From Vreelandella piezotolerans (GTDB lineage: Bacteria > Pseudomonadota > Gammaproteobacteria > Pseudomonadales > Halomonadaceae): a stretch of DNA of 64,000 nucleotides. The DNA lies in NCBI RefSeq assembly GCF_012427705.1, contig NZ_CP048602.1:992001-1056000 (forward strand), given 5' to 3'. Made by a program: the position numbers and the translations under genes. The notes under the pieces were generated by a model. It did not search any database and was not told the origin of the DNA. It saw only the letters and a list, made by a program, of their open reading frames with translations. Of this stretch, positions 1-64,000 are shown one piece after another (position 1 is the first letter of the stretch; every line of letters starts with the position of its first letter).

Positions 1-1
1 G

Positions 2-352
2 GTAGGCAGCACGCTGCGCAGTCTGCTGACCATGCAAACCGTGTTCATCGCCATGATCATTGGAGGGTTTCTCGGGGCCGTACCGGGCGGTATGAGCCTA
101 CCGGATAACAGTACTGGCTGGGTGGGGTTAACGTTGCTGGCGCTGCTGTACGGCAGTGGCTTCTCGATTCTGTTCATTTTCGTGCCCCGGCTAGATATGG
201 CCCGCAACGCGCCGGTGATGAACTTCGAGCCGGTGGCGTCGCTGTTGATAGCCTATCTGGTACTGGGCCAAATGCTCAGCCCTAGCCAACTCGTGGGCGG
301 CGCGGTGGTGGTTGGGGGCATCGTCGTACTGAGCCTTTCCAAAGGGCGCTAG
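2..352 (+). CDS. EamA/DMT-family permease, C-terminal part
   Basis: This is the 3' end of an inner-membrane drug/metabolite transporter of the EamA type. The reading frame is open from the first bases of the window (codons start at base 2), so the true start lies outside and the ATG at 32 is probably internal. About four hydrophobic segments are visible, and the last 50 residues (ARNAPVMNFEPVASLLIAYLVL onward, split by the membrane) have the usual final-helix pattern of EamA proteins: an NFEPV turn followed by two helices and a short basic tail. The substrate cannot be told. The next gene follows after about 130 bases and seems to be independent. Confidence 0.7.
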   Translation, partial: VGSTLRSLLTMQTVFIAMIIGGFLGAVPGGMSLPDNSTGWVGLTLLALLYGSGFSILFIFVPRLDMARNAPVMNFEPVASLLIAYLVLGQMLSPSQLVGGAVVVGGIVVLSLSKGR

Positions 353-483
353 AAAACGTCATCAACAGCGCAAGAAAAAAGGAAACTCGATGCAAGCGTC
401 AGTAGGTGAATTGCGTTCTTCATGGGCCTAGGCCACACTTCGAAAGCGTAAGGAAACACTGTTTTTTAACTGAGGTGATCCCC

Positions 484-993
484 ATGAAGATGACCGTACT
501 ATCACTGACCTCTGCAGCGCTTCTGTTAGGTGCAGGTGCGTTTGCGGCATCCGCCCAAGCCCAAGAATCTTTCCAATACCCACAAGGATACGTGGGTGGC
601 GATGCCATGTTTTGGAGCCTTAACCCTGACCGTGGCGACTCCCGTGACGATGTCGGCCTACGCCTGCGCGGTGGTGCCCAATTCAACGATTACTTCGCCC
701 TCGAGGGCCACCTAGGCACCGGCGGTTCGGATCGCGGCGCCGATCTAGACCATCTGGCGGGTGCGTATGCCAAAGGTATCCTCCCGGTAGCGCCCAACTT
801 CCGTCTTTACGGTTTAGCGGGTTTCTCCGAGGTCGAGATCAGCGATAATCGCGAAAGTGGTCTCTCTTACGGCGCGGGTGCCGAGATGGACATTGCCAAC
901 AACGTCTCGATTGGTGCCGACTACATGCGCTACCTGGACGAATCCACCTACGATTTCGATGCGGCGAGCGTAGGCCTTCGCTACCGCTTCTAA
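484..993 (+). CDS. small outer-membrane beta-barrel protein
   Basis: Encodes a 169-residue predicted outer-membrane protein. A signal peptide is clear (MKMTVLSLTSAALLLGAGAF, then an ASAQA cleavage-like site), followed by alternating polar/aromatic strands and a terminal YRF, the C-terminal aromatic expected of barrels inserted by BAM. Size and pattern fit an eight-stranded OmpA/OmpW-like porin-family barrel. The ATG at 484 is preferred over an upstream in-frame start at 406 because the signal peptide begins there and TGAGGTGA lies just upstream. It is monocistronic, ending at a strong terminator. A specific role is not visible. Confidence 0.75.
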   Translation: MKMTVLSLTSAALLLGAGAFAASAQAQESFQYPQGYVGGDAMFWSLNPDRGDSRDDVGLRLRGGAQFNDYFALEGHLGTGGSDRGADLDHLAGAYAKGILPVAPNFRLYGLAGFSEVEISDNRESGLSYGAGAEMDIANNVSIGADYMRYLDESTYDFDAASVGLRYRF

Positions 994-1033
994 CACGGCA
1001 AGCGTTTAGCGCTTATTCATCAAGGGAATACGA

Positions 1034-1071
1034 CCCCGCTGACCGAGCACAGACTCGGCAGCGGGGTTTTT
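1034..1071 (+). terminator. Rho-independent terminator
   Basis: A 13-14 bp GC-rich stem (CCCCGCTGACCGAG at 1034-1047 against CTCGGCAGCGGGG at 1054-1066) is followed by five T residues. It ends the transcript of the outer-membrane barrel gene. Confidence 0.85.
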
Positions 1072-1223
1072 GGTTGTGAGTGGGCCAATTCTGAGGATCA
1101 GCATAATTTCCCTCAGTTTGGGCCAAATGCTGCAAGCGCGAAGGTGGTACCTTCAAAAAAACGATAAACATAACGAATGGCCAGCGAACAAACTTATAAC
1201 GCTCCATTTATGAGGAAACCCCC

Positions 1224-2276
1224 ATGCGCAACCTAAATAAAATCGCACTTGCCGTTGGTCTCAGTATCGGTGTCTCGGCCACAGTCTCTGCAGCGGAAAT
1301 GAACTGGCGAATGGCCACGCCTTGGAGCGGCGGCCCCTGGCTCGAGCGCGATGCGCAAATGTTTGCAGACCGCGTTGCCGAGCTGACCGATGGCAAGATC
1401 GCCATCGAAGTCTATCCAGGCGGCACCCTCGGTAGTGCGCTGCGCGTCACCAATACGGTGATGTCTGGCGTTGCACAAGTGAGCCATAACTATATCAACT
1501 ACGACTACGGAACAGACCCCACCACGGCATTGCTGGCGGGCCACTCTAGCGGCCTGACTCCCGAAGAGTTCATGCTGTGGATGTATGAAGGTGGCGGTGC
1601 AGATCTCTATGAAGAGTATCGCCGTGACGTCTTTGATGTGGTCGCGTTTCCTTGTGCCATCTTGGGCACCGAGATTTTCCTTCACTCCAACAAGCCCGTT
1701 AGAACGCTCGAAGATTTCCAGGGGCTGCGCTTGCGCACGTCAGGCGCTTGGGCCGAAATCGCCTCGCGCCTGGGAGCCTCAACGGTGGTCATGGCGGGCA
1801 GCGATATCTACAGCGCTTTGGAGCGCGGCGTGATTGATGCTGCCGAATGGGGCAGCCCAGAAATGAACCGCCCGACGGGTTTTCAGGAAGTCGCTCAGTA
1901 CGTCATTACGCCGGGCGTCCATCAATCAGGCGGTTTCCTCGAGTGCCAAGTGAACAGCGACACGTGGGAAGAACTATCCGAGCGTGAGCAAAACATGCTG
2001 CGTCTCGCGGGCAAACTGTCCGTGTTCGATACCTGGCTTGCCAGTTCGTTTGCCGATCTCGATGCGTATCAAGCGCTGGTGGAGGGGCCCAACGAAATCG
2101 TCGAGCTGGATCAATCCTTCATTGACGCTATCTACGAAGAGACTGCGAAATGGGAAGACGAATACGCCGCTGAAAACGAATGGTTTGCGCGGGTGCTCGA
2201 ATCTCAGCGCACGTTCAAGAACGATATGAGCAGCTGGTCGGAGTATCGTCTGCCCATCGGCGTCATGGCACGCTAA
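1224..2276 (+). CDS. TRAP transporter substrate-binding protein (DctP family)
   Basis: Periplasmic solute receptor of a tripartite ATP-independent transporter, 350 residues, the usual length. A signal peptide (about residues 1-23, ending SAA) precedes the mature protein. The family arginine segment GLRLRTSG lies near residue 168, where DctP proteins bind the substrate carboxylate, and the region PEMNRPTGFQEVAQY fits the DctP fold. It is first in an operon with DctQ and DctM, separated from them by a hairpin that may keep receptor expression above permease expression. The ligand cannot be assigned; an organic acid is the family default. It is not closely similar to the second TRAP receptor at 58.6 kb. 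Confidence 0.85.
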   Translation: MRNLNKIALAVGLSIGVSATVSAAEMNWRMATPWSGGPWLERDAQMFADRVAELTDGKIAIEVYPGGTLGSALRVTNTVMSGVAQVSHNYINYDYGTDPTTALLAGHSSGLTPEEFMLWMYEGGGADLYEEYRRDVFDVVAFPCAILGTEIFLHSNKPVRTLEDFQGLRLRTSGAWAEIASRLGASTVVMAGSDIYSALERGVIDAAEWGSPEMNRPTGFQEVAQYVITPGVHQSGGFLECQVNSDTWEELSEREQNMLRLAGKLSVFDTWLASSFADLDAYQALVEGPNEIVELDQSFIDAIYEETAKWEDEYAAENEWFARVLESQRTFKNDMSSWSEYRLPIGVMAR

Positions 2277-2297
2277 GAGGCAACAGCGTCAACCAAC

Positions 2298-2330
2298 AGA
2301 GAGGCCTCTACAGGCCTCTCTTTTATTTGT
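2298..2330 (+). terminator. intra-operon hairpin, partial terminator
   Basis: AGAGAGGCC (2298-2306) pairs with GGCCTCTCT (2313-2321) and is followed by a T-rich run. It lies between the TRAP receptor and the DctQ gene, so it probably acts as an attenuator or 3'-end stabiliser that makes receptor mRNA more abundant than permease mRNA. Confidence 0.75.
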
Positions 2331-2354
2331 TTTTCCTATACGTTGAGAATTCCC

Positions 2355-2870
2355 ATGAAACTAATCCGATCCATAGAGGCGCTGACACGCGTTGCTGGTT
2401 GGTTGGGAGCGATACTGGTCTTCCCATTGATAGGGGCACTGATCGTCGAGGTGTTCAGCCGTTATGTGGCGGGTCGACCGACCCTATGGGCATTCGAGGT
2501 CAGCTACATGGTCATGGGCGCCATGTTCATGTTGGGCATGGCCAATGCCCTGCGGGTGGGCCAGCACGTGAGCGTCGATATCGTGACGCTGCAGTTGAAA
2601 CCGCGGGCGAACGCACTGATCCGGGCGGTGGGCTATGTGCTTTTCCTGCCAGTACTCGTGTGGCTGGTCTGGGAGCTATCCAAATACGCTTGGTCCGCTT
2701 TCGATACCAACGAGCGCTCGGGCCGCTCGGCGTGGAATCCGGTGGTTTGGCCAATCTTTACCGTGTGGTTTTTAGGCTTTGCCCTATTGGCACTGCAGGT
2801 GGTGGCCGAGCTGCTCAAATCGGTCAGAGTGCTCATGGGGATGACTGACGTCGAGGAGCCAGCCAAATGA
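2355..2870 (+). CDS. TRAP transporter small permease (DctQ family)
   Basis: Small membrane subunit of the TRAP transporter, 171 residues with four hydrophobic segments (about 12-35, 50-68, 90-112 and 134-155). The loop motif VFSRYVAGRPTLWAFEVSYM is typical of DctQ proteins. The ATG at 2355 is preferred to an in-frame TTG at 2343. The stop overlaps the start of the next gene (ATGA), implying translational coupling to DctM. It is known in the family that DctQ associates with DctM in the inner membrane. The substrate is unknown. Confidence 0.85.
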   Translation: MKLIRSIEALTRVAGWLGAILVFPLIGALIVEVFSRYVAGRPTLWAFEVSYMVMGAMFMLGMANALRVGQHVSVDIVTLQLKPRANALIRAVGYVLFLPVLVWLVWELSKYAWSAFDTNERSGRSAWNPVVWPIFTVWFLGFALLALQVVAELLKSVRVLMGMTDVEEPAK

Positions 2871-4195
2871 GTAGCTATCTCGCGTTATTGATGTTCCCGG
2901 CGTTGATGGCCTTCATCATCGCAGGGTTTCCGATTGCGTTTTCGATGATTTTGGTGGCCACCGGCTTTGGCATCATCCAGTTTGGTGACGTGGCGGCTTA
3001 CCAGCTGCTGACCAAAATAGAAGATACCGCTTCCAATTCCATTCTGGCCGCGGTGCCGCTATTTATCTTTATGGGCGCCATGCTGGAGCGTTCCGGCATT
3101 GCCGAGCGCCTGTTCGAAGCCATCCACATGTGGACACGCCGCTTGCCGGGTGGGCTGGGCATTGGCGCGATCATCCTCGGCACTCTGTTTGCCGCCTCTA
3201 GCGGGGTAGTGGGGGCCACCGAGGCCGTCATCGGTATGCTCGCAATCCCGGTGATGTTGAAGCACCAGTACAGCAAGAGCCTGATGTCGGGCACTATTTG
3301 TGCCAGTGGTTCATTAGGCACGGCCATACCGCCCTCCATTACGGTCGTGGTGCTAGGGCCCGTGGCGGGTGTGTCGGTAGGGTCACTGTTCAGCGGTTTA
3401 TTGATTCCTGGCTTTTTGATGGCCGCGATGTTCTTGATCTACATCGTCGGTGTCGCCTATCTCAAGCCAGAGATGGCGCCGCGCATTCAGGAGCAGGAGC
3501 CGGATATTCCTTTTGGCGACAAACTGCGCATCACCTTGATTGCGTTAGTCCCTACCATGCTGCTGATTTTCACCGTGCTGGGGACCATTTTGCTGGGTAT
3601 GGCAACGCCCACGGAAGCGGCTGCCTGTGGGGCGCTTGGCGCGATTATTTTGGCGGCCGCCTACCGTAATCTGTCCCTGTCGGTGCTTTGGACCTCGGCG
3701 ATCAAGACCGTGAACATCTCCGCGATGATTCTCCTGATCGTAATGGGGGGCAGTATGTTTGCGGGCGTCTTTTTTGCCTCAGGTGGCATGGCGACTGTGC
3801 AAGCACTGCTAATGGACACGGGGCTTAGCCCGTGGATGATTTTGGGGCTGATTCTACTGATTGCCTTTATTGCCGGGTTTGTGCTTGATCTGATCTCGGT
3901 GGTGCTCATTATCATCCCGGTTGCCATGCCCATCGTGAGGATGCTCGGTTTCGATGAAATCTGGTTCTGCATTGCGTTCCTGGTCGTGCTTCAAACCAGC
4001 TACCTGACACCACCATTGGCACCGGCAATTTTCTACTTGAGAGCAATCACGCCACCAGAAGTGACGCTCAAACACATGTACAAAGGTGTGGTGCCTTTTA
4101 TTATTGCCCAACTGGTGGTGCTGGCATTGGTCCTGATGTTCCCAGCCATTGCCCTGTGGCTACCGGATGTGATGGGAGGGCCTTCCTGGCGCTAG
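2867..4195 (+). CDS. TRAP transporter large permease (DctM family)
   Basis: Large, 442-residue ion-coupled transport subunit of the TRAP system, with about 12 hydrophobic segments across its whole length. Family hallmarks include the FMGAMLERSGIAERLF segment near residue 70, the glycine-rich GTLFAASSGVVGATEAVIGML, and the CASGSLGTAIPPS motif near residue 145. It overlaps the DctQ stop by four bases and is closed by a terminator at 4221. The complete receptor-DctQ-DctM set suggests a functional sodium-driven importer of a small carboxylate, but the ligand is not evident from the neighbours. Confidence 0.9.
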   Translation: MSSYLALLMFPALMAFIIAGFPIAFSMILVATGFGIIQFGDVAAYQLLTKIEDTASNSILAAVPLFIFMGAMLERSGIAERLFEAIHMWTRRLPGGLGIGAIILGTLFAASSGVVGATEAVIGMLAIPVMLKHQYSKSLMSGTICASGSLGTAIPPSITVVVLGPVAGVSVGSLFSGLLIPGFLMAAMFLIYIVGVAYLKPEMAPRIQEQEPDIPFGDKLRITLIALVPTMLLIFTVLGTILLGMATPTEAAACGALGAIILAAAYRNLSLSVLWTSAIKTVNISAMILLIVMGGSMFAGVFFASGGMATVQALLMDTGLSPWMILGLILLIAFIAGFVLDLISVVLIIIPVAMPIVRMLGFDEIWFCIAFLVVLQTSYLTPPLAPAIFYLRAITPPEVTLKHMYKGVVPFIIAQLVVLALVLMFPAIALWLPDVMGGPSWR

Positions 4196-4220
4196 CCTTT
4201 TGAAACTTCCCAGTAATGAC

Positions 4221-4249
4221 AAGCCGCTCAAGCCAGAGCGGCTTTTTAT
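4221..4249 (+). terminator. Rho-independent terminator
   Basis: AAGCCGCTC (4221-4229) pairs with GAGCGGCTT (4236-4244), followed by T residues. It ends the first TRAP operon. Confidence 0.85.
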
Positions 4250-4265
4250 TGATCAGTCGGGCTTA

Positions 4266-4311
4266 TTGTTAGCGTGCTAATAAATTTGTTAGACTAAGGT
4301 ATTCCGTCTAA
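4266..4311. promoter_or_regulatory. two palindromes upstream of the efflux operon
   Basis: TTGTTAGC/GCTAATAA (4266-4283, 7 of 8 pairs matched) and TTAGAC/GTCTAA (4289-4294 and 4306-4311) lie 55-100 bases upstream of the HlyD-type gene. The first resembles the TTGTTAG-type operators bound by MarR-family repressors. That a MarR protein acts here is inference; no regulator gene is adjacent. Confidence 0.45.
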
Positions 4312-4363
4312 CGCTACCCCGAGTGCACGTGACCGCTTGGGGGCCAGTGAACGAGTAATACCC

Positions 4364-5425
4364 ATGACCCCTGATCAACGATTTACCCGCTGGGTGAAAA
4401 TAGCCCTGGCGGCGTTTGTAGTGCTGTTCGTCTATTTCTTACTCGCCGATAGCTTTATGCCCATGACCCCGGAAGCACGCGCGATGCGGCCCGTGACGCG
4501 GATTGCGCCGGAGCTCAGCGCGCCGGTGAAAGACGTGGTGGTGCGGGACCATCAGCGGGTGGACGCGGGCGACGTGCTGTTTCGGCTAGACCCGGCGCCG
4601 TTCGAACTTGCCCTACAGCAGGCAGCGTTGAACCGCGAGCAGGCCGAGCAGGAGAACGCTCGGCTAACCGCCGAATTGGCGGCGGCGCGAGCCTCGCTGG
4701 CATCAGCTCAAGCCACGTTCGAAGAGCGTAGCGGTGAGCGCCACCGCGCCGAGGCGCTGTTAGGGCGGCAGGGCATCTCCCGCCAGCAGTACGAGCAGCA
4801 AGTGGCCGCCGAGCATACGGCCCAAGCTGCCGTGGCGTCTGCCCGCGCGCAAATCGATAGCCTAGAAGTGCAGCTAGGTGAAGAGGGCGACGCCAACCTG
4901 CGGCTGCGCCAGGCCGACAATGCGCTCGCCCAAGCCGAGGTAAACGTGGACCGCGCCACGGTAAGAGCGCGGGAGGCGGGCGAAGTCACCAACCTGCAGC
5001 TACAGCCGGGGGATTACGTGCAGGCCGGCCAGCCCGCCGTGGCGCTGGTGGCCAGCCGTGTCGACGTCGTGGCCGATTTTCGCGAGAAAAGCTTGCGCCA
5101 CGTGAAGGAAGGCGACGAAGCAACGGTGGTGTTCGATGCGCTGCCGGGACGCCTGTTGGCAGGCCACGTGAGCGCGTTCGATGCCGGTGTGCGGGAAGGG
5201 CAGCAGGCGGCCGACGGGCAGCTGGTGGACATTCCGACCTCCGACCGCTGGGTGCGCGATGCCCAGCGGGTGCGTATTCACATCGCGCTGGACGAGCCTT
5301 TGGACGAGCTTCCGCCCAGCGGCGCGCGGGCCACGGTGCAGTTAGTGCCCGGCGAGCACGCGCTGGCCAAGCCGTTTGCCTGGCTGCAGGCCCGGCTCGT
5401 GAGCTGGCTTCATTATGTCTACTAA
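4364..5425 (+). CDS. HlyD/EmrA-type membrane fusion protein
   Basis: Periplasmic adaptor subunit of an efflux or secretion system, 353 residues. One N-terminal membrane anchor (about residues 10-28) is followed by a split biotinyl-lipoyl-like domain (near 45-75 and 195-225), a long Ala/Glu/Gln-rich coiled-coil hairpin (about 75-185) and a C-terminal beta-barrel region. This order is that of EmrA/AaeA/HlyD adaptors. The ATG at 4364 starts just before the anchor; an upstream in-frame non-ATG start (4337) is less likely. It overlaps the next gene by 11 bases, so the two are coupled. Such pairs usually export aromatic acids or amphipathic toxic compounds; the substrate here is not known. Confidence 0.85.
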   Translation: MTPDQRFTRWVKIALAAFVVLFVYFLLADSFMPMTPEARAMRPVTRIAPELSAPVKDVVVRDHQRVDAGDVLFRLDPAPFELALQQAALNREQAEQENARLTAELAAARASLASAQATFEERSGERHRAEALLGRQGISRQQYEQQVAAEHTAQAAVASARAQIDSLEVQLGEEGDANLRLRQADNALAQAEVNVDRATVRAREAGEVTNLQLQPGDYVQAGQPAVALVASRVDVVADFREKSLRHVKEGDEATVVFDALPGRLLAGHVSAFDAGVREGQQAADGQLVDIPTSDRWVRDAQRVRIHIALDEPLDELPPSGARATVQLVPGEHALAKPFAWLQARLVSWLHYVY

Positions 5426-6533
5426 ATCGCCTACTCAATCAAGTGCGCGTACGGGCACATCCGCTACGCGCTCAGTGCCCGCTTCCTCGGCGCTCAGTCA
5501 GAATGGATTTAGCCAGAACGGACTTAGCCAAAATGGACTGCGCCAGTGCCTGCGGGTCGCGGGCGGCGGCACCTTGGGGTTCATCATTAGCCAATTGATG
5601 GGCTGGAATTACGGCGTCTTCTTTACCGTCTTTCCGATGTTCTTGCTGGGTTTGGTGCCGGTGTTGAATGGCTCGATCATTCGCCAGTTCCTCTCTAACG
5701 TGAGCCTCAACGTGCTGGAGGTGAGCCTGGTGGTCGGGCTGTTAAAACACATGCCCGTGGTGATGACGCTGGTGGTGCTGGGGCTGTTTCTGCTGCGTTT
5801 CAACCTGATGGCCAAAGGCCCGCTGTTTCTGTTTGGGGCCAACGGCGTGTTGACGCTCAGCATACTGCTGCACTTTGCTAGTTACCCTGGAGTCGATTTG
5901 AGCGATCTATTGGCCAGCAATTTGATGGCCAGCGTACTGGCGGTGTTCATCGCCATGCTGATGTACACCCTGTTCCCCGATAGGGAACCCCGCCAACCGC
6001 CGCCCAGGGGCAGTAAATCGACGGCGCAAATCCGCCATGAAACCCTGATTGGCGGCATCACCGCCACGCTTTCGTTCGTGGTGTTTCAGGTGTGCGATCT
6101 GCGCGGGTCGCTCTCGGCGCAGATGGCCACCATCTTGATTCTGTTTACGCTGGGCTACTTTGGCGCCCAGGTCTCGGCGGCCAAGCGCGCGGTGGGCACG
6201 CTCTTGGGCTGTAATCTCGCGCTGGTGATGCAGCTGGCGCTCTACACCCAAAGCCACCACTTTCTGCTGGTGATTCTGCTTTATTGGCTGGGTTTGATGC
6301 TGTTCGCGCGGGAGCATATCTTGGAAGGCGGCGGCTCCGGCATCGGGTTTGGCGGGCTCACCACCATGGGCATTCTGTTCGGCCAGTCGTTGGGGCCACA
6401 GCAGGACTTGGTCTACAGCGCGCTGTATCGCTTTTCGTCCATGAGCGTAGCGCTGATCGGCACGCTATCGGTGATGATTTGTCTGCACTATCTGCTCAAC
6501 CGCTGGGAACCTACTCGCCTGCCCGAAAAGTAG
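5415..6533 (+). CDS. DUF2955/FUSC-like membrane exporter subunit
   Basis: A 372-residue integral membrane protein with about ten hydrophobic segments in two halves (near 55-175 and 215-355) divided by a basic, proline-rich linker (REPRQPPPRGSK). Composition and pairing with an HlyD adaptor fit the DUF2955 family, related in architecture to FUSC/AaeB exporters of aromatic acids. The N-terminal 45 residues are unusual: a Ser/Thr-rich leader and three near-identical five-residue units (SQNGF, SQNGL, SQNGL) encoded by 15-base tandem repeats around 5507-5541. An alternative start after the repeats cannot be ruled out. The adaptor plus this protein probably form an efflux pump. Confidence 0.75.
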   Translation: MSTKSPTQSSARTGTSATRSVPASSALSQNGFSQNGLSQNGLRQCLRVAGGGTLGFIISQLMGWNYGVFFTVFPMFLLGLVPVLNGSIIRQFLSNVSLNVLEVSLVVGLLKHMPVVMTLVVLGLFLLRFNLMAKGPLFLFGANGVLTLSILLHFASYPGVDLSDLLASNLMASVLAVFIAMLMYTLFPDREPRQPPPRGSKSTAQIRHETLIGGITATLSFVVFQVCDLRGSLSAQMATILILFTLGYFGAQVSAAKRAVGTLLGCNLALVMQLALYTQSHHFLLVILLYWLGLMLFAREHILEGGGSGIGFGGLTTMGILFGQSLGPQQDLVYSALYRFSSMSVALIGTLSVMICLHYLLNRWEPTRLPEK

Positions 6534-6639
6534 TTGAGGTAATTTTTTAACGACGCACTACGCTGAAAAGAGCCGCCGTCGATGTCCCATGCACGCGACG
6601 AGCGGCCTTTTCCCTCCTAACGGATTAGAGGTGTTCGTC

Positions 6640-6825
6640 ATGGCAAGTGGCAAAGAAGACAAAGTGAAAGGCGCGGCCAACAAAGCCGCCGGGAAAGCCA
6701 AAGAAGCCGCCGGTAAGGCCACCGGCAGCAGCAAAACCGAAGCCAAAGGCAAAGCCCAGCAAGCCAAAGGCGAACTGCAAAAAGGCAAAGGCGATGCCAA
6801 GGAGGGGGCCAAGAAGAAAAAGTAA
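6640..6825 (+). CDS. CsbD-like stress protein
   Basis: A 61-residue, very hydrophilic protein made almost wholly of Lys, Ala, Gly, Glu and Gln, with imperfect KAAGKAKEAAGKA-type repeats. The start EDKVKGAANKAAGKAKEAAG matches the CsbD/YjbJ family, abundant small proteins induced by general or osmotic stress in many bacteria; their molecular function is unsettled. The ATG at 6640 follows AGAGGTG with good spacing; an upstream in-frame ATG at 6589 would add a non-family leader. It has its own terminator immediately downstream, so it is likely monocistronic. Confidence 0.8.
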   Translation: MASGKEDKVKGAANKAAGKAKEAAGKATGSSKTEAKGKAQQAKGELQKGKGDAKEGAKKKK

Positions 6826-6846
6826 TTCTCGATGGCACCCCATCAA

Positions 6847-6876
6847 CCACCGGAGCCCAGGCTCCGGTGGCTGTTT
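6847..6876 (+). terminator. Rho-independent terminator
   Basis: CCACCGGAGCC (6847-6857) pairs perfectly with GGCTCCGGTGG (6860-6870) and is followed by CTGTTTT. The loop is only CA, so the top pair or two probably opens. It ends the CsbD-like gene. Confidence 0.8.
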
Positions 6877-6968
6877 TGGCACTTTACGTGACCCAGCGCA
6901 CGATTTGCGGCTGCTATTTCACGCTTAATGGCAATGTGTCATGACTCCCCTCACTGAGGACGTGCCCC

Positions 6969-8048
6969 ATGCCTACCATGATGAAAGCGGCAATTTTCGT
7001 TGAACCCGGCCGCATCGAAATCGACGATAAACCCATCCCCGAGATTGGTCCGAACGATGCCCTCATGCGCATCACCACCACCACCATCTGTGGTACCGAT
7101 GTTCATATACTCAAAGGCGAGTACCCGGTCGAGCGTGGCTTAACCATCGGCCATGAACCCGTGGGTGTGATTGAAAAACTCGGTGCCAACGTCAAAGGCT
7201 ATCAAGAAGGCCAGCGGGTGATTGCTGGCGCGATTTGTCCCAGTTTCACCTCTTACGCCTGCCAGGACGGTTGTTGTGCACAGGATGGCGGCCACCACAG
7301 CCACGGCTACAAGCCCATGGGTGGCTGGCGCTTTGGGAACACTATCGATGGTGCCCAGGCGGAGTATCTGCTGGTGCCTGATGCCCAAGCGAACCTCTCG
7401 CCCGTCCCCGATGGCCTAACCGACGAACAGGTGCTGATGTGCCCCGATATCATGTCGACGGGGTTTGCCGGTGCGGAATCGGCGGGCATTAAAATAGGCG
7501 ATACGGTGGTGGTGTTTGCCCAAGGGCCGATTGGCCTGTGTGCCACCGCGGGCGCACGGCTGCGTGGGGCGGGCATGATTATCGCGGTCGACGGTGTTGA
7601 TGAGCGCCTGCACATGGCCAAGCAAATGGGCGCGGATGTGACGCTGGATTTCCGCAAGGTCGATGTGGTGGAGGAGGTGCTCAAACTCACCGGTGGCCGT
7701 GGAGTAGATGCCGCCATTGAAGCGTTGGGCCTACAGCAAACTTTTGAGGCCGCGCTACGGGTGCTAAAACCCGGCGGCACGCTCTCGAGCCTGGGGGTCT
7801 ACTCCGAAGACCTCACCCTTCCGCTAGGTGCGTTTTGTGCAGGGCTGGGCGATCATAAAATCATTACCTCGCTGTGCCCTGGCGGCAAAGAGCGTATGCG
7901 CAGGCTGATGAGCATGATTGCATCAGGCCGTTTAGACCTAGGCCCGCTGGTCACTCACCGCTACGCGCTGGAGGATATCGTGGAAGCCTACGACCTCTTC
8001 TCCCACCAGCGCGATGGCGTGCTAAAAGTGGCGCTTAGCGCTGGCTAA
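6969..8048 (+). CDS. zinc-dependent alcohol dehydrogenase (MDR family)
   Basis: A 359-residue medium-chain dehydrogenase/reductase. Catalytic zinc ligands are visible as C41 (TICGTDVH), H62-E63 (IGHEPVG) and a distal acidic residue, and the nucleotide-binding turn is VVVFAQGPIGLCATAGA near residue 178. The structural-zinc loop is altered: instead of four evenly spaced cysteines it has ICPSF...ACQDGCC near residues 93-108. Overall it resembles the secondary alcohol/isopropanol dehydrogenase branch. The start may be the ATG at 6969 or that at 6978 or 6981. The gene stands alone and converges on thiC. Substrate is inferred only by family. Confidence 0.85.
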   Translation: MPTMMKAAIFVEPGRIEIDDKPIPEIGPNDALMRITTTTICGTDVHILKGEYPVERGLTIGHEPVGVIEKLGANVKGYQEGQRVIAGAICPSFTSYACQDGCCAQDGGHHSHGYKPMGGWRFGNTIDGAQAEYLLVPDAQANLSPVPDGLTDEQVLMCPDIMSTGFAGAESAGIKIGDTVVVFAQGPIGLCATAGARLRGAGMIIAVDGVDERLHMAKQMGADVTLDFRKVDVVEEVLKLTGGRGVDAAIEALGLQQTFEAALRVLKPGGTLSSLGVYSEDLTLPLGAFCAGLGDHKIITSLCPGGKERMRRLMSMIASGRLDLGPLVTHRYALEDIVEAYDLFSHQRDGVLKVALSAG

Positions 8049-8053
8049 GCGCC
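8030..8053 (-). terminator. hairpin between convergent adh and thiC
   Basis: GGCGCTTAGC (8030-8039) pairs perfectly with GCTAAGCGCC (8044-8053) and spans the stop codon of the dehydrogenase gene. On the minus strand it is followed by ACTTTTAG, so it may terminate the tenA-thiC transcript. The T-run is weak. Confidence 0.55.
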
Positions 8054-8065
8054 ATCGGTAGCGGG

Positions 8066-10676
<2,611 letters not shown>

Positions 10677-10680
10677 GATG

Positions 10681-10704
10681 CCTCCGGTGGTAATGATCCG
10701 GAGG
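10681..10704 (-). promoter_or_regulatory. tenA Shine-Dalgarno sequestering hairpin
   Basis: On the minus strand CCTCCGG (10704-10698) pairs perfectly with CCGGAGG (10687-10681), and the second arm contains the GGAGG ribosome binding site four bases before the tenA ATG. It lies downstream of the TPP aptamer, so it is the likely expression platform: closing it would block translation initiation. The ligand-dependent switch itself is inferred. Confidence 0.65.
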
Positions 10705-10804
10705 GCAGGCGAGAAAGATCGAGGGAATGGCACGGAAGAGTGGCGTAAAGGAGCGCCGCGGCCATCGCTTGATCCCTACGCCGGTACCCGCGCCACGTTC
10801 AAAG

Positions 10805-10900
10805 CAGCGCATTAGCCGGATCAGGTTCAGCGGGACCAGCGCTCGGTAGCCAAAAGCCCACCCTGCGCCATCTCAGCCGGATATCACCGGCACCCCGTCA
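10805..10900 (-). promoter_or_regulatory. TPP riboswitch (THI element)
   Basis: Read on the minus strand, the aptamer begins near 10897 with GGGGTGCCGGTG, contains the conserved GGCTGAGA element at about 10881-10874 and ends with CTGAACCTGATCCGGCTAA near 10830-10812. These are the classic pyrimidine-binding and pyrophosphate-binding segments of the thiamine pyrophosphate aptamer. It sits about 130 bases upstream of tenA. It would turn tenA-thiC off when thiamine pyrophosphate is plentiful. Confidence 0.95.
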
Positions 10901-10916
10901 AGCTGTTCGTGGGTGG

Positions 10917-10945
10917 AGTGTAGGAGGCGGGTGGGGGAGATGCAA
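10917..10945 (-). promoter_or_regulatory. candidate sigma-70 promoter for tenA-thiC
   Basis: On the minus strand TTGCAT (10945-10940) and TACACT (10922-10917) are 17 bases apart, placing the transcript start near 10910, just upstream of the TPP aptamer. Match to consensus is moderate. Confidence 0.5.
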
Positions 10946-11075
10946 GAGTAGGTTATTTAATTGGACGTAAAGGGATAGCCTGCCGTGCAACCAATAAACG
11001 ACAAGAAAAGACAATGGCATTGAGTGCTTGACCCCCATGGTTGCCTTGACGCGTTCCATTAGTTTCATGGGCGAA

Positions 11076-11253
11076 TGCCTCAATAATTCTGTTCATAAAA
11101 ACAGTATTATTGAGGCAGGCAAAACGTGTAAGCCCGCGAATTTTGGCTACATCGCCAAAATTCTCTTTGCACGCTATAGAATCAATGAGGTAGATTCAAT
11201 TTCGTGGCTATGAAACCTCAGTCATTGTGATGTCACGTTCATTGAGGTTTCAT
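11076..11253. repeat. cluster of four inverted repeats left of the cassette array
   Basis: The 11.0-11.29 kb spacer holds no convincing gene but four successive inverted repeats: an 18 bp arm pair with one mismatch (11076-11093 / 11100-11117), a perfect 10 bp pair GAATTTTGGC/GCCAAAATTC (11138-11147 / 11154-11163), GAATC/GATTC (11179-11197) and a perfect 11 bp pair ATGAAACCTCA/TGAGGTTTCAT (11210-11220 / 11243-11253). The string ATTGAGG or a one-base variant recurs in three of them. They could be operators, terminators, attachment sequence or a structured RNA. I do not recognise the family. Confidence 0.6.
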
Positions 11254-11268
11254 GGCAGGGCGTATAAT
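11242..11268 (+). promoter_or_regulatory. candidate promoter of the DUF4238 gene
   Basis: A perfect TATAAT (11263-11268) lies 25 bases before the start codon; TTGAGG (11242-11247) could serve as the -35 but with a short 15-base spacer. The -35 lies inside the right arm of the last inverted repeat, so a protein bound to that repeat would cover the promoter. Confidence 0.45.
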
Positions 11269-11292
11269 CACTGTTAAATATGCAGGAGAGAT

Positions 11293-12280
11293 ATGGACAG
11301 GATTCGGCCAGATACTCCCAAAAAGCAACACTATGTGCCTCAGTTCTTGTTGAAGAACTTTTCCTATAGAAAGAAGCACAAGATTTTTGCCTTTGATAAA
11401 TCAAGAGCAATTAGCTTTGGCACATCCGTGAGAGATAGTGCTAGTGAGAATGGCTTTTACAACTTAAATCTTGATGGGGAAAAGCATACCTTAGAGCATA
11501 GGTTGTCAAAATTAGAATCAATATGTAGTTCAGTAATAAAAAAAGATTTGCAGGAATGAGTCGCTTGAAGACCTTACCAATGATGATTACATCGTTCTAT
11601 GTGTATTTGTGACAAATCTGCTCTTGAGGGTAAAAAAGCAAAGGGTGTTTTTCGACCAATTAAACAAAGGAATGGCTGAGTGGCTTCAAAATATGGGGCT
11701 GCGTCCTGAAGATGTCAAAAATTTTGAAGTGTTGGAAAAAGAAGATATTGATAAGCAGCACATTGAGTTTACACATGAGCATGTTTTTGAGATGGCAAAA
11801 CGTTTCCATGACAAACCCATTGCTCTTCTGAAAGCACCTAATGGCTCGCATTTGATCATAGGCGACAATCCAGTGGCTATGTACAATCACTGGCCGCAGG
11901 GGTTAAGAGGCGATAAGGGCATTTCAGTACCTGGGGTTGAAATACAGGTTCCGATATCCAATAAGTTATGTCTCTCTTTCATTTGCCCTTTGCTTTATTC
12001 AGATTTAGAAGAAAATCTGGATTTCTTAGCAAAGCGTAGGGCACAAAATTTGCCCATAGATAATATTGATACTTCTTACGCGGAAATATTAATATCCTCA
12101 ATTAGAGAGGGTGAAGCTATGGAGTTAAGCTCAGAAAACGTTAAATTTACTAATTCCTTGCAAATTTCTGGCTCTTTGAATTACATATATTCAGATAAAA
12201 ATGATTTTAGGCTCGCAGAGGAAATGCTCAAAAAGAACCCAGACCTGGCGGACGGCAAAGTTATGTGGATGGGTATTTAA
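11293..12280 (+). pseudogene. DUF4238 family gene, frameshifted
   Basis: The N-terminal frame (11293-11559, 88 residues) begins MDRIRPDTPKKQHYVPQFLL, the QHYVPQFLLKNF signature of DUF4238. It stops early, and the second frame (about 11546-12280) continues the family with NESLEDLTNDDYIVL and later HLIIGDNPV and the C-terminal half. The shift is explained by one extra A in a run of seven (11538-11544); removing it would give one 328-residue protein of normal family length. A sequencing error, a true inactivation, or transcriptional slippage on the A-run are all possible. RBS GCAGGAGAG is good. Base composition is AT-richer than the chromosome, and its stop codon lies inside an attC-like site. 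Function of DUF4238 is unknown. Confidence 0.75.
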
Positions 12281-12346
12281 CAAAGCGCTGTTGTCGGACT
12301 GTTTTTCCGCTGCGCTTCAAAACATCCGCAAAGCGCGGCGTTAGAT
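12275..12346 (+). repeat. attC-like site 1
   Basis: Begins ATTTAAC (fits RYYYAAC) and ends GTTAGAT (fits GTTRRRY). The arms AAAGCGCTGTTGTCGGA and TCCGCAAAGCGCGGC can pair imperfectly, as in attC recombination sites. The TAA stop of the DUF4238 frame is inside the left end, the usual arrangement for integron cassettes. Confidence 0.75.
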
Positions 12347-12365
12347 TTCAGACTGGGGGTAACGG

Positions 12366-13034
12366 ATGGAGTTGGGCCACACATTCTTGAAGCTCGACAA
12401 AGATTGGGAAATGCAAGAGCTTGCAGATCTTGCGAAGCTATATACCCAGTGCTATAGCTTGGTTTACTCACTATCTGGTGACAGAATCGAATCTGACGAC
12501 CAGCGTGTTGTGGACTGGTTTCATGGCGTATATGCTAAATACCCTTGGAGAGGCGGCTATAGCGCTGTCAATTTTTATCATTCCTTGTACGCAAGAATTC
12601 CGTCTGAGCAGCGCCCTCAAATTGTTGAAATTAGGTATGCATCACCCGGCCATATTAAGCTAAAAGAAGCTGTGTTGGTCGCTGGTTTGCTGGCATGCAT
12701 CGTTACTGCAGTAACTACTTCTTTTGATCAGGCTCATGAGAGTTATAACAAGATTCAGACTGGAATGTCGGAGAGAAAGCTAAGGAAGCTTGAAGTGGAG
12801 CTTGCTGAGCTTCAGCTAGACCAAGAACGCCTTCGTTTTGTGCAAGAAGCGAAACAGCAACTTATTGACCAAATGCAGATTCCGCAGGTAATGCAGGACG
12901 AGCTGACAAGGCGGTCTTCTGGAAATGATTTAATGCAGTTAAAAATACTTATGTCATTCTATCGCCGAGTGCAACCACTTGCAGAGCTTGAGCTTAGGGA
13001 AATGCTGCAAGTTGAGACAGATGGTGACGACTAA
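12366..13034 (+). CDS. unknown membrane protein with C-terminal coiled coil
   Basis: A 222-residue protein I do not recognise. Residues 1-95 are soluble and contain WEMQELADLAKLYTQCYSLVY and an aromatic WRGGYSAVNFYHSLYARIP stretch. One hydrophobic helix follows (about 101-120, EAVLVAGLLACIVTAVTTSF), then a heptad-rich helix (about 132-170) and a Gln/Leu-rich tail. Topology is probably one membrane span with a cytoplasmic or periplasmic coiled coil. The gene starts 20 bases after attC site 1 and stops three bases before attC site 2, so it is most simply a gene cassette. AT-rich codon use differs from the surrounding chromosome. Confidence 0.65.
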   Translation: MELGHTFLKLDKDWEMQELADLAKLYTQCYSLVYSLSGDRIESDDQRVVDWFHGVYAKYPWRGGYSAVNFYHSLYARIPSEQRPQIVEIRYASPGHIKLKEAVLVAGLLACIVTAVTTSFDQAHESYNKIQTGMSERKLRKLEVELAELQLDQERLRFVQEAKQQLIDQMQIPQVMQDELTRRSSGNDLMQLKILMSFYRRVQPLAELELREMLQVETDGDD

Positions 13035-13036
13035 AA

Positions 13037-13128
13037 ATCTAACAAGCGGCTGTTATCGCCCCTTCGGGGTTGGGACGGCCTTTCCGCCCCTTCGCGGCTA
13101 CAGGCCGCCCTAAAGCCGGACGTTAACT
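13037..13128 (+). repeat. attC-like site 2
   Basis: Begins ATCTAAC (fits RYYYAAC) and ends GTTAACT (one base off GTTRRRY). Inner arms AAGCGGCTGTT and AAAGCCGGACG pair imperfectly, and the interior contains further self-pairing GC-rich segments (CCCCTTCGGGG). It begins three bases after the preceding stop codon. Confidence 0.65.
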
Positions 13129-13135
13129 GTACCAG

Positions 13136-13270
13136 GGAGGGCGGTCTCAAGTTCCAAGCGCAACGCTATTGAAGGATGCTCGGGCCAGCGACCGACTTCT
13201 TGAGCACCTCGGCGTAAACTACCAGCGGCGTGCGCCAGTTCAGTGTCTTGCGCGGCCGTGTGTTAGCTGT
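13136..13270 (-). mobile_element. IS30-family insertion sequence remnant
   Basis: Read on the minus strand, 13262-13166 encodes NTRPRKTLNWRTPLVVYAEV followed by LKKSVAGPSILQ and a stop, matching the C-terminus of IS30-type transposases. The downstream 13160-13137 resembles an IS30 terminal repeat (TTGGAACTTGAGACCGCC). Only the last 30-35 codons and one end remain. The scar lies between attC site 2 and the operator of the phd-relE cassette, so the element landed in the array and was then mostly deleted. Confidence 0.8.
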
Positions 13271-13287
13271 GATTGCCCTACCTGAAA

Positions 13288-13307
13288 AGTGATACTATAG
13301 TGTCACT
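13288..13307. promoter_or_regulatory. operator palindrome of the phd-relE module
   Basis: A near-perfect 20 bp palindrome centred on ACTATAGT, flanked by GTGA/TCAC arms, with a single G-T type mismatch pair. It overlaps a plausible -10 (TACTAT or TATAGT) and lies 25 bases before the antitoxin start, as expected for autoregulation by Phd/YefM-type antitoxins. Confidence 0.6.
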
Positions 13308-13331
13308 ATTAGTCTGATTCAGGGTGAGCCC

Positions 13332-13589
13332 ATGAAAGTTGAGCTTGTTACAAACCTCAAGCGCCAAGCCACAAAGATTCTGGCAGATCTGCACTTGTCT
13401 AAAGAGCCGGTACTGATCACGGAGCATGGTCAGCCATCCGCATATCTTGTCGATGTGCAGGATTACGAGTTTATGCAGCGCCGACTTGAGCTGCTTGAAG
13501 GGCTCTCACGAGGAGAGCGTGCTGTACTTGAAGGAAGAATGTACAGCCAAAGTGAGGCCAGGGAGAAAATGAGTAAATGGCTGAAGTAA
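13332..13589 (+). CDS. Phd/YefM-type antitoxin
   Basis: An 85-residue antitoxin. The N-terminal fold (KVELVTNLKRQATKILADLH, then EPVLITEHGQPSAYLVDVQDYE) is that of Phd/YefM DNA-binding proteins, and the C-terminal third (SEAREKMSKWLK) is the charged tail that would wrap the toxin. It overlaps the toxin gene by 13 bases, a normal arrangement ensuring antitoxin is made first. An operator-like palindrome lies just upstream. The pair occupies one presumptive cassette between attC sites 2 and 3; toxin-antitoxin cassettes are well known stabilisers of sedentary integrons. Confidence 0.88.
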   Translation: MKVELVTNLKRQATKILADLHLSKEPVLITEHGQPSAYLVDVQDYEFMQRRLELLEGLSRGERAVLEGRMYSQSEAREKMSKWLK

Positions 13590-13879
13590 TCTGGACGGAG
13601 CCAGCCCTTCAAGAACTGGATGCGATCGCTGAGTACATTGCTCTGGATAATCCTGCCGCTGCAAGTCGCCTGGTAGAAGAGGTTTTCGATAAAATCGACC
13701 GTTTGGAAGGTTTTCCCCAATCCGGGCGGATTCCAACAGAGCTCCCTAATTCGGTATACAGGGAAGTGGTTGCTCCACCATGTCGCATTTTTTATCGTGA
13801 GGATGAGAAGCAAGTTTTTGTCCTCTATGTCATGCGAGAGGAAAGGCAGCTTCGTGCGTACATGCTTGGGAGCAGCTAA
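13577..13879 (+). CDS. RelE/ParE-family toxin
   Basis: A 100-residue toxin of the RelE/ParE superfamily. Visible family features are WTEPALQELDAIAEYIALDN at the N-terminus, PQSGRIPTELPNSVYREVVA in the middle, and CRIFYREDEKQVFVLYVMREERQL, the strand pair that carries the basic active-site residues. It is translated from within the antitoxin gene. Its stop TAA lies inside attC site 3. Whether it cleaves ribosome-bound mRNA (RelE) or poisons gyrase (ParE) cannot be decided; the sequence pattern leans to ParE-like proteins. Confidence 0.88.
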   Translation: MAEVIWTEPALQELDAIAEYIALDNPAAASRLVEEVFDKIDRLEGFPQSGRIPTELPNSVYREVVAPPCRIFYREDEKQVFVLYVMREERQLRAYMLGSS

Positions 13880-13951
13880 CCAGGCGCGTTACTCGGATGC
13901 CCTTGTCTCCGCTTCGCTACGTCAAGGTCACCGGTGCGCTTCGGGTTAAGT
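13874..13951 (+). repeat. attC-like site 3
   Basis: Begins AGCTAAC (one base off RYYYAAC) and ends GTTAAGT (fits GTTRRRY). The interior segment GCCCTTGTCTCCGCTTCGCT is shared with site 4, as are the flanking GGTCAC and GGTGC blocks, so sites 3 and 4 are clear members of one repeat family. The relE stop codon is inside it. Confidence 0.75.
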
Positions 13952-14015
13952 TTTTGCCTCACCTCGCAGACCATGCTGTAATACATTGTAGTTACTAGGT
14001 GTGAGGGGCATAGTC

Positions 14016-14288
14016 ATGAGCGTCACCACGGTTCGCCTTCAGGCAGAAGTTGAACAGCGTTTGGAAGCAATCGCCAGCAGGCTGCACCGTAGCAAAAGCT
14101 GGGTGATCAACCAGGCATTGTCGGAATACATAGAAAAGCAGCAGCTTGAGCAAGAGCGTTGGAAACAAACGCTAGAGGCAATGGAGTCTGCTGCCCAAGG
14201 CAAGGTCGTTGATGCCAGCGAGGTTCACAATTGGCTTAATAGCTGGGGAACCGAAAACGAGCAGGATGCGCCGAGGTCAGGTAAGTGA
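14016..14288 (+). CDS. ribbon-helix-helix antitoxin (CopG/ParD-like)
   Basis: A 90-residue antitoxin. Residues 1-42 (VTTVRLQAEVEQRLEAIASR then SKSWVINQALSEYIE) form a ribbon-helix-helix DNA-binding domain; the rest is an acidic, helix-rich toxin-binding tail. The ATG at 14016 follows GAGGGG with good spacing and is preferred over an upstream in-frame start at 14001. A short palindrome TACATTGTA lies about 30 bases upstream and could be the operator. Overlaps the toxin gene (GTGA), so the two are co-translated. Lies in the cassette between attC sites 3 and 4. Confidence 0.85.
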   Translation: MSVTTVRLQAEVEQRLEAIASRLHRSKSWVINQALSEYIEKQQLEQERWKQTLEAMESAAQGKVVDASEVHNWLNSWGTENEQDAPRSGK

Positions 14289-14566
14289 AGCTGGTTTACA
14301 CGGATGAAGCCATTGATGATTTGAAACGCCTCAGGGAGTTCGTTGCTGTGCACAACCCGTCGGCGGCAGCCAGGATTGCTACCGAACTGGTTGGCAAAAT
14401 CGAATTACTTCCCGACTTCCCCAGAATGGGCACACCAGTTGAAATGGCACCGGTGCCTGACTCTGTTCGAGATATGGTTTTCGGAAAATACGTTGTTCGA
14501 TATTCAGTTCATGCCAGTGCCATCATTATTCTCCGGGTGTGGCATGGCCTTGAAGGCGAACGATAG
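14285..14566 (+). CDS. RelE/ParE-family toxin
   Basis: A 93-residue ParE/RelE-type toxin starting at GTG inside the antitoxin stop. Family features are YTDEAIDDLKRLREFVAVHN at the start, the conserved middle LLPDFPRMGTPVE, and the strand YVVRYSVHASAIIILRVWHG with the terminal H-G-x-E-x-R pattern of ParE toxins. Its stop lies two bases before attC site 4. It is unlike the other toxin of the array in sequence (for example HNPSAAARIATELVGKIELL), so this is an independent module, not a recent duplication. Confidence 0.87.
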   Translation: MKLVYTDEAIDDLKRLREFVAVHNPSAAARIATELVGKIELLPDFPRMGTPVEMAPVPDSVRDMVFGKYVVRYSVHASAIIILRVWHGLEGER

Positions 14567-14568
14567 CA

Positions 14569-14647
14569 ATTTAACCAAACGCGGCACTTGGACGCCCTTG
14601 TCTCCGCTTCGCTACGTCCTGGTCACGGGTGCACTTTGGGGTTAGCC
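14569..14647 (+). repeat. attC-like site 4
   Basis: Begins ATTTAAC (fits RYYYAAC) and ends GTTAGCC (one base off GTTRRRY). It shares a long central segment (from GCCCTTGTCTCCGCTTCGCT through GGTCAC) with site 3. Starts two bases after the parE-like stop codon. Confidence 0.75.
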
Positions 14648-14671
14648 CATCACATTGAGGGTTGTGTTCTC

Positions 14672-15652
14672 GTGATATTGCGCATCGCTGTTGGTTTCTT
14701 GATCCTGTTCTCGGCATCTGGCTCGGCGAGCGAGCCGCATGCCCCGGCGCAGCCCACCGAATCGGAAGTTCGTCTGGAAACTGGCACCGGCACCCTTTAT
14801 GGTTCTCTGCTCCTGCCGCCCTCTACCGGGCCACATCCGCTTGTGTTACTGCATGCCGGTTCAGGTCCCACGGATCGCAATGGCAACAGTGCTCTCTTGC
14901 CGGGAGCAAACGACAGCCTGAAGCTGCTTGCCGAAGAACTTGCTGTGCGGGGGATCGCCTCGGTCCGCTACGACAAGCGGGGAGTGGCGGCCAGTGCAGC
15001 CGCTGCACCTTTGGAGAATGAGCTTCGCTTCGACACCTACGTAGAGGATGCCGCCTCATGGGTTCGTCAGCTTCGAACGGATTCTCGCTTTGATACGATC
15101 ACCCTGCTCGGGCACAGCGAGGGGGCACTGATCGGCATGCTCGCAGCAAAGCAAGCGCGTGCGGATGCCTTCATCTCGGTTGCTGCACCGGCACGTTCCG
15201 CGCCAGAAATTATCCGCGATCAGTTGCGGCCGCAGCTTCCGGATGATCTGTGGCAGGATAGTGAGCGCATTCTCTCCGAGCTGGAGCAAGGTCGCACGAC
15301 AGAGGGCGTGCCGCCAGCGTTGACCTCGTTGTTCCGTTCGAGCGTGCAGCCGTACCTGATCTCTTGGTTTCGGTACGTGCCGACCGAGGAAATCCAGCAT
15401 GCCCCCGGCCCGGCAATGATCGTCCACGGCACCACAGACGTACAGGTCAGTCCGAGCGAAGCGGAGGCGCTCAAGCAAGCGCGTCCAGATGCAGAACTGT
15501 TGCTTGTGGAGGGAATGAACCATGTACTCAAGATGGTTCCGCCCAATCCGGCGCAGCAAAGCGCTTCGTACTCAGACGCATCGCTGCCTGTAGCCCCACT
15601 GTTGGTGGATCACATCGTCGAATTCACTGACCGTGTGCAGCGACTACCTTAG
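14672..15652 (+). CDS. secreted alpha/beta hydrolase
   Basis: A 326-residue alpha/beta-hydrolase with a signal peptide (MILRIAVGFLILFSASGSAS). Motifs visible: LVLLHAGSGPTDRNGNS (oxyanion region, near residue 70), the nucleophile elbow GHSEG (near 150), a late acid in HGTTDVQVSPSEAEAL, and the catalytic His in VEGMNHVLK (near 285). This resembles the dienelactone-hydrolase/serine-aminopeptidase-like family of secreted esterases. The GTG at 14672 is chosen because it starts the signal peptide and follows GAGGG; a longer frame upstream would run through attC site 4. Lies between attC sites 4 and 5, so it is a likely cassette. Substrate unknown. Confidence 0.8.
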   Translation: MILRIAVGFLILFSASGSASEPHAPAQPTESEVRLETGTGTLYGSLLLPPSTGPHPLVLLHAGSGPTDRNGNSALLPGANDSLKLLAEELAVRGIASVRYDKRGVAASAAAAPLENELRFDTYVEDAASWVRQLRTDSRFDTITLLGHSEGALIGMLAAKQARADAFISVAAPARSAPEIIRDQLRPQLPDDLWQDSERILSELEQGRTTEGVPPALTSLFRSSVQPYLISWFRYVPTEEIQHAPGPAMIVHGTTDVQVSPSEAEALKQARPDAELLLVEGMNHVLKMVPPNPAQQSASYSDASLPVAPLLVDHIVEFTDRVQRLP

Positions 15653-15654
15653 AA

Positions 15655-15720
15655 GCCCAACCAGCGTTATCGCTATTAAGGCGCTCCTGCCCTGGGCCGT
15701 TGGGGCCTGATATGTTAGGC
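15655..15720 (+). repeat. attC-like site 5
   Basis: Begins GCCCAAC (fits RYYYAAC) and ends GTTAGGC (fits GTTRRRY), the two ends being nearly complementary. It starts two bases after the hydrolase stop. Inner arms pair less well than in sites 1-4, so it is the least certain of the five apart from its ends. Confidence 0.6.
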
Positions 15721-15801
15721 CTTAAGTGGCTTATTCTAACAGCAGCTGTTTTGGTGATCTTATGAGGGCCTATCCACGTTGAGGGAAAGCTCAGCGCTAT
15801 A

Positions 15802-16056
15802 TCAGTAGTGATACCGCAGCTGGGCAATCAGCAAAGCGTCGTCCGTGACCTTGTAAACGATGCGGTGTTCTTCGTTGATTCGCCGAGACCAGTAACCCGC
15901 GAGGCTGTGTTTAAGGGGTTCTGGCTTGCCGACGCCTTCAAATGGCTCTCGCTTGATTTCTTTGATTAGCTTGTTGATTCGGTTGAGAATCTTTTTGTCA
16001 GTTTTCTGCCAGTACAAATAGTCTTCCCAGGCGTTCTCGGAAAAGATGAGCTTCAT
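15802..16056 (-). CDS. yoeB: YoeB-family toxin
   Basis: An 84-residue mRNA interferase. MKLIFSENAWEDYLYWQKTD and KKILNRINKLIKEIKREPFE are the YoeB signature, and the C-terminal LAGYWSRRINEEHRIVYKV plus terminal YHY carry the conserved Arg, His and Tyr of the ribosome-dependent nuclease site. It overlaps the antitoxin gene by four bases (ATGA type). The module is on the opposite strand to the cassette genes and directly follows attC site 5; whether it is itself an inverted cassette is open because no clear site was found on its other side. Confidence 0.93.
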   Translation of the reverse strand: MKLIFSENAWEDYLYWQKTDKKILNRINKLIKEIKREPFEGVGKPEPLKHSLAGYWSRRINEEHRIVYKVTDDALLIAQLRYHY

Positions 16057-16304
16057 TCAAGAAGTTCCTTTTCCTGACCACCCCCTTGCTCCAACTCGGC
16101 AACGGATTCCAGTAAACGGCGTGCGTTCTTGGGCGCGCGCAGGAGATAGGCTGTCTCTTGCAGTGCTTCATAGTCTTCGAGAGAGATCATGACCACGGAT
16201 TGCGCCTTATTGCGGGTGATGATCACAGGGGAGTGGTCTTCACAGACCTGCTCCATGGTTTTGGCTAGGTTGGTCCTAGCGGCGGTATAGCTGATGGCAT
16301 CCAT
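16053..16304 (-). CDS. yefM: YefM-family antitoxin
   Basis: An 83-residue antitoxin of the Phd/YefM family: MDAISYTAARTNLAKTMEQV and PVIITRNKAQSVVMISLEDY are the diagnostic N-terminal segments, and the Glu/Gln-rich C-terminus would neutralise YoeB. Three copies of GTACAGG or its complement lie upstream, matching the TGTACA core that YefM binds in the E. coli system, so the operon is probably autoregulated by the YefM-YoeB complex. It heads the yefM-yoeB operon. Confidence 0.93.
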   Translation of the reverse strand: MDAISYTAARTNLAKTMEQVCEDHSPVIITRNKAQSVVMISLEDYEALQETAYLLRAPKNARRLLESVAELEQGGGQEKELLE

Positions 16305-16314
16305 AAAGGGTACT

Positions 16315-16354
16315 CCTGTACGCGATGTTGTTAATGTACAGGATAGCGTACAGG
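16315..16354 (-). promoter_or_regulatory. yefM operator sites
   Basis: CCTGTAC (16315-16321) and two copies of GTACAGG (16336-16342 and 16348-16354) lie 11-50 bases upstream of yefM. The TGTACA core is the known YefM-YoeB recognition element, here as one full and two half-like copies. Confidence 0.65.
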
Positions 16355-16467
16355 ATTGGGGTTGCCAATTGGCTTCGCCGCGTTCGGTTTTCTCCGCTTT
16401 AAAACAGCGGTTGAGCCGATGATGCCCACGAAGCGTATCCCACGCTAAGCCGTTGATAGGCGGTTGC

Positions 16468-17289
16468 TCACACCATCATTAAGCCCTGCTTGCGTATTGG
16501 CGGCGCGTAGGCGGCATCAATATCTGCCAAATCCTCGTCATCGAGCCTAACCTTATCCGCATTAGCGTTCTGTTTCAGGTGGTCCAGGCTCACGGCTTTA
16601 GGAATGGCAATCACGCCGGGATTGCGCAGTGCCCAGGCAAGCGCGATTTGCGCGGGGGTGGCGCTGTGTTTGTCAGCGATGCGTTTCAGAGTAGCGTCAT
16701 GAAGTAGCGCGCCGCCTTGCCCGATGGGGCAGTAGGCCATAAGCGGCATGTTTTGCTGGGCTTGCCAGGGCAGTAAGTCGTACTCGATGCCCCGGGCGTC
16801 GGGGTTGTAGAGCACCTGATTGGTGGCGCACGCGGGCGCGTTTAGCTCTTCTAGGTCGTCAACGTCGAAGTTCGACACTCCCCAACGCCGTATCTTGCCC
16901 TGCTCGCGTAGCCGCTCAAACGCTTCCACGGTTTCACTCAGCGGGTACTGGCCGCGCCAGTGCAGCAGGTACATATCAATCGTATCGGTGCCCAATCGGC
17001 GCAGGCTGCGCTCGCAGGCGGCTTGAACACCCTGGGTGCTGGCGTTGTGCGGGTACACCTTGCTGACGAGATACACTTCATCGCGTCGCCCACGAATGGC
17101 TTCACCCACGATTTCTTCAGCGCCGCCCTCGGCATACATTTCGGCGGTATCGATCAGCGTCATGCCCAGGTCTATACCTTCACGCAGCGCCCTGATTTCT
17201 GCCTGTCGCTGCCCGGCATCCTCACCCATATGCCAGGTGCCCTGGCCGATACGGGGAACGCTGACGCCGCCTAGCTCAATCGTCTGCAT
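16468..17289 (-). CDS. aldo/keto reductase
   Basis: A 273-residue NADPH-dependent oxidoreductase of the aldo-keto reductase fold. The catalytic tetrad can be seen as Asp in LIDTAEMYAEGGAEE, Tyr in the same motif, Lys in VYLVSKVYPHN and His in MYLLHWRG. The cofactor segment AIPKAVSLDHLKQNANADKV is near the C-terminus. Closest by pattern to the YeaE group, which reduces methylglyoxal and other aldehydes. Monocistronic, running toward yefM. The natural substrate is not evident. Confidence 0.88.
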   Translation of the reverse strand: MQTIELGGVSVPRIGQGTWHMGEDAGQRQAEIRALREGIDLGMTLIDTAEMYAEGGAEEIVGEAIRGRRDEVYLVSKVYPHNASTQGVQAACERSLRRLGTDTIDMYLLHWRGQYPLSETVEAFERLREQGKIRRWGVSNFDVDDLEELNAPACATNQVLYNPDARGIEYDLLPWQAQQNMPLMAYCPIGQGGALLHDATLKRIADKHSATPAQIALAWALRNPGVIAIPKAVSLDHLKQNANADKVRLDDEDLADIDAAYAPPIRKQGLMMV

Positions 17290-17486
17290 CTCTCACTCTC
17301 CTAGTGTCATTCCATGATGTTATGTGGTTCTGACTGCCCAAGGCCATCGCCGTTCATGCTCCCATCGTAGTCGATCCGTATTGAAGGGGATAAACGAGAG
17401 AAGCTCGATGAGCACAATTCTGAGATCATGTCAGAAGTTACTCATGCCGCCTTCGTGGCCGCTTTCAATACTATCGAGAAACCCAA

Positions 17487-17950
17487 ATGGACGAATACAC
17501 CGCTTGCATTCAGTGGGCCCGTGGAGCCGATGAAGCCTTTATAGATCAGCGCTATAGTCGTGGCACGAATGGGTGTTCGATGGTGGCGTTCGCGTGCCTG
17601 CGTCGTCATCGCCTCATGTAGTGCCATTGCCCTATTCGGTCGAGGCCAACGTCGACCCGGAAGAGGCGTTCGTGGCCTCGCTCTCCAGTTGCCATATGCT
17701 GTTCTTCCTCGCCATCGCCGGGCAGCAGGGTTTTGTCGTGGAAAGCTACGTGGATAACGCGGTGGGGGTGATGGAGAAGGGCCGCGATGGAAAGATCGCC
17801 ATGACCCAAGTCACGCTGCGGCCAAAGGCGGTGTTTGCAGGAGAACCGCCCTCTATTGAGGGGCTTGAGCACATTCACCACGCCGCCCATGAAAAGTGTT
17901 TTATCGCTAACTCGGTTAAGACCGATGTGGTGACCGAGATTCAGCATTAA
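17487..17950 (+). pseudogene. OsmC-family protein, frameshifted
   Basis: The C-terminal frame (17573-17950) is a clear OsmC protein with PASSSPHVVPLPYSVEANVD, the active-site cysteine in SLSSCHMLFFL and the second cysteine in HEKCFIANSV. The expected N-terminus (MDEYTACIQWARGADEAFID, QRYSRG) is found in another frame from the ATG at 17487. Both frames join if one base is missing at about 17557-17561 (GGCACGAA where GGCCACGAA would encode G-H-E). So either a one-base deletion inactivated the gene or the assembly has an error. OsmC proteins reduce organic hydroperoxides. A short product starting at GTG 17573 is possible but would lack the first strands. Confidence 0.75.
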
Positions 17951-18055
17951 CGTCGTTAAGTCGTCAGTTGTTGGAGCGTGGTATAGCAAAACGTAATGGC
18001 AGCGGTTAGCCTAAACGGTTGGTTAATCACGCTCACTGAGCATATAGGCGTAGCC

Positions 18056-18583
18056 ATGGAAGATACCTCTAACGTCAGGCTGGCGTTGGCAGGCGCATCG
18101 GCATTTGAAGCGTTCAAGCAAGAGTTAAAAGCCTCGTTTAGCGTGGCAGTGGAAGAGACGTTTGGCGCAGTGGAAGCGAGCTTGCTTCCTTCCGACGCCG
18201 ATATCGACAACTCTCTTACCGCGCCAGATGCCGTGGTGCATCACATACTGTTAGACGGCGTGAAAGTGGGCGGCGCGATTGTGACCATTGACGAAGCCAC
18301 CCAACACAACGCGCTGGATCTGTTCTATCTCCTACCCAGCACCCACGGGCGTGGCGTGGGCTACCGTGCCTGGCAAGCCATTGAGCAGATGTACCCACAA
18401 ACGCGGGTATGGATGACCCACACGCCCTACTTTGAAAAGCGAAACATCCACTTTTATGTCAATAAGTGCGGTTTTAAAATTGTCTCTTTTTATAACCGTT
18501 ATTACCCCTTACCGGATGATGAAGAGCGGGGTAGTAAGGCGCATAAGCTTGAGTTTTTTGGCTTTGAGAAAGTCATGAGGTAA
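18056..18583 (+). CDS. GNAT-family N-acetyltransferase
   Basis: A 175-residue acetyltransferase-like protein. The acetyl-CoA binding signature is [20 protein letters not shown] (near residue 85-105), and the C-terminal beta-strand pattern [22 protein letters not shown] is typical of GNAT enzymes. The ATG at 18056 is preferred; an ATG at 17996 in the same frame would add 20 residues without a ribosome binding site. It starts a run of four small genes (two GNATs, a GFA enzyme and another GNAT) on the same strand. Substrate unknown. Confidence 0.8.
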
Positions 18584-18605
18584 GTCTCGAAAAAAGGATT
18601 TTAAA

Positions 18606-19076
18606 GTGACGGTAAGAGCTGCAGAAAGAACCGATATTGCTGCCATCGCTGAGGTGTATCAGGCCTGTTTCCCACGCGAGAAAAACCACGCCAGGTGGAT
18701 AGAGGCGTCGTTTAACGCCTACCCAAGGGGCGTTTACTACGTGGTCGAAGTGGAAGGCCAAGTGCACGGTTATATCCTTTGGTGCGTGAAGAACGGCTTT
18801 CGGGAAGAGAGCATTATCGAGCTGGAACAAATCGGCATTCACCCAGATGCGGCGGGTAAGGGGCTGGGTAAACAGCTTATTGTGGAGTCGCTAGCGCCGT
18901 TCAAAGCCCATGTGCGCCGCCAGGGCTGCGGCGTGGGGGCGGTAATGGTAACCACCTCGGAAGGCAACTTCGCAGAGAAGCTGTATCAATCCACGCTAGG
19001 CGTCTCCCGCGCGGCGGTGATTAGTGGCTATGGCGCAGGGGATGAGGTGATCTTGTATAACGCCAGCGTGGAGTAG
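18606..19076 (+). CDS. GNAT-family N-acetyltransferase
   Basis: A 156-residue GNAT protein starting at GTG 18606 after AAAGGATT. It begins MTVRAAERTDIAAIAEVYQA, and the acetyl-CoA loop is LEQIGIHPDAAGKGLGKQLI (near residue 77-97). The usual C-terminal N-x-x-x-x-x-Y segment appears as EGNFAEKLYQSTLG. It is 22 bases downstream of the preceding acetyltransferase and probably in the same transcript. Target molecule unknown. Confidence 0.83.
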   Translation: MTVRAAERTDIAAIAEVYQACFPREKNHARWIEASFNAYPRGVYYVVEVEGQVHGYILWCVKNGFREESIIELEQIGIHPDAAGKGLGKQLIVESLAPFKAHVRRQGCGVGAVMVTTSEGNFAEKLYQSTLGVSRAAVISGYGAGDEVILYNASVE

Positions 19077-19119
19077 CGCGAAAGCGGTGATGTATCAAAA
19101 ATTCCTTAAGGAGAAGGAA

Positions 19120-19548
19120 ATGAAAGGCGAGTGCCTGTGTGGGGAGGTGGCGTTCACGATCGACGGTGAGCTACCGAACTTTTACCAATGCCACTGTGCG
19201 TTATGCCGCAAGGCCACCGGCGCGGCTGCCAATGCGGCCACCTTTGTGCAGGGTGAGCAGTTCCAGTGGCTGTCGGGGCAGGGGAGTATCCGTTCTTATC
19301 AGCGTGAAAGTGGCTACCGAAGTGATTTTTGCGCGACATGCGGCAGCCCGGTACCCAACCAACTGCGCGGTAGCGATTGGATGTGGGTGCCAGCAGGGTT
19401 ATTAGAAGATGAGACCACTGCCCGGGTTGCCGTCCATCTTCATATGGCTTCGGCTGCCGCCTGGGAGCAGGAGGCAACCCACTGCCAGCGCTTTGATGCC
19501 TCCCCCGAGAGCCTGGAAGCACTTTACAGCGCACTTCGCCAGGTGTGA
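19120..19548 (+). CDS. GFA-family (formaldehyde-activating-like) zinc protein
   Basis: A 142-residue protein of the GFA/CENP-V fold. Zinc-binding cysteines are visible in GECLCGEV (C5, C7), FYQCHCALCRKATG (three Cys) and SDFCATCGSPV (two Cys). Start at ATG 19120, preceded by AAGGAGAAGGAA; an upstream in-frame ATG is worse. The family is named after glutathione-dependent formaldehyde-activating enzyme, but most members have no proven activity. Second-last gene of the acetyltransferase run. Confidence 0.85.
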   Translation: MKGECLCGEVAFTIDGELPNFYQCHCALCRKATGAAANAATFVQGEQFQWLSGQGSIRSYQRESGYRSDFCATCGSPVPNQLRGSDWMWVPAGLLEDETTARVAVHLHMASAAAWEQEATHCQRFDASPESLEALYSALRQV

Positions 19549-19550
19549 GC

Positions 19551-20009
19551 ATGAATGCAAACTCAACCGACTATCGCATACGCGCCTTTCAGGCAGAGGA
19601 TATGGAGGCCGTGCTCTCTATTTGGCTGTCGGCGTCGGTTCAAGCGCATGATTTTATCGCGCCCCGCTTTTGGGAATCGAAGCAGGGGGCGATGCGAGAT
19701 GTGTATCTTCCTGCTTCTGAAACCTACGTGGCTGAAGCATTGGGCCAGGTGGTGGGCTTTTACAGCCTTTATGAAAACACGCTAGCCGCCATTTTTGTGC
19801 AACCCAACCAGCAGGGCTGTGGCTTAGGTAGTGCGCTGCTGGAAGATGCCAAGCGCCGCAGGGAGTGGCTGCAACTAACGGTGTATGCCCAGAATGTTTC
19901 TAGCGTCCGTTTTTATGAAGCGCGGGGTTTTGTGCCCATGGGCGAGCAGTTGGATGAGCACACGGGAGAGCCAGAGCTTCTCATGCATTTCAGACGCACC
20001 TCGGCATAG
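19551..20009 (+). CDS. GNAT-family N-acetyltransferase (YjaB-like)
   Basis: A 152-residue GNAT enzyme. DYRIRAFQAEDMEAVLSIWL opens the fold, the acetyl-CoA loop is IFVQPNQQGCGLGSALLEDA (near residue 85-105), and TVYAQNVSSVRFYEARGFVP is the canonical C-terminal strand-helix. The pattern is like the YjaB/YhbS-type subgroup. The ATG at 19551 is two bases after the preceding stop, indicating co-translation with the GFA gene. Substrate not predictable. Confidence 0.83.
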   Translation: MNANSTDYRIRAFQAEDMEAVLSIWLSASVQAHDFIAPRFWESKQGAMRDVYLPASETYVAEALGQVVGFYSLYENTLAAIFVQPNQQGCGLGSALLEDAKRRREWLQLTVYAQNVSSVRFYEARGFVPMGEQLDEHTGEPELLMHFRRTSA

Positions 20010-20064
20010 TGCGACACGCTGAGAGTTTTTTTGAAAGCCGCAATATATCGCTGGGTATTCTCTA

Positions 20065-20081
20065 TTAACTCATAGAGTTAA
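20065..20081. promoter_or_regulatory. inverted repeat upstream of histidine kinase
   Basis: TTAACTC (20065-20071) and GAGTTAA (20075-20081) form a perfect 7 bp inverted repeat with an ATA centre, 63 bases before the kinase start. It may be an operator. No regulator is identified. Confidence 0.4.
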
Positions 20082-20143
20082 ATGATAAATGGCGTCTAAC
20101 CTGCTATAGATGAATCAATCATTGTTATAGGTTTGGTGTTCCA

Positions 20144-21550
20144 TTGATTAAAAAACTCACCCCGCCGATACTGCGTCGTTTGCAGTGGTGTGCTCTTGCC
20201 CTAGTCGCTTTCATGTTAGCCGCCATGGTATGGCAGGGAATTCGCGTTCAGGAAGCACTGCTGGATGCCAATGCTGCCGTAAACCGGCATTTGGAGAGTA
20301 TCGCTCTCATACAAGCGTTCAAATCAACGCTGCTGGATCTGGAGACGGGGGAGCGGGGTTATGTGATCACTGGTCAACCAGCCTACCTGCTTCCCTATCA
20401 GCAGGCGCGTGCCCGCTTAGCACATCAACAAGAGCAGTTGAGGCGTATTTCATTGCCCACTGGCTCCGATGATCTGTTATCGGAAGAGGTGTTGTCGTCC
20501 TTGGTCGAGCGGCGTATGCAGATAGCAGAATCCAATATCTCCGTGCGTGATACGGATGGCCTGGAAGCCGCCGCGCTAAGACTGTTGGCGGCTGGTGGAC
20601 GTCAAACGATGGATCGGTTACGTGGGCATTTAAATGCGTTAGAGCAAAATGAACGCGAGCGTTTGAGTGCCCAAACCCTGCAGGCCACTCGTCAAGCCCG
20701 GCAATCCCGTTGGGTGTGGGGGGGCGGTGCAGCGGTGATTGCAGTGCTGCTGCTGGTCACAAGTCTGTCGGTAATCAATCAGTGGCGTCAGCGTCAGCGG
20801 GTCATGACCATGCAGAAAACCTTCATCTCCACGGTGAGCCATGAATTGCGCACGCCTTTGACGGTGATTCTAGGGGCATTGAGCATGCTGCAAAGCGGTG
20901 TCGGTGGCACGTTGAGTGCGGATGCGCAGCGCTTGGTCGTGTTATCGAACGATAATGGCAAGCGATTGAAAAGTTTGATCGATGATATTCTTGATATCGA
21001 GAAGCTCGAAAGCGGACAGCTCACGTTCCAGCGGCAACACCTGCCGTTGCTTCCCTTGGTGGAACACGCGGTAGCGCTGAATCAGCCCTATGCAGAGAGT
21101 TTTTCAGTCTCGCTAGGGTTTCAAACGATTACCACACACGATCACGCGCCACACCGGCCAGCCATGCAACCGCTCGATGAGCATGACTATGTGAACATCG
21201 ACCCGGAACGGTTTGCTCAAATCATGGCGAATTTGATCTCGAACGCTTGCAAGCACTCTGATCCCGGCGAACACGTTGCGGTAAGCGCAGGGGCAATCGA
21301 TAGCCAGTGGCTTGAAATCCATGTGTGCGATCACGGAAACGGAATACCGTTGTTGTTTCAGCCGCGCGTGTTCGAGCGTTTTGCTCAAGCGGACGGGACA
21401 GACCGGCGACGCACCGGTGGGACGGGGCTTGGCTTGTCCATCACCAAGTCCCTAGTGGAAGAAATGGGGGGCAGCATCGGTTTTCACTCCGTACCAACGG
21501 AGGGCTGCTGTTTCTGGGTTCGCTTACCCAGGGTGGCAAAGCCAGCCTGA
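20144..21550 (+). CDS. CHASE3-domain sensor histidine kinase
   Basis: A 468-residue inner-membrane kinase. Transmembrane helix 1 (about 16-32), an extracytoplasmic CHASE3 sensor (about 37-180, with the motif LDLETGERGYVITGQPAYLL), helix 2 (about 187-205), a HisKA dimerisation domain with the phospho-acceptor H233 in STVSHELRTPL, and a HATPase domain with LISNACKHS (N box), CDHGNGIP (G1) and RRTGGTGLGLSITKSLV (G2). The start is TTG at 20144. No response regulator is adjacent, so it is an orphan. The next gene is a beta-lactamase on the same strand, 93 bases away; a functional link is only a possibility. Confidence 0.9.
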   Translation: MIKKLTPPILRRLQWCALALVAFMLAAMVWQGIRVQEALLDANAAVNRHLESIALIQAFKSTLLDLETGERGYVITGQPAYLLPYQQARARLAHQQEQLRRISLPTGSDDLLSEEVLSSLVERRMQIAESNISVRDTDGLEAAALRLLAAGGRQTMDRLRGHLNALEQNERERLSAQTLQATRQARQSRWVWGGGAAVIAVLLLVTSLSVINQWRQRQRVMTMQKTFISTVSHELRTPLTVILGALSMLQSGVGGTLSADAQRLVVLSNDNGKRLKSLIDDILDIEKLESGQLTFQRQHLPLLPLVEHAVALNQPYAESFSVSLGFQTITTHDHAPHRPAMQPLDEHDYVNIDPERFAQIMANLISNACKHSDPGEHVAVSAGAIDSQWLEIHVCDHGNGIPLLFQPRVFERFAQADGTDRRRTGGTGLGLSITKSLVEEMGGSIGFHSVPTEGCCFWVRLPRVAKPA

Positions 21551-21643
21551 TGGATCAGTGCAATGATGGCTCCGCTTGTTGCCGGGGCTGACCACGCCAA
21601 CGCAGGGTATCTATGACCCTCTTAAGGACCAGGAAAATTAACC

Positions 21644-22525
21644 ATGAATCATCGCCAACCACGTTGGTTGCGTGCAGCCCTATCGGCATGCGTGCTGTTC
21701 GCGTCATCTCATGCGATGGCGCAAGACGACCCCATTACCGCCGAGCTAGCGCGTATCGAACAGGCGCTGGACGCGCGTATTGGCTTTGCCGCGCACAACC
21801 TAGCCACGGGCCAGCGTTGGGAAGTGAATGCCGATGAGCGCTTTGCGATGTCCAGTACCTTCAAAACCCTGGCCTGCGGCGCGCTACTGGAGCAGGTAGA
21901 TGAAGGGCAGTTAGCGCTGGAGACCGAGGTGAGTTTTGAGGAATCTGACCTAGTGACGTACTCCCCGGTGACTGAGCAGTATGCGGGCCATCAACCGATG
22001 ACGCTGTTTGAGCTGTGCGATGCCACCATGACGACCAGCGATAATACCGCTGCTAACCTCGTGTTACAGGCGCTAGGCGGGCCGGAGGCGGTCACGGCCT
22101 TCGCACGTAGTATGGACGATCCTATTACTCGGCTAGACCGCTATGAAACTGAGTTGAACGAAGCCACTCCGGGGGACGAGCGCGACACCACCACGCCCAA
22201 CGCTATGCTGGCCACGTTAGAAAAACTGGTGCTTGGCGATGTCCTAGCGGATGAGTCTCGGCAGCAGTTAGAAGCATGGATGAAAGGCAATGCCGTTGCG
22301 GATGGCCTCTTCCGTGCCGCCATGCCGTTTGATTGGGTGATCGCAGACCGAACTGGCGCAGGTGGTTATGGCTCCCGCTCGATTACCGCGATTATTTGGC
22401 CTCCAGAGCAACCACCCACGGTGGCGGTATTTTATATCACCGACACCGAGGCCTCGTTTGAAGAGCGCAATGCAGCCATTGCCTCGCTAGGGGAAGTGGT
22501 GCAAGCCACTTTAGCAGACGAATAA
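21644..22525 (+). CDS. bla: class A beta-lactamase, RTG type
   Basis: A 293-residue periplasmic serine beta-lactamase. Signal peptide about 1-26 (ending AMA). Active-site elements: S71-T-F-K74, S132-D-N134, the omega-loop E168-T-E-L-N, and R236-T-G238 in place of the usual KTG. C78 and C125 could form the disulfide common to class A enzymes. Arg at the KTG position is known from carbenicillin-hydrolysing CARB/PSE-type enzymes, so a penicillinase role is inferred; the spectrum cannot be read from sequence. Net composition is acidic, as expected in halophiles. It has its own terminator and no mobile element next to it, so it looks like a resident chromosomal gene. Confidence 0.92.
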   Translation: MNHRQPRWLRAALSACVLFASSHAMAQDDPITAELARIEQALDARIGFAAHNLATGQRWEVNADERFAMSSTFKTLACGALLEQVDEGQLALETEVSFEESDLVTYSPVTEQYAGHQPMTLFELCDATMTTSDNTAANLVLQALGGPEAVTAFARSMDDPITRLDRYETELNEATPGDERDTTTPNAMLATLEKLVLGDVLADESRQQLEAWMKGNAVADGLFRAAMPFDWVIADRTGAGGYGSRSITAIIWPPEQPPTVAVFYITDTEASFEERNAAIASLGEVVQATLADE

Positions 22526-22531
22526 CGAAAC

Positions 22532-22559
22532 ACGGGTGGCCAAACAGCCACCCGTTTTT
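22532..22559 (+). terminator. Rho-independent terminator
   Basis: ACGGGTGGC (22532-22540) pairs perfectly with GCCACCCGT (22547-22555), followed by five T residues. It ends the beta-lactamase transcript. Confidence 0.9.
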
Positions 22560-22634
22560 GTAACCATTCATCTTTGAGCGACGCTACTATCGAGTGAACC
22601 TATCCGCCGTTATCGAGTGGGGAGGGGCCGTTGG

Positions 22635-23195
22635 TTATAAAACTCCCGTATGCTCTACCACCACCATGACGCCAATCCCCATCAGCACGACCCCGCCTAT
22701 CAGTTCGGCCCAGTGGCCAACGTACTTGCCCAATGAGTGACCAAGCAGCGTTCCCATGGAGGCCATCACGGTGGTGGCAAGGCCAATGGCGAGGCTGGTG
22801 GTGATAATGTTCACATCGATGAATGCCAAGCTGGCACCTACCGCCATGGCGTCTAGGCTGGTGGCGGTAGCCGTCAGTATCAGCAGCCACAGCGTTTGCT
22901 TGCGGTGCGCTATCTTGTCTTCTTTCTTGAGACCTTCATGAATCATATGCAGGCCAATGACGGTCAGCAGCGTAAACGCGACCCAGTGATCCCAGGCTTC
23001 CACGTACTGTTGAGACGCCTTACCCGCTACCCAGCCAAGCACCGGTGTCATCGCTTCGATGATGCCAAACACCAAGCCAATGCCGATGGCGTGATGGAAG
23101 CGGGGTTTGCTCAGTTCCGCGCCTTTACTGATGGAGGCTGCGAACGCATCCGCCGACATGGAAACCGCAAGAAAAAGGAGGGCAACGGGTGTCAT
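22635..23195 (-). CDS. mntP: manganese efflux pump MntP
   Basis: A 186-residue membrane protein with six hydrophobic helices. The two family repeats each carry an acidic membrane motif: SMSADAFAASISKGAEL near residue 12 and TATSLDAMAVGASLAF near residue 115. Both Asp residues are those needed for manganese export in E. coli MntP. Full usual length. Monocistronic on the minus strand. The manganese-sensing yybP-ykoY riboswitch often found before mntP was looked for in the 100 bases upstream and not seen. Confidence 0.93.
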   Translation of the reverse strand: MTPVALLFLAVSMSADAFAASISKGAELSKPRFHHAIGIGLVFGIIEAMTPVLGWVAGKASQQYVEAWDHWVAFTLLTVIGLHMIHEGLKKEDKIAHRKQTLWLLILTATATSLDAMAVGASLAFIDVNIITTSLAIGLATTVMASMGTLLGHSLGKYVGHWAELIGGVVLMGIGVMVVVEHTGVL

Positions 23196-23485
23196 GGTGG
23201 GCAGACTCTTGAAGTAAAAGCGTTGTGTGAAATGCTTACTTGAGTGACAAAGGAAAGAATCGAATAGCGCGAAATCTTATCAGTTTTTTTGTTGATGACC
23301 ACAAAGTTCATAAAAAATAAAGTTGATGATGGCGAACAAGTATTGCCTTAGCTAAGAATGTGTCTACTAGCTTATTTTGTTGCCTTTTTTGATACTTTGG
23401 GCCCGTGGGTAAGATGTAAGAAATGGCTGCTTTAAAGGCATCAGGTAACTTCTTTTTTAAACACGCCATGTAATGATGAATGCGT
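23196..23485. other. AT-rich spacer between mntP and the CDP-alcohol transferase gene
   Basis: About 290 bases, visibly AT-richer than both neighbours. A minus-strand frame runs from 23523 to 23308 and would encode a basic peptide (ACLKKKLPDAFKAAISYILP in its middle), but it overlaps the end of the neighbouring gene and has no recognised homologue or good ribosome binding site, so I do not call it a gene. No terminator or repeat is convincing. Confidence 0.4.
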
Positions 23486-24205
23486 TTAGCGGTGTTGGTA
23501 AAGCCACTTAATATCCACGCCAAAAGAGTAAATCAACGTCACCAACGCGCTGAACGCCAGCAGTCCCGCTAACAGCGGTGAGGTCAGCGGCGTTAGCGCC
23601 AGCAGCATCGCCACGACCTGCCAGACGCACACGGCTTTGCGGCGGTAGCTGTCATTGAGCGGCGCCTCCAGCCAAGGGAAGGGAAGGCTAGCGGCCACGA
23701 ATAAATAACGCATGCCGCCAATCAGCAGCACCCACAGCCCCAGCCCCTCTTCCATGATCAAGCCAACACACAGCAGCATGATCAGCAGGGCATCCAGTTC
23801 CATATCGAAGCGTGCCCCAAAAGATGAGTGGCAGCGAGTGCGGCGGGCGATCCAGCCATCCACGCCGTCCAGTAATAGTGCGATGACCGAGACGCCCAAC
23901 CATAGCCAAATGGCGTCGATAAAGGCGTCATTCACCAGCGCGCCCGCCACCAGAGCGACCAGCACCGCGCGCCCCAGTGTCACCCGGTTGGCCCAACCCA
24001 GCGGGCCATGAGGCCAAAACACTAAGACCAATCCGCTGATCAGGGCATAAAAGGCAATGGCCACCCACCAGTTGGCTGCGCCGGGCAGGAGAGGCGCGAG
24101 CAGCGTCCCAAGACCTGCCAATAGTAGCGCGCCTACCAGCAGTTCGATGCTGCTGCACAGTCGCTTGGGCAGGGGAAATGGGGAGGAATTAGACACAGGC
24201 GGCAT
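23486..24205 (-). CDS. CDP-alcohol phosphatidyltransferase family enzyme
   Basis: A 239-residue integral membrane enzyme with about six to seven hydrophobic segments. The metal/CDP site DGVDGWIAR, then eight residues, then GARFDMELD gives the full DGxxARx8GxxxDxxxD signature of CDP-alcohol phosphotransferases (residues about 119-142). These move a phosphoalcohol from a CDP-linked donor to an acceptor alcohol. The acceptor is unknown. It is transcribed divergently from the dehydrogenase/PTPS/glycosyltransferase operon, with 260 bases between, so it probably belongs to the same pathway and could attach its product to a lipid or polyol. Confidence 0.85.
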   Translation of the reverse strand: MPPVSNSSPFPLPKRLCSSIELLVGALLLAGLGTLLAPLLPGAANWWVAIAFYALISGLVLVFWPHGPLGWANRVTLGRAVLVALVAGALVNDAFIDAIWLWLGVSVIALLLDGVDGWIARRTRCHSSFGARFDMELDALLIMLLCVGLIMEEGLGLWVLLIGGMRYLFVAASLPFPWLEAPLNDSYRRKAVCVWQVVAMLLALTPLTSPLLAGLLAFSALVTLIYSFGVDIKWLYQHR

Positions 24206-24464
24206 GGTGGCTCACGTAGCGGTATCGTCGACCGCAGTTGAAATTAATGATGCAATAATTTATCTATGTACCATTATTGTATAGGGTGTATGGTAGTCAG
24301 CATCCCCAAAAGTTCCCTCATTAAACAATGTTGAAGGTTGGCAAGCGTTAATAGACCGATTGCTTTTCTACGCTAAGCTATAGGTGAGCCATTGAAAAGT
24401 CGCCATATCTTAGTCACGTTAAGATCAACGGATGGAAACAGCGCTTCAACGATAAGGAAATGTC
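24206..24464. promoter_or_regulatory. divergent promoter region of the pterin/pyrimidine cluster
   Basis: This 260-base AT-rich gap lies between divergent genes and must hold both promoters. An inverted repeat TACCAT (24269-24274) / ATGGTA (24290-24295) encloses TTGTATAGG, which could be a promoter element, so it is a candidate operator. No promoter can be assigned with confidence. Confidence 0.45.
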
Positions 24465-25445
24465 ATGTCGGCGCCTAAGACGGCCATGGCTTTTTGGGTA
24501 ACACACCCAGGCCAGGGCCAACTGCAGCAGGAACCGCTGCCCACGTTAGGTGAAGCAGAGGTGCACGTTCGTGCCCTGTACAGCGGCGTTAGCCGTGGCA
24601 CGGAATCACTGGTGTTTCACGCACGCGTGCCGGACAGCGAAACCCAGCGCATGCGCGCTCCTTTTCAAGCTGGAGAGTTTCCCACTCCGGTGAAATACGG
24701 TTATTGCAGCGTCGGCCGGGTCACCCACGGGCCTGACGCGCTTGTCGATAAAACCGTGTTTTGCCTACATCCCCACCAGGATCATTATGTGGTGCCTGCC
24801 GATATGGCAGTGCCCGTGCCCGATAACGTGCCCGCGCAGCGCGCGGTGCTCACTGCCAACATGGAAACCGCGCTCAACGGCGTATGGGATGCCAACCCCA
24901 TGCTGGGCGAGCGTGTTTGTGTGGTGGGGGCGGGTGTCGTGGGCGCGCTGGTGGCGTATTTGTGCGCGCGCATCGCGGGGGTCGAGGTCACGCTGGTCGA
25001 TATCAATCCCGAGCGTGAAACCTTGGCCCAAGCCCTCGATGTACCGTATGCCCTGCCTGAGCAAGCCCCGAACGATCAAGACTGTGTGATTCATGCCAGC
25101 GGTCATCCCGACGGCCTGCGTTTGGCCATGTCGCTCGTCGGCAATGAAGGCCGTGTCATCGAGATGAGCTGGTTTGGTCAAGGAGAGGTGTCGCTGCCCC
25201 TTGGCGGGGCGTTCCACTCCCAGCGATTGACACTGCGTGCCAGCCAAGTGGGTCAATTGCCAGCCAAACTCCAGCCGCGCTGGAACTATCGCCGTCGCTT
25301 GAACGTGGCGCTTCGCCTGCTGGCCGACCCTGCCCTTGAGGCGTTGATCAGCAGTGAGTGCGATTTTGCCGATTTCCCCGAACGAGCCCCGGCGCTGTTT
25401 AGTCCACAGAGCACGGCGCTCTGTCACCGAATTCGCTACCCCTAA
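24465..25445 (+). CDS. BchC-like medium-chain dehydrogenase
   Basis: A 326-residue MDR oxidoreductase. The N-terminal part reads YSGVSRGTESLVFHARVP and FQAGEFPTPVKYGYCSVGRV, a pattern like that of BchC (bacteriochlorophyllide dehydrogenase) rather than classic zinc alcohol dehydrogenases; the usual catalytic Cys-Gly-x-Asp motif is absent. The nucleotide fold VCVVGAGVVGALVAYLCARI (near residue 150) and an acidic residue after the second strand (LVDINPE) suggest NAD(H). First gene of a four-gene operon with PTPS-like, glycosyltransferase-methyltransferase and flippase-like genes. It could oxidise or reduce a hydroxyethyl or sugar-like side chain, which is inference. Confidence 0.75.
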   Translation: MSAPKTAMAFWVTHPGQGQLQQEPLPTLGEAEVHVRALYSGVSRGTESLVFHARVPDSETQRMRAPFQAGEFPTPVKYGYCSVGRVTHGPDALVDKTVFCLHPHQDHYVVPADMAVPVPDNVPAQRAVLTANMETALNGVWDANPMLGERVCVVGAGVVGALVAYLCARIAGVEVTLVDINPERETLAQALDVPYALPEQAPNDQDCVIHASGHPDGLRLAMSLVGNEGRVIEMSWFGQGEVSLPLGGAFHSQRLTLRASQVGQLPAKLQPRWNYRRRLNVALRLLADPALEALISSECDFADFPERAPALFSPQSTALCHRIRYP

Positions 25446-25478
25446 TCTTTCAACCGTTATTTGCTTACGGGAGTTGCC

Positions 25479-25877
25479 ATGTACCGTTTATGCGTTCGCG
25501 ATCACTTCATGATTGCCCACAGTTTCAAAGGCGAGATCTTTGGCCCGGCCCAGCGCACCCACGGGGCTACTTACGTGGTCGACGTCGTGTTTCAGCGCCC
25601 AGAGCTGGATCAGGATGGCTTGGTGATCGACATCGGTCTAGCCAGCGAAACCGTCAAAGAAGTGTTGGCGGGCTACAACTATCGCAACCTCGATGAGGTC
25701 AGTGAGTTGTCCGGCCAGAACACCACCACGGAGTTCATGGCGAAAGTGATCTTCGACCAGCTCGCTGCGGCCATCAAGGCGGGCCGTATGGGAGAAACGG
25801 CCAAAGGCCTAACCCAAATGGAAATCAAACTGCATGAATCCCATGTGGCCTGGGCCAGTTACGAAGGAGCGCTATGA
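25479..25877 (+). CDS. divergent 6-pyruvoyl-tetrahydropterin synthase family protein
   Basis: A 132-residue PTPS/QueD-fold protein. Recognisable elements are the first zinc His (H14 in FMIAHSF), the second (H28 in THGATYVVDVVF), the NTTTEFMAKVIFD helix and the terminal acid E in IKLHESHVAWASYEG. Two key features differ: the usual HGH pair is HGA (third zinc ligand position is A30), and no catalytic cysteine precedes it (FGPAQRT). It may therefore bind a pterin-like ligand with a changed reaction. ATG at 25479 follows CGGGAG; the stop overlaps the next gene (ATGA). Location in a cluster with GTP cyclohydrolase II supports a pterin or pyrimidine substrate. Confidence 0.8.
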   Translation: MYRLCVRDHFMIAHSFKGEIFGPAQRTHGATYVVDVVFQRPELDQDGLVIDIGLASETVKEVLAGYNYRNLDEVSELSGQNTTTEFMAKVIFDQLAAAIKAGRMGETAKGLTQMEIKLHESHVAWASYEGAL

Positions 25878-27808
25878 ACCAGCGATTGACGTTACTGGTG
25901 GCGGGGGATCCCAACCAGCGCACCGGCGGTTATATCTACGATGCACACATCGTTGACGCGCTGCGCGAGCAGGGGCTGTCGGTGGATGTGGTCGGTCTGG
26001 AGGGGCGCTTTCCTCAAGCCGATGACACGGCCAAACGTGCGCTTGCCAGCGCGTTGGATACGTTGGCCGATGGCGAGCGAGTCATTATCGACGGTCTAGC
26101 CATGGGCGCACTGCCTGACGTGGTGGCGCGCCATACGGATCGGTTGGATATCACGTCGCTTTTGCATCATCCGCTGGGAGATGAACAGGGGCTCTCCAGT
26201 GAAGAGCAGCAGCAACTTCACCGCAGCGAACTCACCGGGCTTGCTGAAGTCGCCCGGATCATCGTCACCAGCCGCTTTACTGCCCGCCGTTTGAGCGAAC
26301 TCGCGAGCGATTACTCCCTGCCGATTACCGCGCCGATTACTGTCGTGGAGCCGGGAGTTGCCCAAGCGCCGGTCAGCCCCGCACCTGCGGCGGGTGACAC
26401 CATCCGCCTTTTGTGCGTGGCCACGCTGACGCCGCGCAAGGGGCAGGATGTATTGGTCAAGGCGCTGGCGCGAGTGGCTAGCGAACAGTGGCAGTGTGAC
26501 TGCTACGGCGGTGTCCGCGATACGGCATTTAGCGCCAGCGTGCAGCAGCTCATCGATGAGCATCGCCTTGCCGAACGCATCACCCTACACGGTGAGTGTG
26601 ACGCCGACACTCTCGAGGCGGCTTACCAACACGCCCATGCACTGGTGCTGCCTTCTTGGTACGAAGGTTACGGCATGGTGGTCACCGAGGCGTTGGTCCA
26701 TGGCCTGCCGGTGATTACCACGACCGGTGGTGCCCTGCGCGATACCTTGCCAGAAGGCGCGGGTATTAGCGTGGCGCCGGGCGATGCCGACGCGCTCGGT
26801 GCCGCCATCGATAATTTCTGTTCCAACGAAGCGCTGCGAACCGAGCTGCGAGCGGGCGTTGCGCTGGCGCGGGGAGAGCTCAACGATTGGCAGGCGGCGG
26901 GCGTTGAGTTTGCCAAGGCATTGAAGGACGAAGGAACGGCTGAACTCACGGCGGGTAGTCAGTTTGCCGCTAGCTGGCTGACGCTGCGCGAAGCGGTCGA
27001 TGGTCACGCCAGAAGCGAGGCGTTGGTCAGTCGGCTCGATGCGTGGCTCGCGACTTGCGAAGCGCCTGTGACGCTGGCGGACTTAGGCTGTGGGCGGGGC
27101 AGCAATGTACAGTTTCTTGCGCCTCGGTTGAGCGGTGCGCAGCGCTGGGCGCTGTTCGACCATGACGATGCCCTATTGCGCGAGGCGCGTCGCCGGGCCA
27201 TGCCGTTGCACGATGCCACAGGCCAACCGCTACAAGTGGAAACACACTGCACATCACTCGCGACTCTCGAGCATCCCGCCTTGCAAGCGGCGGATGTCGT
27301 CAGTGCGTCAGCGCTCATCGATTTGGTGTCTCAGCCATGGATCGACATGCTGGCCCAGCAGTGTGCTGCGCATCGGCAGGCGCTGCTGGTGAGCTTGAGC
27401 GTGACCGGCGAATGGTGCTTTACGGATAGGGATCAGCAGCCCATCGACGACTCGGAAGATCGCTTTGTATTGGGGCTATTCAACGCGCATCAACAGCGAG
27501 ATAAAGGGCTAGGTGAGGCGCTGGGCGGCGAGGCCCACCGGGCGCTCTACCACGCCCTGGCGGCGCAGGGGTATGACGTAGAGGAAGCCTCCACGCCCTG
27601 GCGGCTTGCCGCGGGTAGCCACGCGTCTCAGCCGCTCGTCAGTTCGCTGATCAACGGCTGGGCGGAAGCCGCCACCGAGCAGGCCCCCGACGCCGCCATG
27701 CGGATTGCCGAGTGGCGTACCGCACGCCTGGATGCCGTGGAGCGCGGCCAAATAGGGGTATGGGTGGGCCACCGTGACCTGTTGGCGCTGCCCGCGGTGA
27801 AGGGTTAG
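25874..27808 (+). CDS. glycosyltransferase family 4 - methyltransferase fusion
   Basis: A 644-residue two-domain enzyme. Residues 1-355 are a GT-B glycosyltransferase: an N-terminal lobe starting TLLVAGDPNQRTGGYIYDAH, the donor-site strand LLCVATLTPRKGQDVLVKAL (near 180) and the GT4 motif SWYEGYGMVVTEALVHGLPV (near 261). Residues about 375-640 form a class I methyltransferase with SAM motif I in LADLGCGRGSNVQFLAPRL (near 402) and the acidic motif II FDHDDAL. The fusion implies that one acceptor is glycosylated and methylated. It overlaps the PTPS-like gene by four bases and is followed two bases later by the flippase-like gene, so the operon is tightly coupled. Confidence 0.85.
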   Translation: MNQRLTLLVAGDPNQRTGGYIYDAHIVDALREQGLSVDVVGLEGRFPQADDTAKRALASALDTLADGERVIIDGLAMGALPDVVARHTDRLDITSLLHHPLGDEQGLSSEEQQQLHRSELTGLAEVARIIVTSRFTARRLSELASDYSLPITAPITVVEPGVAQAPVSPAPAAGDTIRLLCVATLTPRKGQDVLVKALARVASEQWQCDCYGGVRDTAFSASVQQLIDEHRLAERITLHGECDADTLEAAYQHAHALVLPSWYEGYGMVVTEALVHGLPVITTTGGALRDTLPEGAGISVAPGDADALGAAIDNFCSNEALRTELRAGVALARGELNDWQAAGVEFAKALKDEGTAELTAGSQFAASWLTLREAVDGHARSEALVSRLDAWLATCEAPVTLADLGCGRGSNVQFLAPRLSGAQRWALFDHDDALLREARRRAMPLHDATGQPLQVETHCTSLATLEHPALQAADVVSASALIDLVSQPWIDMLAQQCAAHRQALLVSLSVTGEWCFTDRDQQPIDDSEDRFVLGLFNAHQQRDKGLGEALGGEAHRALYHALAAQGYDVEEASTPWRLAAGSHASQPLVSSLINGWAEAATEQAPDAAMRIAEWRTARLDAVERGQIGVWVGHRDLLALPAVKG

Positions 27809-27810
27809 CC

Positions 27811-29736
27811 ATGAGCGGGCACTGGTTACGTCGGCCATGGGTGCAGCGCGGCATCGTCAGCGCGGCGCTATTGGCGGCGGTGGCCCTGTGGGTAGAGCCT
27901 GCCGCCATTCTGGCCGAGGTGAAACGCTTCGCGCCCGAATGGGTGCTGGCGGCGTTAGCCATCAGTGTGCTGCAGGTGATGCTCAGCGCTTGGCGTTGGC
28001 AGTTCACTGCTGGTCGGGTAGATGTGCCGCTGCGATTTCGTTATGCCCTGCGCGAGTATTACTTGGCGCTGTTGGTCAATCAACTGCTTCCGGGGGGCGT
28101 ATTGGGCGATGCGGGACGCGCCCATCGTCATGCTCGACAAGCTGCATCCAAGGGAAGCGCCTGGCGAGCGGTAGTCATCGAGCGGGCCTCGGGGCAAATG
28201 GCCGTGGTGGTGCTGACCCTGGTGGCACTGACGGCCTCGCCGCTGTGGCACGCCGCGCTGGGTGGCCCGCTGCTGTTCGGGCTGGTCGTCGGTGTGGCGG
28301 CACTGCTCTTGGCTGCGATCGCTCTGGGCGTTTGGTGTCGCAGCCCGAAAGGGCCTGCACTGCCTCAGTGGTGCATCGCGCTGGGACGGGATGTGCGCCG
28401 TGGACTGCTGGCGCGTCGGGCATGGCCGCTGCAGTTGGCCTCTTCGCTGGCCATCGTGCTCAGCTATGGCGGGGTGATGGTGTGCGCCGCCCGAGCCATG
28501 GGTAGCGAGATGCCCGTGTTCGACCTATTGGCGCTGACCCCCGTATTGCTGCTGGCCATGTTAGTCCCCTTATCGATTGCGGGCTGGGGCCTGCGGGAAG
28601 GCGCGGCTGCCGCTATTTGGGTCTTGGTGGGGTTGCCAGCCGCGCAAGGGGTTGCGATCTCGTTGGCCTACGGTGTCCTGGTGCTGCTCTCTAGTCTGCC
28701 GGGCATATGGGTGGCGTTGGCTAAACGTGGTCGCGCCACCCCTTCTACAGGTTCTACATCGACAGATTCCACGCCCTTTGGCCCGACCGCTGCAGGTGGG
28801 CTAGACGTCGCGCAGCATCACGTCGAACAGCGTGTCGTCGCCACACCGGAACGAGCGCATCGTGGGGCGCAGCGCGCTCTCCAGCGTCTCGATGGGCGTC
28901 ATTTGCAGGCCGGGCCTGCCGGAGCCGATCAGCAGCGGGGCTACCATCAGATGCAGTCGATCAACGCAGTATGCCTCGATGAATTGGGAAATGGTGACAC
29001 CGCCGCCTTCTACCAGCACACGTGTGAGCCCACGTTCCGCCAGCAGCGTAATGACCTTCGCTGGGTCGAACTGGCCGTGGGCATTCAAGGCCAGCACGCA
29101 GTGCTCCGCGTGGCTGGGCGCAGTCGTCACGTCTGGCCCAGTAATGTGCAAGGTCTTGACCTCGCTGCTGCGAAACAGCGCAAGATGACCGGGCACGCGA
29201 CCACGAGGGTCGAGGACGACTCGCGTCGGGTGGCGGCCAGTGACATGGCGAACGGTGAGCTGGGGGTTGTCGGCCGCTGCAGTACCCGCACCGACCACGA
29301 CCGCATCGGCCAGCGCGCGCAGCCGATGCAAATGCACGATGCTTTCATGGCCGTTGATGTAATGGGAGTGGCCGCTTTCCGTGGCAATTCGCCCATCCAA
29401 ACTCTGCCCCAGCTGGGCGACGACCCAGCGGGGTTGCAACGCCAGCGGCGTCAGGCAGTCCAAGGCTGTCTGGGCTTGGGGCGTGACGGCGTGCGGCGAC
29501 TGCCACGCGCCGTCGCGGGTGACCGAAAGATCCGCCTTGATAGAGGTGCCGTCGCTTTGGGCGAGCAGCCACTGCCAAGCGGTATCGAGATCGATCGAAT
29601 GGGATGTACTACTGGAGTCGGGCATGACGCCTCCACACTGAAAATAACCTCAGATCATGCGGGGCCATGTTGCCCAACGCAAGCAACCTTTGCCCATACC
29701 ATTAGGCAACCTGGAGGCCTACATGTATCAAATTGA
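27811..29736 (+). CDS. lysylphosphatidylglycerol-synthase-TM/flippase-like membrane protein with run-on C-terminus
   Basis: The first about 310 codons encode a polytopic membrane protein (roughly eight segments) of the UPF0104/LPG-synthase transmembrane type: YYLALLVNQLLPGGVLGDAG and VPLSIAGWGLREGAAAAIWV are the family motifs. Such proteins accompany glycosyltransferases and may flip or present lipid-linked substrates. Family similarity ends near base 28740, followed by a Ser/Thr-rich tail (PSTGSTSTDSTPFGPTAAGG); the frame then stays open to 29736, antisense to the whole RibD-like gene. No stop codon occurs where expected. A one-base shift near 28740 would end it at TAG 28802-28804. The formal frame is given here, but the extra 310 codons are probably not a real domain. 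Confidence 0.6.
   Translation: MSGHWLRRPWVQRGIVSAALLAAVALWVEPAAILAEVKRFAPEWVLAALAISVLQVMLSAWRWQFTAGRVDVPLRFRYALREYYLALLVNQLLPGGVLGDAGRAHRHARQAASKGSAWRAVVIERASGQMAVVVLTLVALTASPLWHAALGGPLLFGLVVGVAALLLAAIALGVWCRSPKGPALPQWCIALGRDVRRGLLARRAWPLQLASSLAIVLSYGGVMVCAARAMGSEMPVFDLLALTPVLLLAMLVPLSIAGWGLREGAAAAIWVLVGLPAAQGVAISLAYGVLVLLSSLPGIWVALAKRGRATPSTGSTSTDSTPFGPTAAGGLDVAQHHVEQRVVATPERAHRGAQRALQRLDGRHLQAGPAGADQQRGYHQMQSINAVCLDELGNGDTAAFYQHTCEPTFRQQRNDLRWVELAVGIQGQHAVLRVAGRSRHVWPSNVQGLDLAAAKQRKMTGHATTRVEDDSRRVAASDMANGELGVVGRCSTRTDHDRIGQRAQPMQMHDAFMAVDVMGVAAFRGNSPIQTLPQLGDDPAGLQRQRRQAVQGCLGLGRDGVRRLPRAVAGDRKIRLDRGAVALGEQPLPSGIEIDRMGCTTGVGHDASTLKITSDHAGPCCPTQATFAHTIRQPGGLHVSN
28801..29625 (-). CDS. RibD C-terminal-type (DHFR-like) reductase
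   Basis: A 274-residue protein whose residues about 65-270 match the RibD C-terminal reductase: VVAQLGQSLDGRIATESGHS, INGHESIVHLHRLRALADAV, VGAGTAAADNPQLTVRH, and LVEGGGVTISQFIEAYCVDR. These enzymes reduce the ribosyl group of diaminopyrimidine intermediates to ribityl with NADPH. The deaminase half of RibD is absent; the first 60 residues are unlike it. It is on the opposite strand between the flippase-like gene and ribA-like gene. Within this cluster it probably acts on the product of the neighbouring GTP cyclohydrolase II homologue, in a pathway separate from housekeeping riboflavin synthesis. Confidence 0.85.
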   Translation of the reverse strand: MPDSSSTSHSIDLDTAWQWLLAQSDGTSIKADLSVTRDGAWQSPHAVTPQAQTALDCLTPLALQPRWVVAQLGQSLDGRIATESGHSHYINGHESIVHLHRLRALADAVVVGAGTAAADNPQLTVRHVTGRHPTRVVLDPRGRVPGHLALFRSSEVKTLHITGPDVTTAPSHAEHCVLALNAHGQFDPAKVITLLAERGLTRVLVEGGGVTISQFIEAYCVDRLHLMVAPLLIGSGRPGLQMTPIETLESALRPTMRSFRCGDDTLFDVMLRDV

Positions 29737-30826
29737 ACGCGCCATTTTCGATATTCGTCGCGGTTTACCGGTCGTGATCAGCAGCGGTGAGCAGCGCCTT
29801 CTGGTCCAAGCGCTAGAGGGTAGCCGTTCGGTGGATACCCTGGCCCAGCTGGCGGGTGCGCGCCCTGCGCTGGTGCTCACGCGGCATCGTTTGGAGGCCA
29901 TGGGCATGTCGCTGAGTGCAGAGGCCGCCTGCCTGCCGTTGGCAGAACACATTGGCGAGCGCGAGCTGCATCAACTGGCCGTGGCTGACGCTGGCAAAAA
30001 GCCCAGTGCGCTGTTGAGCGGCTTGAAACCCGCTGGCGTCGCCGAGCGCGGGGCAGTGGCCCTCATGCGCCGAGCACTGCTGATCCCTGCCGCGTTAACC
30101 GCTCTGGTGAGTGAGGATGCTCGCCACGACATTGACAAACATATTGCCCAAGGGCGGCTACTGGAGGTCAACGCTGACGATGCGCATAAGTGTTTGGCGG
30201 GTGCGCCGGGTATGCTAAAGCGGGTGAGCGAAGCCAATATTCCGTTGGAAGATGCCCCCAATAGTCGCTTCGTGCTGTTCCGTGAACCGGATGGTTTGCG
30301 TGAGCATGTGGCCGTGGTCATCGGCCAGCTCGATGATGTGCAGGGTCCGGTACCGCTGCGTATGCATTCGGCGTGTTTGACCGGTGATTTGTTTGGCAGT
30401 CTGCGCTGCGACTGCGGTGAGCAGTTGCGCAACGCCGTGGCGGATATTCAGGCCATGGGTGGCGGTGTGCTGCTCTACTTGGCCCAAGAGGGGCGCGGGA
30501 TCGGCTTGGCGAACAAGCTGCGCGCCTACACGCTGCAAGATAGCGGACTGGACACCGTCGATGCCGATCAAGTGCTGGGCTTTGGCGACGACGAGCGCCA
30601 GTACGCCGTGGCGGTGGATATGCTGAACGCGTTGAGTATCGATCAAGTGCAGCTACTCACCAACAATCCGCTGAAAATGTCAGCCCTGAAAGAGGGCGGT
30701 ATCGAAGTGGTGTCCCGCCAAGCGCTATATGGCAGCGTAACGGATCACAACCACCGCTACCTAAGTGCCAAAGCCAGCCGAGCGGGTCACTTTTTGGATG
30801 AGGTGCTCGAGAGTCGCAGCCGTTAA
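29723..30826 (+). CDS. GTP cyclohydrolase II with degenerate RibB domain
   Basis: A 367-residue protein. The C-terminal half (about 195-365) is GTP cyclohydrolase II: zinc cysteines in CLTGDLFGSLRCDCGEQL (from about residue 218), the GTP-site motif YLAQEGRGIGLANKLRAYTL, and LLTNNPLKMSALKEGG. The N-terminal 170 residues begin IERAIFDIRRGLPVVISSGE, recalling RibB of bifunctional RibBA, but the acidic catalytic loop (DDEDRENEGD-type) is missing, so that half is probably inactive. ATG 29723 follows CTGGAGG. Its stop overlaps the convergent creatininase-family gene. Likely product is the diaminopyrimidinone ribotide from GTP, feeding this cluster; a role in ordinary riboflavin synthesis is the alternative. 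Confidence 0.88.
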   Translation: MYQIERAIFDIRRGLPVVISSGEQRLLVQALEGSRSVDTLAQLAGARPALVLTRHRLEAMGMSLSAEAACLPLAEHIGERELHQLAVADAGKKPSALLSGLKPAGVAERGAVALMRRALLIPAALTALVSEDARHDIDKHIAQGRLLEVNADDAHKCLAGAPGMLKRVSEANIPLEDAPNSRFVLFREPDGLREHVAVVIGQLDDVQGPVPLRMHSACLTGDLFGSLRCDCGEQLRNAVADIQAMGGGVLLYLAQEGRGIGLANKLRAYTLQDSGLDTVDADQVLGFGDDERQYAVAVDMLNALSIDQVQLLTNNPLKMSALKEGGIEVVSRQALYGSVTDHNHRYLSAKASRAGHFLDEVLESRSR

Positions 30827-31623
30827 CGCTTGCCCGCCGCTGGCGCTCCCAGTGGCGGTAGTCGAGCGGTTTCCACAATGACCTGAGCAAGCTGGTAGGC
30901 ATAGTGGTGGACGAGCCGTTCACCCAGTGCGGCGTTAGCGTGGCTGGCATCTCCAGCCACGCCATGTTCACTCAAATCTTCCCCTAACCAAGCAAAGGCA
31001 GCGCTACCCTCGGGGCTGACCAGCGCGCCTTCCGCAGGCATGGCTGGAGCAGCAGGCGTATAGTCATCGAGAGTGACGAGTTGCGGTGCTAAGTGCTGCA
31101 TCATCGCCGTCTCCAGCAGCCCGCCATGCAGTCCATAACGTAGCTCATCGGCATTCATGGCGCCCTCTAAAGGCGGCAATCGTGTATAGGTCGCTTTGAC
31201 TACGCGCATGTGACAGCGCCGCCGAAGCGTGAGCGCGGCTAGATCCATCACCGCTTTATTCCCGCCGTGACTATTAATCAGCACGAGCTTACGAATGCCT
31301 GTACGGGCAATGCTCTCGCCGTACGCTTCCAGCGTGGCAATAGCCAGCGGTGCGGGCAGGCTCAATGTGCCTGCGAAGCTTGCATGCTCGTCGCTGGCCC
31401 CTACCGCGATGGCGGGTAGACACAGCACCTCGACATCCTTCGCCAGACGCTCGAGTTGTACCAGCATGTCGGCCTGCAGCCCTTCACCAATGATGAGGTC
31501 GGTGCCCAAGGGTAGGTGGGTGCCGTGCTGCTCGATGGCACCTAAGGTAATGACCGCGACCGGGTCGTGCTGGGCAAGGGCATTCAGTTGAGGGGCGGTC
31601 AAGTGTTGCCAATGATAAACCAT
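30823..31623 (-). CDS. creatininase-family amidohydrolase (ArfB-like candidate)
   Basis: A 266-residue metal-dependent amidohydrolase. Ligand residues visible: E31 and H33 in GAIEQHGTHLPLGTD, D42 in the same motif, His in INSHGGNKAVM (near 118) and Glu in GGLLETAMM (near 168). Besides creatininase, this family includes ArfB, the archaeal formamide hydrolase acting on the formylaminopyrimidine product of GTP ring opening. Its position next to a GTP cyclohydrolase II gene (stops overlap by three to four bases) makes a similar pyrimidine-deformylating role attractive; that is inference. It starts a minus-strand run with FkbM, OpgH and OpgG genes upstream. Confidence 0.82.
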   Translation of the reverse strand: MVYHWQHLTAPQLNALAQHDPVAVITLGAIEQHGTHLPLGTDLIIGEGLQADMLVQLERLAKDVEVLCLPAIAVGASDEHASFAGTLSLPAPLAIATLEAYGESIARTGIRKLVLINSHGGNKAVMDLAALTLRRRCHMRVVKATYTRLPPLEGAMNADELRYGLHGGLLETAMMQHLAPQLVTLDDYTPAAPAMPAEGALVSPEGSAAFAWLGEDLSEHGVAGDASHANAALGERLVHHYAYQLAQVIVETARLPPLGAPAAGKR

Positions 31624-31675
31624 AGCGTCTCGTTAGCGTTTGTGTCGTTGGGGAGAAGCGCTGGGGCGCAGTGTG

Positions 31676-32449
31676 TTAGGAGGTGAGCAGCGGGTGATCG
31701 CTACGACAGGCGTAGATGTCGCCTGAGGCGAGCTGCTCAGCGCCTTCGGCTAACCAAGAGGCCATCTCCTCCGGAGTTAACCAAGTAGCAAAGCGGAACT
31801 GACGTTGCTCGCCAGCGATGGCATTGAAACGGTAGTCGCCTAGCCGGTTGACCTCTGCCAGGCAGGCGTGAGTGACATCCAGCATGCCTGCCACGAACTC
31901 CATCGATAAAGCGGCTACCGGGCAGGAAAGACCTTGCAACACCTCCGCCTCGAACCCCTCTACGTCGATTTTGATAAAGCGGGGTTCGCCGAAACGTTCG
32001 ATCAAGGCATCCAAGGTGGTCATCTCGACCTGTAGCGTCTCTTCCCAGCGCACCCGTTGAAAGCCAGCGTTGCGCTCGCCCACGTGGCGGCGCCATTCGG
32101 TGGCAAGCGTCGAAAGAGTAGGGTTACCGACGCTAATGGCAATCTCCGCATGACCTGGAGTGGGGCCAACCGCCAGCGGCAGCAGTGTAATGTGTGGGCT
32201 TTTTAGCAGCCGTTGAAACCATTTGGCCAGCGCTGGCTGGGGCTCCAAGGCGATGACCTGGGCACCCAGCGCTTGAAACGCGGCGCTGCGGTCGCCTAGG
32301 TGGGCGCCAATATCGAAAGCGATATCGCCGGGCACTAGAAAGGGCTGGTAGAGCCGCTTCAAACTGCGTTGCCGCCCAGGCCGCCAATAGATGAACAGGG
32401 AACGGGCCAAGCCGCTGGCGCTGCGAAGTTGCTGAAGCGTAGAGGGCAT
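31676..32449 (-). CDS. FkbM-family methyltransferase
   Basis: A 257-residue SAM-dependent methyltransferase of the FkbM type. Motif I is DIAFDIGAHLGDRSAAFQAL (near residue 42), followed by VIALEPQPALAKWFQRLL, and the FkbM hallmark FIKIDVEGFEAEVLQGL near residue 155. FkbM enzymes usually methylate sugar hydroxyls. The start codon abuts the opgH stop with no gap, so it is the third gene of an opgG-opgH-fkbM operon, suggesting that it methylates an osmoregulated periplasmic glucan or a related envelope sugar. Confidence 0.87.
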   Translation of the reverse strand: MPSTLQQLRSASGLARSLFIYWRPGRQRSLKRLYQPFLVPGDIAFDIGAHLGDRSAAFQALGAQVIALEPQPALAKWFQRLLKSPHITLLPLAVGPTPGHAEIAISVGNPTLSTLATEWRRHVGERNAGFQRVRWEETLQVEMTTLDALIERFGEPRFIKIDVEGFEAEVLQGLSCPVAALSMEFVAGMLDVTHACLAEVNRLGDYRFNAIAGEQRQFRFATWLTPEEMASWLAEGAEQLASGDIYACRSDHPLLTS

Positions 32450-34420
32450 TTAATGGGGTTCCTTCGCGCGTGAAACGGTCGACGTTTGTGACGACTTTCC
32501 GGGTCTTAAGAGTTGGCAAGGCATGTCGCCATACAGCTCACTGGGGGGGATATTCAGCGTGAGGTCGCCGTCCATGTTCAGCGCTGCAGGGCTGCGTGCC
32601 GTCAGATCGGCAAAATCTTTGAGGAGCGCCGGTTTCAGGCTAATGCTAGGCGTATGCAGCAACCCTAGCCGATGGCTCACCACGCCCCCCCAGGTACCGC
32701 TACTGGAGTACTTTACCAACGGTGCGGCGGCCACGAGCCCGAGCCAAGCAGGGGTCAACCAGCCGAACGCCGAGGGTGAAAACAGCACCATCACGCCCGC
32801 CCACAGCGCACCGCATAGCGTCATCCATCCGGTATGCCGCCAGGTTTCACGCCAGCTCAACGAGCGCTCGCCGCGATGTTGGGTTTGCCAGTCAATGGCA
32901 CGACCAATCAACACATTGATGATGAATAGGCTGTGCCACGCCATCATCAGCGGCGCAATGAGCGCGGCAAATACGATTTCGAGCAGCGTGCTGACCACCA
33001 ATTTGAAGCGCCCGCCAAAGGCGTGGGGGCACTGGCAGAAGGACAGCAGTAGGCCGAGTAGTTTGGGGGCCATCAGCATGCCGAGCGTGGTGCTCAATAG
33101 CCACAGCGAGAGCGCCTTGGGCAAGACCGGCTCGGTCGCCCCATCGATGGCGTGGTAGCCCACCATCAGGCTGGTACACACCAGCAGCCCCAGCCAGACC
33201 AGCGACGACAAGTAAGCAAACGCGCCAAAAAAGAAATGCAGGCGACTGATGACGTGAAAGCCCGCGCCCGTCAACAGGCGCAGGTGCTGAAGATTGCCCT
33301 GGAGCCAGCGGCGGTCGCGCTTGGCGAAGTCGAGTAGGTTGCTGGGCATGGCTTCGAAACTGTTGCGCGAGGCGCTGGCGTGGGGGTCGCGCCGGGACAG
33401 CGCTGCCGTTGCCGACGTATCCAGTAGCACCTGCCAGCCGCCACGTCTCAACAGAGCCGCTTCCACAAAATCGTGGCTCAACAGCTCGCCCCCTAGCGGC
33501 GGTTTGCCGGAGAGCGTTGGCAACCCTGCGTGGGCCATGAAGGCGCGGGTGCGAATGATCGCATTGTGCCCCCAATAGTTGGCAGCGTCGCCCTGCCAAA
33601 AGCTTTGGCCCGCTGCCAGCATCGGGCTGTACAGCGCCGAGGCGAGCTGGGTAAAACGGCCAAACAGCGTGCGCTGGCCAACGGGAATGGGCACGGTTTG
33701 AATCAGGCCCACGGTGGGGTAGCGCTGCATTTGGTGCACCATGTGCAGCAGCGTATCGCCGCTCATCAGGCTGTCGGCATCCAGGACGATCATGTAGTCG
33801 TAGCGGCGGCCCCAGCGACGACAGAAGTCGGCAATATTGCCTGCTTTGCGCTCGTGGTTATTGGGACGACGGCGGTAGTGCACTGCCATCTGGCCAGCCA
33901 TACGTTGCTGAAGCGCAGCCACGTGGGCGGCTTCTTCGTCGGCTTGGGTCGGGTCTTGGTTATCGCTGAGGATGAACACTTCGAAGTGCTGACCGATGAC
34001 GCGGGCGGTGTCCTCGCCCTGTGTGCTTGGCTGTTGAAGCAGTGAGCGGCAAGTAGCCTCCAATCCGGCAATGGTGGGAATGGGCGGCTCGGCGTAAATC
34101 GGCATGACCAGCGCCGTCCGGCTGACCAAGCGACTGGCGGTCGGTCGCTCTGCCGTCAAGGGTTTGAGGCTAAGCGGGTCGAGACGCAGCGCACAGATCA
34201 CAAAACCGCAAATGGCCCCCCAAAAAGCCAGCGCAATCCAGCTGAAGGTGAGGCCAAATAGCGTCAGCATGGCGATTTGCCAGCCCAGCGCGAGGTTGGT
34301 CACTACTTGCACCATGGCGGCGCAGCCCAGCAGGCTGGTACCAATGACCAGCGTGGCTAGCAGTGCGCGCCGAGCGTTGAGCCACGGTATGGACGGCATT
34401 AACGAAGGTGGATTACGCAT
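32450..34420 (-). CDS. opgH: glucan biosynthesis glucosyltransferase H
   Basis: A 656-residue processive inner-membrane glucosyltransferase for the backbone of osmoregulated periplasmic glucans. GT2 elements are VLDADSLMSGDTLLHMVHQM (metal-binding Asp pair near residue 230), the second acidic region, and RDRRWLQGNLQHL (the QxxRW-type motif near residue 385). About eight transmembrane segments flank it. It is shorter than the E. coli protein (about 850 residues), lacking most of the N-terminal cytoplasmic extension. ATG 34420 overlaps the opgG stop by eight bases; a longer in-frame start at 34462 is possible but less likely. Confidence 0.92.
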   Translation of the reverse strand: MRNPPSLMPSIPWLNARRALLATLVIGTSLLGCAAMVQVVTNLALGWQIAMLTLFGLTFSWIALAFWGAICGFVICALRLDPLSLKPLTAERPTASRLVSRTALVMPIYAEPPIPTIAGLEATCRSLLQQPSTQGEDTARVIGQHFEVFILSDNQDPTQADEEAAHVAALQQRMAGQMAVHYRRRPNNHERKAGNIADFCRRWGRRYDYMIVLDADSLMSGDTLLHMVHQMQRYPTVGLIQTVPIPVGQRTLFGRFTQLASALYSPMLAAGQSFWQGDAANYWGHNAIIRTRAFMAHAGLPTLSGKPPLGGELLSHDFVEAALLRRGGWQVLLDTSATAALSRRDPHASASRNSFEAMPSNLLDFAKRDRRWLQGNLQHLRLLTGAGFHVISRLHFFFGAFAYLSSLVWLGLLVCTSLMVGYHAIDGATEPVLPKALSLWLLSTTLGMLMAPKLLGLLLSFCQCPHAFGGRFKLVVSTLLEIVFAALIAPLMMAWHSLFIINVLIGRAIDWQTQHRGERSLSWRETWRHTGWMTLCGALWAGVMVLFSPSAFGWLTPAWLGLVAAAPLVKYSSSGTWGGVVSHRLGLLHTPSISLKPALLKDFADLTARSPAALNMDGDLTLNIPPSELYGDMPCQLLRPGKSSQTSTVSRAKEPH

Positions 34421-35942
34421 TGGGATACCACACGTAGTTCCAGGTTTCGGTGACGGGCTCACCGTCTCTCATCAAACGCAAGCGTATATCGCTCGGCTGG
34501 GGGCTGGGTGGAAGCCTGAACGTGGCGCGTCGGCCGTGATGGGGGAGTACTTTGATTTGGGGCAGTAGCGCTTCGCCATCGCGCACGCTGATATCCAGTG
34601 AGAGCTCTGCATCGGCCGCTAACGTCTCTAACGCGCCGCCGCTAAAATCGACCACGAACTGGCGCTGCTCGGCGGATGGGGAGTCCGCTTCACCCGGTAC
34701 GGCGGCGCTGCCATGCCGAGTGCGTATCACTTTTCCCAGTGCGTGGGCGTCGGGCTGCTCGTTCAAAGTGTAAGTGCGGTAGTGCAGGCGCCGAGAGTCA
34801 CCGGCGTCGAGCGCATCTTCGGCGACCCAGTAAGCCACGATGTTGTCGTGGGTTTCGTCAGGGGTGGGTATTTCCACCAGCTCCACGTGACCTTTTCCCC
34901 ATGCCTCCAGCGGCTCGACCCACTGGCTAGGGCGGCGATGGTAGTTGGCTTCCAGGTCCAAGTAGCGGTCGAAGCGACGTTCGCGCTGCATCAGGCCAAA
35001 GCCTTGTGGTGCATCATCGACGAAGCTCGACACACGGACCTCACTGGGGTTGCTCAGCGGTCGCCAGATCCACTCGCCGCTACCGGTGTGCATTAAAAGA
35101 CCATCGGAGTCATGCACTTGAGGGCGAAAGTCATCTGGCCGCTGGGCGCTCGCTTCTCCAAAGGTGAACATACTGGTCAGTGGGGCGATGCCGACTTTTT
35201 CGATATCTTCCCGGGCAAAGATCTCGGCTTCTATGTCGGCTTCGGTGTGCGCCCCAGGGGTGAGCGTGAATCGGTAGGCACCGCTGAGCGACGGGCTATC
35301 CATCAGCGCCATGAGCGTGACGCTCTCGGCGTCGCTGTCTGGCGTGACTAGCCAAAACTCACGAAAGGCAGGGAATTCTTCGCCCTGGGACGAGGCGGTG
35401 TCGATCGCCAGCCCCCGGGTGGATAACCCGTAGGCTTGATGTTGGCCCACTAAACGAAAGTAGCTGGCGCCGAGAAAGACGGAGAATTCATCCGCATAGT
35501 CGGGATTATTGAGCGGATAGTGGAGACGAAATCCGGCGTGTCCGCTGCCGCTCAGGTCGTGCTCCAGCAGGTCGCTGGCGTCGCCATCGTAGCGAAAATC
35601 GTCGGTGGTGAAGTCGAGCGGGACGACCTCACCGTTTTCGACCAGATTGAGTGCCACCGGCGTTTGAAATAGAAACCCGCTGTGGAAGAGCTGTAGGCTA
35701 AAGGGGCTTTCCTCGCGCCAGTAGGCGCGCTCTGGGTTGAAGCGAATTTGTCGATAGCCATCGTAGTCAAGTGATCGTAGCGCTTCGGGCAACTGGGCGT
35801 CGGGAGCTGTATAGGGGGCAGCAGCTAATTGTTTGGCGCGTTCTATGACTTGTTGAAACACGGGATCTTCGCTGGCGGCAGCGGGAAGGGCAAGCATCCA
35901 ACTCAGTGAGACGATCCATTTTGCAGCCGTTCGACAATCCAT
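34413..35942 (-). CDS. opgG: glucan biosynthesis periplasmic protein OpgG/OpgD
   Basis: A 509-residue periplasmic protein required for branching or release of periplasmic glucans. Signal peptide about residues 1-24 (WIVSLSWMLALPAAAS). Family segments include FNPERAYWREESPFSLQLFH, SYFRLVGQHQAYGLSTRGLA, and the C-terminal Ig-like domain ending ETWNYVWYPN. The ATG at 35942 follows AAAGGAA and starts the signal peptide. First gene of an opgGH-fkbM operon. OpgG and OpgD are hard to tell apart; opgG is chosen because opgH follows directly. Confidence 0.92.
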   Translation of the reverse strand: MDCRTAAKWIVSLSWMLALPAAASEDPVFQQVIERAKQLAAAPYTAPDAQLPEALRSLDYDGYRQIRFNPERAYWREESPFSLQLFHSGFLFQTPVALNLVENGEVVPLDFTTDDFRYDGDASDLLEHDLSGSGHAGFRLHYPLNNPDYADEFSVFLGASYFRLVGQHQAYGLSTRGLAIDTASSQGEEFPAFREFWLVTPDSDAESVTLMALMDSPSLSGAYRFTLTPGAHTEADIEAEIFAREDIEKVGIAPLTSMFTFGEASAQRPDDFRPQVHDSDGLLMHTGSGEWIWRPLSNPSEVRVSSFVDDAPQGFGLMQRERRFDRYLDLEANYHRRPSQWVEPLEAWGKGHVELVEIPTPDETHDNIVAYWVAEDALDAGDSRRLHYRTYTLNEQPDAHALGKVIRTRHGSAAVPGEADSPSAEQRQFVVDFSGGALETLAADAELSLDISVRDGEALLPQIKVLPHHGRRATFRLPPSPQPSDIRLRLMRDGEPVTETWNYVWYPNA

Positions 35943-36118
35943 GGGCGAGTTCCTTTCGTGACCTGATAGAGTGGACAACACGTCATTGTGTGAAATGTTT
36001 AAACAAAACCTATACGCTTAGCAAGCTGTGTTAAAAATAGTGGTTTAACGGTTCAAGGCTCCAGGGCCTTCAATCGGTTATACCGCTGATGCTCTCCTCA
36101 ACGCTACTGGTGAAATGA

Positions 36119-37714
36119 ATGCGTCGTCTCCTCATTACGGCTTGTGCGCTGAATGTGCTGCTGGTGGCTCCGCTGTGGTGGCGCTTTGGCACGCTATCGC
36201 CCTTGATCGCCTGGGAAGCGTGGGTGATTGCCCCGGCCATGCTACTGCTACCGGCCGGTCGCTGGCGGCGCTGGTTGGGGAGCGGTGTCGTGAGCGCCCT
36301 GGCATTGGCAACGGCGACCAACCTTGGCGATGCCGCTACGCATACGGCGTTTGGCCGTTCGCTGAACCTTTATCTGGACGTGCCGCTCGTGCGCTCCATT
36401 TACCATTTACTAGTGGGTAATGTAGGCCAACTGGCGGCAATTTGCCTGATGTTGCTAGGCGGTGTACTGCTCATTGGCGTGCTGTGGCTCATGCTGCGCC
36501 TGCTACTGCCTGCTCGCCCTCCCACGCGCCGTGGTCGGGCGAGAAACGCGGCCGTCGTGTTGCTAGTGGTCAGTTCGAGTATGGCTCTGTTAGAGGTAAA
36601 TCACTATCGCCTAGTTCCCCAGGCCGCACTGCCGATGGTCGCCACTGCCCGTTTTCAGTGGGAACAGGTGGTCGATACGCACCGCGCTCGGCAAGCGTTT
36701 ACCGCGCAGTTGGAAGAGACGCCGATAGCGGCGCAGGTACTGCCAGGTTTGGCAGGGCGAAACGTACTACTGACGTTCATCGAGTCTTATGGTGTGTCTG
36801 CCCTGAAAGACCCTCGCTATAACCGCACACTGCTGCTCACCTTGGAAGACCTTAAGCGACGACTATCCCAGCGTGACCTGCACGTGGTATCGGGGTTGGT
36901 CGCATCGCCCATCCGCGGCGGACAGTCGTGGCTTGCCCATGCGACGACGCTAAGCGGGCGTTGGATAGACAATCAGCTTTGGTATCGACTGATGCTAGAG
37001 AGCGGCCACTCGACGATGATCGACGATTTTCGTGCCTCCGGGCAGCGCACGCTCAGCGTGATGCCTGCGATCACCCTGGCGTGGCCAGAGGGGCGTGCTT
37101 ACGGCTTCGACCAAATCGTCGCCGCAAAAGACATGCCCTACGAAGGGCCGCCGCTCAACTGGGTCACCATGCCGGATCAATTTACGCTCGACTATACTCA
37201 GCGCGAGCTGCTGGGTAACTCACCTCTGTTCGCCCAGATCGCACTGATCTCGAGTCACGCTCCCTGGACACCCATTCTGCCCGTGCTGGAAAACTGGTCG
37301 CTGGTGGGCGATGGCAGTCTCTATGCCCCTTGGGAGAACGCGGGTGATCCGCCCGAGGTGATCTGGCGAGATTTGGAGCGCATTCGCGACCACTATGCGT
37401 GGTCGGTGGACTACGCTGTTAGCGTGGCAGGACGCTGGGCCGAGCGCGTGGCCAATGAACAGACGCTGCTCATCGTGCTGGGCGACCATCAGCCCGCCCC
37501 GTTGATTACCGGCGACGAAGCCAGTGCTGCCGTACCGGTACATATCATCAGCGGCGATCCAGCACTGCTGGACCCTTTCAAACGGCGTGGCTTCGTGGAG
37601 GGGATGCTGCCCCCCCTAGCGCACCCGCAGGAGGCGCCGAGGATGAGCCAACTTCGCCACTGGCTGCAGCAGGACTTTGGCCCCGCAGCAACATCAGCAA
37701 GGACGACACCATGA
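36119..37714 (+). CDS. alkaline-phosphatase-superfamily membrane transferase (sulfatase/LtaS/OpgB-like)
   Basis: A 531-residue membrane enzyme: four to five N-terminal transmembrane segments (about 1-150) and a periplasmic alkaline-phosphatase/sulfatase-fold domain. Metal-site residues are seen in NVLLTFIESYGVS (Glu), near the nucleophile region VASPIRGGQSWLAHATTLSG, in ISSHAPWTP (His) and in VLGDHQPAPL (Asp-His). This architecture is shared by lipoteichoic acid synthases, OpgB phosphoglycerol transferases and phosphoethanolamine transferases. Diverging from opgG and followed by a GDP-mannose enzyme (ATGA overlap), it may decorate periplasmic glucans or the product of the neighbouring pyrimidine/pterin cluster with a phospho-substituent. 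Confidence 0.75.
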   Translation: MRRLLITACALNVLLVAPLWWRFGTLSPLIAWEAWVIAPAMLLLPAGRWRRWLGSGVVSALALATATNLGDAATHTAFGRSLNLYLDVPLVRSIYHLLVGNVGQLAAICLMLLGGVLLIGVLWLMLRLLLPARPPTRRGRARNAAVVLLVVSSSMALLEVNHYRLVPQAALPMVATARFQWEQVVDTHRARQAFTAQLEETPIAAQVLPGLAGRNVLLTFIESYGVSALKDPRYNRTLLLTLEDLKRRLSQRDLHVVSGLVASPIRGGQSWLAHATTLSGRWIDNQLWYRLMLESGHSTMIDDFRASGQRTLSVMPAITLAWPEGRAYGFDQIVAAKDMPYEGPPLNWVTMPDQFTLDYTQRELLGNSPLFAQIALISSHAPWTPILPVLENWSLVGDGSLYAPWENAGDPPEVIWRDLERIRDHYAWSVDYAVSVAGRWAERVANEQTLLIVLGDHQPAPLITGDEASAAVPVHIISGDPALLDPFKRRGFVEGMLPPLAHPQEAPRMSQLRHWLQQDFGPAATSARTTP

Positions 37715-39120
37715 TTCAACCGGTTATTTTGAGTGGCGGAAGCGGTACCCGGCTTTGGCCGCTCTCCCGCGAGCAGATGCCCAAGCAGTTTTTGCGTTTG
37801 ACCGGCAAGCAGAGCCTGCTTCAACAGACGCTCACGCGTCTGGAGGGCTTGTCCACGCTGCCGCCGATCTTGATGGGCCACCACTCGCACCGTTTTTTGA
37901 TGGCCGAACAGCTGCGTGAAATTCAGCATGAGGGGCAAATCGTTCTAGAGCCTGTGGGCCGCAATACCGCTCCTGCCATTGCCTGCGCCGCTCTGCTGGC
38001 GCGCCAGTCGGGCGAGGATCCACTGCTATTAGTACTGCCCGCCGACCACGTACTAGGCGATGTTGCCGCGTTTAAGCACAGCGTGCAGCGTGCCGAGCCG
38101 CTGGCGGAGCAGGGCTATTTAGTGACGTTTGGCGTGGTGCCGACGCATCCGGAAACGGGCTATGGCTATATTGCTTGCGGTGACGTTTTGGGCGAAGGCC
38201 ACCATTTGGCCGCGTTTATTGAAAAACCGGTATTGGAGAAAGCCAAAGCGCTGCTGGCCCAGGGAGATACGCTGTGGAACAGCGGTATGTTCTTGCTGCG
38301 CGCCTCCCGTTATTTGGCGGAGCTCGAGCGGCTTGCGCCCGATATGTTGTCAGCCTGCCAAGAAGCCGTGGCGCGCACTCAAAGCGACCTCGATTTTTTA
38401 CGCTTGGACGAACACGCCTTTCAGCGTTGCCCAAGCGAATCGATCGATTACGCGGTCATGGAGCACTGTGCCCAGGCGGCCGTGGTGCCTTTGGACGCTC
38501 AGTGGAGTGATATTGGCAGCTTCGATGCGCTGATGGCCACGCATACGCCTGATTCGGCAGACAATGTGGTGACCGGTGATGGCGTACTGAGCGATACACG
38601 TCGCTCGCTGGTAGTCGCAAACCACCGCTTGGTCGCCACGCTGGGCGTGGAAGACCTGATCGTCGTGGAAACCTCTGACAGTGTATTGGTGGCCCATCGC
38701 GACAAGGCGCAGGGCGTCAAGCAGCTCGTCGCAGCGCTGACCCAAGCAGGGCGCAGCGAGCCGCAGACATCGCCTCAAGTGCACCGCCCCTGGGGCAGTT
38801 TTCAAGCCATGGATAATGGAGATCGCTACCAGGTGAAGCACATTACCGTGCGCCCCGGTGGGCGGCTCTCGCTGCAGCGCCACCATCACCGTGCCGAACA
38901 CTGGGTGGTGGTCAGCGGCACAGCCAAAGTAACCGTGGATGAACGTACGTACTTGGTCAGCGAGAACCAGTCCACCTATATTCCTATCGGCGCACTGCAC
39001 CGCTTGGAGAACCCAGGCAAAATTCCACTGGAGTTGATCGAAGTGCAGTCTGGCAGCTACCTGGGCGAGGATGATATCGAGCGGCTGGATGACGTTTATG
39101 CTCGCCACCGCGACGAGTAA
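37711..39120 (+). CDS. manC: mannose-1-phosphate guanylyltransferase / mannose-6-phosphate isomerase
   Basis: A 469-residue bifunctional enzyme making GDP-mannose. The nucleotidyltransferase domain has ILSGGSGTRLWPLSREQMPK (residues about 6-25) and the metal/sugar segment HHLAAFIEKPVLEKAK. The C-terminal cupin type-II isomerase domain (about 355-465) carries RPWGSFQAMDNGDRYQVKHI, RPGGRLSLQRHHHRAEHWVV and YIPIGALHRLENPG, the zinc-binding pattern. Equivalent to AlgA/CpsB/XanB. It overlaps the upstream membrane transferase gene by four bases, so a mannose-containing envelope glycan is a reasonable product of the pair. Confidence 0.93.
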   Translation: MIQPVILSGGSGTRLWPLSREQMPKQFLRLTGKQSLLQQTLTRLEGLSTLPPILMGHHSHRFLMAEQLREIQHEGQIVLEPVGRNTAPAIACAALLARQSGEDPLLLVLPADHVLGDVAAFKHSVQRAEPLAEQGYLVTFGVVPTHPETGYGYIACGDVLGEGHHLAAFIEKPVLEKAKALLAQGDTLWNSGMFLLRASRYLAELERLAPDMLSACQEAVARTQSDLDFLRLDEHAFQRCPSESIDYAVMEHCAQAAVVPLDAQWSDIGSFDALMATHTPDSADNVVTGDGVLSDTRRSLVVANHRLVATLGVEDLIVVETSDSVLVAHRDKAQGVKQLVAALTQAGRSEPQTSPQVHRPWGSFQAMDNGDRYQVKHITVRPGGRLSLQRHHHRAEHWVVVSGTAKVTVDERTYLVSENQSTYIPIGALHRLENPGKIPLELIEVQSGSYLGEDDIERLDDVYARHRDE

Positions 39121-39130
39121 TGAGCCGTCG

Positions 39131-39481
39131 TTACCAGAGCCAGCTACCCGGCCTTGCTGGGGGCTCGCCTTTTCGCACGGCTACCCATCCGATGATGCAG
39201 CGCACGCCTAGCCAGACCACGAGTAGTGGCCAGAGCAGCGTGCCGATGAAGATCAGGCTCAAGGTGAACGTGACGATGAAGTAGAGGCTGCCGATCCAGA
39301 ACGTGCGGATCAAATAGCGGTAGTGCGCCTGTAGCCAGGGCGCCGCTTCTTTTCGATAGACATAGGCGATGATGACGCCGATCAGCAGGGTGATGTTGGC
39401 CGTGATCAGGCCTGCCAAATAGAGTGCGTAAATAATTTGTGGCGGACGCGTATCCTCTTTGGGGAGGTATCGTTCGGTCAT
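39131..39481 (-). CDS. small membrane protein, paralogue A (DUF4870-like)
   Basis: A 116-residue protein with three predicted membrane helices (about 14-36, 56-77 and 80-98). The core reads IIYALYLAGLITANITLLIG then YVYRKEAAPWLQAHYRYLIR. The same core recurs in the gene at 40430-40834, on the other side of the lpxL-like gene. ATG 39481 follows GTGAGGATGGG. Function unknown; the family is membrane-associated and small. It is 12 bases downstream of the lpxL-like gene, in the same transcription unit. Confidence 0.75.
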   Translation of the reverse strand: MTERYLPKEDTRPPQIIYALYLAGLITANITLLIGVIIAYVYRKEAAPWLQAHYRYLIRTFWIGSLYFIVTFTLSLIFIGTLLWPLLVVWLGVRCIIGWVAVRKGEPPARPGSWLW

Positions 39482-39493
39482 GCCCATCCTCAC

Positions 39494-40426
39494 TTAATAG
39501 AGACGGAAGTCGTTGGCGTTTGGCAGCCCTTGCTGCTCTTCCACCACCTTACGGTAGCGTTTGTACTCCCATTGATATTGGGCCGGGTCGAGGGCAATCG
39601 AGGCCTCGACGCTGGCATTCACACCGGTGGCCGAAACAGCGTCTTCCTCGCTATACACCCGCTCGTCGGCATCGAGAAAGTGGATCTCGAAGCCTTTGCC
39701 TGGAATGCGTAGGGCCACACCGGTCACTACCCGCGCCTGGGTGCGCGCCACCAGTTTGGGTAACAGCGTGGCGGTATAAGCATCGCGGCCATAAAAGGGG
39801 GCAAATATACCGCTGCCCCAGTCCGGTTCTTGGTCCGGCAAAATACCAATCGCTTCACTTCGCTTGAGCGCTTTGAGCAGCGCCGCCACGCCCCGTGGAT
39901 TCGTGGGTACGAGCTTGGCGCCCATGCGCTCGCGGCCATGGCGAATGATCGGCTCTAGCTCGGCGATTTTGGGGGGCTCGTACATGGCCGTAAACGGAAA
40001 GTGGCTGGAGAGCCAAAAGTTCAGCACTTCCCAGTTGCCAAAATGGGGGGCGAGCACGATCACACCACGCCCTTCTGCTCGTGCGCTGTCCAGCTTGTCG
40101 CGCCCATGTACCCTTAAAATACTGGCTTCTACCTTCTCTGGCGGGGCCATCCAAGCGTGGCCGAGCTCCAGCATCGTTGCGGTCGAGTGCTGTAGGCTCT
40201 GCTTTGCCAAAGCGCGCCGCTGACTGACAGGCGTGTCGGGATAGACTTTTGCGAGGTTGATGTCGGTGACGCGTCGCTCGCGTTTGCTGAAGCGATATAC
40301 CTGGGGGCCGACCATGGCCGCGATACGCCATAGCCAGCGTATCGGCCAGCGGGACAGTCCGCGCCAGAGCAGGACGATGGCGCGGGCGCGAGCCCGCGTC
40401 TCGGAGGGAGTTGCCTGTTCGGTCAT
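39494..40426 (-). CDS. lpxL: lipid A biosynthesis acyltransferase (LpxL/HtrB family)
   Basis: A 310-residue inner-membrane acyltransferase that adds a secondary acyl chain to lipid A. The catalytic HX4E motif is H128-FGNW-E133 in LAPHFGNWEVLNFWLSSHFP. Other family elements are TAMYEPPKIAELEPIIRHGR and LPDQEPDWGSGIFAPFYGRD. Full length for the family; whether it is the LpxL or LpxM type cannot be decided. Sandwiched between two paralogous three-helix membrane proteins transcribed in the same direction with gaps of 3 and 12 bases, so the three are probably one operon. Confidence 0.9.
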   Translation of the reverse strand: MTEQATPSETRARARAIVLLWRGLSRWPIRWLWRIAAMVGPQVYRFSKRERRVTDINLAKVYPDTPVSQRRALAKQSLQHSTATMLELGHAWMAPPEKVEASILRVHGRDKLDSARAEGRGVIVLAPHFGNWEVLNFWLSSHFPFTAMYEPPKIAELEPIIRHGRERMGAKLVPTNPRGVAALLKALKRSEAIGILPDQEPDWGSGIFAPFYGRDAYTATLLPKLVARTQARVVTGVALRIPGKGFEIHFLDADERVYSEEDAVSATGVNASVEASIALDPAQYQWEYKRYRKVVEEQQGLPNANDFRLY

Positions 40427-40429
40427 GGA

Positions 40430-40834
40430 TTACAGTAGCCAGCTATCGACATTGGAGGGCGCGCGTTTTTCCTGCAGCCCTTTGAAGCCCTTCACGCAGC
40501 GCACGATGAACCAGACGGCCAGCGCCAACAGCATGGGAAAACCAATGAGCACGAGCGTGAGCAGGGTGGCAATACTGCCATACAACAAGCCCATCCAGAA
40601 CGTGCGAATTTGGTAGCGGTAGTGCTCTTCCAGCCAGTGAGGCCCTTTGCCACGGTACACATAGGCAATGATGACCCCGATCAGCGAGGTAAACCCAACC
40701 ACGAAGCTGGCCAAGTACAGTGCGTAAATTACCATGGCCATGGTGGTGTCCGGGGAGGGGGAAGGCGCTGAGGATTCTTCCTGTGAGGCGTGGCGGTCGA
40801 CCACTTCGCCTTCTAGCGGGGTGTCATCGCGCAT
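40430..40834 (-). CDS. small membrane protein, paralogue B (DUF4870-like)
   Basis: A 134-residue protein: an acidic, proline/serine-rich N-terminal 30 residues (SQEESSAPSPSPDTT), then three membrane helices. The core VIYALYLASFVVGFTSLIGV and EEHYRYQIRTFWMGLLYGSI is clearly related to the gene at 39131-39481. First gene of a putative three-gene operon with the lpxL-like gene. Function unknown. Confidence 0.75.
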   Translation of the reverse strand: MRDDTPLEGEVVDRHASQEESSAPSPSPDTTMAMVIYALYLASFVVGFTSLIGVIIAYVYRGKGPHWLEEHYRYQIRTFWMGLLYGSIATLLTLVLIGFPMLLALAVWFIVRCVKGFKGLQEKRAPSNVDSWLL

Positions 40835-40951
40835 GGGCGTTCCTTCTTCGATCGGTTCTATTCCAGCATCCAGCGGACACTTCGGCTGCGCGCTATGATA
40901 GCGTGGGCGCAGCGACTTATCACGCGCGGGCGGCCCACGATGTGGTCGCGC

Positions 40952-41335
40952 CTAACGCGCTGCCGGGCGACAAATTTCCAGCAGGTTGCCGTCGGGGTCG
41001 CGCAGGTAGAGCGATTCAATGGGGCCGCTAGCCCCTTGGCGGGGTACGGGGCCAAGCTCGACGTCGATGGCCAACGCATCCAGATGCTGCTTGAACTCGT
41101 CCAGCGGTAGCTGGCAGCGCAGGCATAAATCCAGACTGCCCGGCGTCGGCGTGGCGGAAATGGGCGCAATATCCGTGTCAGTTTGGTGCAGGCGCAGGGC
41201 GGTATCGCCCAGCAGGAGATCGACGCGCTGAGCGTCCCGGTAGCGTACGTCCAGGCCCAATACGCGAGAGTAGAAATCCACTGCGCGACCCATATCGGTC
41301 ACGGTAACCACAAGATGATCCAGACCTGAGAGCAT
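40952..41335 (-). CDS. VOC/glyoxalase-family protein
   Basis: A 127-residue vicinal-oxygen-chelate fold protein. MLSGLDHLVVTVTDMGRAVD opens the first beta-alpha-beta-beta-beta module (metal His near residue 6), and the second module ends with IESLYLRDPDGNLLEICRP, carrying the conserved Glu and the RDPDGNLLE signature. ATG 41335 follows AAGGAAAGAGG. Family members include glyoxalase I, fosfomycin-resistance proteins and ring-cleaving dioxygenases; the size and the DPDGN motif fit the small glyoxalase-like subgroup. Divergent from the methyltransferase gene at 41377. Substrate not assignable. Confidence 0.82.
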   Translation of the reverse strand: MLSGLDHLVVTVTDMGRAVDFYSRVLGLDVRYRDAQRVDLLLGDTALRLHQTDTDIAPISATPTPGSLDLCLRCQLPLDEFKQHLDALAIDVELGPVPRQGASGPIESLYLRDPDGNLLEICRPAAR

Positions 41336-41376
41336 GCCTCTTTCCTTAAATACGAACGTCAAAACCAGAGAATACG

Positions 41377-42015
41377 ATGATGCGACGCTGTCCGCTATGC
41401 CACGCGCAAGAGTCTGCGCTGTACCATCAAGACCGTCGCCGTGATTACTACCAGTGTGCCACGTGTGCGCTGGTGTTTGTGTCTAGTGAGCAGCATTTAA
41501 GCGCCGCCGCTGAAAAAGCCGAGTATGACCAGCACCAAAACTCGCCGCAGGATACGGGATATCGACGCTTTCTGGGGCGTTTATTCACGCCGCTGGCGGA
41601 AAAGCTGGCGCCTGGCGCAAAAGGGCTGGATTTTGGTTGCGGCCCGGGGCCGACGCTCTCGGTGATGTTCGAGGAAGCGGGTTTTGAGATGGACGTGTAC
41701 GACATTTTTTACGCGCCCCATGCCGTGTCGCTCAGCCGCCAGTATGATTTCATCACCGCGACCGAGGTGGTCGAACACTTGGCGGCGCCGGGCGAGGTGT
41801 TGGGTGAGCGTATCGCGCAACTCGACCATGGCGGCTATCTTGGGCTGATGACCAAGCGAGTGACGAGCCAAGAAGCCTTCGCCCGTTGGCATTACATCAA
41901 CGATCCCACCCATGTCAGTTTTTTTAGCGAAGCCACCTTTCGCTGGTGGGCGGCGAAAGAGAGGTTAACAGTCGAATTTGCTGGTAATGACGTGGTAATT
42001 TTTAGAAAACACTAA
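41377..42015 (+). CDS. class I SAM-dependent methyltransferase with zinc-ribbon N-terminus
   Basis: A 212-residue protein. An N-terminal CPLC...CATC pair (residues about 5-30) looks like a small zinc ribbon. SAM motif I is AKGLDFGCGPGPTLSVMFEE (near residue 82), and the motif TATEVVEHLAAPGEV follows. The end resembles methyltransferases of the UbiG/type-12 group: HYINDPTHVSFFSEATFRWW. ATG at 41377 or the adjacent ATG at 41380. Monocistronic; substrate unknown. Confidence 0.85.
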   Translation: MMRRCPLCHAQESALYHQDRRRDYYQCATCALVFVSSEQHLSAAAEKAEYDQHQNSPQDTGYRRFLGRLFTPLAEKLAPGAKGLDFGCGPGPTLSVMFEEAGFEMDVYDIFYAPHAVSLSRQYDFITATEVVEHLAAPGEVLGERIAQLDHGGYLGLMTKRVTSQEAFARWHYINDPTHVSFFSEATFRWWAAKERLTVEFAGNDVVIFRKH

Positions 42016-42150
42016 TTTATTCAGTGTCGGAGCGAAAAAGCATTGACTTTGCGCCTCTGAAAGCAATAATTGCGCGCCCGTTTTCTTGCCTATTCGATGT
42101 GATGGCGTGTAAACGGCAACGATTCATCCATTGAGCAAGGTGAGGTAGGC

Positions 42151-43521
42151 ATGTCGCGGCAACTGCTGGCCATGGCGCTAGCGCCCCTATTAGGGCTGTT
42201 TATTCTTGGTATTGGCAATGGCTTTTTGGCCACGCTGATTACCGTGCGCCTGGACGCTGCGGGCGAGTCGGCGACCATGATCGGTATCGTCTCGTCGGCC
42301 TATTTCATTGGCCTCGCCATCGGGGCCATGCTCAACGACCGCCTGCTGCTGCGCATTGGCCACATCCGCGCGTACGGCAGCTTTGCATCGCTGGTCGCGG
42401 TGACCGTGCTACTGCAGGGACTGTTCTTCGATCCTTGGGCGTGGTTTGCCCTACGGCTGATTGGCGGCTGGGCGACCGTTGGGGTCTACTTGGTCATCGA
42501 AAGCTGGCTGCTCACGGCGGGTGACCAGAAAGTACGTGGACGCCTGCTGGCGCTTTATATGATTTCGCTTTACGCGGCTGGGGTGCTTGGGCAGCTCATG
42601 CTGGGGGTCACCAGTGCGATGGGCGACACAGCACCCTTCATGGTGATTGGTCTGCTGGCATCGCTATCGGTGCTACCCATGGCGATGATTCCCCGCGTCT
42701 CGCCGCTCATCGAACACGCTGAACCGCTGCCGCCGCATCGTCTCATTACCATGACGCCTACCGGCGTTATGGGCAGCCTTGGCTCTGGTATGGTGGTGGC
42801 TGCGGCCTATACGCTGCTGCCACTTTATTTACAGCGCATTGGCATGAGCGTTAACCAAGTCGGTCAAATGATGGCTGTCGTAATTTTGGGGGCCATGCTG
42901 CTGCAGTACCCCATTGGCCGTTGGTCGGACCGCCACGACCGCCAAATGGTGCTGATCGGTATCAGTGCCTTCTGCGTGGTGATTTCGGCGGCCATGCTGT
43001 GGCTGCCGCTCTCTACGCCACTGCTCGCTGTGCTGCTCTTTTTGCTGGGCGGCGGCGTCTTTGCGCTCTACCCGGTGGCAGTGAGCCATGCCGCCGACCG
43101 CGCGCCTGCAGGTGCCTTGGTGCGGATGAGCCAGGGCCTTCTGTTGATCAACTCGATTGGGGCCACCGTCAGCCCGCTGATGATTTCGCCGGTAATGACG
43201 GCAATGGGCGATGCGGGCCTATTCTGGGCATTTGGCGCGCTCAGCCTGTTCTTCGTGTTTTTCTTTGGCTGGCGCCGCAGCGTGCGCCCGGCACCGGTGC
43301 CCGTGGCACCGTTCCATGCTACGACGCCGATGACCGCCGCAGGTGCTGAGCTGGTGGTCACCGAGGAGCTGGTGCAAGGGGCGCTCGAACACGAGCACCT
43401 AGAAGACCTATCTGATGTCGTACCCGAGGTCGACGTGGCCGAGCCGGTGGTAGGGCCGCCCCAGGCAGACGAGAGCCATATCACCTACTACGACGATGTC
43501 GAAACCGAGGTGCGCAAGTAA
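42151..43521 (+). CDS. MFS transporter with acidic C-terminal tail
   Basis: A 456-residue major facilitator protein with 12 hydrophobic helices (about residues 5-385). The loop motif between helices 2 and 3 is NDRLLLRIGHIRAY, and the half-repeat after helix 8 is GRWSDRHDRQMVLI. The pattern resembles the YcaD-type subgroup. The last 65 residues form an unusual acidic hydrophilic tail (EHEHLEDLSDVVPEVDVAEP) likely to be cytoplasmic. GC-rich start region with ATG 42151 after AGGTGAGG. Substrate unknown. Confidence 0.85.
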   Translation: MSRQLLAMALAPLLGLFILGIGNGFLATLITVRLDAAGESATMIGIVSSAYFIGLAIGAMLNDRLLLRIGHIRAYGSFASLVAVTVLLQGLFFDPWAWFALRLIGGWATVGVYLVIESWLLTAGDQKVRGRLLALYMISLYAAGVLGQLMLGVTSAMGDTAPFMVIGLLASLSVLPMAMIPRVSPLIEHAEPLPPHRLITMTPTGVMGSLGSGMVVAAAYTLLPLYLQRIGMSVNQVGQMMAVVILGAMLLQYPIGRWSDRHDRQMVLIGISAFCVVISAAMLWLPLSTPLLAVLLFLLGGGVFALYPVAVSHAADRAPAGALVRMSQGLLLINSIGATVSPLMISPVMTAMGDAGLFWAFGALSLFFVFFFGWRRSVRPAPVPVAPFHATTPMTAAGAELVVTEELVQGALEHEHLEDLSDVVPEVDVAEPVVGPPQADESHITYYDDVETEVRK

Positions 43522-43577
43522 GACGTCAAGGTGGCTATCTGCTGAGACCTTGGGCTAATGGTGTTGAAGAAATAGGG

Positions 43578-43601
43578 AAACTACTATCGTCGATAGTGTT
43601 T
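43578..43601. promoter_or_regulatory. palindromic operator candidate before acyl-CoA dehydrogenase
   Basis: ACTATCG and CGATAGT surround a single T (43583-43597), extended by AAAC and GTTT outer arms. A near-perfect 23-24 base dyad 35 bases before the start codon suits a TetR- or FadR-type repressor of fatty-acid genes. The regulator is not in the window. Confidence 0.5.
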
Positions 43602-43635
43602 TTACTATATCACCGCGTCTGCCTGAGGTTTTGCC

Positions 43636-45432
43636 ATGAATGTTTATGCTGCGCCGGTCCGCGATCTGCGCTTTGTGCTCGAAGAGATGCTTGCGCATCG
43701 CTCCTTGTCGCTGCCGGGATTCGAAGAAGCCACGCCAGATCTCGTCGAGGCCGTTTTGGAAGAAGCTGCGAAGCTGGCTGGCGACGTCTGGGCTCCGCTC
43801 AACGGCACCGGCGACCGCCAAGGGGCCAAGCGCCAAACTGATGGCAGCGTCACCACTCCTGAAGGCTTTGCCGCCGCCTATCACGCCTACGTCGAAGGCG
43901 GCTGGAACGGCATTGGCGTGTCGGAATCGCTGGGCGGCCAGAACCTGCCCGAAGTGGTGGCCAGCGCGGTACAGGAGATGCTTCACGGCGCGAACATGGC
44001 TCTGGGGCTTTGCCCGATGCTCACCGCCGGTGCCATCGAAGCGCTGGCCCACCACGGTAGCAATGCTCTCAAAGCCATCTATCTACCCAAGCTGGTCGAA
44101 GGGACTTGGACCGGCACCATGAACCTCACCGAACCTCAAGCAGGGTCGGACCTCTCCAAAGTGCGTACCAAAGCCGTTCCAGAAGGCGAGCACTACCGCA
44201 TCAGCGGCCAAAAGATCTACATCACCTGGGGCGAACACGACGCCGCTGAGAACATCATTCACCTCGTCCTTGCTCGCAAGCCCGATGCCCCGGAAGGCAA
44301 TAAGGGCATTTCGCTGTTCCTGGTTCCCAAGTTTCTAGTGAACGACGACGGCTCGCTGGGTGAGCGTAACGACGTCACCTGCGCCTCCATCGAGCACAAG
44401 CTCGGCATTCACGGCTCGCCCACCTGCACGCTGAGCTTTGGGGAAAACGGCGGTGCCGTAGGCTACCTCGTCGGCGAGGAGGGGCGCGGGTTGAACCATA
44501 TGTTCACCATGATGAACGAGGCGCGCCATAAAGTCGGGATCCAAGGCATTGGCGTGGCCGAGCGCGCCTGCCAGCACGCCTTGGCCTACGCGAATGACCG
44601 CACCCAGGGGCGTTCGCCCAAGCAGCGCGGCGGCAGCGAATGCACGATCAGCGACCACTTCGACGTGCGTCGAATGCTGCTCTCCATGCGCGCCCGCACC
44701 GACGCGCTGCGTGCACTGGCACTCTACTGTGCCGGACAGCTAGATATCGCTCGTCATGCAGAGAGCGAGGCCGAACGCCAAGCCGCCCAGGCCTGTGCCG
44801 ATGTGCTGATTCCCATCGTCAAGAGCTTCTCGACGGACCAAGCGGTAGATATCGCGTCCATGGGCGTGCAGGTACACGGCGGCATGGGCTACGTGGAAGA
44901 GACCGGCGCTGCCCAGTTATTGCGGGATGCGCGCATTGCGCCTATCTATGAAGGCACCAACGGCATTCAAGCGCTGGACTTGGCTGGTCGCAAATTGCAG
45001 CGAGACGGCGGCGCGGCACTCTCGGCGCTGATCGATGACGTGCATAAAACGGCCGAAACGCTGCGGGGTGAAGCGTCGCTGGCCAGCATGGGCAGTGCAC
45101 TCGCGGCAGGCGCTGACGACCTGCGCGTCGCCATGGCCTTGGTGCTGGAGCAGGGCCGCGACCCTGAGCACGGCCCCGATGCCGTACAGGCTTACGCGAC
45201 GCCGCTGCTTAACTTGGCCGGGCACGTACTGTGCGCTTGGCAAATGGGCATTGCAGCGCTGCACGCCCAACAGGCTGTAAAAGGCGGCAGCGATGAGCCG
45301 TTTTACCGCACCAAGCTGTGCAGCGCCGAGTTTGCCATTCACCAATGGCTGCCGGTGGGCCGCGCCCACCGTGCCGTGATCGAGGCCGGCTGGCACTGTT
45401 TCAGCCAGTTTGACAGCCACCTTGCCCACTAG
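43636..45432 (+). CDS. acyl-CoA dehydrogenase (DmdC-like)
   Basis: A 598-residue FAD-dependent acyl-CoA dehydrogenase of the long (about 590-600 residue) subgroup with an extra C-terminal domain. FAD-binding segments are MNLTEPQAGSDLSKVRTKAV (near 158) and YITWGEHDAAENIIHLVLA; the catalytic-base region is APIYEGTNGIQALDLAGRKL (near 438). This subgroup includes DmdC, which oxidises methylmercaptopropionyl-CoA in the DMSP demethylation pathway, and FadE-like enzymes of unknown chain length. It is followed by a synthetase, a hydroxyacyl-CoA dehydrogenase and a crotonase gene, so it starts an acyl-CoA breakdown set. Confidence 0.9.
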   Translation: MNVYAAPVRDLRFVLEEMLAHRSLSLPGFEEATPDLVEAVLEEAAKLAGDVWAPLNGTGDRQGAKRQTDGSVTTPEGFAAAYHAYVEGGWNGIGVSESLGGQNLPEVVASAVQEMLHGANMALGLCPMLTAGAIEALAHHGSNALKAIYLPKLVEGTWTGTMNLTEPQAGSDLSKVRTKAVPEGEHYRISGQKIYITWGEHDAAENIIHLVLARKPDAPEGNKGISLFLVPKFLVNDDGSLGERNDVTCASIEHKLGIHGSPTCTLSFGENGGAVGYLVGEEGRGLNHMFTMMNEARHKVGIQGIGVAERACQHALAYANDRTQGRSPKQRGGSECTISDHFDVRRMLLSMRARTDALRALALYCAGQLDIARHAESEAERQAAQACADVLIPIVKSFSTDQAVDIASMGVQVHGGMGYVEETGAAQLLRDARIAPIYEGTNGIQALDLAGRKLQRDGGAALSALIDDVHKTAETLRGEASLASMGSALAAGADDLRVAMALVLEQGRDPEHGPDAVQAYATPLLNLAGHVLCAWQMGIAALHAQQAVKGGSDEPFYRTKLCSAEFAIHQWLPVGRAHRAVIEAGWHCFSQFDSHLAH

Positions 45433-45435
45433 CCC

Positions 45436-45465
45436 CGCCGCCGCCTTTTAGGCGGCGGCGTTCAT
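45436..45465 (+). terminator. GC-rich hairpin after acyl-CoA dehydrogenase
   Basis: CGCCGCCGCC (45436-45445) pairs perfectly with GGCGGCGGCG (45451-45460), loop TTTTA, followed by TTCATC. The T-tail is weak, so it may be a terminator or an mRNA-processing hairpin within the acyl-CoA gene set. Confidence 0.5.
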
Positions 45466-45539
45466 CAGGCATCGCCGATTGGCGAACGTCGCGCATACTA
45501 AGATCTTCAATAATAAAACCAAGAGTGCAGGAACCGATC

Positions 45540-47186
45540 ATGACCTCCATCTTTGAACAAGACTTACCGCCAACCGCTGCCAACCATGTGCCGCTCTCGC
45601 CACTTACCTTTATCGAGCGCTCGGCGGCCATCTATCCCGATTATCCGGCTGTGGTGCATGGCACGACGCGCCGTACCTGGGCAGAGACCTGGACGCGCTG
45701 CCGAAGGCTTGCCTCGGCGCTGGAAAAGCGTGGCATTCAGCCAGGGCAGACGGTGGCCGCCATGCTGCCCAATATTCCCGCCATGTTCGAGGCGCACTTT
45801 GGCGTGCCGCTGGCGGGCTGCGTGCTGAATACGCTGAATATTCGTCTCGATGCCGACGCGATTGGCTACATGCTGGCCCACGGCGAAGCCAAAGCGATTC
45901 TAGTGGATCCTGAGTTTGCCGAGGTGATTCAGGCGGCGGTGGCCAAATTGGAAAGCAAGCCGCTGATCATCGACGTGGCCGACCCGGAATTCCTGGGCGA
46001 GACCCAAGGCATCGGCGAGCTGGAGTACGAGTCGCTGCTGGCCGAGGGAGATCCTGAGTACGCCTATCAACTGCCCAGCGACGAGTGGCAGGCCATTTCA
46101 CTCAATTACACGTCGGGTACCACCGGTAAACCCAAAGGGGTGGTGTATCACCATCGCGGCGCCTACCTGAACGCGGTGAGTAACATTCTCGAGTGGGCCA
46201 TGCCCCATCACCCTGTCTATCTCTGGACGCTGCCGATGTTCCACTGCAACGGCTGGTGTTTCCCCTGGACCATTGCCGCCAATGCCGGTGTCAGCGTGTG
46301 CCTACGCAAAGTCGACCCCAAACGCATCACCGACCTGATCGCCGAAGAGAGCGTCACCCACTTCAGCGGTGCGCCTATCGTGCTCAACGGGCTGGTCAAC
46401 CTGCCCGCCGATCAAAAGCGGGTGTTCGATCATCCGGTGAAAGTGACCACCGCAGGGGCTGCGCCGCCCGCCTCGGTGATTGCTGGGGTGGAAAAGCTGG
46501 GCATCGAAGTGACCCACGTTTACGGGCTCACCGAGGTGTATGGCCCGGTGACCGTGTGCGCTTGGCGCGAGGCGTGGAACGAGCTGCCGCTGGAATCCCG
46601 TGCCAAAATCAAAGCCCGCCAAGGGGTGCGCTACCACATGCTGGAAGCGCTCTGCGTGGCCGACCCGGTGACGTTAGAACCGGTTGCAAAAGATGGCCGA
46701 ACCATGGGCGAAATCTTGATGCGCGGCAACAACGTGATGAAGGGGTATCTCAAAAACGCCGAGGCGACGGAAAAAGCCCTGGAGGGCGGCTGGTACCACA
46801 CGGGCGACTTGGCGGTATGGCATGCCGATGGCTATATCGAGATCAAAGACCGCTCGAAAGATATCATCATCTCCGGCGGTGAAAACATCTCTACCATCGA
46901 AGTGGAAGATGCCATTTACAGCCATCCCGCGGTGGAAGAGGCCGCCGTGGTCGCGAAGCCGGACGACAAGTGGGGCGAAACGCCCTGTGCGTTCGTCAAA
47001 TTGAAAATAGGCTACGGCGAAGTCACCGAGGCGGATATTATCGCCCACTGCCGTAAGCATCTTGCGAGCTTTAAAGTGCCGAAAACGGTGGTGTTTAGCG
47101 AACTGCCGAAAACGTCCACGGGCAAAATTCAAAAATTCGTGCTGCGTGAAGAAGCCAAACAGCACCAGCCAGGGGAGTCGAAATGA
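45540..47186 (+). CDS. acyl-CoA synthetase, AMP-forming (DmdB-like)
   Basis: A 548-residue adenylate-forming ligase activating a carboxylic acid to its CoA thioester. The P-loop is [20 protein letters not shown] (near residue 183); the adenine-binding and A5/A8 motifs are [20 protein letters not shown] and [20 protein letters not shown] with the hinge [15 protein letters not shown]; the catalytic Lys is in [17 protein letters not shown]. The closest pattern is the 540-residue medium/short-chain synthetase group that contains DmdB. ATG 45540 follows GCAGGAAC. Overlaps the next gene by four bases. Substrate length or methylthio-group is undetermined. Confidence 0.9.
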
Positions 47187-48031
47187 GCGAACAACGGATT
47201 GGCGTCGTAGGCGCAGGCACCATGGGGCAGGGCATTGCCCAGGTGGTCGCGGCCAGTGGCTTTAACGTGCGGCTGTACGATGTCGCCGACGAGCAGCTCA
47301 CCCGCGCCAAGAGCGCGATCGATAAAGGGTTCGAGAAGCTCGTTACCAAAGAGAAGATGACCGCTGAGGGCAAACAGGAGGCGCTGGCTCGGCTTTCGAC
47401 CACCACGGCGCTAGATGCGCTTAGCGACTGCAGCGTGATTATCGAAGCTGCCCCCGAGCAGCCTGCGTTGAAAGAGAAACTGTTTCGCGATCTCAGCCAT
47501 CTGAGCAGCGATGCCATTCTGGCCTCTAACACGTCTTCGCTGTCACTCACCCGCCTGGCCGCGGTGTGCGAGCGCCCTGAGCGGGTAGTGGGCATGCACT
47601 TCTTCAATCCGGTGCCGGTACTCAAGCTGGTGGAAGTGATTCGCGCCGAGCAGACCTCGGATGCCACCGTGGAGCGCATCGAAGCGCTGGCCAAAGCGTT
47701 GGGCAAAACCGCCGTGCCGGTAGGCGACGCGCCGGGCTTTGCCGTGAACCGCCTGCTGGTGCCGATGATCAACGAAGCCGCGTTTATCGTGCAGGAGGGC
47801 ACCGCGACACCGGAAGCCATCGATGACGCCATGAAGCTAGGTGCCGCGCACCCCATGGGGCCGCTGGCGCTGGCGGATTTGATCGGCCTGGATGTGTGCT
47901 TGGCGATTATGGACGTGCTGCAGGAAGGCTTTGGCGACCCGAAATACCGCCCCTGCCCGCTGCTCAAACGCATGGTGGCCGCAGGCTACCTGGGGCGTAA
48001 GAGCGGCCGTGGGTTCTATATCTACGAGTAG
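47183..48031 (+). CDS. 3-hydroxyacyl-CoA (3-hydroxybutyryl-CoA) dehydrogenase
   Basis: A 282-residue NAD-dependent dehydrogenase. The Rossmann motif is [20 protein letters not shown] at the N-terminus; substrate residues are in [17 protein letters not shown] and the catalytic His in [19 protein letters not shown]. The C-terminal domain has [20 protein letters not shown] and [20 protein letters not shown]. Single-domain length fits Hbd/PaaH-type enzymes. ATG overlaps the synthetase stop (ATGA). It performs the third step of beta-oxidation in this gene set. Confidence 0.93.
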
Positions 48032-48058
48032 CCAGCGGCTGGGTCGAAGCGCGACAAA

Positions 48059-48113
48059 AGAAGTGATTGCCACCCAACCAAGCGTTCGCTAGGGTTGAGT
48101 GGTTACCACTTCT
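48059..48113. repeat. long imperfect intergenic hairpin
   Basis: AGAAGTG (48059-48065) pairs with CACTTCT (48107-48113), and inside this GCCACCCAACC pairs with GGGTTGAGTGG with few mismatches; the tip is AGCG-TT-CGCT. It fills most of the gap between two genes of the acyl-CoA set. It may be a small regulatory RNA structure or a dispersed repeat. It has RYYYAAC- and GTTRRRY-like ends but is too short for attC. Confidence 0.5.
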
Positions 48114-48140
48114 ACGCGCAATAACAATCAAGGAGCCACT

Positions 48141-48914
48141 ATGAGCGACGCAGTGATCGAGAAGGTTGATAACGACGGCGTGGTGCGCCTGACCATCAAT
48201 CGCCCCAAAGCCTTGAACGCGTTGAACAGCGACGTGCTCAGCGCCTTGGAAGCGCATTTGGTCGAACTCGAAGCGCACCCCAGCCTGCGGGCGGTGTTGA
48301 TTACCGGTGCTGGAGAAAAATCCTTTGTAGCCGGAGCCGATATCACCGAAATGCGTGATAAAACTCCCGAAGAGGCCCGCGCCTTTGCCAGCCAAGCGCT
48401 GCGTACCATCAAGCGTCTTGAAACGCTGCCCGTGCCGGTGGTCGCGCTGGTCAACGGGTTTTGCCTTGGCGGCGGCTGCGAACTGGCGCTGGCCTGTGAC
48501 TGGGCCGTCGCCAGCGACAACGCCGTCTTCGGCCAGCCGGAAGTCTTGTTAGGCGTCATTCCTGGCTTTGGCGGCACCCAGCGTCTGCCGCGTCGTGTCG
48601 GCCCCGCCATGGCGATCGATCTGGTTACCACCGGGCGCAAAATCGATGCCCAGGAAGCGCTGCGCATTGGCCTCGTGAACCGCGTGATGCCCCAGGCCGA
48701 GCTTGAGAGCTATGTCGAAGAGCTCACCAAGCAGCTGAAGGGCAACGGCCCGCAGTCGGTCCGCGGTGCCAAACAAGCCGTCCACGACGGCATGGACCAG
48801 GATCTCGATAGCGCCCTGGCCCTGGAAACCAGCCTATTCGCCTTCTGCTTTGCAGGCCAAGAGCAGAAAGAGGGCATGAGCGCCTTTGTCGAGAAGCGCA
48901 AACCCAACTTCTAA
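48141..48914 (+). CDS. enoyl-CoA hydratase/isomerase (crotonase family)
   Basis: A 257-residue crotonase. Oxyanion-hole and active-site segments are GAGEKSFVAGADITEMRDKT (near residue 58) and VNGFCLGGGCELALACDWAV (near 98), with the two catalytic Glu regions in GQPEVLLGVIPGFGGTQRLP. ATG 48141 follows AAGGAGCC; a longer frame upstream would include the hairpin. Completes the set acyl-CoA dehydrogenase, synthetase, hydroxyacyl-CoA dehydrogenase, hydratase. A thiolase is not present in the window. Confidence 0.93.
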   Translation: MSDAVIEKVDNDGVVRLTINRPKALNALNSDVLSALEAHLVELEAHPSLRAVLITGAGEKSFVAGADITEMRDKTPEEARAFASQALRTIKRLETLPVPVVALVNGFCLGGGCELALACDWAVASDNAVFGQPEVLLGVIPGFGGTQRLPRRVGPAMAIDLVTTGRKIDAQEALRIGLVNRVMPQAELESYVEELTKQLKGNGPQSVRGAKQAVHDGMDQDLDSALALETSLFAFCFAGQEQKEGMSAFVEKRKPNF

Positions 48915-49014
48915 GTTTTCTTTTTCGTGTTTGGTTCATTTAAGGGGTGGCGTTTGCGTCATCCCTTATTTTATTCTCAGGCTTACGATTTTTTGATAAG
49001 CCGGAGTCATCGCG

Positions 49015-49632
49015 ATGGAGTGGGTTGCCTTTCTTCTCGCCGCGCTGGGGTTTGCCTATTTACCCGGACCGGCGATGTTGTACACCGCTGCGCAAACGCT
49101 GGGACGCGGTCGGCGCGCAGGCTGGTTGGCGGTGACTGGCGTGCATTTAGGCTGCTACGTGCATGTGGTGGCTGCCGCTTTTGGTTTGGCTCTACTGTTC
49201 GCCGCCATTCCGCCTGCCTATCTTGCGATGAAGGTCATCGGTGGCATTTATTTACTTTGGATGGGGGTGCGCTTATGGCAACAAGGTATCCGGACGAACG
49301 CTGAGGAGCTGCCGCTCGCGACCACCAGACGGGTACTGCGCGATAGCTTTTTAGTGGAGGTACTGAACCCTAAAACGGCGCTCTTCTTTGTGGCCTTTTT
49401 GCCGCAATTTGTGCAGCCCGACAGCGCCATGCCGGTGGCATGGCAGCTCCTTTGGTTAGGCATTGCTACCAACGTTTTGTTCTCATCAGCGGATGTGGTG
49501 GTAGTGCTGTTAGCCAGCCCACTGCGTGCATGTCTGCAAACGTCTCACGGCTCTTCCAAGCTGATTCAGCGAATGGGAGGCGGTGTGTTGATGGGACTCG
49601 GAGGGAATACGCTGGTCCAGGCGGCACGGTAG
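49015..49632 (+). CDS. LysE/RhtB-family exporter
   Basis: A 205-residue inner-membrane exporter with about six hydrophobic segments. The start reads EWVAFLLAALGFAYLPGPAM, the family P-G-P motif, followed by GWLAVTGVHLGCYVHVVAAA, and LLVLNPKTALFF-like EVLNPKTALFFVAFLPQFVQ near residue 120. RhtB proteins export amino acids or small metabolites. ATG 49015 follows GGAGTCATCGCG. Monocistronic; substrate unknown. Confidence 0.87.
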   Translation: MEWVAFLLAALGFAYLPGPAMLYTAAQTLGRGRRAGWLAVTGVHLGCYVHVVAAAFGLALLFAAIPPAYLAMKVIGGIYLLWMGVRLWQQGIRTNAEELPLATTRRVLRDSFLVEVLNPKTALFFVAFLPQFVQPDSAMPVAWQLLWLGIATNVLFSSADVVVVLLASPLRACLQTSHGSSKLIQRMGGGVLMGLGGNTLVQAAR

Positions 49633-49669
49633 GGCCATTCATTGTTATGTTCAACGTAAGGAGCGCAGC

Positions 49670-50377
49670 ATGTTAGACCTATATATCGCTAACAAGAACT
49701 ACTCTTCCTGGTCGCTGCGCCCTTGGGTGTTGCTGAAGGCGCTGGAGATCCCCTTTAACGAGCACTTGATGCCTTTCGAGGGTGGCTTTGGGGAGAGCCT
49801 CGCGACGTTCAAGCGCTTTTCACCGTCTGGCTTGGTGCCATGCCTAGTGGATAGCGAGCACAGTGTGGCCGTATGGGACTCGCTGGCGATTGTGGAGTAT
49901 GTGGCGGAAACACACTCCAACGTATGGCCTCGGGCACGTGCTGCGCGGGCGTGGGCACGCTCTGCCAGTGCTGAGATGCACAGTGGCTTTGGCGCGCTGC
50001 GGGATGAATGCTCCATGAACTGCGGCGTTCGCGTGACAATGAACGCGCTCTCTCCAGGGCTGAAAAGTAATTTGGCCCGGTTGGATGCGCTGTGGCAAGA
50101 AGGGCTCGAGCATTTTGGCGGCCCGTTTCTGGCAGGCGAGCACTTTACTGCGGTGGATGCGTTTTACGCCCCTGTTGCGTTTCGGATACAAACCTTCAAC
50201 CTGCCGCTAAGCGATGCCTCACTTGCCTATGTAAAGCGCCTATTGGCACTACCCGCCATGCAGGAGTGGTACGAGGCTGCCTTAAAAGAGACGTGGCGCG
50301 AGCCGATGCATGAAGAGGAAACGGTGAAAAACGCCACGCTCATTAGCGATGAACGCAGCGCCGCAGGAGAGCCATAA
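49670..50377 (+). CDS. glutathione S-transferase
   Basis: A 235-residue GST. The N-terminal thioredoxin-fold domain has IANKNYSSWSLRPWVLLKAL (the S-S-W/S-x-R type active-site turn) and the glutathione-contacting VPCLVDSEHSVAVWDSLAIV. The helical C-terminal domain includes GPFLAGEHFTAVDAFYAPVA, the N-capping/hydrophobic staple region. RBS AAGGAG just upstream of ATG 49670. Conjugates or reduces electrophiles with glutathione; the specific substrate is unknown. Overlaps nothing; YaeQ gene follows 46 bases later. Confidence 0.88.
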   Translation: MLDLYIANKNYSSWSLRPWVLLKALEIPFNEHLMPFEGGFGESLATFKRFSPSGLVPCLVDSEHSVAVWDSLAIVEYVAETHSNVWPRARAARAWARSASAEMHSGFGALRDECSMNCGVRVTMNALSPGLKSNLARLDALWQEGLEHFGGPFLAGEHFTAVDAFYAPVAFRIQTFNLPLSDASLAYVKRLLALPAMQEWYEAALKETWREPMHEEETVKNATLISDERSAAGEP

Positions 50378-50423
50378 ATCCGCTACACTGCGCGCCACTT
50401 CTTTTTCGAACGAGACCTTCGCC

Positions 50424-50963
50424 ATGGCGCTGAGCGCTACCCCTTATAAAGTCGACGTTAACCTGACCGACCTGGACCGCAGCGTTTTCGAAACGCTGCG
50501 CTTTACGGTGGCTCGCCACCCCTCCGAAACGGAAGAACGTTTATGCGCTCGGCTGATTGCTTATGTCCTATGGTACAGCGAATCGCTGGCATTTGGACGT
50601 GGGTTATCGGATGTCGACGAACCCGCCTTATGGGAAAAAAGCCTGGATGGCCGAGTGCTGCACTGGATCGAGGTCGGTCTACCCGACGCCGAGCGTTTGA
50701 TCTGGTGCTCGCGCCGCGCTGAGCGGGTGTCCCTGCTGGCGTATGGCCGCGTCGATATCTGGGAGAGTAAGGTGCTACCGGCCGTTGCCTCACTGAAAAA
50801 TGTTCACGTCGCAGGGTTGCCGCAAGAGGCGCTGGCCACCGTTGCTGCAGATCTTCCCCGTGCGATTAATTGGGCCGTCATGGTTAGCGACGGTTCGCTG
50901 TTCATCACCGATGAAAATGGCCAGCATGAGATCACCCCGCAGTGGCTATTGCGGGAGCGTTGA
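50424..50963 (+). CDS. yaeQ: YaeQ family protein
   Basis: A 179-residue conserved protein. The pattern ALSATPYKVDVNLTDLDRSV, then ARHPSETEERLCARLIAYVL and LDGRVLHWIEVGLPDAERLI, identifies YaeQ, whose fold resembles PD-(D/E)XK nucleases (the conserved E-x-x-x-D/E residues are present). Its physiological role is not established; older suggestions of antitermination are unsettled. ATG 50424 is chosen over an in-frame ATG at 50349 inside the preceding gene because family members begin here. Confidence 0.88.
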   Translation: MALSATPYKVDVNLTDLDRSVFETLRFTVARHPSETEERLCARLIAYVLWYSESLAFGRGLSDVDEPALWEKSLDGRVLHWIEVGLPDAERLIWCSRRAERVSLLAYGRVDIWESKVLPAVASLKNVHVAGLPQEALATVAADLPRAINWAVMVSDGSLFITDENGQHEITPQWLLRER

Positions 50964-51059
50964 AGCATCTTGTGCTAAGTTTTGATGGTCGGGCGGTGGG
51001 TCTGCCCGCCATGAAAGGGACTTCTTTTGGGCACGGTGGATGCGACAAAGCAATGTAGC

Positions 51060-51089
51060 TTGCTATCTAATTGTGTAATTACATACAAT
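51060..51089 (+). promoter_or_regulatory. promoter with internal palindrome before lpxR
   Basis: TTGCTA (51060-51065) and TACAAT (51084-51089) are 18 bases apart and form a plausible sigma-70 promoter. A perfect palindrome TGTAATTACA (51074-51083) fills the spacer, so a repressor bound there would block the promoter. Confidence 0.55.
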
Positions 51090-51156
51090 CAGCAATGTTT
51101 GTTGTTCCCCTGTGTCCCTGACTACCTGCTTCAGCACTCAACTCAAGGAATGAGCC

Positions 51157-52206
51157 ATGATGCCCTCTGTTCTATGTTCCCGCGTTGCCCGTGGTAACGC
51201 CCCTGTTCATCAGAAAAAGCGCTACGCAGGAGGTCTCCGTAAAGCCATCCTGCCGCTGGTGCTGCCTATGACCCTGCTGCCCGCCGTGGCGCCCGCCGAC
51301 GACAGTGCGCTGTCCATCAAGTTCGAAAACGATGGGTTTGCCAGCAGTGATGATGGTCACTTTACCAGCGGTTTCGAGCTGAACTGGATGTTTACCCCCG
51401 AGCCGCAAAGCTGGACCCAGCGTTTGGCTGTGGCGTTACCCGATAGCCTGATTGGCGAAGCGGATCGCGCCTCGTATCGCTTGGTACATCAAATTTACAC
51501 TCCCAATGTGATCGAGCGCCGCGACTTGATCGAAGACGACCGCCCCTATGCGGGGTTAGTGTACGGGGGCGTGTCGCTTTACGAGGATAAAGCGGTAGGC
51601 CGCTGGCAGCAGGCGACGGATCTGCATCTAGACGTTGGTTTGGTGGGGCCTTCATCACTGGCAGACAGTATTCAGCGCGAAGTGCACCGCGTGACCGACA
51701 GCGACCGTCCGCGCGGTTGGCGTAACCAGCTGGGTGACGAGGCCATCCTCAACCTGACCATGCGCCGCCAGTGGTGGCATGATGCGCCATTGGCCGGCAA
51801 GCAGTTTTCTCATGGGCCAAGCGTTGGCGCGGCGCTGGGTAATTTGTATACCTACGCCAGCGCGGGTTATAGCGTGCGTTGGGGGGACGATGCGCAGGGA
51901 GTGCCGACGCTAACGCCCAATCCTGGCAGCCGCCATCAGCTCGAGGGCACCCGCGGGTGGCAGTGGTACCTGTTTGCGAACGTGGAAGGGTACTACATGG
52001 CGCAAAACCTGACGCTCGATGGCAACACTTTCCGCAACAGCCACTCGGTCGATCGCAACGAATGGGTGGCCGAGGCGTCTGCCGGGTTGGCACTGGCCTG
52101 GGATGCGTGGCAGGTGACCTACGCGGCCGTTCAGCGGACCCGAGAATTCGATGGGCAAGACGAGCAGGATAAATTTGGCGCACTAACACTCACCAGACGC
52201 TTTTAA
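51157..52206 (+). CDS. lpxR: LpxR-like outer-membrane lipid A deacylase
   Basis: A 349-residue outer-membrane barrel of the LpxR (DUF2219) family. After a long positively charged signal sequence (about 1-47, ending VAPAD) the LpxR signatures appear: SIKFENDGFASSDDGHFTSG (calcium/active-site Asn-Asp region), HQIYTPNVIERRDLIEDDRP and YAGLVYGGVSLYE. It ends in Phe, as barrels do. In Salmonella LpxR removes a 3'-acyloxyacyl group from lipid A. ATG 51157 follows CAAGGAATGAG. Monocistronic with its own promoter. Confidence 0.88.
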   Translation: MMPSVLCSRVARGNAPVHQKKRYAGGLRKAILPLVLPMTLLPAVAPADDSALSIKFENDGFASSDDGHFTSGFELNWMFTPEPQSWTQRLAVALPDSLIGEADRASYRLVHQIYTPNVIERRDLIEDDRPYAGLVYGGVSLYEDKAVGRWQQATDLHLDVGLVGPSSLADSIQREVHRVTDSDRPRGWRNQLGDEAILNLTMRRQWWHDAPLAGKQFSHGPSVGAALGNLYTYASAGYSVRWGDDAQGVPTLTPNPGSRHQLEGTRGWQWYLFANVEGYYMAQNLTLDGNTFRNSHSVDRNEWVAEASAGLALAWDAWQVTYAAVQRTREFDGQDEQDKFGALTLTRRF

Positions 52207-52260
52207 GACCTTCATCGATAGCCGGTGGGCGCGGCTTTAGGGGCTAATAGGGGGAGGGCG

Positions 52261-52581
52261 ATGGCCAATCAGTATCCTCACACGCCAGATGGCCGCTATT
52301 TCGTTGCCAAGAATCGGCTTTGGCGTTGCACCGACCCGCGCCTCTCGGAAGGGGAGAAGCGCCTCCATATCAAAGCGCTGATGAAAGCGCGTCGGGCGGT
52401 ACGCAGCGCTCAGCAACAGGAAGATGAACATGCGCTGCGCCAAGCGCGTCAAGCGGTACAAGCAGCGAAAGAAGCGTTAGGGGAGCGCGGGCCCGTATGG
52501 TGGGAAGATGGCGCGCCTGATGAGGGTGGCCTTGCGCCTCACAATAGCTCCTACGCCCAGTGGTGGGCGTCGCGCTCCTAA
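52261..52581 (+). CDS. conserved hypothetical protein, Arg/Ala-rich helical
   Basis: A 106-residue soluble protein. It opens HTPDGRYFVAKNRLWRCTDP, followed by a long charged Ala/Gln/Arg helix (about residues 30-75, AVRSAQQQEDEHALRQARQA) and the tail PVWWEDGAPDEGGLAPHNSS. I have seen this general type in many Gammaproteobacteria but know no function. ATG 52261 follows AGGGGGAGGG, a strong site, and is better than an upstream in-frame start at 52225. Confidence 0.7.
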   Translation: MANQYPHTPDGRYFVAKNRLWRCTDPRLSEGEKRLHIKALMKARRAVRSAQQQEDEHALRQARQAVQAAKEALGERGPVWWEDGAPDEGGLAPHNSSYAQWWASRS

Positions 52582-52642
52582 CCCACGGTTGCTACCCTGA
52601 GCAGTGGAAGAGATAGATGTCTTCACTTAGGAGTAGTGACAT

Positions 52643-53182
52643 ATGGAGATGGTTTTTTTTAGCAGTTGGGAAAGTTTAGGTCGCACGCTGATCGTAGGCG
52701 TGCTTGCCTACGCGGTGCTGATCGTATTTTTACGCTTGTCAGGCAACCGTACGCTTTCCAAAATGAACGCCTTCGATCTGATTGTGACAGTGGCGTTGGG
52801 GTCGACGCTGGCCACGGTACTGTTGTCCAAAGACGTGGCGCTGGCCGAAGGGGCGCTGGCGTTGGGGTTACTGATTTCTCTACAGTTCATAATTACGTGG
52901 CTAAGCGTGCGCGTGAGCTGGGTCAAACGGGTAGTCACCGGTGAGCCGCTCTTACTGCTGTACGAGGGCGAGCTGTTGCTCGACGCGCTCTACAGGGCGA
53001 GGGTAACACGCGATGAAGTTCGCTCTGCCGTGCGCAGTAGCGGGTTAGCCAGCCTCGACGCTGCCCAGGCGGTCGTGCTGGAGACCGATGGCTCGCTGAG
53101 TGTGGTGAAGCGTAGTCGCCGAGCAGATGAGTCCAGTCTGGCTGGCGTGCGAGGGGCTAGGTGTGAAGGCTGGGAGCGATAG
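52643..53182 (+). CDS. DUF421/YetF-family membrane protein
   Basis: A 179-residue protein with three N-terminal membrane helices (about 10-32, 44-60 and 65-87) and a soluble C-terminal domain (about 95-165) of the DUF421 type: VTGEPLLLLYEGELLLDALY and SAVRSSGLASLDAAQAVVLE are the family hallmarks. RLSGNRTLSKMNAFDLIVTV after helix 1 is also diagnostic. Function unknown; Bacillus YetF-like proteins are linked to spore germination or stress. Likely monocistronic. Confidence 0.85.
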   Translation: MEMVFFSSWESLGRTLIVGVLAYAVLIVFLRLSGNRTLSKMNAFDLIVTVALGSTLATVLLSKDVALAEGALALGLLISLQFIITWLSVRVSWVKRVVTGEPLLLLYEGELLLDALYRARVTRDEVRSAVRSSGLASLDAAQAVVLETDGSLSVVKRSRRADESSLAGVRGARCEGWER

Positions 53183-53253
53183 TCATCGTTCACGGCGAGC
53201 TTCGACGATGGTACGCTGCGCTCCCTCTTTCTATTACCGTGCAAGGGCAACCC

Positions 53254-53571
53254 GTGAACGTAAAAGCGGATCTTTCGATTTTGGACATCATCGGCCATTT
53301 GTTGATTTGGGTGGTATTGACCCTGATTACCTTTGGCATCGCGCTGTTTTTCTTTCCTTATTCGTTTGCTCGCTTCGTGATCAATCGCACCCGTGTGATC
53401 GATAACACGACGGGCATCGAGCGGAGAATGGTGTGCGATATCAATATTTTCAGTAATTTGGGGCATATCATTCTATGGATGGTGATCTCGTTTCTCACCT
53501 TGGGACTTGGTTATATTTTCTACTTTTACCGGGTGTGGAACTACGCCCTGAATAACGCTCGCCTGCAGTAA
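53254..53571 (+). CDS. small membrane protein (DUF6693-like)
   Basis: A 105-residue protein with two hydrophobic hairpins: helix 1-2 near residues 14-38 (LLIWVVLTLITFGIALFFFP) and near 72-92 (ILWMVISFLTLGLGYIFYFY). The two halves resemble each other (…GHLLIWVVLTLITFG… and …GHIILWMVISFLTLG…), indicating an internal duplication. GTG 53254 follows AAGGGCAA and is preferred to GTG 53239. Function unknown. Confidence 0.65.
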   Translation: MNVKADLSILDIIGHLLIWVVLTLITFGIALFFFPYSFARFVINRTRVIDNTTGIERRMVCDINIFSNLGHIILWMVISFLTLGLGYIFYFYRVWNYALNNARLQ

Positions 53572-53604
53572 TCTCTCCGGTTGTACTTCCCAACAGCGCC
53601 ACGA

Positions 53605-53636
53605 CACTCCCTCTGCCGAGCATCGGCAGGGGAGTG
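53605..53636. terminator. long bulged hairpin after the small membrane protein gene
   Basis: A 14-15 bp stem (CACTCCCTCTGCCGA against TCGGCAGGGGAGTG) with one bulged T. It lacks a T-run, so it may stabilise or terminate only weakly. It lies just upstream of the receptor promoter. Confidence 0.5.
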
Positions 53637-53643
53637 TGTGTCA

Positions 53644-53700
53644 TTGACAACCCATGTACAACTCCCTATATTTGCGTGAATAAAAATTACTATCATTAAT
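53644..53700 (+). promoter_or_regulatory. strong sigma-70 promoter with candidate Fur box
   Basis: TTGACA (53644-53649) and TATATT (53667-53672) are exactly 17 bases apart. The 19 bases at 53682-53700, read on the complement, match 13 of 19 positions of the GATAATGATAATCATTATC Fur consensus. A Fur protein bound there would block transcription of the TonB receptor in iron-rich cells. Fur binding is inferred. Confidence 0.65.
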
Positions 53701-53724
53701 ATTAATATTCGCTCCGGGATCTAC

Positions 53725-55836
53725 ATGATGAAAACCACACCTAGCTTTCGACTGCGGTCACTTGGCGTTGCGGTCGCCCTTGCGTCTGCTGCTTCGGTAT
53801 CGGCAGCCAATGCACAAGACAATGCGTCTGATAGCGTCAATTTAGAAACAGTGGAAGTGACTGCAGACGCTGCAGGCCGCTTTGGTTATAGCGACGCCGA
53901 GCACGAACCTGGCGTAGGCAAGTTGGATGTTCCCCTGGCCGAGCAGCCTTACTCCATGTCCGTCATCGACCAGGAGTTCATTCAGGATAGCGGTGCTAAA
54001 AACATTCAGGATGCACTGCTTTATACTCCCGGCGTCTATGCGGGCAACTTTGGCTTCGACACCCGTGGCGACAGCCCCAAAGTGCGCGGGCTGGATGCCG
54101 GTCGCTATTTGGATGGCCTGCGTCAAGTATACGGTTCTTACAATACGGTTCGCACCAATGTATACGCTCTAGAAAGCGTAGAGGTGCTACGCGGTCCCTC
54201 TTCCATGCTGTACGGTCAAGCGGATCTGGGCGGTATCATCAACGGTGTCTCGAAGCTGCCGCAAGAGGAGCGCAGCGGTGAAATATGGGCCCAGTATGGC
54301 TCTTATGACCGCAAGCAGCTCGCAATGGACGTGACGGGGGCCGCTGATGAGGATGGTGAGTTTCTGTATCGGCTCGTCGCGTTGACCCGCGATAGCGATA
54401 CCCAGGTCGATCACGTCGAAGATGATGGCTATTTGTTTGCGCCTTCATTTACCTGGCGCCCCAGCGATGACACCCATATCACGCTGCTGTTCAATCGTCA
54501 GGAGAACAAGGGGCAGGTGTCGGCACAGTTTCTTCCCCAAGTAGGCACCTTGGAACCAGGGTCACTCGGCTTCATTGGCTCGGAACGCTTCGTCGGAGAG
54601 CCTGGTTGGGATCGTTATGACCGCGAAAAAACCGAAACCACGCTGTTCGTCGATCATCAGCTCAACGATGACTGGGCGTTTGCCGCCACCGCGCGCTATA
54701 CCGACTCCAGTACCGAGACCCGCGAGCACTGGGTCGACATTCCCAGTATTCCCGATGCGGATGGCAATGTCAGTCGCACCATTTTTACGGCGGATGCCCA
54801 AACGCGTATTCTCAATATGGATGCTCGTCTGGAAGGCTCGTTCGAACTCGGTAACACCCAGCACACGCTCATTGCGGGTGTCGACCGTCAGGACGCCCGC
54901 TGGTCGCAGGATAACTATAGTTCGGTGCCCGGTGGTGGTGGTCAGTTCAACGTCTACAACCCCCAATATGGCAACTTGCAGTTAGATTCATTGAACCCCA
55001 CCGATCGTCCGGATAATGAAATCGAGCAGGTCGGCATCTACGTAGCCGACCATATCGAGGTAGGGCCGGTGGTGGTGTCTGCTGGCCTGCGTCGTGACTG
55101 GGCGGAGAACCGGACGCTGGCGCTGTCTGGGCCGGATACCGTCAGCGATGAGGGCGAAACCACGGGCCGCGTGGGGTTGATGTACCGTTTCGATAACGGT
55201 TTCTCGCCTTACGTGAGCTATTCGGAAGCGTTTGCCATGAACCTGGGTACCGACGGGACGGCCAATCCGAGTCCGTTGAAACCCACGACCGGTGACCAAG
55301 AAGAGGTTGGTTTCAAGTACGTCTCTCCTGATCAATCGTTGGCCATTAGCGCTGCCTATTTCGATATTACGCAGCAAAACCGTATTAGCGACGGCGTTAC
55401 CCCCGGCGGTGTCGAACAGCTAGGTGCCGTGGTCGATGGCTGGGAACTACAGGTCAACAAGCGCTGGCAGCAGTTTGAGACCCAGGTGGCCTACACTAAC
55501 TTGAACGCTAGCAACGATAGTACCGGCACGCGGTTACCCTACGTAGCCGAAGAGCAGGCTTCCTGGTGGAACCGCCTGTACGTTGGCAGTAACTGGCGTA
55601 TTGGCGCTGGCGTGCGCTATGTCGGTGACAACGTCGGCTCTGGCGGTGCGCCGGTGGTGCCCTCTAGCACGCTATACGATGCAATGGTCGGTTACACTAT
55701 GGGCGAGTGGGACTTCTCGGTGGACCTGAAAAATGCCACCGATGAAGAGTACGTCTCCTGGTGCCGTTATGACGGCGGCGACTGTGGCTACGGCGACCGC
55801 CGCAGCGTCACGGCCAACGTACGCTATCAGTTTTAA
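53725..55836 (+). CDS. TonB-dependent siderophore receptor
   Basis: A 703-residue outer-membrane receptor. Signal peptide about 1-31 (ending ANAQD). The N-terminal plug domain (about 60-190) has IDQEFIQDSGAKNIQDALLY, GVYAGNFGFDTRGDSPKVRG and LESVEVLRGPSSMLYGQADL, and the 22-strand barrel ends VTANVRYQF with the C-terminal aromatic. The segment YVSWCRYDGGDCGYGDRRSV near the end, with two Cys, is like hydroxamate-siderophore receptors (FhuA/FhuE/FpvB). No FecI/FecR genes or N-terminal signalling domain are present, so control is probably by Fur alone. No siderophore biosynthesis genes are near. Confidence 0.92.
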   Translation: MMKTTPSFRLRSLGVAVALASAASVSAANAQDNASDSVNLETVEVTADAAGRFGYSDAEHEPGVGKLDVPLAEQPYSMSVIDQEFIQDSGAKNIQDALLYTPGVYAGNFGFDTRGDSPKVRGLDAGRYLDGLRQVYGSYNTVRTNVYALESVEVLRGPSSMLYGQADLGGIINGVSKLPQEERSGEIWAQYGSYDRKQLAMDVTGAADEDGEFLYRLVALTRDSDTQVDHVEDDGYLFAPSFTWRPSDDTHITLLFNRQENKGQVSAQFLPQVGTLEPGSLGFIGSERFVGEPGWDRYDREKTETTLFVDHQLNDDWAFAATARYTDSSTETREHWVDIPSIPDADGNVSRTIFTADAQTRILNMDARLEGSFELGNTQHTLIAGVDRQDARWSQDNYSSVPGGGGQFNVYNPQYGNLQLDSLNPTDRPDNEIEQVGIYVADHIEVGPVVVSAGLRRDWAENRTLALSGPDTVSDEGETTGRVGLMYRFDNGFSPYVSYSEAFAMNLGTDGTANPSPLKPTTGDQEEVGFKYVSPDQSLAISAAYFDITQQNRISDGVTPGGVEQLGAVVDGWELQVNKRWQQFETQVAYTNLNASNDSTGTRLPYVAEEQASWWNRLYVGSNWRIGAGVRYVGDNVGSGGAPVVPSSTLYDAMVGYTMGEWDFSVDLKNATDEEYVSWCRYDGGDCGYGDRRSVTANVRYQF

Positions 55837-55879
55837 GGTAAACGATGCGTGACGCGCGTTGGCGAAACGTCACATACAC

Positions 55880-55916
55880 AACGGGGCCTGCTCATCGCAG
55901 GCCCCGTTGTTTTTTG
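55880..55916 (+). terminator. Rho-independent terminator
   Basis: AACGGGGCCTGC (55880-55891) pairs perfectly with GCAGGCCCCGTT (55897-55908) followed by G and six T residues. It ends the TonB receptor transcript. Confidence 0.93.
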
Positions 55917-55937
55917 GAACTCGACGTGATGCCACGG

Positions 55938-56168
55938 TTAGTGTGGCCGCTTGATCAGCAGCTTCACTAAACGCCGCACGATAGGGGAGACTAGATTGAT
56001 GACCGGCAGCGCGACGGCAAAGGCAAACAGCCACGCTTTGAGCCAAATCATCACGATTCCCTCGACGAGGCCCACGTTATACAACGTAATCACCAGCGAC
56101 ATGATGCATGACATGAATAGCGCCATCAGGCATGAAAATATCAGCTGGGCGTATTTCGGATCGAACAT
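55938..56168 (-). CDS. DUF2798 family small membrane protein
   Basis: A 76-residue protein with two membrane helices (about 10-32 and 40-62). It begins MFDPKYAQLIFSCLMALFMS, and LYNVGLVEGIVMIWLKAWLF follows; both are typical of DUF2798. The ATG at 56168 follows TTTAGGAAACG, better than a longer start at 56195. Function unknown. It is 23 bases downstream of the YghU-type gene on the same strand, so probably co-transcribed with it. Confidence 0.8.
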   Translation of the reverse strand: MFDPKYAQLIFSCLMALFMSCIMSLVITLYNVGLVEGIVMIWLKAWLFAFAVALPVINLVSPIVRRLVKLLIKRPH

Positions 56169-56191
56169 CGTGCGTTTCCTAAATACGCGAA

Positions 56192-57052
56192 TCAACGCTT
56201 GTCTTCGGTTTTTTCAGTAAAATCGCTGGCGTCATGGCGCTCGTGAAGCTGCTCGCTGGGCTCGCCCCAGGTGCGGTTCACCATACGGCCTCGCTGTACT
56301 GCGGGGCGGGCATCTATCTCTTCCGTCCAGCGCAATACGTTGGTGTACGTATGCGCTTCTAGGAACTCGGCCGCCTCGTATACGCGGTTCTTAACCAGCG
56401 CGCCGTACCAAGGGTGAATTGCCATGTCGGCAATCGTGTATTCATCGCCCGCCATGAAGCGGTTGTCGGCCAAGTGACGATCCAGCACGTCTAGCTGACG
56501 TTTGACTTCCATGGTGTAGCGGTCGATCGGATATTGGTACTTCTCTGGTGCGTAGGCGTAGAAGTGTCCAAAGCCGCCGCCCAGCATCGGTGCGCTGCCC
56601 ATTTGCCAGAACAGCCAAGAGAGACACTCGGTGCGCTTGGCGGGGTCTGTCGGCAGGAACTCTCCGTATTTCTCCGCGAGGTACAACAAGATGGCCCCTG
56701 ATTCGAACACGCGCTGGGGTGGGGTCACGCTGTGATCCATCAGCGCCGGGATCTTCGAATTGGGATTCACCTCGACGAAGCCACTACCAAACTGATCGCC
56801 TTCGCCGATTTGAATCAGATGCGCATCGTATTCGGCGGCGGTGACGCCTTTTTCAAGCAGCTCTTCGAGCATGACCGTCACTTTGACGCCGTTAGGTGTC
56901 GCCAACGAATAGAGCTGTAGGGGGTGCTTACCAACGGGTAGCGGCTTTTCGTGGGTCGCGCCTGCCACCGGGCGGTTGATATTGGCAAACTTGCCGCCGT
57001 TGCCCGGCTCCCACTTCCAAACCCGCGGTGGCGTGTAGGTCGTATCGCTCAT
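56192..57052 (-). CDS. yghU: YghU-type glutathione S-transferase / disulfide-bond oxidoreductase
   Basis: A 286-residue GST-fold enzyme of the Nu class. MSDTTYTPPRVWKWEPGNGG then NINRPVAGATHEKPLPVGKH is the YghU N-terminus, LYSLATPNGVKVTVMLEELL contains the T-P-N-G active-site turn, and FVEVNPNSKIPALMDHSVTP the glutathione-contact region. E. coli YghU binds two glutathiones and reduces disulfides and peroxides. ATG 57052 follows GCGAGGC; a much longer frame to 57229 has no family similarity. Near ohr/ohrR, so part of an oxidant-defence neighbourhood. Confidence 0.92.
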   Translation of the reverse strand: MSDTTYTPPRVWKWEPGNGGKFANINRPVAGATHEKPLPVGKHPLQLYSLATPNGVKVTVMLEELLEKGVTAAEYDAHLIQIGEGDQFGSGFVEVNPNSKIPALMDHSVTPPQRVFESGAILLYLAEKYGEFLPTDPAKRTECLSWLFWQMGSAPMLGGGFGHFYAYAPEKYQYPIDRYTMEVKRQLDVLDRHLADNRFMAGDEYTIADMAIHPWYGALVKNRVYEAAEFLEAHTYTNVLRWTEEIDARPAVQRGRMVNRTWGEPSEQLHERHDASDFTEKTEDKR

Positions 57053-57301
57053 AATAGCCTCGCTGTTGAACAGGTGATAAGTGCAGTACCAATTGCCTAG
57101 CTTGCTAAGTTGTGTCTTTTTAATGGGGACGTAAAACCTGGGTACAAGGGTAGTTCGCGTGTTCGTCAAATAAAAATATACAGGGCGTATAGGGGGACTG
57201 ACGGTAGGAGCTGTCTGGATGACCCGCAAGGGTAAAAGAAAGCGCAGAGCAGATGCAGTGTCGCCGCCTTGCCGATTGGCAAGGCGGCAAAGAGAGCGGC
57301 T

Positions 57302-57727
57302 TTACACCAGTGTCAGCGTGACATCGATGTTGCCACGAGTGGCATTGGAGTAGGGGCAAACGATATGCGCTTTATCGACCAGTGCCCGCGCAACGTCCTT
57401 CTCAAGACCCGGCAAGCTGATTTTTAGCTCTACTTCGATCCCAAACCCCGTGGGGATAGCGCCAATGCCTACGCTACCATCGATCTGAGTATCTGTGGGC
57501 AGTTTGACTTTTTCTTGGCTGGCCACGTGCTTCAGCGCGCCTAGAAAGCAAGCGGAGTAGCCTGCCGCAAACAGCTGCTCTGGGTTGGTGCCGTCGCCAC
57601 CTGCGCCACCCAGCTCTTTGGGGGTGCTCAGTTTGACATCCAGCGCGCCATCGGAGGACTTGGCATGGCCTTCACGGCCACCCTTGGCGTGAGCATGTGC
57701 ACGATAAGCAATCGTTTCAATCGACAT
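57302..57727 (-). CDS. ohr: organic hydroperoxide resistance protein Ohr
   Basis: A 141-residue thiol peroxidase of the Ohr branch of OsmC proteins. The peroxidatic Cys is C60 in [20 protein letters not shown] and the resolving Cys is C124 in [20 protein letters not shown], both in the Ohr-specific context. The substrate-pocket segment [20 protein letters not shown] is present. It reduces alkyl and lipid hydroperoxides with lipoylated proteins as partner. It lies downstream of ohrR on the same strand; a CAAT-ATA-ATTG dyad in the gap may be the OhrR operator. Confidence 0.95.
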
Positions 57728-57808
57728 AGACGTCTCCTTTTTTGGTCGTTAAGTGGGTCATGCTGGGATAATGATCTGTTTTAATTTAGTCCAGCTTTGT
57801 TTTGCGCG

Positions 57809-57819
57809 CAATATAATTG
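57809..57819 (-). promoter_or_regulatory. candidate OhrR operator
   Basis: CAAT (57809-57812) and ATTG (57816-57819) form an AT-rich dyad 82-92 bases upstream of ohr, resembling the half-sites of the known OhrR target (TACAATT-like). It is the only such dyad in the ohrR-ohr gap. Confidence 0.45.
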
Positions 57820-57854
57820 AGCGGAAAAACGTTTCCCATTGAAAAAGCGGGTCG

Positions 57855-58304
57855 TCATTTTGCTTTTTGCAAACTCTCACGCAGCTGTACTAAGTCCTCT
57901 TTGAGCTGCGTCAGGGCCTCGACCGATTTCTCACTGGCATTCACTACGCAGCTAGGGATGTGGCGAGCCTGTTCGCGCAGCGCCCGGCCTTTGTCGGTGA
58001 GAAAGAGCTCGACGACGCGCTCATCTTGCACGCTGCGCTGGCGGCGCAGTAGCTGGTCCGCCTCCAAGCGTTTGAGCAGTGGAGTGAGTGAGCCAGGGTC
58101 CGTCAGCAGTCGCTTACTCAGCGCGCCAACGGTAATGCCATCTTCTTGCCATAGCACGAGCATGGCGAGGTATTGCGGGTAGGTCAGCCCTAGCTCTTTC
58201 AAAAGTGGTTTATAGATTTTGGTCATCGTCAACGACGTTGAATAGAGGGCGAAACAGAGCTGGTGATCGAGCTCAAGTTCGCTGCAAGGGTCTAACGCAG
58301 GCAT
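57855..58304 (-). CDS. ohrR: organic-peroxide-sensing MarR repressor OhrR
   Basis: A 149-residue MarR-family regulator. The sensing cysteine is C17 in ELELDHQLCFALYSTSLTMT, the position of the reactive Cys in OhrR, and a second Cys, C119 in ARHIPSCVVNASEK, suggests the two-cysteine (Xanthomonas-like) mechanism. The wing-helix has LGLTYPQYLAMLVLWQEDGI and DPGSLTPLLKRLEADQLLRR. ATG 58304 follows TGGGAGT; upstream in-frame codons have no family similarity. It should repress ohr and be released on oxidation by organic peroxides. Confidence 0.93.
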   Translation of the reverse strand: MPALDPCSELELDHQLCFALYSTSLTMTKIYKPLLKELGLTYPQYLAMLVLWQEDGITVGALSKRLLTDPGSLTPLLKRLEADQLLRRQRSVQDERVVELFLTDKGRALREQARHIPSCVVNASEKSVEALTQLKEDLVQLRESLQKAK

Positions 58305-58439
58305 GTGGACTCCCAGACGAAATGCATAGTGGGTAATGTAGCGCGCCAAACGATGAGTGGCTATCCCTAGACGTTGGTCGTAAGTGAGCAGTTTTGTTTT
58401 GACACCCCGCCAAGCGATCGCTAGCCTTCGCTTATTGAA

Positions 58440-58453
58440 TGTTACCGGTAACA
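58440..58453. promoter_or_regulatory. GntR-type operator palindrome
   Basis: TGTTACCGGTAACA is a perfect 14 bp palindrome, extended to ATGTTACC...GGTAACAA. It matches the ATGTTACC-GGTAACAT-like operators of the LacI-type gluconate repressor GntR. It lies 160 bases upstream of the TRAP receptor gene whose operon ends with gntK and gntR. The rest of the 58.31-58.61 kb gap shows no other clear site or promoter. Confidence 0.75.
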
Positions 58454-58612
58454 AAAAAGGCGTAACCCGTCGATTAGCCGCAGCATTCATATTGACGCGT
58501 TATTCGATAAAGCGAATGAAGACGCGGCTCGCTCGGGTGGCAGATAAACGCTCAGCATCTCAGTACACCACTGCTCAACATTTAACAACAATGAATGTTT
58601 GGAGATAACGTC

Positions 58613-59686
58613 ATGACAGCGATTTGGCGCAGCACGCTTACTCTGGTAGGCGCAACGACTCTGACCTTTGGTATGGCTCATGCCCAAAGTCCCGAGCTTT
58701 CCGATCCGCCCGCCATCGAAGGGGATATCGTCGCCGACCACGGTAGCCACACGCTTCGTATGGGTATTGGTTTGTCGGAAACGTCCCCGCAGTTTCTCTC
58801 TAGCCAATACTTTGGCGAGATTCTAGAGCAGCGCACCGAAGGCCGTATCACGGTCAACGTGTTCCCCAACAGCCAGTTGGGCGACGATGTTCAGATGATG
58901 GAAATGCTGCAGACCGGCACGCTAGACATGACCTATCCCTCCAGCTCAGCCACCACTGGCTACGTTGAAGAGCTGTCTGCTTTTGATCTGCCGTTCCTGC
59001 TGCCCAGCCGTGAAGCCGCCATTGCCGTCATGCAGAGTGACGTAGCGCAGGAAATGCTGGATAAGTTCGAGGGTACCGGCCTGAAAGCATTGACGTTCTC
59101 TGAGAATGGCTACCGTCAGCTCTCCAACAGCGCGCGTCCGGTCGAATCGCCGGAAGACGTCGCCGGTTTGGACGTTCGCGGTTTGAGCGTGCGCACCATG
59201 CAGAATCCGGTGCACTTGGCGATTTGGGAAGCATTAGGTGCTAACCCCACGCCGATGGCGTTTGGCGAGCTGTTCTCTGCCCTAGAGCAGGGCGTGGTCG
59301 ATGGCCAGGAAAATCCCTGGAGCACCATCCTGACATCCAACTTCAACGAAGTTCAGGATTACGGCACCGAAACTCGTCACGTTTATACACCGTTCATCAT
59401 GATGTTGTCCGAGCGTACCTGGGACCGTATGGCACCCGAGTACCAAGAGCTGGTGCTTGAAGCCGCGCGTCAATCCGCCGAGTACGAAATTCAGCTCTCT
59501 GCTGAGTATGACGACTGGTCCCGTGAGCAGTTAGAAGCCCGCGGTATGCAAATCACTCGCCTGAGCGATGAGCAACTGGCCGCGTTCCAAGACGCCGTGC
59601 AGCCCGTTTATGAAGAGTGGGCACCGCGCATTGGCGAAGATCTGATCGCTGAAATTCAACAGATCGTTGAAGATGCCAGCAACTAA
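58613..59686 (+). CDS. TRAP transporter receptor, probably for gluconate
   Basis: A 357-residue DctP-type periplasmic receptor. Signal peptide about 1-24 (LTFGMAHAQ). DctP segments are MGIGLSETSPQFLSSQYFGE, ITVNVFPNSQLGDDVQMMEM, and the carboxylate-binding Arg region VAGLDVRGLSVRTMQNPVHL followed by GANPTPMAFGELFSALEQGV. ATG 58613 follows TTTGGAGAT. First gene of an operon with DctQ, DctM, gluconokinase and the gluconate repressor, so gluconate (or a closely related aldonate) is the predicted ligand. That assignment rests on neighbours and the upstream operator, not on the receptor itself. Confidence 0.88.
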   Translation: MTAIWRSTLTLVGATTLTFGMAHAQSPELSDPPAIEGDIVADHGSHTLRMGIGLSETSPQFLSSQYFGEILEQRTEGRITVNVFPNSQLGDDVQMMEMLQTGTLDMTYPSSSATTGYVEELSAFDLPFLLPSREAAIAVMQSDVAQEMLDKFEGTGLKALTFSENGYRQLSNSARPVESPEDVAGLDVRGLSVRTMQNPVHLAIWEALGANPTPMAFGELFSALEQGVVDGQENPWSTILTSNFNEVQDYGTETRHVYTPFIMMLSERTWDRMAPEYQELVLEAARQSAEYEIQLSAEYDDWSREQLEARGMQITRLSDEQLAAFQDAVQPVYEEWAPRIGEDLIAEIQQIVEDASN

Positions 59687-59707
59687 TACGCACCATTAAG
59701 CGCGCCA

Positions 59708-59733
59708 TCGGGCAGGCCATTGTGCCTGCCCGA
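59708..59733 (+). terminator. intra-operon hairpin after the receptor gene
   Basis: TCGGGCAGGC (59708-59717) pairs perfectly with GCCTGCCCGA (59724-59733). No T-run follows, so it may protect receptor mRNA or attenuate mildly. The same arrangement (hairpin between receptor and DctQ) occurs in the first TRAP operon at 2298. Confidence 0.6.
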
Positions 59734-59757
59734 CTTGTCAGTGCCCTTGGAGTTCTT

Positions 59758-60384
59758 ATGACATCCTCCTCAACACCTCCCAACGCTGATCCCTCTTTGG
59801 CAGCGCCCATCATGGAAGATCCTTCGGTTTACCTGGACGATCCCAATCGCAAGCTGCTGGAAATCGATACCGACACGCGCCAGGGCCCTGCGCTGTTTCG
59901 CTGGTTAACGCTGGGTATGGAATATCTGATTGGCATGATCTTGGTGGCGTTGATCGTCGCGGTGTCGAGCAACGTGGTGGGCCGCTCGCTGTTCAACCAC
60001 TCGCTCCCCTGGGTCGATGAGCTGGCGCGCATGCTGTTCATTTGGCTGGTCTTCATTGGTGCGGCGGCCGCGTTCGCCCGCTATGAACATATTGCTGTGG
60101 ATGCGCTGGTGCGGCGTCTGCCGCTGCGCTTCGCACACATGCTCTACTGCCTGCAGCACCTGATCATTACGGGTTTGATGCTAGTGATGGTGTTTGGTGG
60201 TTATCAAGTCTTGTCACGCTCCAGCGGTCGCTCGGCCATCATGGGCGTGCCGCTCAGCCTTGTGAGTCTTTCCCTCGTGCTATGCGTTGCCTTCATTGCC
60301 GCCGTGTCACTGTGGCGGGTATGGATGAGCATACGCGTGATCGTTCAACCACACGACCCATCGACCAAAGCGCAAGGGGAGTAA
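59758..60384 (+). CDS. TRAP transporter small permease (DctQ family)
   Basis: A 208-residue small permease with an N-terminal hydrophilic extension of about 55 residues (rich in Asp, Ser and Pro) before four membrane helices (about 58-80, 92-112, 130-150 and 170-190). The DctQ signature SNVVGRSLFNHSLPWVDELA is near residue 78, followed by RMLFIWLVFIGAAAAFARYE. ATG 59758 follows TTGGAGTT; an upstream in-frame GTG-type start would run through the hairpin. Part of the presumptive gluconate transporter. Confidence 0.87.
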   Translation: MTSSSTPPNADPSLAAPIMEDPSVYLDDPNRKLLEIDTDTRQGPALFRWLTLGMEYLIGMILVALIVAVSSNVVGRSLFNHSLPWVDELARMLFIWLVFIGAAAAFARYEHIAVDALVRRLPLRFAHMLYCLQHLIITGLMLVMVFGGYQVLSRSSGRSAIMGVPLSLVSLSLVLCVAFIAAVSLWRVWMSIRVIVQPHDPSTKAQGE

Positions 60385-60389
60385 TCGAC

Positions 60390-61670
60390 ATGCTGTGGAT
60401 TTTTCTGGCTATTTTATTGGTCTCGATCATCATCGGCTTACCTATCGCTTTTGGTTTGGGAGTCGCGGCGCTGGTGATGGCCGTCCTATCGGATATTCCG
60501 CTCTCCATCCTGATCGAGCAGTCCATCCGTGGGGTGAATAGCTTCCCGCTACTGGCCATTCCGTTCTTTATTTTGGTCGGCGAGGTCATGAGTAACGGCG
60601 GCATCGCGCGCCGTTTGATGGAGTTAGCCGGTGCGCTGGTCGGCTTCATGCGCGGTGGCTTGGGGCAAGTGGCCATCACTGGCTCGATGTTCTTTGGCGG
60701 CATCAGCGGCTCGGCAGTGGCCGATACAGCGGCCACTGGCTCGATGATGATTCCCTCGATGAAGCAGCAGGGCTACACCGCTGCCAACGCCACGGCGATC
60801 AATACCGTTTCATCGGTGATCGGGATCATCATTCCTCCTTCCATTCCACTGATTCTGTACGGCATCGTAACGGAAACGTCCATTAGCCGCCTGTTCATCT
60901 CCGGTATCGTTCCGGGGTTACTCATCGGTGCGGCCTTGATGGTCACCACCTTCATTCTGGCCAGCAAGCAGGGTGGCGGGGTGCGGCAATTTCGCTGGGA
61001 CGTGCTCTGGAAAGCCTTCAAAGACGCTTGGCTGGCCCTGGTGCTACCGGTCATCGTGATTGGCGGCATCATTGGCGGTGTGTTTACGGCCACCGAAGCG
61101 GCGGTCGCTGCACTGCTTTACTCGCTGGCAATTTCGCTGCTGGTGTATCGTGAGTTCAAACTCTCAGAACTGGTCGGCATGCTGATTCGTACCGCCAGGC
61201 TCTCCGGTATGGTGATGATGCTGTTGGCCTTTGCCACCGTGATTGCCTGGTTCTTGACCATCAATATGGTCCCGCAAACCCTGGTACGTCAGGTACAGGC
61301 GATTACTGAAGAGCCTTTTTTGCTGCTGCTGATCGTGGCGGCCCTGCTTCTGATCGTCGGTTTCGTGATGGATCTGACCCCGGCCATGGTCATCATGGCG
61401 CCGATGCTGGCACCTATCGTCACCTCGGTGGGTGTGGATGCCGCTTACTTTGGCGTGCTCATGGCCTTCATTCTGGGAATTGGGCTACTCACGCCGCCGG
61501 TGGGCACCTGTCTTTACGTGGGCTGTGGCGTGGGTAAAGTCTCCATGGAGTCTTTGGTCAAGGCCATGTTGCCTTACTATGCCGCGCTGCTTGTGGTGCT
61601 GGTGCTGCTCATCGCCTTTCCAAGCATCGTGACTTGGTTGCCCGACCTCACCGCCGTGCGCGGTAACTGA
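60390..61670 (+). CDS. TRAP transporter large permease (DctM family)
   Basis: A 426-residue permease with about 12 hydrophobic segments. Family motifs: FPLLAIPFFILVGEVMSNGG (near residue 50), the glycine-rich ITGSMFFGGISGSAVADTAA, SVIGIIIPPSIPLILYGIVT (near 150), and the second repeat LLIVGFVMDLTPAMVIMAPM. ATG 60390 follows AAGGGGAG. It is five bases after the DctQ stop and 12 bases before gntK, so the transporter and kinase are co-transcribed. Expected to drive sodium-coupled gluconate uptake. Confidence 0.92.
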   Translation: MLWIFLAILLVSIIIGLPIAFGLGVAALVMAVLSDIPLSILIEQSIRGVNSFPLLAIPFFILVGEVMSNGGIARRLMELAGALVGFMRGGLGQVAITGSMFFGGISGSAVADTAATGSMMIPSMKQQGYTAANATAINTVSSVIGIIIPPSIPLILYGIVTETSISRLFISGIVPGLLIGAALMVTTFILASKQGGGVRQFRWDVLWKAFKDAWLALVLPVIVIGGIIGGVFTATEAAVAALLYSLAISLLVYREFKLSELVGMLIRTARLSGMVMMLLAFATVIAWFLTINMVPQTLVRQVQAITEEPFLLLLIVAALLLIVGFVMDLTPAMVIMAPMLAPIVTSVGVDAAYFGVLMAFILGIGLLTPPVGTCLYVGCGVGKVSMESLVKAMLPYYAALLVVLVLLIAFPSIVTWLPDLTAVRGN

Positions 61671-61682
61671 TAGGAGCCGCGT

Positions 61683-62228
61683 GTGACGACTGATTCAAAT
61701 CATAACGGCTCATATCGCATTCTCGTCATGGGGGTTTCTGGATCGGGAAAATCGCATATTGGTCAGCAGTTGGCTGCGACGCTAGGTGCCACCTTCATCG
61801 ATGGCGATGATCATCACTCGCCCGCTAACGTGGCCAAAATGGCCAGCGGCACACCGCTAAACGACGATGACCGCCGCGACTGGTTGGCAACTCTGGCCAT
61901 GCTGTTTGCTGAGTTCAAAGCGCGAGGCGAATCGGTGGTGATTGCCTGCTCTGGTCTCAAGCGGCGCTACCGCGACCGCTTGCGAAAAGGGGATAGCGAA
62001 CTGCGAATTTTGTACCTGGAAGGCACCCACGAGCTACTGCGGAAGCGCTTGGAAACCCGAGCCGGGCACTTTTTCAAAGGCGATAACATGTTGGCCAGCC
62101 AATTGGCCGACTTGGAGCCGCCCCAGGTAGACGAAGCCGTGACGCTCCCCATCAGCTTAACGCCTGCGGTGATCGTGGAACGTTTTAGCGCTACGCTCGC
62201 GCCCACGCCGCGCCGCTCATTAGGCTAA
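61683..62228 (+). CDS. gntK: gluconokinase
   Basis: A 181-residue GntK-type kinase phosphorylating gluconate to 6-phosphogluconate, which enters the Entner-Doudoroff or pentose phosphate route. The P-loop is G17-VSGSGKS in RILVMGVSGSGKSHIGQQLA, followed by FIDGDDHHSPANVAKMASGT and the RDWLATLAMLF helix; VVIACSGLKRRYRDRLRKGD and the lid GHFFKGDNMLASQLADLEPP complete the family pattern. It starts at GTG 61683 after TAGGAGCC. Directly follows the TRAP permease and precedes gntR. Confidence 0.95.
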   Translation: MTTDSNHNGSYRILVMGVSGSGKSHIGQQLAATLGATFIDGDDHHSPANVAKMASGTPLNDDDRRDWLATLAMLFAEFKARGESVVIACSGLKRRYRDRLRKGDSELRILYLEGTHELLRKRLETRAGHFFKGDNMLASQLADLEPPQVDEAVTLPISLTPAVIVERFSATLAPTPRRSLG

Positions 62229-62262
62229 AGGAAGGGATAGGCGGCGGGCCCTGCTATTCGCT

Positions 62263-63303
62263 ATGGTAGGGTTCGAGCGCCATCCATTGTACAAGGCAGC
62301 GACGCCATTGAAGAAAAAACGCCCTACATTACAAGATATTGCTGATCGCGTTGGTGCCACCAAGATGACCGTTAGCCGCTGTTTACGCGACCCGGAAACG
62401 GTATCGGAAGGGCTTCGAGAGCGCATCTTCGGCATCGCCGAGCAGCTTGGTTATATACCCAATCGTGCCCCGGATCTGCTCTCCCGCGCGACCAGTCACT
62501 CGATAGGCGTACTGGTCCCCTCGTTGACCAACCAAGTATTTGCCGACGTCATCGTGGGGATCGAAGCCCATACCGAACCGGCAGGCTATCACTTGATGCT
62601 CTCCCACTACGGCTATAGTCAGGAGCTCGAGGAGCGCAGCCTTGCCTCGCTACTGTCGTATAACGTAGATGGGGTGATTCTCTCTGACCATGATCACACG
62701 CCGCGCAGTCTACGCATGCTGGAAACGGCGGGTATTCCCATCGTCGAGATCATGGATACCCACCGCCCGCCCCTGCAGCAGGCAGTAGGCTACGACAATG
62801 TACGCGCCGCTTACGACATGGTCAGCGAGATGATTCGCCGCGGTCGTCGTCAGGTGATCTACCTCGCCGTTCGGCTCGATGAGCGTACCCGGCAACGGGA
62901 GCAGGGGTATCGCCAAGCCATGGAAGAGCAGGGGCTCACGCCGGTGACCCTGCAGAGCAGCCAGCGCTCCTCCTATACCGTCGGGGCCGCGCTGATGCAG
63001 GAAATTCAGCGCGACTACCCAGAAGCAGACGGCATTTTTTGTACCAACGACGACGTAGCCGTAGGGGCTTATTTCGAGTGTCGGCGTCAGGGCGTCGACG
63101 TGCCCGCAAGGATGGCGATTGCCGGCTTTCATGGGCACGACGTGGGCCAAGCGATGTCACCCCGCTTGGCCAGCGTCGTGACGCCCCGCCAAGCCATCGG
63201 TGAGGCGGCCGCCCAAGCGTTGTTGGCGCGCATTCGTGGTGAGACGTTGGCGCAGAGAGTCGTGGATTTGGGATACCGCATCGAAGCAGGCGACACGCTA
63301 TAG
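62263..63303 (+). CDS. gntR: gluconate-responsive LacI-family repressor GntR
   Basis: A LacI-type regulator, 346 residues from ATG 62263, or 331 if the TTG at 62308 (LKKKRPTLQDIADRVGATKM) is the true start, which matches the start of E. coli GntR better. The helix-turn-helix is DIADRVGATKMTVSRCLRDP and the hinge helix is YIPNRAPDLLSRATS. The ligand domain contains IGVLVPSLTNQVFADVIVGI, NVDGVILSDHDHTPRSLRML and IAGFHGHDVGQAMSPRLASV, all closely like GntR. It should bind the palindrome at 58440 and release it when gluconate or 6-phosphogluconate accumulates. Confidence 0.93.
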   Translation: MVGFERHPLYKAATPLKKKRPTLQDIADRVGATKMTVSRCLRDPETVSEGLRERIFGIAEQLGYIPNRAPDLLSRATSHSIGVLVPSLTNQVFADVIVGIEAHTEPAGYHLMLSHYGYSQELEERSLASLLSYNVDGVILSDHDHTPRSLRMLETAGIPIVEIMDTHRPPLQQAVGYDNVRAAYDMVSEMIRRGRRQVIYLAVRLDERTRQREQGYRQAMEEQGLTPVTLQSSQRSSYTVGAALMQEIQRDYPEADGIFCTNDDVAVGAYFECRRQGVDVPARMAIAGFHGHDVGQAMSPRLASVVTPRQAIGEAAAQALLARIRGETLAQRVVDLGYRIEAGDTL

Positions 63304-63391
63304 CGGCGCGACCAAAAATCGTTTGGCGGTGCATCAGAACCTCGTTAGGCTAACGGTTCATTTTGCCATGCCCTAGGCGTACGAGGCCGCT

Positions 63392-64000
63392 GTGAACATT
63401 ACCCAATTGACGGTTTATCCAGTGAAATCCCTTCGGGGGATCGATGTGACCCAGAGCGAGATTCATGCCCACGGCCTCGCTTGGGATCGCCGTTGGATGC
63501 TGGTGGATGCCCAGCAACGCTTCGTCACCCAGCGCCAGCTACCTGCGCTGGCCACGATCACCGTGGCGTTGACCTCCGATGCCCTGGTGCTCTCTCACCC
63601 CACCGTCGAGCCGATTTCCATTTCACTGGAAGAGCCCAAGGGCAACTTGCGGCTGGTATCGGTGTGGAGTGATCACTGCAAAGCGCTGCCGGAGAGCGAG
63701 GCGGTGTCCGAGTGGCTAGAGGCGGCATTGGGTGAGTCGGCCAAGGGTGTGAGTCTGGTGCGTTTCGCCACTACCTTTACACGGGCGGTGGAAGACGATT
63801 TTCTGGCCGGTGGCGAGGCGCACACCTACTTTGCCGATGGTTATCCCTTTTTGATCACCACTACCGGTTCGCTGGATGCGTTGAACAACGCGCTGGTGGC
63901 GGGCGGCAATACACCGGTGCCCATGAATCGGTTTCGGCCCAATATCGTGGTGGATTGCGACGAGGCCTGGCAAGAGGATGGTTGGGCGACGATCGAGAAC
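63392..64000 (+). CDS. MOSC-domain protein (YcbX-like), truncated by window end
   Basis: The frame opens at GTG 63392 and is still open at the last base (203 codons). It begins NITQLTVYPVKSLRGIDVTQ, the MOSC N-terminal beta-barrel signature, followed by GLAWDRRWMLVDAQQRFVTQ and RFRPNIVVDCDEAWQEDGW, which leads into the MOSC domain itself (beyond the window). YcbX-type proteins take part in molybdenum-cofactor-dependent reduction of N-hydroxylated compounds. The rest of the gene is outside. Confidence 0.85.
   Translation, partial: MNITQLTVYPVKSLRGIDVTQSEIHAHGLAWDRRWMLVDAQQRFVTQRQLPALATITVALTSDALVLSHPTVEPISISLEEPKGNLRLVSVWSDHCKALPESEAVSEWLEAALGESAKGVSLVRFATTFTRAVEDDFLAGGEAHTYFADGYPFLITTTGSLDALNNALVAGGNTPVPMNRFRPNIVVDCDEAWQEDGWATIEN

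Follow-up and report, generated by a model that had tools for sequence, protein, structure and literature searches.

A reading frame kept open antisense to ribD within a recurrent gene set of a likely GTP-derived pathway

What is made by a group of genes that combines relatives of riboflavin enzymes with glycosyl- and methyltransferases in Vreelandella piezotolerans, and why does one of these genes, ribD, lie backwards among the others? The genes occupy positions 23486-31623 of the 64,000-nucleotide stretch analysed here (the window), and the initial annotation had proposed that they form a new pathway in which GTP is turned into a pyrimidine or pterin that is glycosylated and methylated. Every gene named there was recovered with Pfam and NCBIfam profiles (Table 1), but some of the assignments had to be narrowed. 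The dehydrogenase does match BchC, with 46.9 bits, far under the cut-off of 291.25, and this so-called zinc MDR dehydrogenase has no Cys that is conserved (54 rows). The RibD-type protein contains the reductase domain RibD_C (residues 66-247 of 274) but no deaminase. The supposed ArfB relative belongs to the creatininase family, with conserved EQHG, TD, HGG, and ET motifs (12 rows), but scores only 26.4 bits against the ArfB model NF033501 (cut-off 180); it is closest to MftE in NCBIfam (104 bits, cut-off 172).

Table 1 Features of the cluster and its neighbours, in window coordinates
Feature	Position	Strand	Match or occurrence
CDP-alcohol phosphatidyltransferase family protein	23486..24205	-	PF01066 57 bits
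MDR dehydrogenase, distantly BchC-like, without conserved Cys	24465..25445	+	Pfam/NCBIfam
PTPS-IV (FGPAQ) subfamily T-fold protein	25479..25877	+	PF01242 89.9 bits
GT4 glycosyltransferase-class I SAM methyltransferase fusion	25874..27808	+	PF00534 94 bits, PF13649 29 bits
Flippase-like membrane domain (LPG_synthase_TM)	27811..28740	+	PF03706 142.5 bits
Through-ORF, in-frame extension of the flippase ORF, codon-aligned antisense to ribD	28741..29736	+	
RibD-like reductase (RibD_C only)	28801..29625	-	PF01872 137.7 bits
GTP cyclohydrolase II paralogue (RibA), HSAC signature	29723..30826	+	PF00925 185 bits
Creatininase-family amidohydrolase	30823..31623	-	PF02633 206.6 bits
FkbM family methyltransferase, recurrent neighbour	31676..32449	-	
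MdoH glucan glucosyltransferase, recurrent neighbour	32450..34462	-	8/16 random distant loci
MdoG periplasmic glucan protein	34413..35981	-	PF04349 623 bits
Membrane alkaline-phosphatase-superfamily protein, LtaS/EptA-like fold, recurrent neighbour	36119..37714	+	

The PTPS ORF opens at a TTG at 25461, and the start in Table 1 is implied by database relatives of 132 aa. Its stop is overlapped by the ATG of the GT4-methyltransferase gene, whose two parts are separate adjoining genes in other lineages and whose methyltransferase part retains a DlGxGxG-like motif. The CDP-alcohol phosphatidyltransferase keeps the motif lDg.DG..ARr..s.fGARfDME.DA (30-row alignment). The ribA ORF spans 29657-30826, its ATG at 29723 being the likely start as it is preceded by GGAGG, and the protein consists of an N-terminal part without Pfam match followed by the GCH II domain.

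The PTPS-IV subfamily occurs in 27 of 398 Pseudomonadota genomes, with the dehydrogenase adjoining in all 27 matches. The gene set recurs in Alpha-, Beta-, and Gammaproteobacteria and on actinobacterial plasmids, which confirms that these genes occur together in other species. At 16 random, fully flanked Pseudomonadota loci outside the family of the window locus, counted up to 9 kb from PTPS, the dehydrogenase and GT4 are always present and a methyltransferase is found in 12 (fused GT-MT proteins were scored as GT only), along with RibD-like (13/16), MdoH (8/16), cytochrome b561 (7/16), RibA (6/16), FkbM (4/16), CDP-alcohol transferase and flippase (3/16 each), LtaS/EptA-like and YceI (2/16 each), and creatininase genes (1/16). 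As RibA is missing from ten of these loci, RibD-like from three, and creatininase from 15, none of them is universal, and where RibA is missing a shared housekeeping RibA must supply the pyrimidine. PTPS, GT, and MT occur without the dehydrogenase in 6 of 30 distant named loci, and PTPS stands alone in 2 of 10 plasmid loci. At the 16 random loci, the co-occurrence of the gene set exceeds chance.

The PTPS protein shows the FGPAQ signature of PTPS-IV (COG0720), with F, G, A, and Q present in 61/61 rows and P in 59/61, and its genomic neighbours include the PF00925 (RibA) and PF01872 (RibD-like) genes described for this subfamily, at the frequencies given above. The CxxxHGH motif of QueD/PTPS-I was found in none of the 61 rows, and the positions equivalent by motif spacing to its Cys and to the second His of HGH are both Ala in 61/61; judging from the alignment, the catalytic Cys and one of the Zn-binding His are absent from these proteins. 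The nearest solved structure is 3d7j, SCO6650, over residues 4-138 of the window protein (E 3.6e-49). Plasmid records annotate PTPS-IV proteins as a queuosine-pathway enzyme. According to the accessible passages of PMC5445326, the linkage of PTPS-IV to RibA (GTP cyclohydrolase II) and RibD_C is already published, with no product given, and those of PMC5445326 and PMC5041015 describe the same FGPAQ signature and PF00925/PF01872 neighbourhood (node 62, 561 sequences) as here. In these passages, PF00925 is read as GTP cyclohydrolase I/FolE2, whereas its Pfam name is GTP cyclohydrolase II, and no GT4, MT, dehydrogenase, flippase, or CDP-alcohol transferase is named. The earlier statement that no pathway with this set has been described seems to hold for the cluster as a whole, for which we found no description in the full-text literature searched, including the accessible passages of PMC5041015, PMC5445326, PMC2853524, and PMC3509567 (subscription papers lie largely outside it), but not for the published PTPS-IV/RibA/RibD_C linkage.

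Cluster RibA was aligned for 23 of 65 loci, the Halomonas/Vreelandella rows being thinned to one locus in ten, with L057 and L058 added. The three zinc Cys are present in 23/23 rows and the catalytic Tyr in 22/23, including that of the window, as in GTP cyclohydrolase II. HSAC is found in 21/23 cluster rows versus HSEC in 12/12 short housekeeping RibA, the Glu beside the first zinc Cys being replaced by Ala in proteobacterial cluster RibA; HSAC-type RibA also occurs away from a PTPS neighbourhood in two genomes (G191, G341). In the RibA tree, which omits L168, L169, L003, and seven duplicates and whose non-cluster group also contained cluster genes from G395 and G341, Streptomyces cluster RibA groups with housekeeping rows. 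The non-cluster rows L168 and L169 are unaligned in the GCH II domain, which makes the housekeeping RibA assignment there unreliable. The best solved match of the RibD-like protein is 6p8c, a 2,5-diamino-6-ribosylamino-pyrimidinone 5'-phosphate reductase, and its 99.3 bits against TIGR01508 (cut-off 186.45) indicate a related protein, not an equivalog.

Separate RibA, RibBA-type, and RibD genes lie at 3.65 and 2.56 Mb of the genome, so the cluster does not hold the only riboflavin genes of the organism; together with the wide recurrence of the set, this makes a dedicated GTP-derived pathway likely, as originally proposed. That the cluster is instead a back-up or regulated riboflavin supply is improbable: RibA and RibD_C are indeed riboflavin enzymes, and in G047 (one of the 27 genomes) the cluster RibD_C is the only one and might serve riboflavin, but the cluster genes scanned show no Pfam deaminase, DHBP synthase, lumazine synthase, or riboflavin synthase match, and the cluster is linked to GT4, MT, and lipid genes. 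It is also doubtful that RibA stops at a formylated pyrimidine, like GCH III, with the creatininase-family enzyme deformylating it as does archaeal ArfB. Met at the Tyr105 position, which reportedly marks the FAPy-making GCH III of S. coelicolor (work of Spoonamore and Bandarian), is found in a single row (L136), that of the S. fungicidicus plasmid cluster, which has a creatininase adjoining; the Glu-to-Ala replacement in proteobacterial cluster RibA points the same way. Nevertheless, the Tyr is kept in all other rows, creatininase and RibA genes are not always found together, and the ArfB cut-off is missed; we therefore do not retain the ArfB-type step of the initial annotation. An F420/deazaflavin pathway, proposed for PTPS-IV as an unpublished note in the accessible part of PMC5041015, is very improbable, because a CofD-family match occurs in 3/27 PTPS-IV genomes and not in the genome studied here, and even those three may not be CofD, given that E. 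coli too has a match to this Pfam family. A defence role was rejected, as PADLOC gave only two weak partial matches (E 4.7e-4 and 9.7e-4). No riboswitch was found in the cluster with Rfam at the gathering threshold, the sole hit being a TPP element at 10756-10907, and promoter and terminator scans performed no better than shuffles.

From the gene set we infer a non-riboflavin pathway whose product would be a pyrimidine or pterin, glycosylated, methylated, and linked to the envelope. The GCH II paralogue RibA would open GTP to 2,5-diamino-6-ribosylamino-pyrimidinone phosphate, and the RibD-like reductase, having no deaminase, would probably reduce the ribosyl chain with the 2-amino group kept. 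PTPS-IV and the dehydrogenase may then rework a pyrimidine or pterin-like core, which the methyltransferase and GT4 would decorate, and the CDP-alcohol transferase, the flippase-like protein, and the LtaS/EptA-like enzyme might provide the link to the envelope. Glycosylation and methylation, as first suggested, are reasonable expectations from GT4 and the methyltransferase with its retained motif. In the accessible part of PMC9765610, the RibA product of Chlamydia is shunted to folate by TrpC, which by analogy may support a pterin outcome; an Amadori route, on the other hand, would fit poorly with the presence of a RibD-like reductase.

The orientation of ribD provides the stronger of our two findings. 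The gene lies on the opposite strand between the flippase gene and ribA, the gene order of a noncontiguous operon, and the flippase ORF continues across its entire antisense strand to 29736, a feature that the initial annotation did not list. The TGA stop of this through-ORF overlaps the ribA ATG by 14 nt, as in 43/49 Halomonas/Vreelandella loci and 51/67 fused loci of the family; Ile4 is encoded by ATT in 43/43, which is weak alone since these loci were chosen by that same stop. In this family, either the flippase frame itself or a start-stop-coupled ORF after it crosses antisense ribD to the ribA start region. Where the ORF is separate, an ATG of its frame lies at most 11 nt from the flippase stop in 11/13 loci, and its end overlaps the ribA ATG by 4 nt in 5/13.

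The antisense frame is open in 80/83 family loci with ribA downstream versus 0/8 without (Fisher 1.9e-9, the loci not being independent). It is interrupted despite a downstream ribA in L050, L225, and L035 (the gene matches of L035 are broken), and L029, a sequence with broken genes, was scored as open and separate; 40 loci were picked by genus and frame length from 159 genomes with the flippase. Outside the family, with the same ribD arrangement and a downstream ribA, the frame is interrupted in 9/12 loci. Codon usage of ribD follows this pattern: in the 49 Halomonas/Vreelandella loci, TTA and CTA encode 0/1571 Leu, compared to 18-27% in neighbour genes, and TCA makes up 1/276 TCN codons, other NNA codons being about normal. 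The same depletion is observed in fused ORFs of other genera (20 loci; TTA+CTA 0/711, TCA 0/103) and in separate-ORF loci (11 loci; 0/323 and 0/58), the other-genera groups leaving out L225 and L121. We conclude that the antisense frame is kept open beyond chance.

GC-rich codon usage could leave such a frame open, as the per-locus chance reaches 0.8 in high-GC genera and the GC3 of ribD (0.733) is the highest of eleven genes (others 0.625-0.698). This reading is barely credible and already contradicted: the median chance in Halomonas/Vreelandella is 6e-5 per locus (maximum 0.1), yet 47/48 are open; the only codons missing are the three that give antisense stops; loci outside the Halomonas/Vreelandella set use TTA/CTA in ribD like their neighbours (64/987); and the frame is interrupted in every one of the family loci without ribA. 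Selection on the encoded sequence, the through-ORF being a functional overprinted protein (a C-terminal domain of the flippase or, in two genera, a protein of its own), is unlikely. The ORF has about 300-350 codons in most loci and recurs across several genera, and databases call one long protein, with 153 matches, most of the 120 listed having 600-677 aa (range 437-677 aa among the matches listed, shorter ones being removed by the length filter). Against this, tail identity between loci relative to redrawn synonymous ribD codons (0.458/0.383 = 1.20) resembles that of three control genes (DH 1.18, RibA 1.21, creatininase 1.16), and fourfold-site divergence of ribD is 0.555, compared to 0.48-0.60 in ten other genes, so neither test detected selection on the amino-acid sequence. 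AlphaFold pLDDT is 46-86 by blocks in the flippase domain and 21-35 in the tail from residue 311. As no constraint was found at the amino-acid level, it is translation itself that seems selected.

We therefore favour a relay in which the + strand genes for the dehydrogenase, PTPS, GT/MT, flippase, and RibA would make up a noncontiguous operon that encloses ribD in reverse orientation. In this family, antisense ribD would be stop-free so that ribosomes leaving the flippase gene run on, fused or re-initiating at the start-stop junction, and would end at the ribA start, which would couple ribA translation and avoid transcription polarity. We give a probability of roughly 0.7 to the joint claim that the genes form one functional pathway unit and a noncontiguous operon in which antisense ribD is translated and coupled to ribA. 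The more complete version, in which three codons were purged from ribD for flippase-to-ribA translation, the protein sequence being dispensable and the act of translating selected, and in which the relay serves an orphan GTP pathway whose envelope-linked product is a pyrimidine or pterin carrying sugar and methyl groups, seems to us evenly balanced. Over much of the family, ribD codon choice would thus be dictated by the opposite strand, with loci lacking ribA as a natural control, and how operons tolerate reversed genes becomes directly testable. The same case cautions that selection can act on a long antisense ORF even when its protein product is of no use, and an orphan PTPS subfamily of proteobacteria and actinobacteria gains a conserved, testable gene set.

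Several known systems resemble parts of this locus. SCO6650 of Streptomyces coelicolor is a homologue of the window PTPS, and a similar gene order is seen in a streptomycete plasmid cluster that contains RibA and creatininase. SCO6655 is reportedly a GCH III with FAPy as product; the window RibA keeps Tyr in place of the Met of GCH III. Mycofactocin also combines a creatininase (MftE) with glycosylation and methylation of a small core; however, the MftE cut-off is missed here, no radical SAM family match was found among the cluster genes scanned, and the mycofactocin core is a peptide, whereas that of the present pathway would derive from GTP. A noncontiguous operon (Saenz-Lahoya 2019, in the accessible part of PMC9239193) has an opposite-strand gene inside, as here, but in the present case the antisense stretch itself is an open frame that connects to the following gene and appears to be translated. 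The antisense overlapping genes pop, ano, and laoB, as far as their accessible descriptions go, are likewise long ORFs antisense to a known gene, whereas here selection is seen on the frame being open rather than on the sequence it encodes, and it accompanies the presence of a downstream gene.

In the window, the open reading frame of the flippase gene extends past its membrane domain, and the remainder is the codon-aligned antisense of the RibD_C-only reductase gene (ribD), up to the start of the gene for the GTP cyclohydrolase II (GCH II) paralogue (ribA). This through-ORF crosses the ribD domain in 47 of the 49 Halomonas/Vreelandella loci with both genes, and in 43 of the 49 its TGA stop and the ribA ATG share an overlap of exactly 14 nt. 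An aligned antisense frame without stops implies the absence of TTA, CTA, and TCA from ribD. TTA and CTA together account for 0 of 1571 Leu codons, compared to 18-27% in ten neighbouring genes, and TCA for 1 of 276 TCN codons. GTA, ACA, CCA, GGA, and ATA lie inside the neighbours' range, GCA just under it (9.0% vs 10.0-19.3%), and CGA over it (11.1% vs 2.2-9.2%). If each RibD-like protein were encoded with the codon preferences of the neighbouring genes, a locus would have a median probability of 6e-5 of an open frame; 47 of the 48 loci were open. Loci outside this set, three Halomonadaceae genera included, use TTA and CTA freely in ribD (64 of 987 Leu codons).

Features of the window and their positions
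Feature	Position	Strand	Remark
TPP riboswitch	10756-10907	-	sole Rfam match in the window at the gathering threshold
Class A beta-lactamase	21644-22525	+	meets the general NCBIfam cut-off; nearest RTG/CARB families, under those families' own cut-offs
PTPS stop/GT-MT start	25874-25877		four-base overlap
Flippase ORF	27811-29736	+	membrane domain stops near 28740
ribD	28801-29625	-	antisense to the flippase ORF
ribA ORF	29657-30826		start probably ATG 29723 (preceded by GGAGG), not 29657; Glu-to-Ala site at residue 239
Membrane protein	36119-37714	+	only a weak match to Sulfatase, under the Pfam cut-off

The flippase occurs in 159 of 275 Halomonadaceae genomes, from which we picked 20 long-frame loci (genera other than that of the window) and 20 short-frame loci. 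All 20 long frames continue through ribD. The short-frame loci comprise 12 with ribA downstream, of which 11 are still free of antisense stops in ribD, and eight without ribA, each of which has one to six. Over the 91 family loci scored, the frame is open in 80 of 83 with ribA downstream (67 fused, 13 as a separate ORF) and in 0 of 8 without it (Fisher 1.9e-9, which overstates independence, the loci without ribA coming from two genera). An ATG of the antisense frame lies at the flippase stop in 11 of the 13 separate-ORF loci (overlapping by 4 nt in four loci and by 1 nt in two, and no more than 11 nt away in five) and is absent in L029 and L239; in five of the 13, the frame ends in a 4-nt overlap with the ribA ATG. 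Of 12 loci from outside the family with this ribD arrangement and a downstream ribA, nine have an interrupted frame and three (L061, L065, and L132) an open one, which makes the open frame a family feature.

Fourfold-site divergence of ribD (0.555, 1035 pairs) is like that of its neighbours (0.48-0.60), the antisense protein is not conserved above hypothetical antisense products of the dehydrogenase, RibA, and creatininase genes (ratio 1.20 vs 1.16-1.21), and AlphaFold pLDDT is 21-35 from residue 311 onward in the flippase ORF protein, indicating that openness is kept, not sequence. The simplest reading is that ribosomes would translate through the reversed ribD to reach ribA, which might prevent Rho-type polarity on the operon transcript and couple ribA initiation. 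This reading also implies that the flippase and RibA are to be produced jointly and so favours a single pathway.

All the genes named in the initial annotation were found by Pfam in this 3.95 Mb, single-contig genome (window at 992001-1056000), whose closest named relatives are Vreelandella/Halomonas. The plus-strand genes are tightly packed, as seen from the PTPS/GT-MT overlap and from the flippase ATG, which begins 2 nt past the GT-MT stop. The named-genome scan kept 80 of 92 relatives: loci L009-L058, near the window (PTPS identity 74-94%), and 30 from Competibacteraceae, Kiloniellales, Rhodospirillales, Burkholderiales, and more. The gene set is also conserved more widely, since PTPS (E<=1e-20) with an adjoining dehydrogenase occurs in 27 of 398 drawn Pseudomonadota genomes (dehydrogenase in 27/27) and on plasmids (twenty PTPS records; dehydrogenase in eight of ten examined, one with a minimal dehydrogenase-PTPS-methyltransferase-RibD set and two with a lone PTPS). 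We took 20 of the 27 loci with flanks; the 16 outside the family, all fully flanked, hold dehydrogenase (16), GT4 (16), RibD-like (13), methyltransferase (12, fused GT-MT counted as GT only), MdoH (8), cytochrome b561 (7), RibA (6), FkbM (4), CDP-alcohol transferase (3), flippase (3), LtaS/EptA-like protein (2), YceI (2), and creatininase (1). The neighbourhoods come in two recurrent types: one contains CDP-alcohol transferase, LtaS/EptA-like protein, flippase, and FkbM, and the other has MdoH adjoining the dehydrogenase. Periplasmic YceI-type genes adjoin the cluster in L059, L060, L061, L063, L065, L072, L118, L121, and L122, and membrane cytochrome b561 genes in L080, L124, L127, L129, L130, L132, L134, L135, L137, and L139, which may point to a redox link in the membrane or periplasm.

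Housekeeping riboflavin genes are present elsewhere in the genome, with PF00925 matches at 3.65 and 2.56 Mb besides the cluster and a second RibD_C match at 2.56 Mb (394-codon open frame). Among the 27 genomes with cluster-type PTPS, all have a GCH II match and 26 a RibD_C match outside the cluster; therefore, the cluster is not simply a riboflavin locus. In the exception, the 2.6 Mb genome G047, the cluster copy (C6:281526-282041) is the only RibD_C match. Elsewhere in the window's genome, two PTPS-like matches fall in one open frame of 381 codons (C1:1731978-1732724, minus strand).

The cluster PTPS is a member of the FGPAQ subfamily (PTPS-IV), its nearest solved structure being SCO6650 (3d7j). 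Two His, Thr90, Glu91, and Glu126 do not vary over the 61 aligned rows, in which Ala occupies the Cys and one His position of CxxxHGH. Cluster RibA keeps the three zinc Cys (23/23) and Tyr (22/23; Met in S. fungicidicus). Next to the first zinc Cys, 21 of 23 have Ala in place of Glu (HSEC to HSAC), and all 12 short housekeeping RibA have Glu. The two kinds separate in the tree (96/90); exceptions are the Streptomyces cluster RibA, which groups with the housekeeping copies, and a few copies from outside a PTPS neighbourhood, which group with the cluster copies. The RibD-like protein is closest to a solved diaminopyrimidine reductase. The membrane protein downstream has the fold of the LtaS, EptA, and EptC phosphotransferases and is a repeated neighbour of the PTPS cluster in distant lineages. 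Judging by the enzyme families, the most economical route would run from GTP through a diaminopyrimidine to a ribityl or pterin-like core, which would then receive methyl and sugar and finally reach the envelope. An unpublished note (PMC5041015) suggested F420 for PTPS-IV, but the distribution of CofD, found in 3 of 27 PTPS genomes and not in that of the window, speaks against it.

The association of PTPS-IV, RibA, and RibD_C has already been published without a product (PMC5445326). Noncontiguous operons have been described before, as have antisense overlapping genes; the matches listed in a limited literature search did not include an antisense frame that is linked to a downstream gene and under selection for openness alone.
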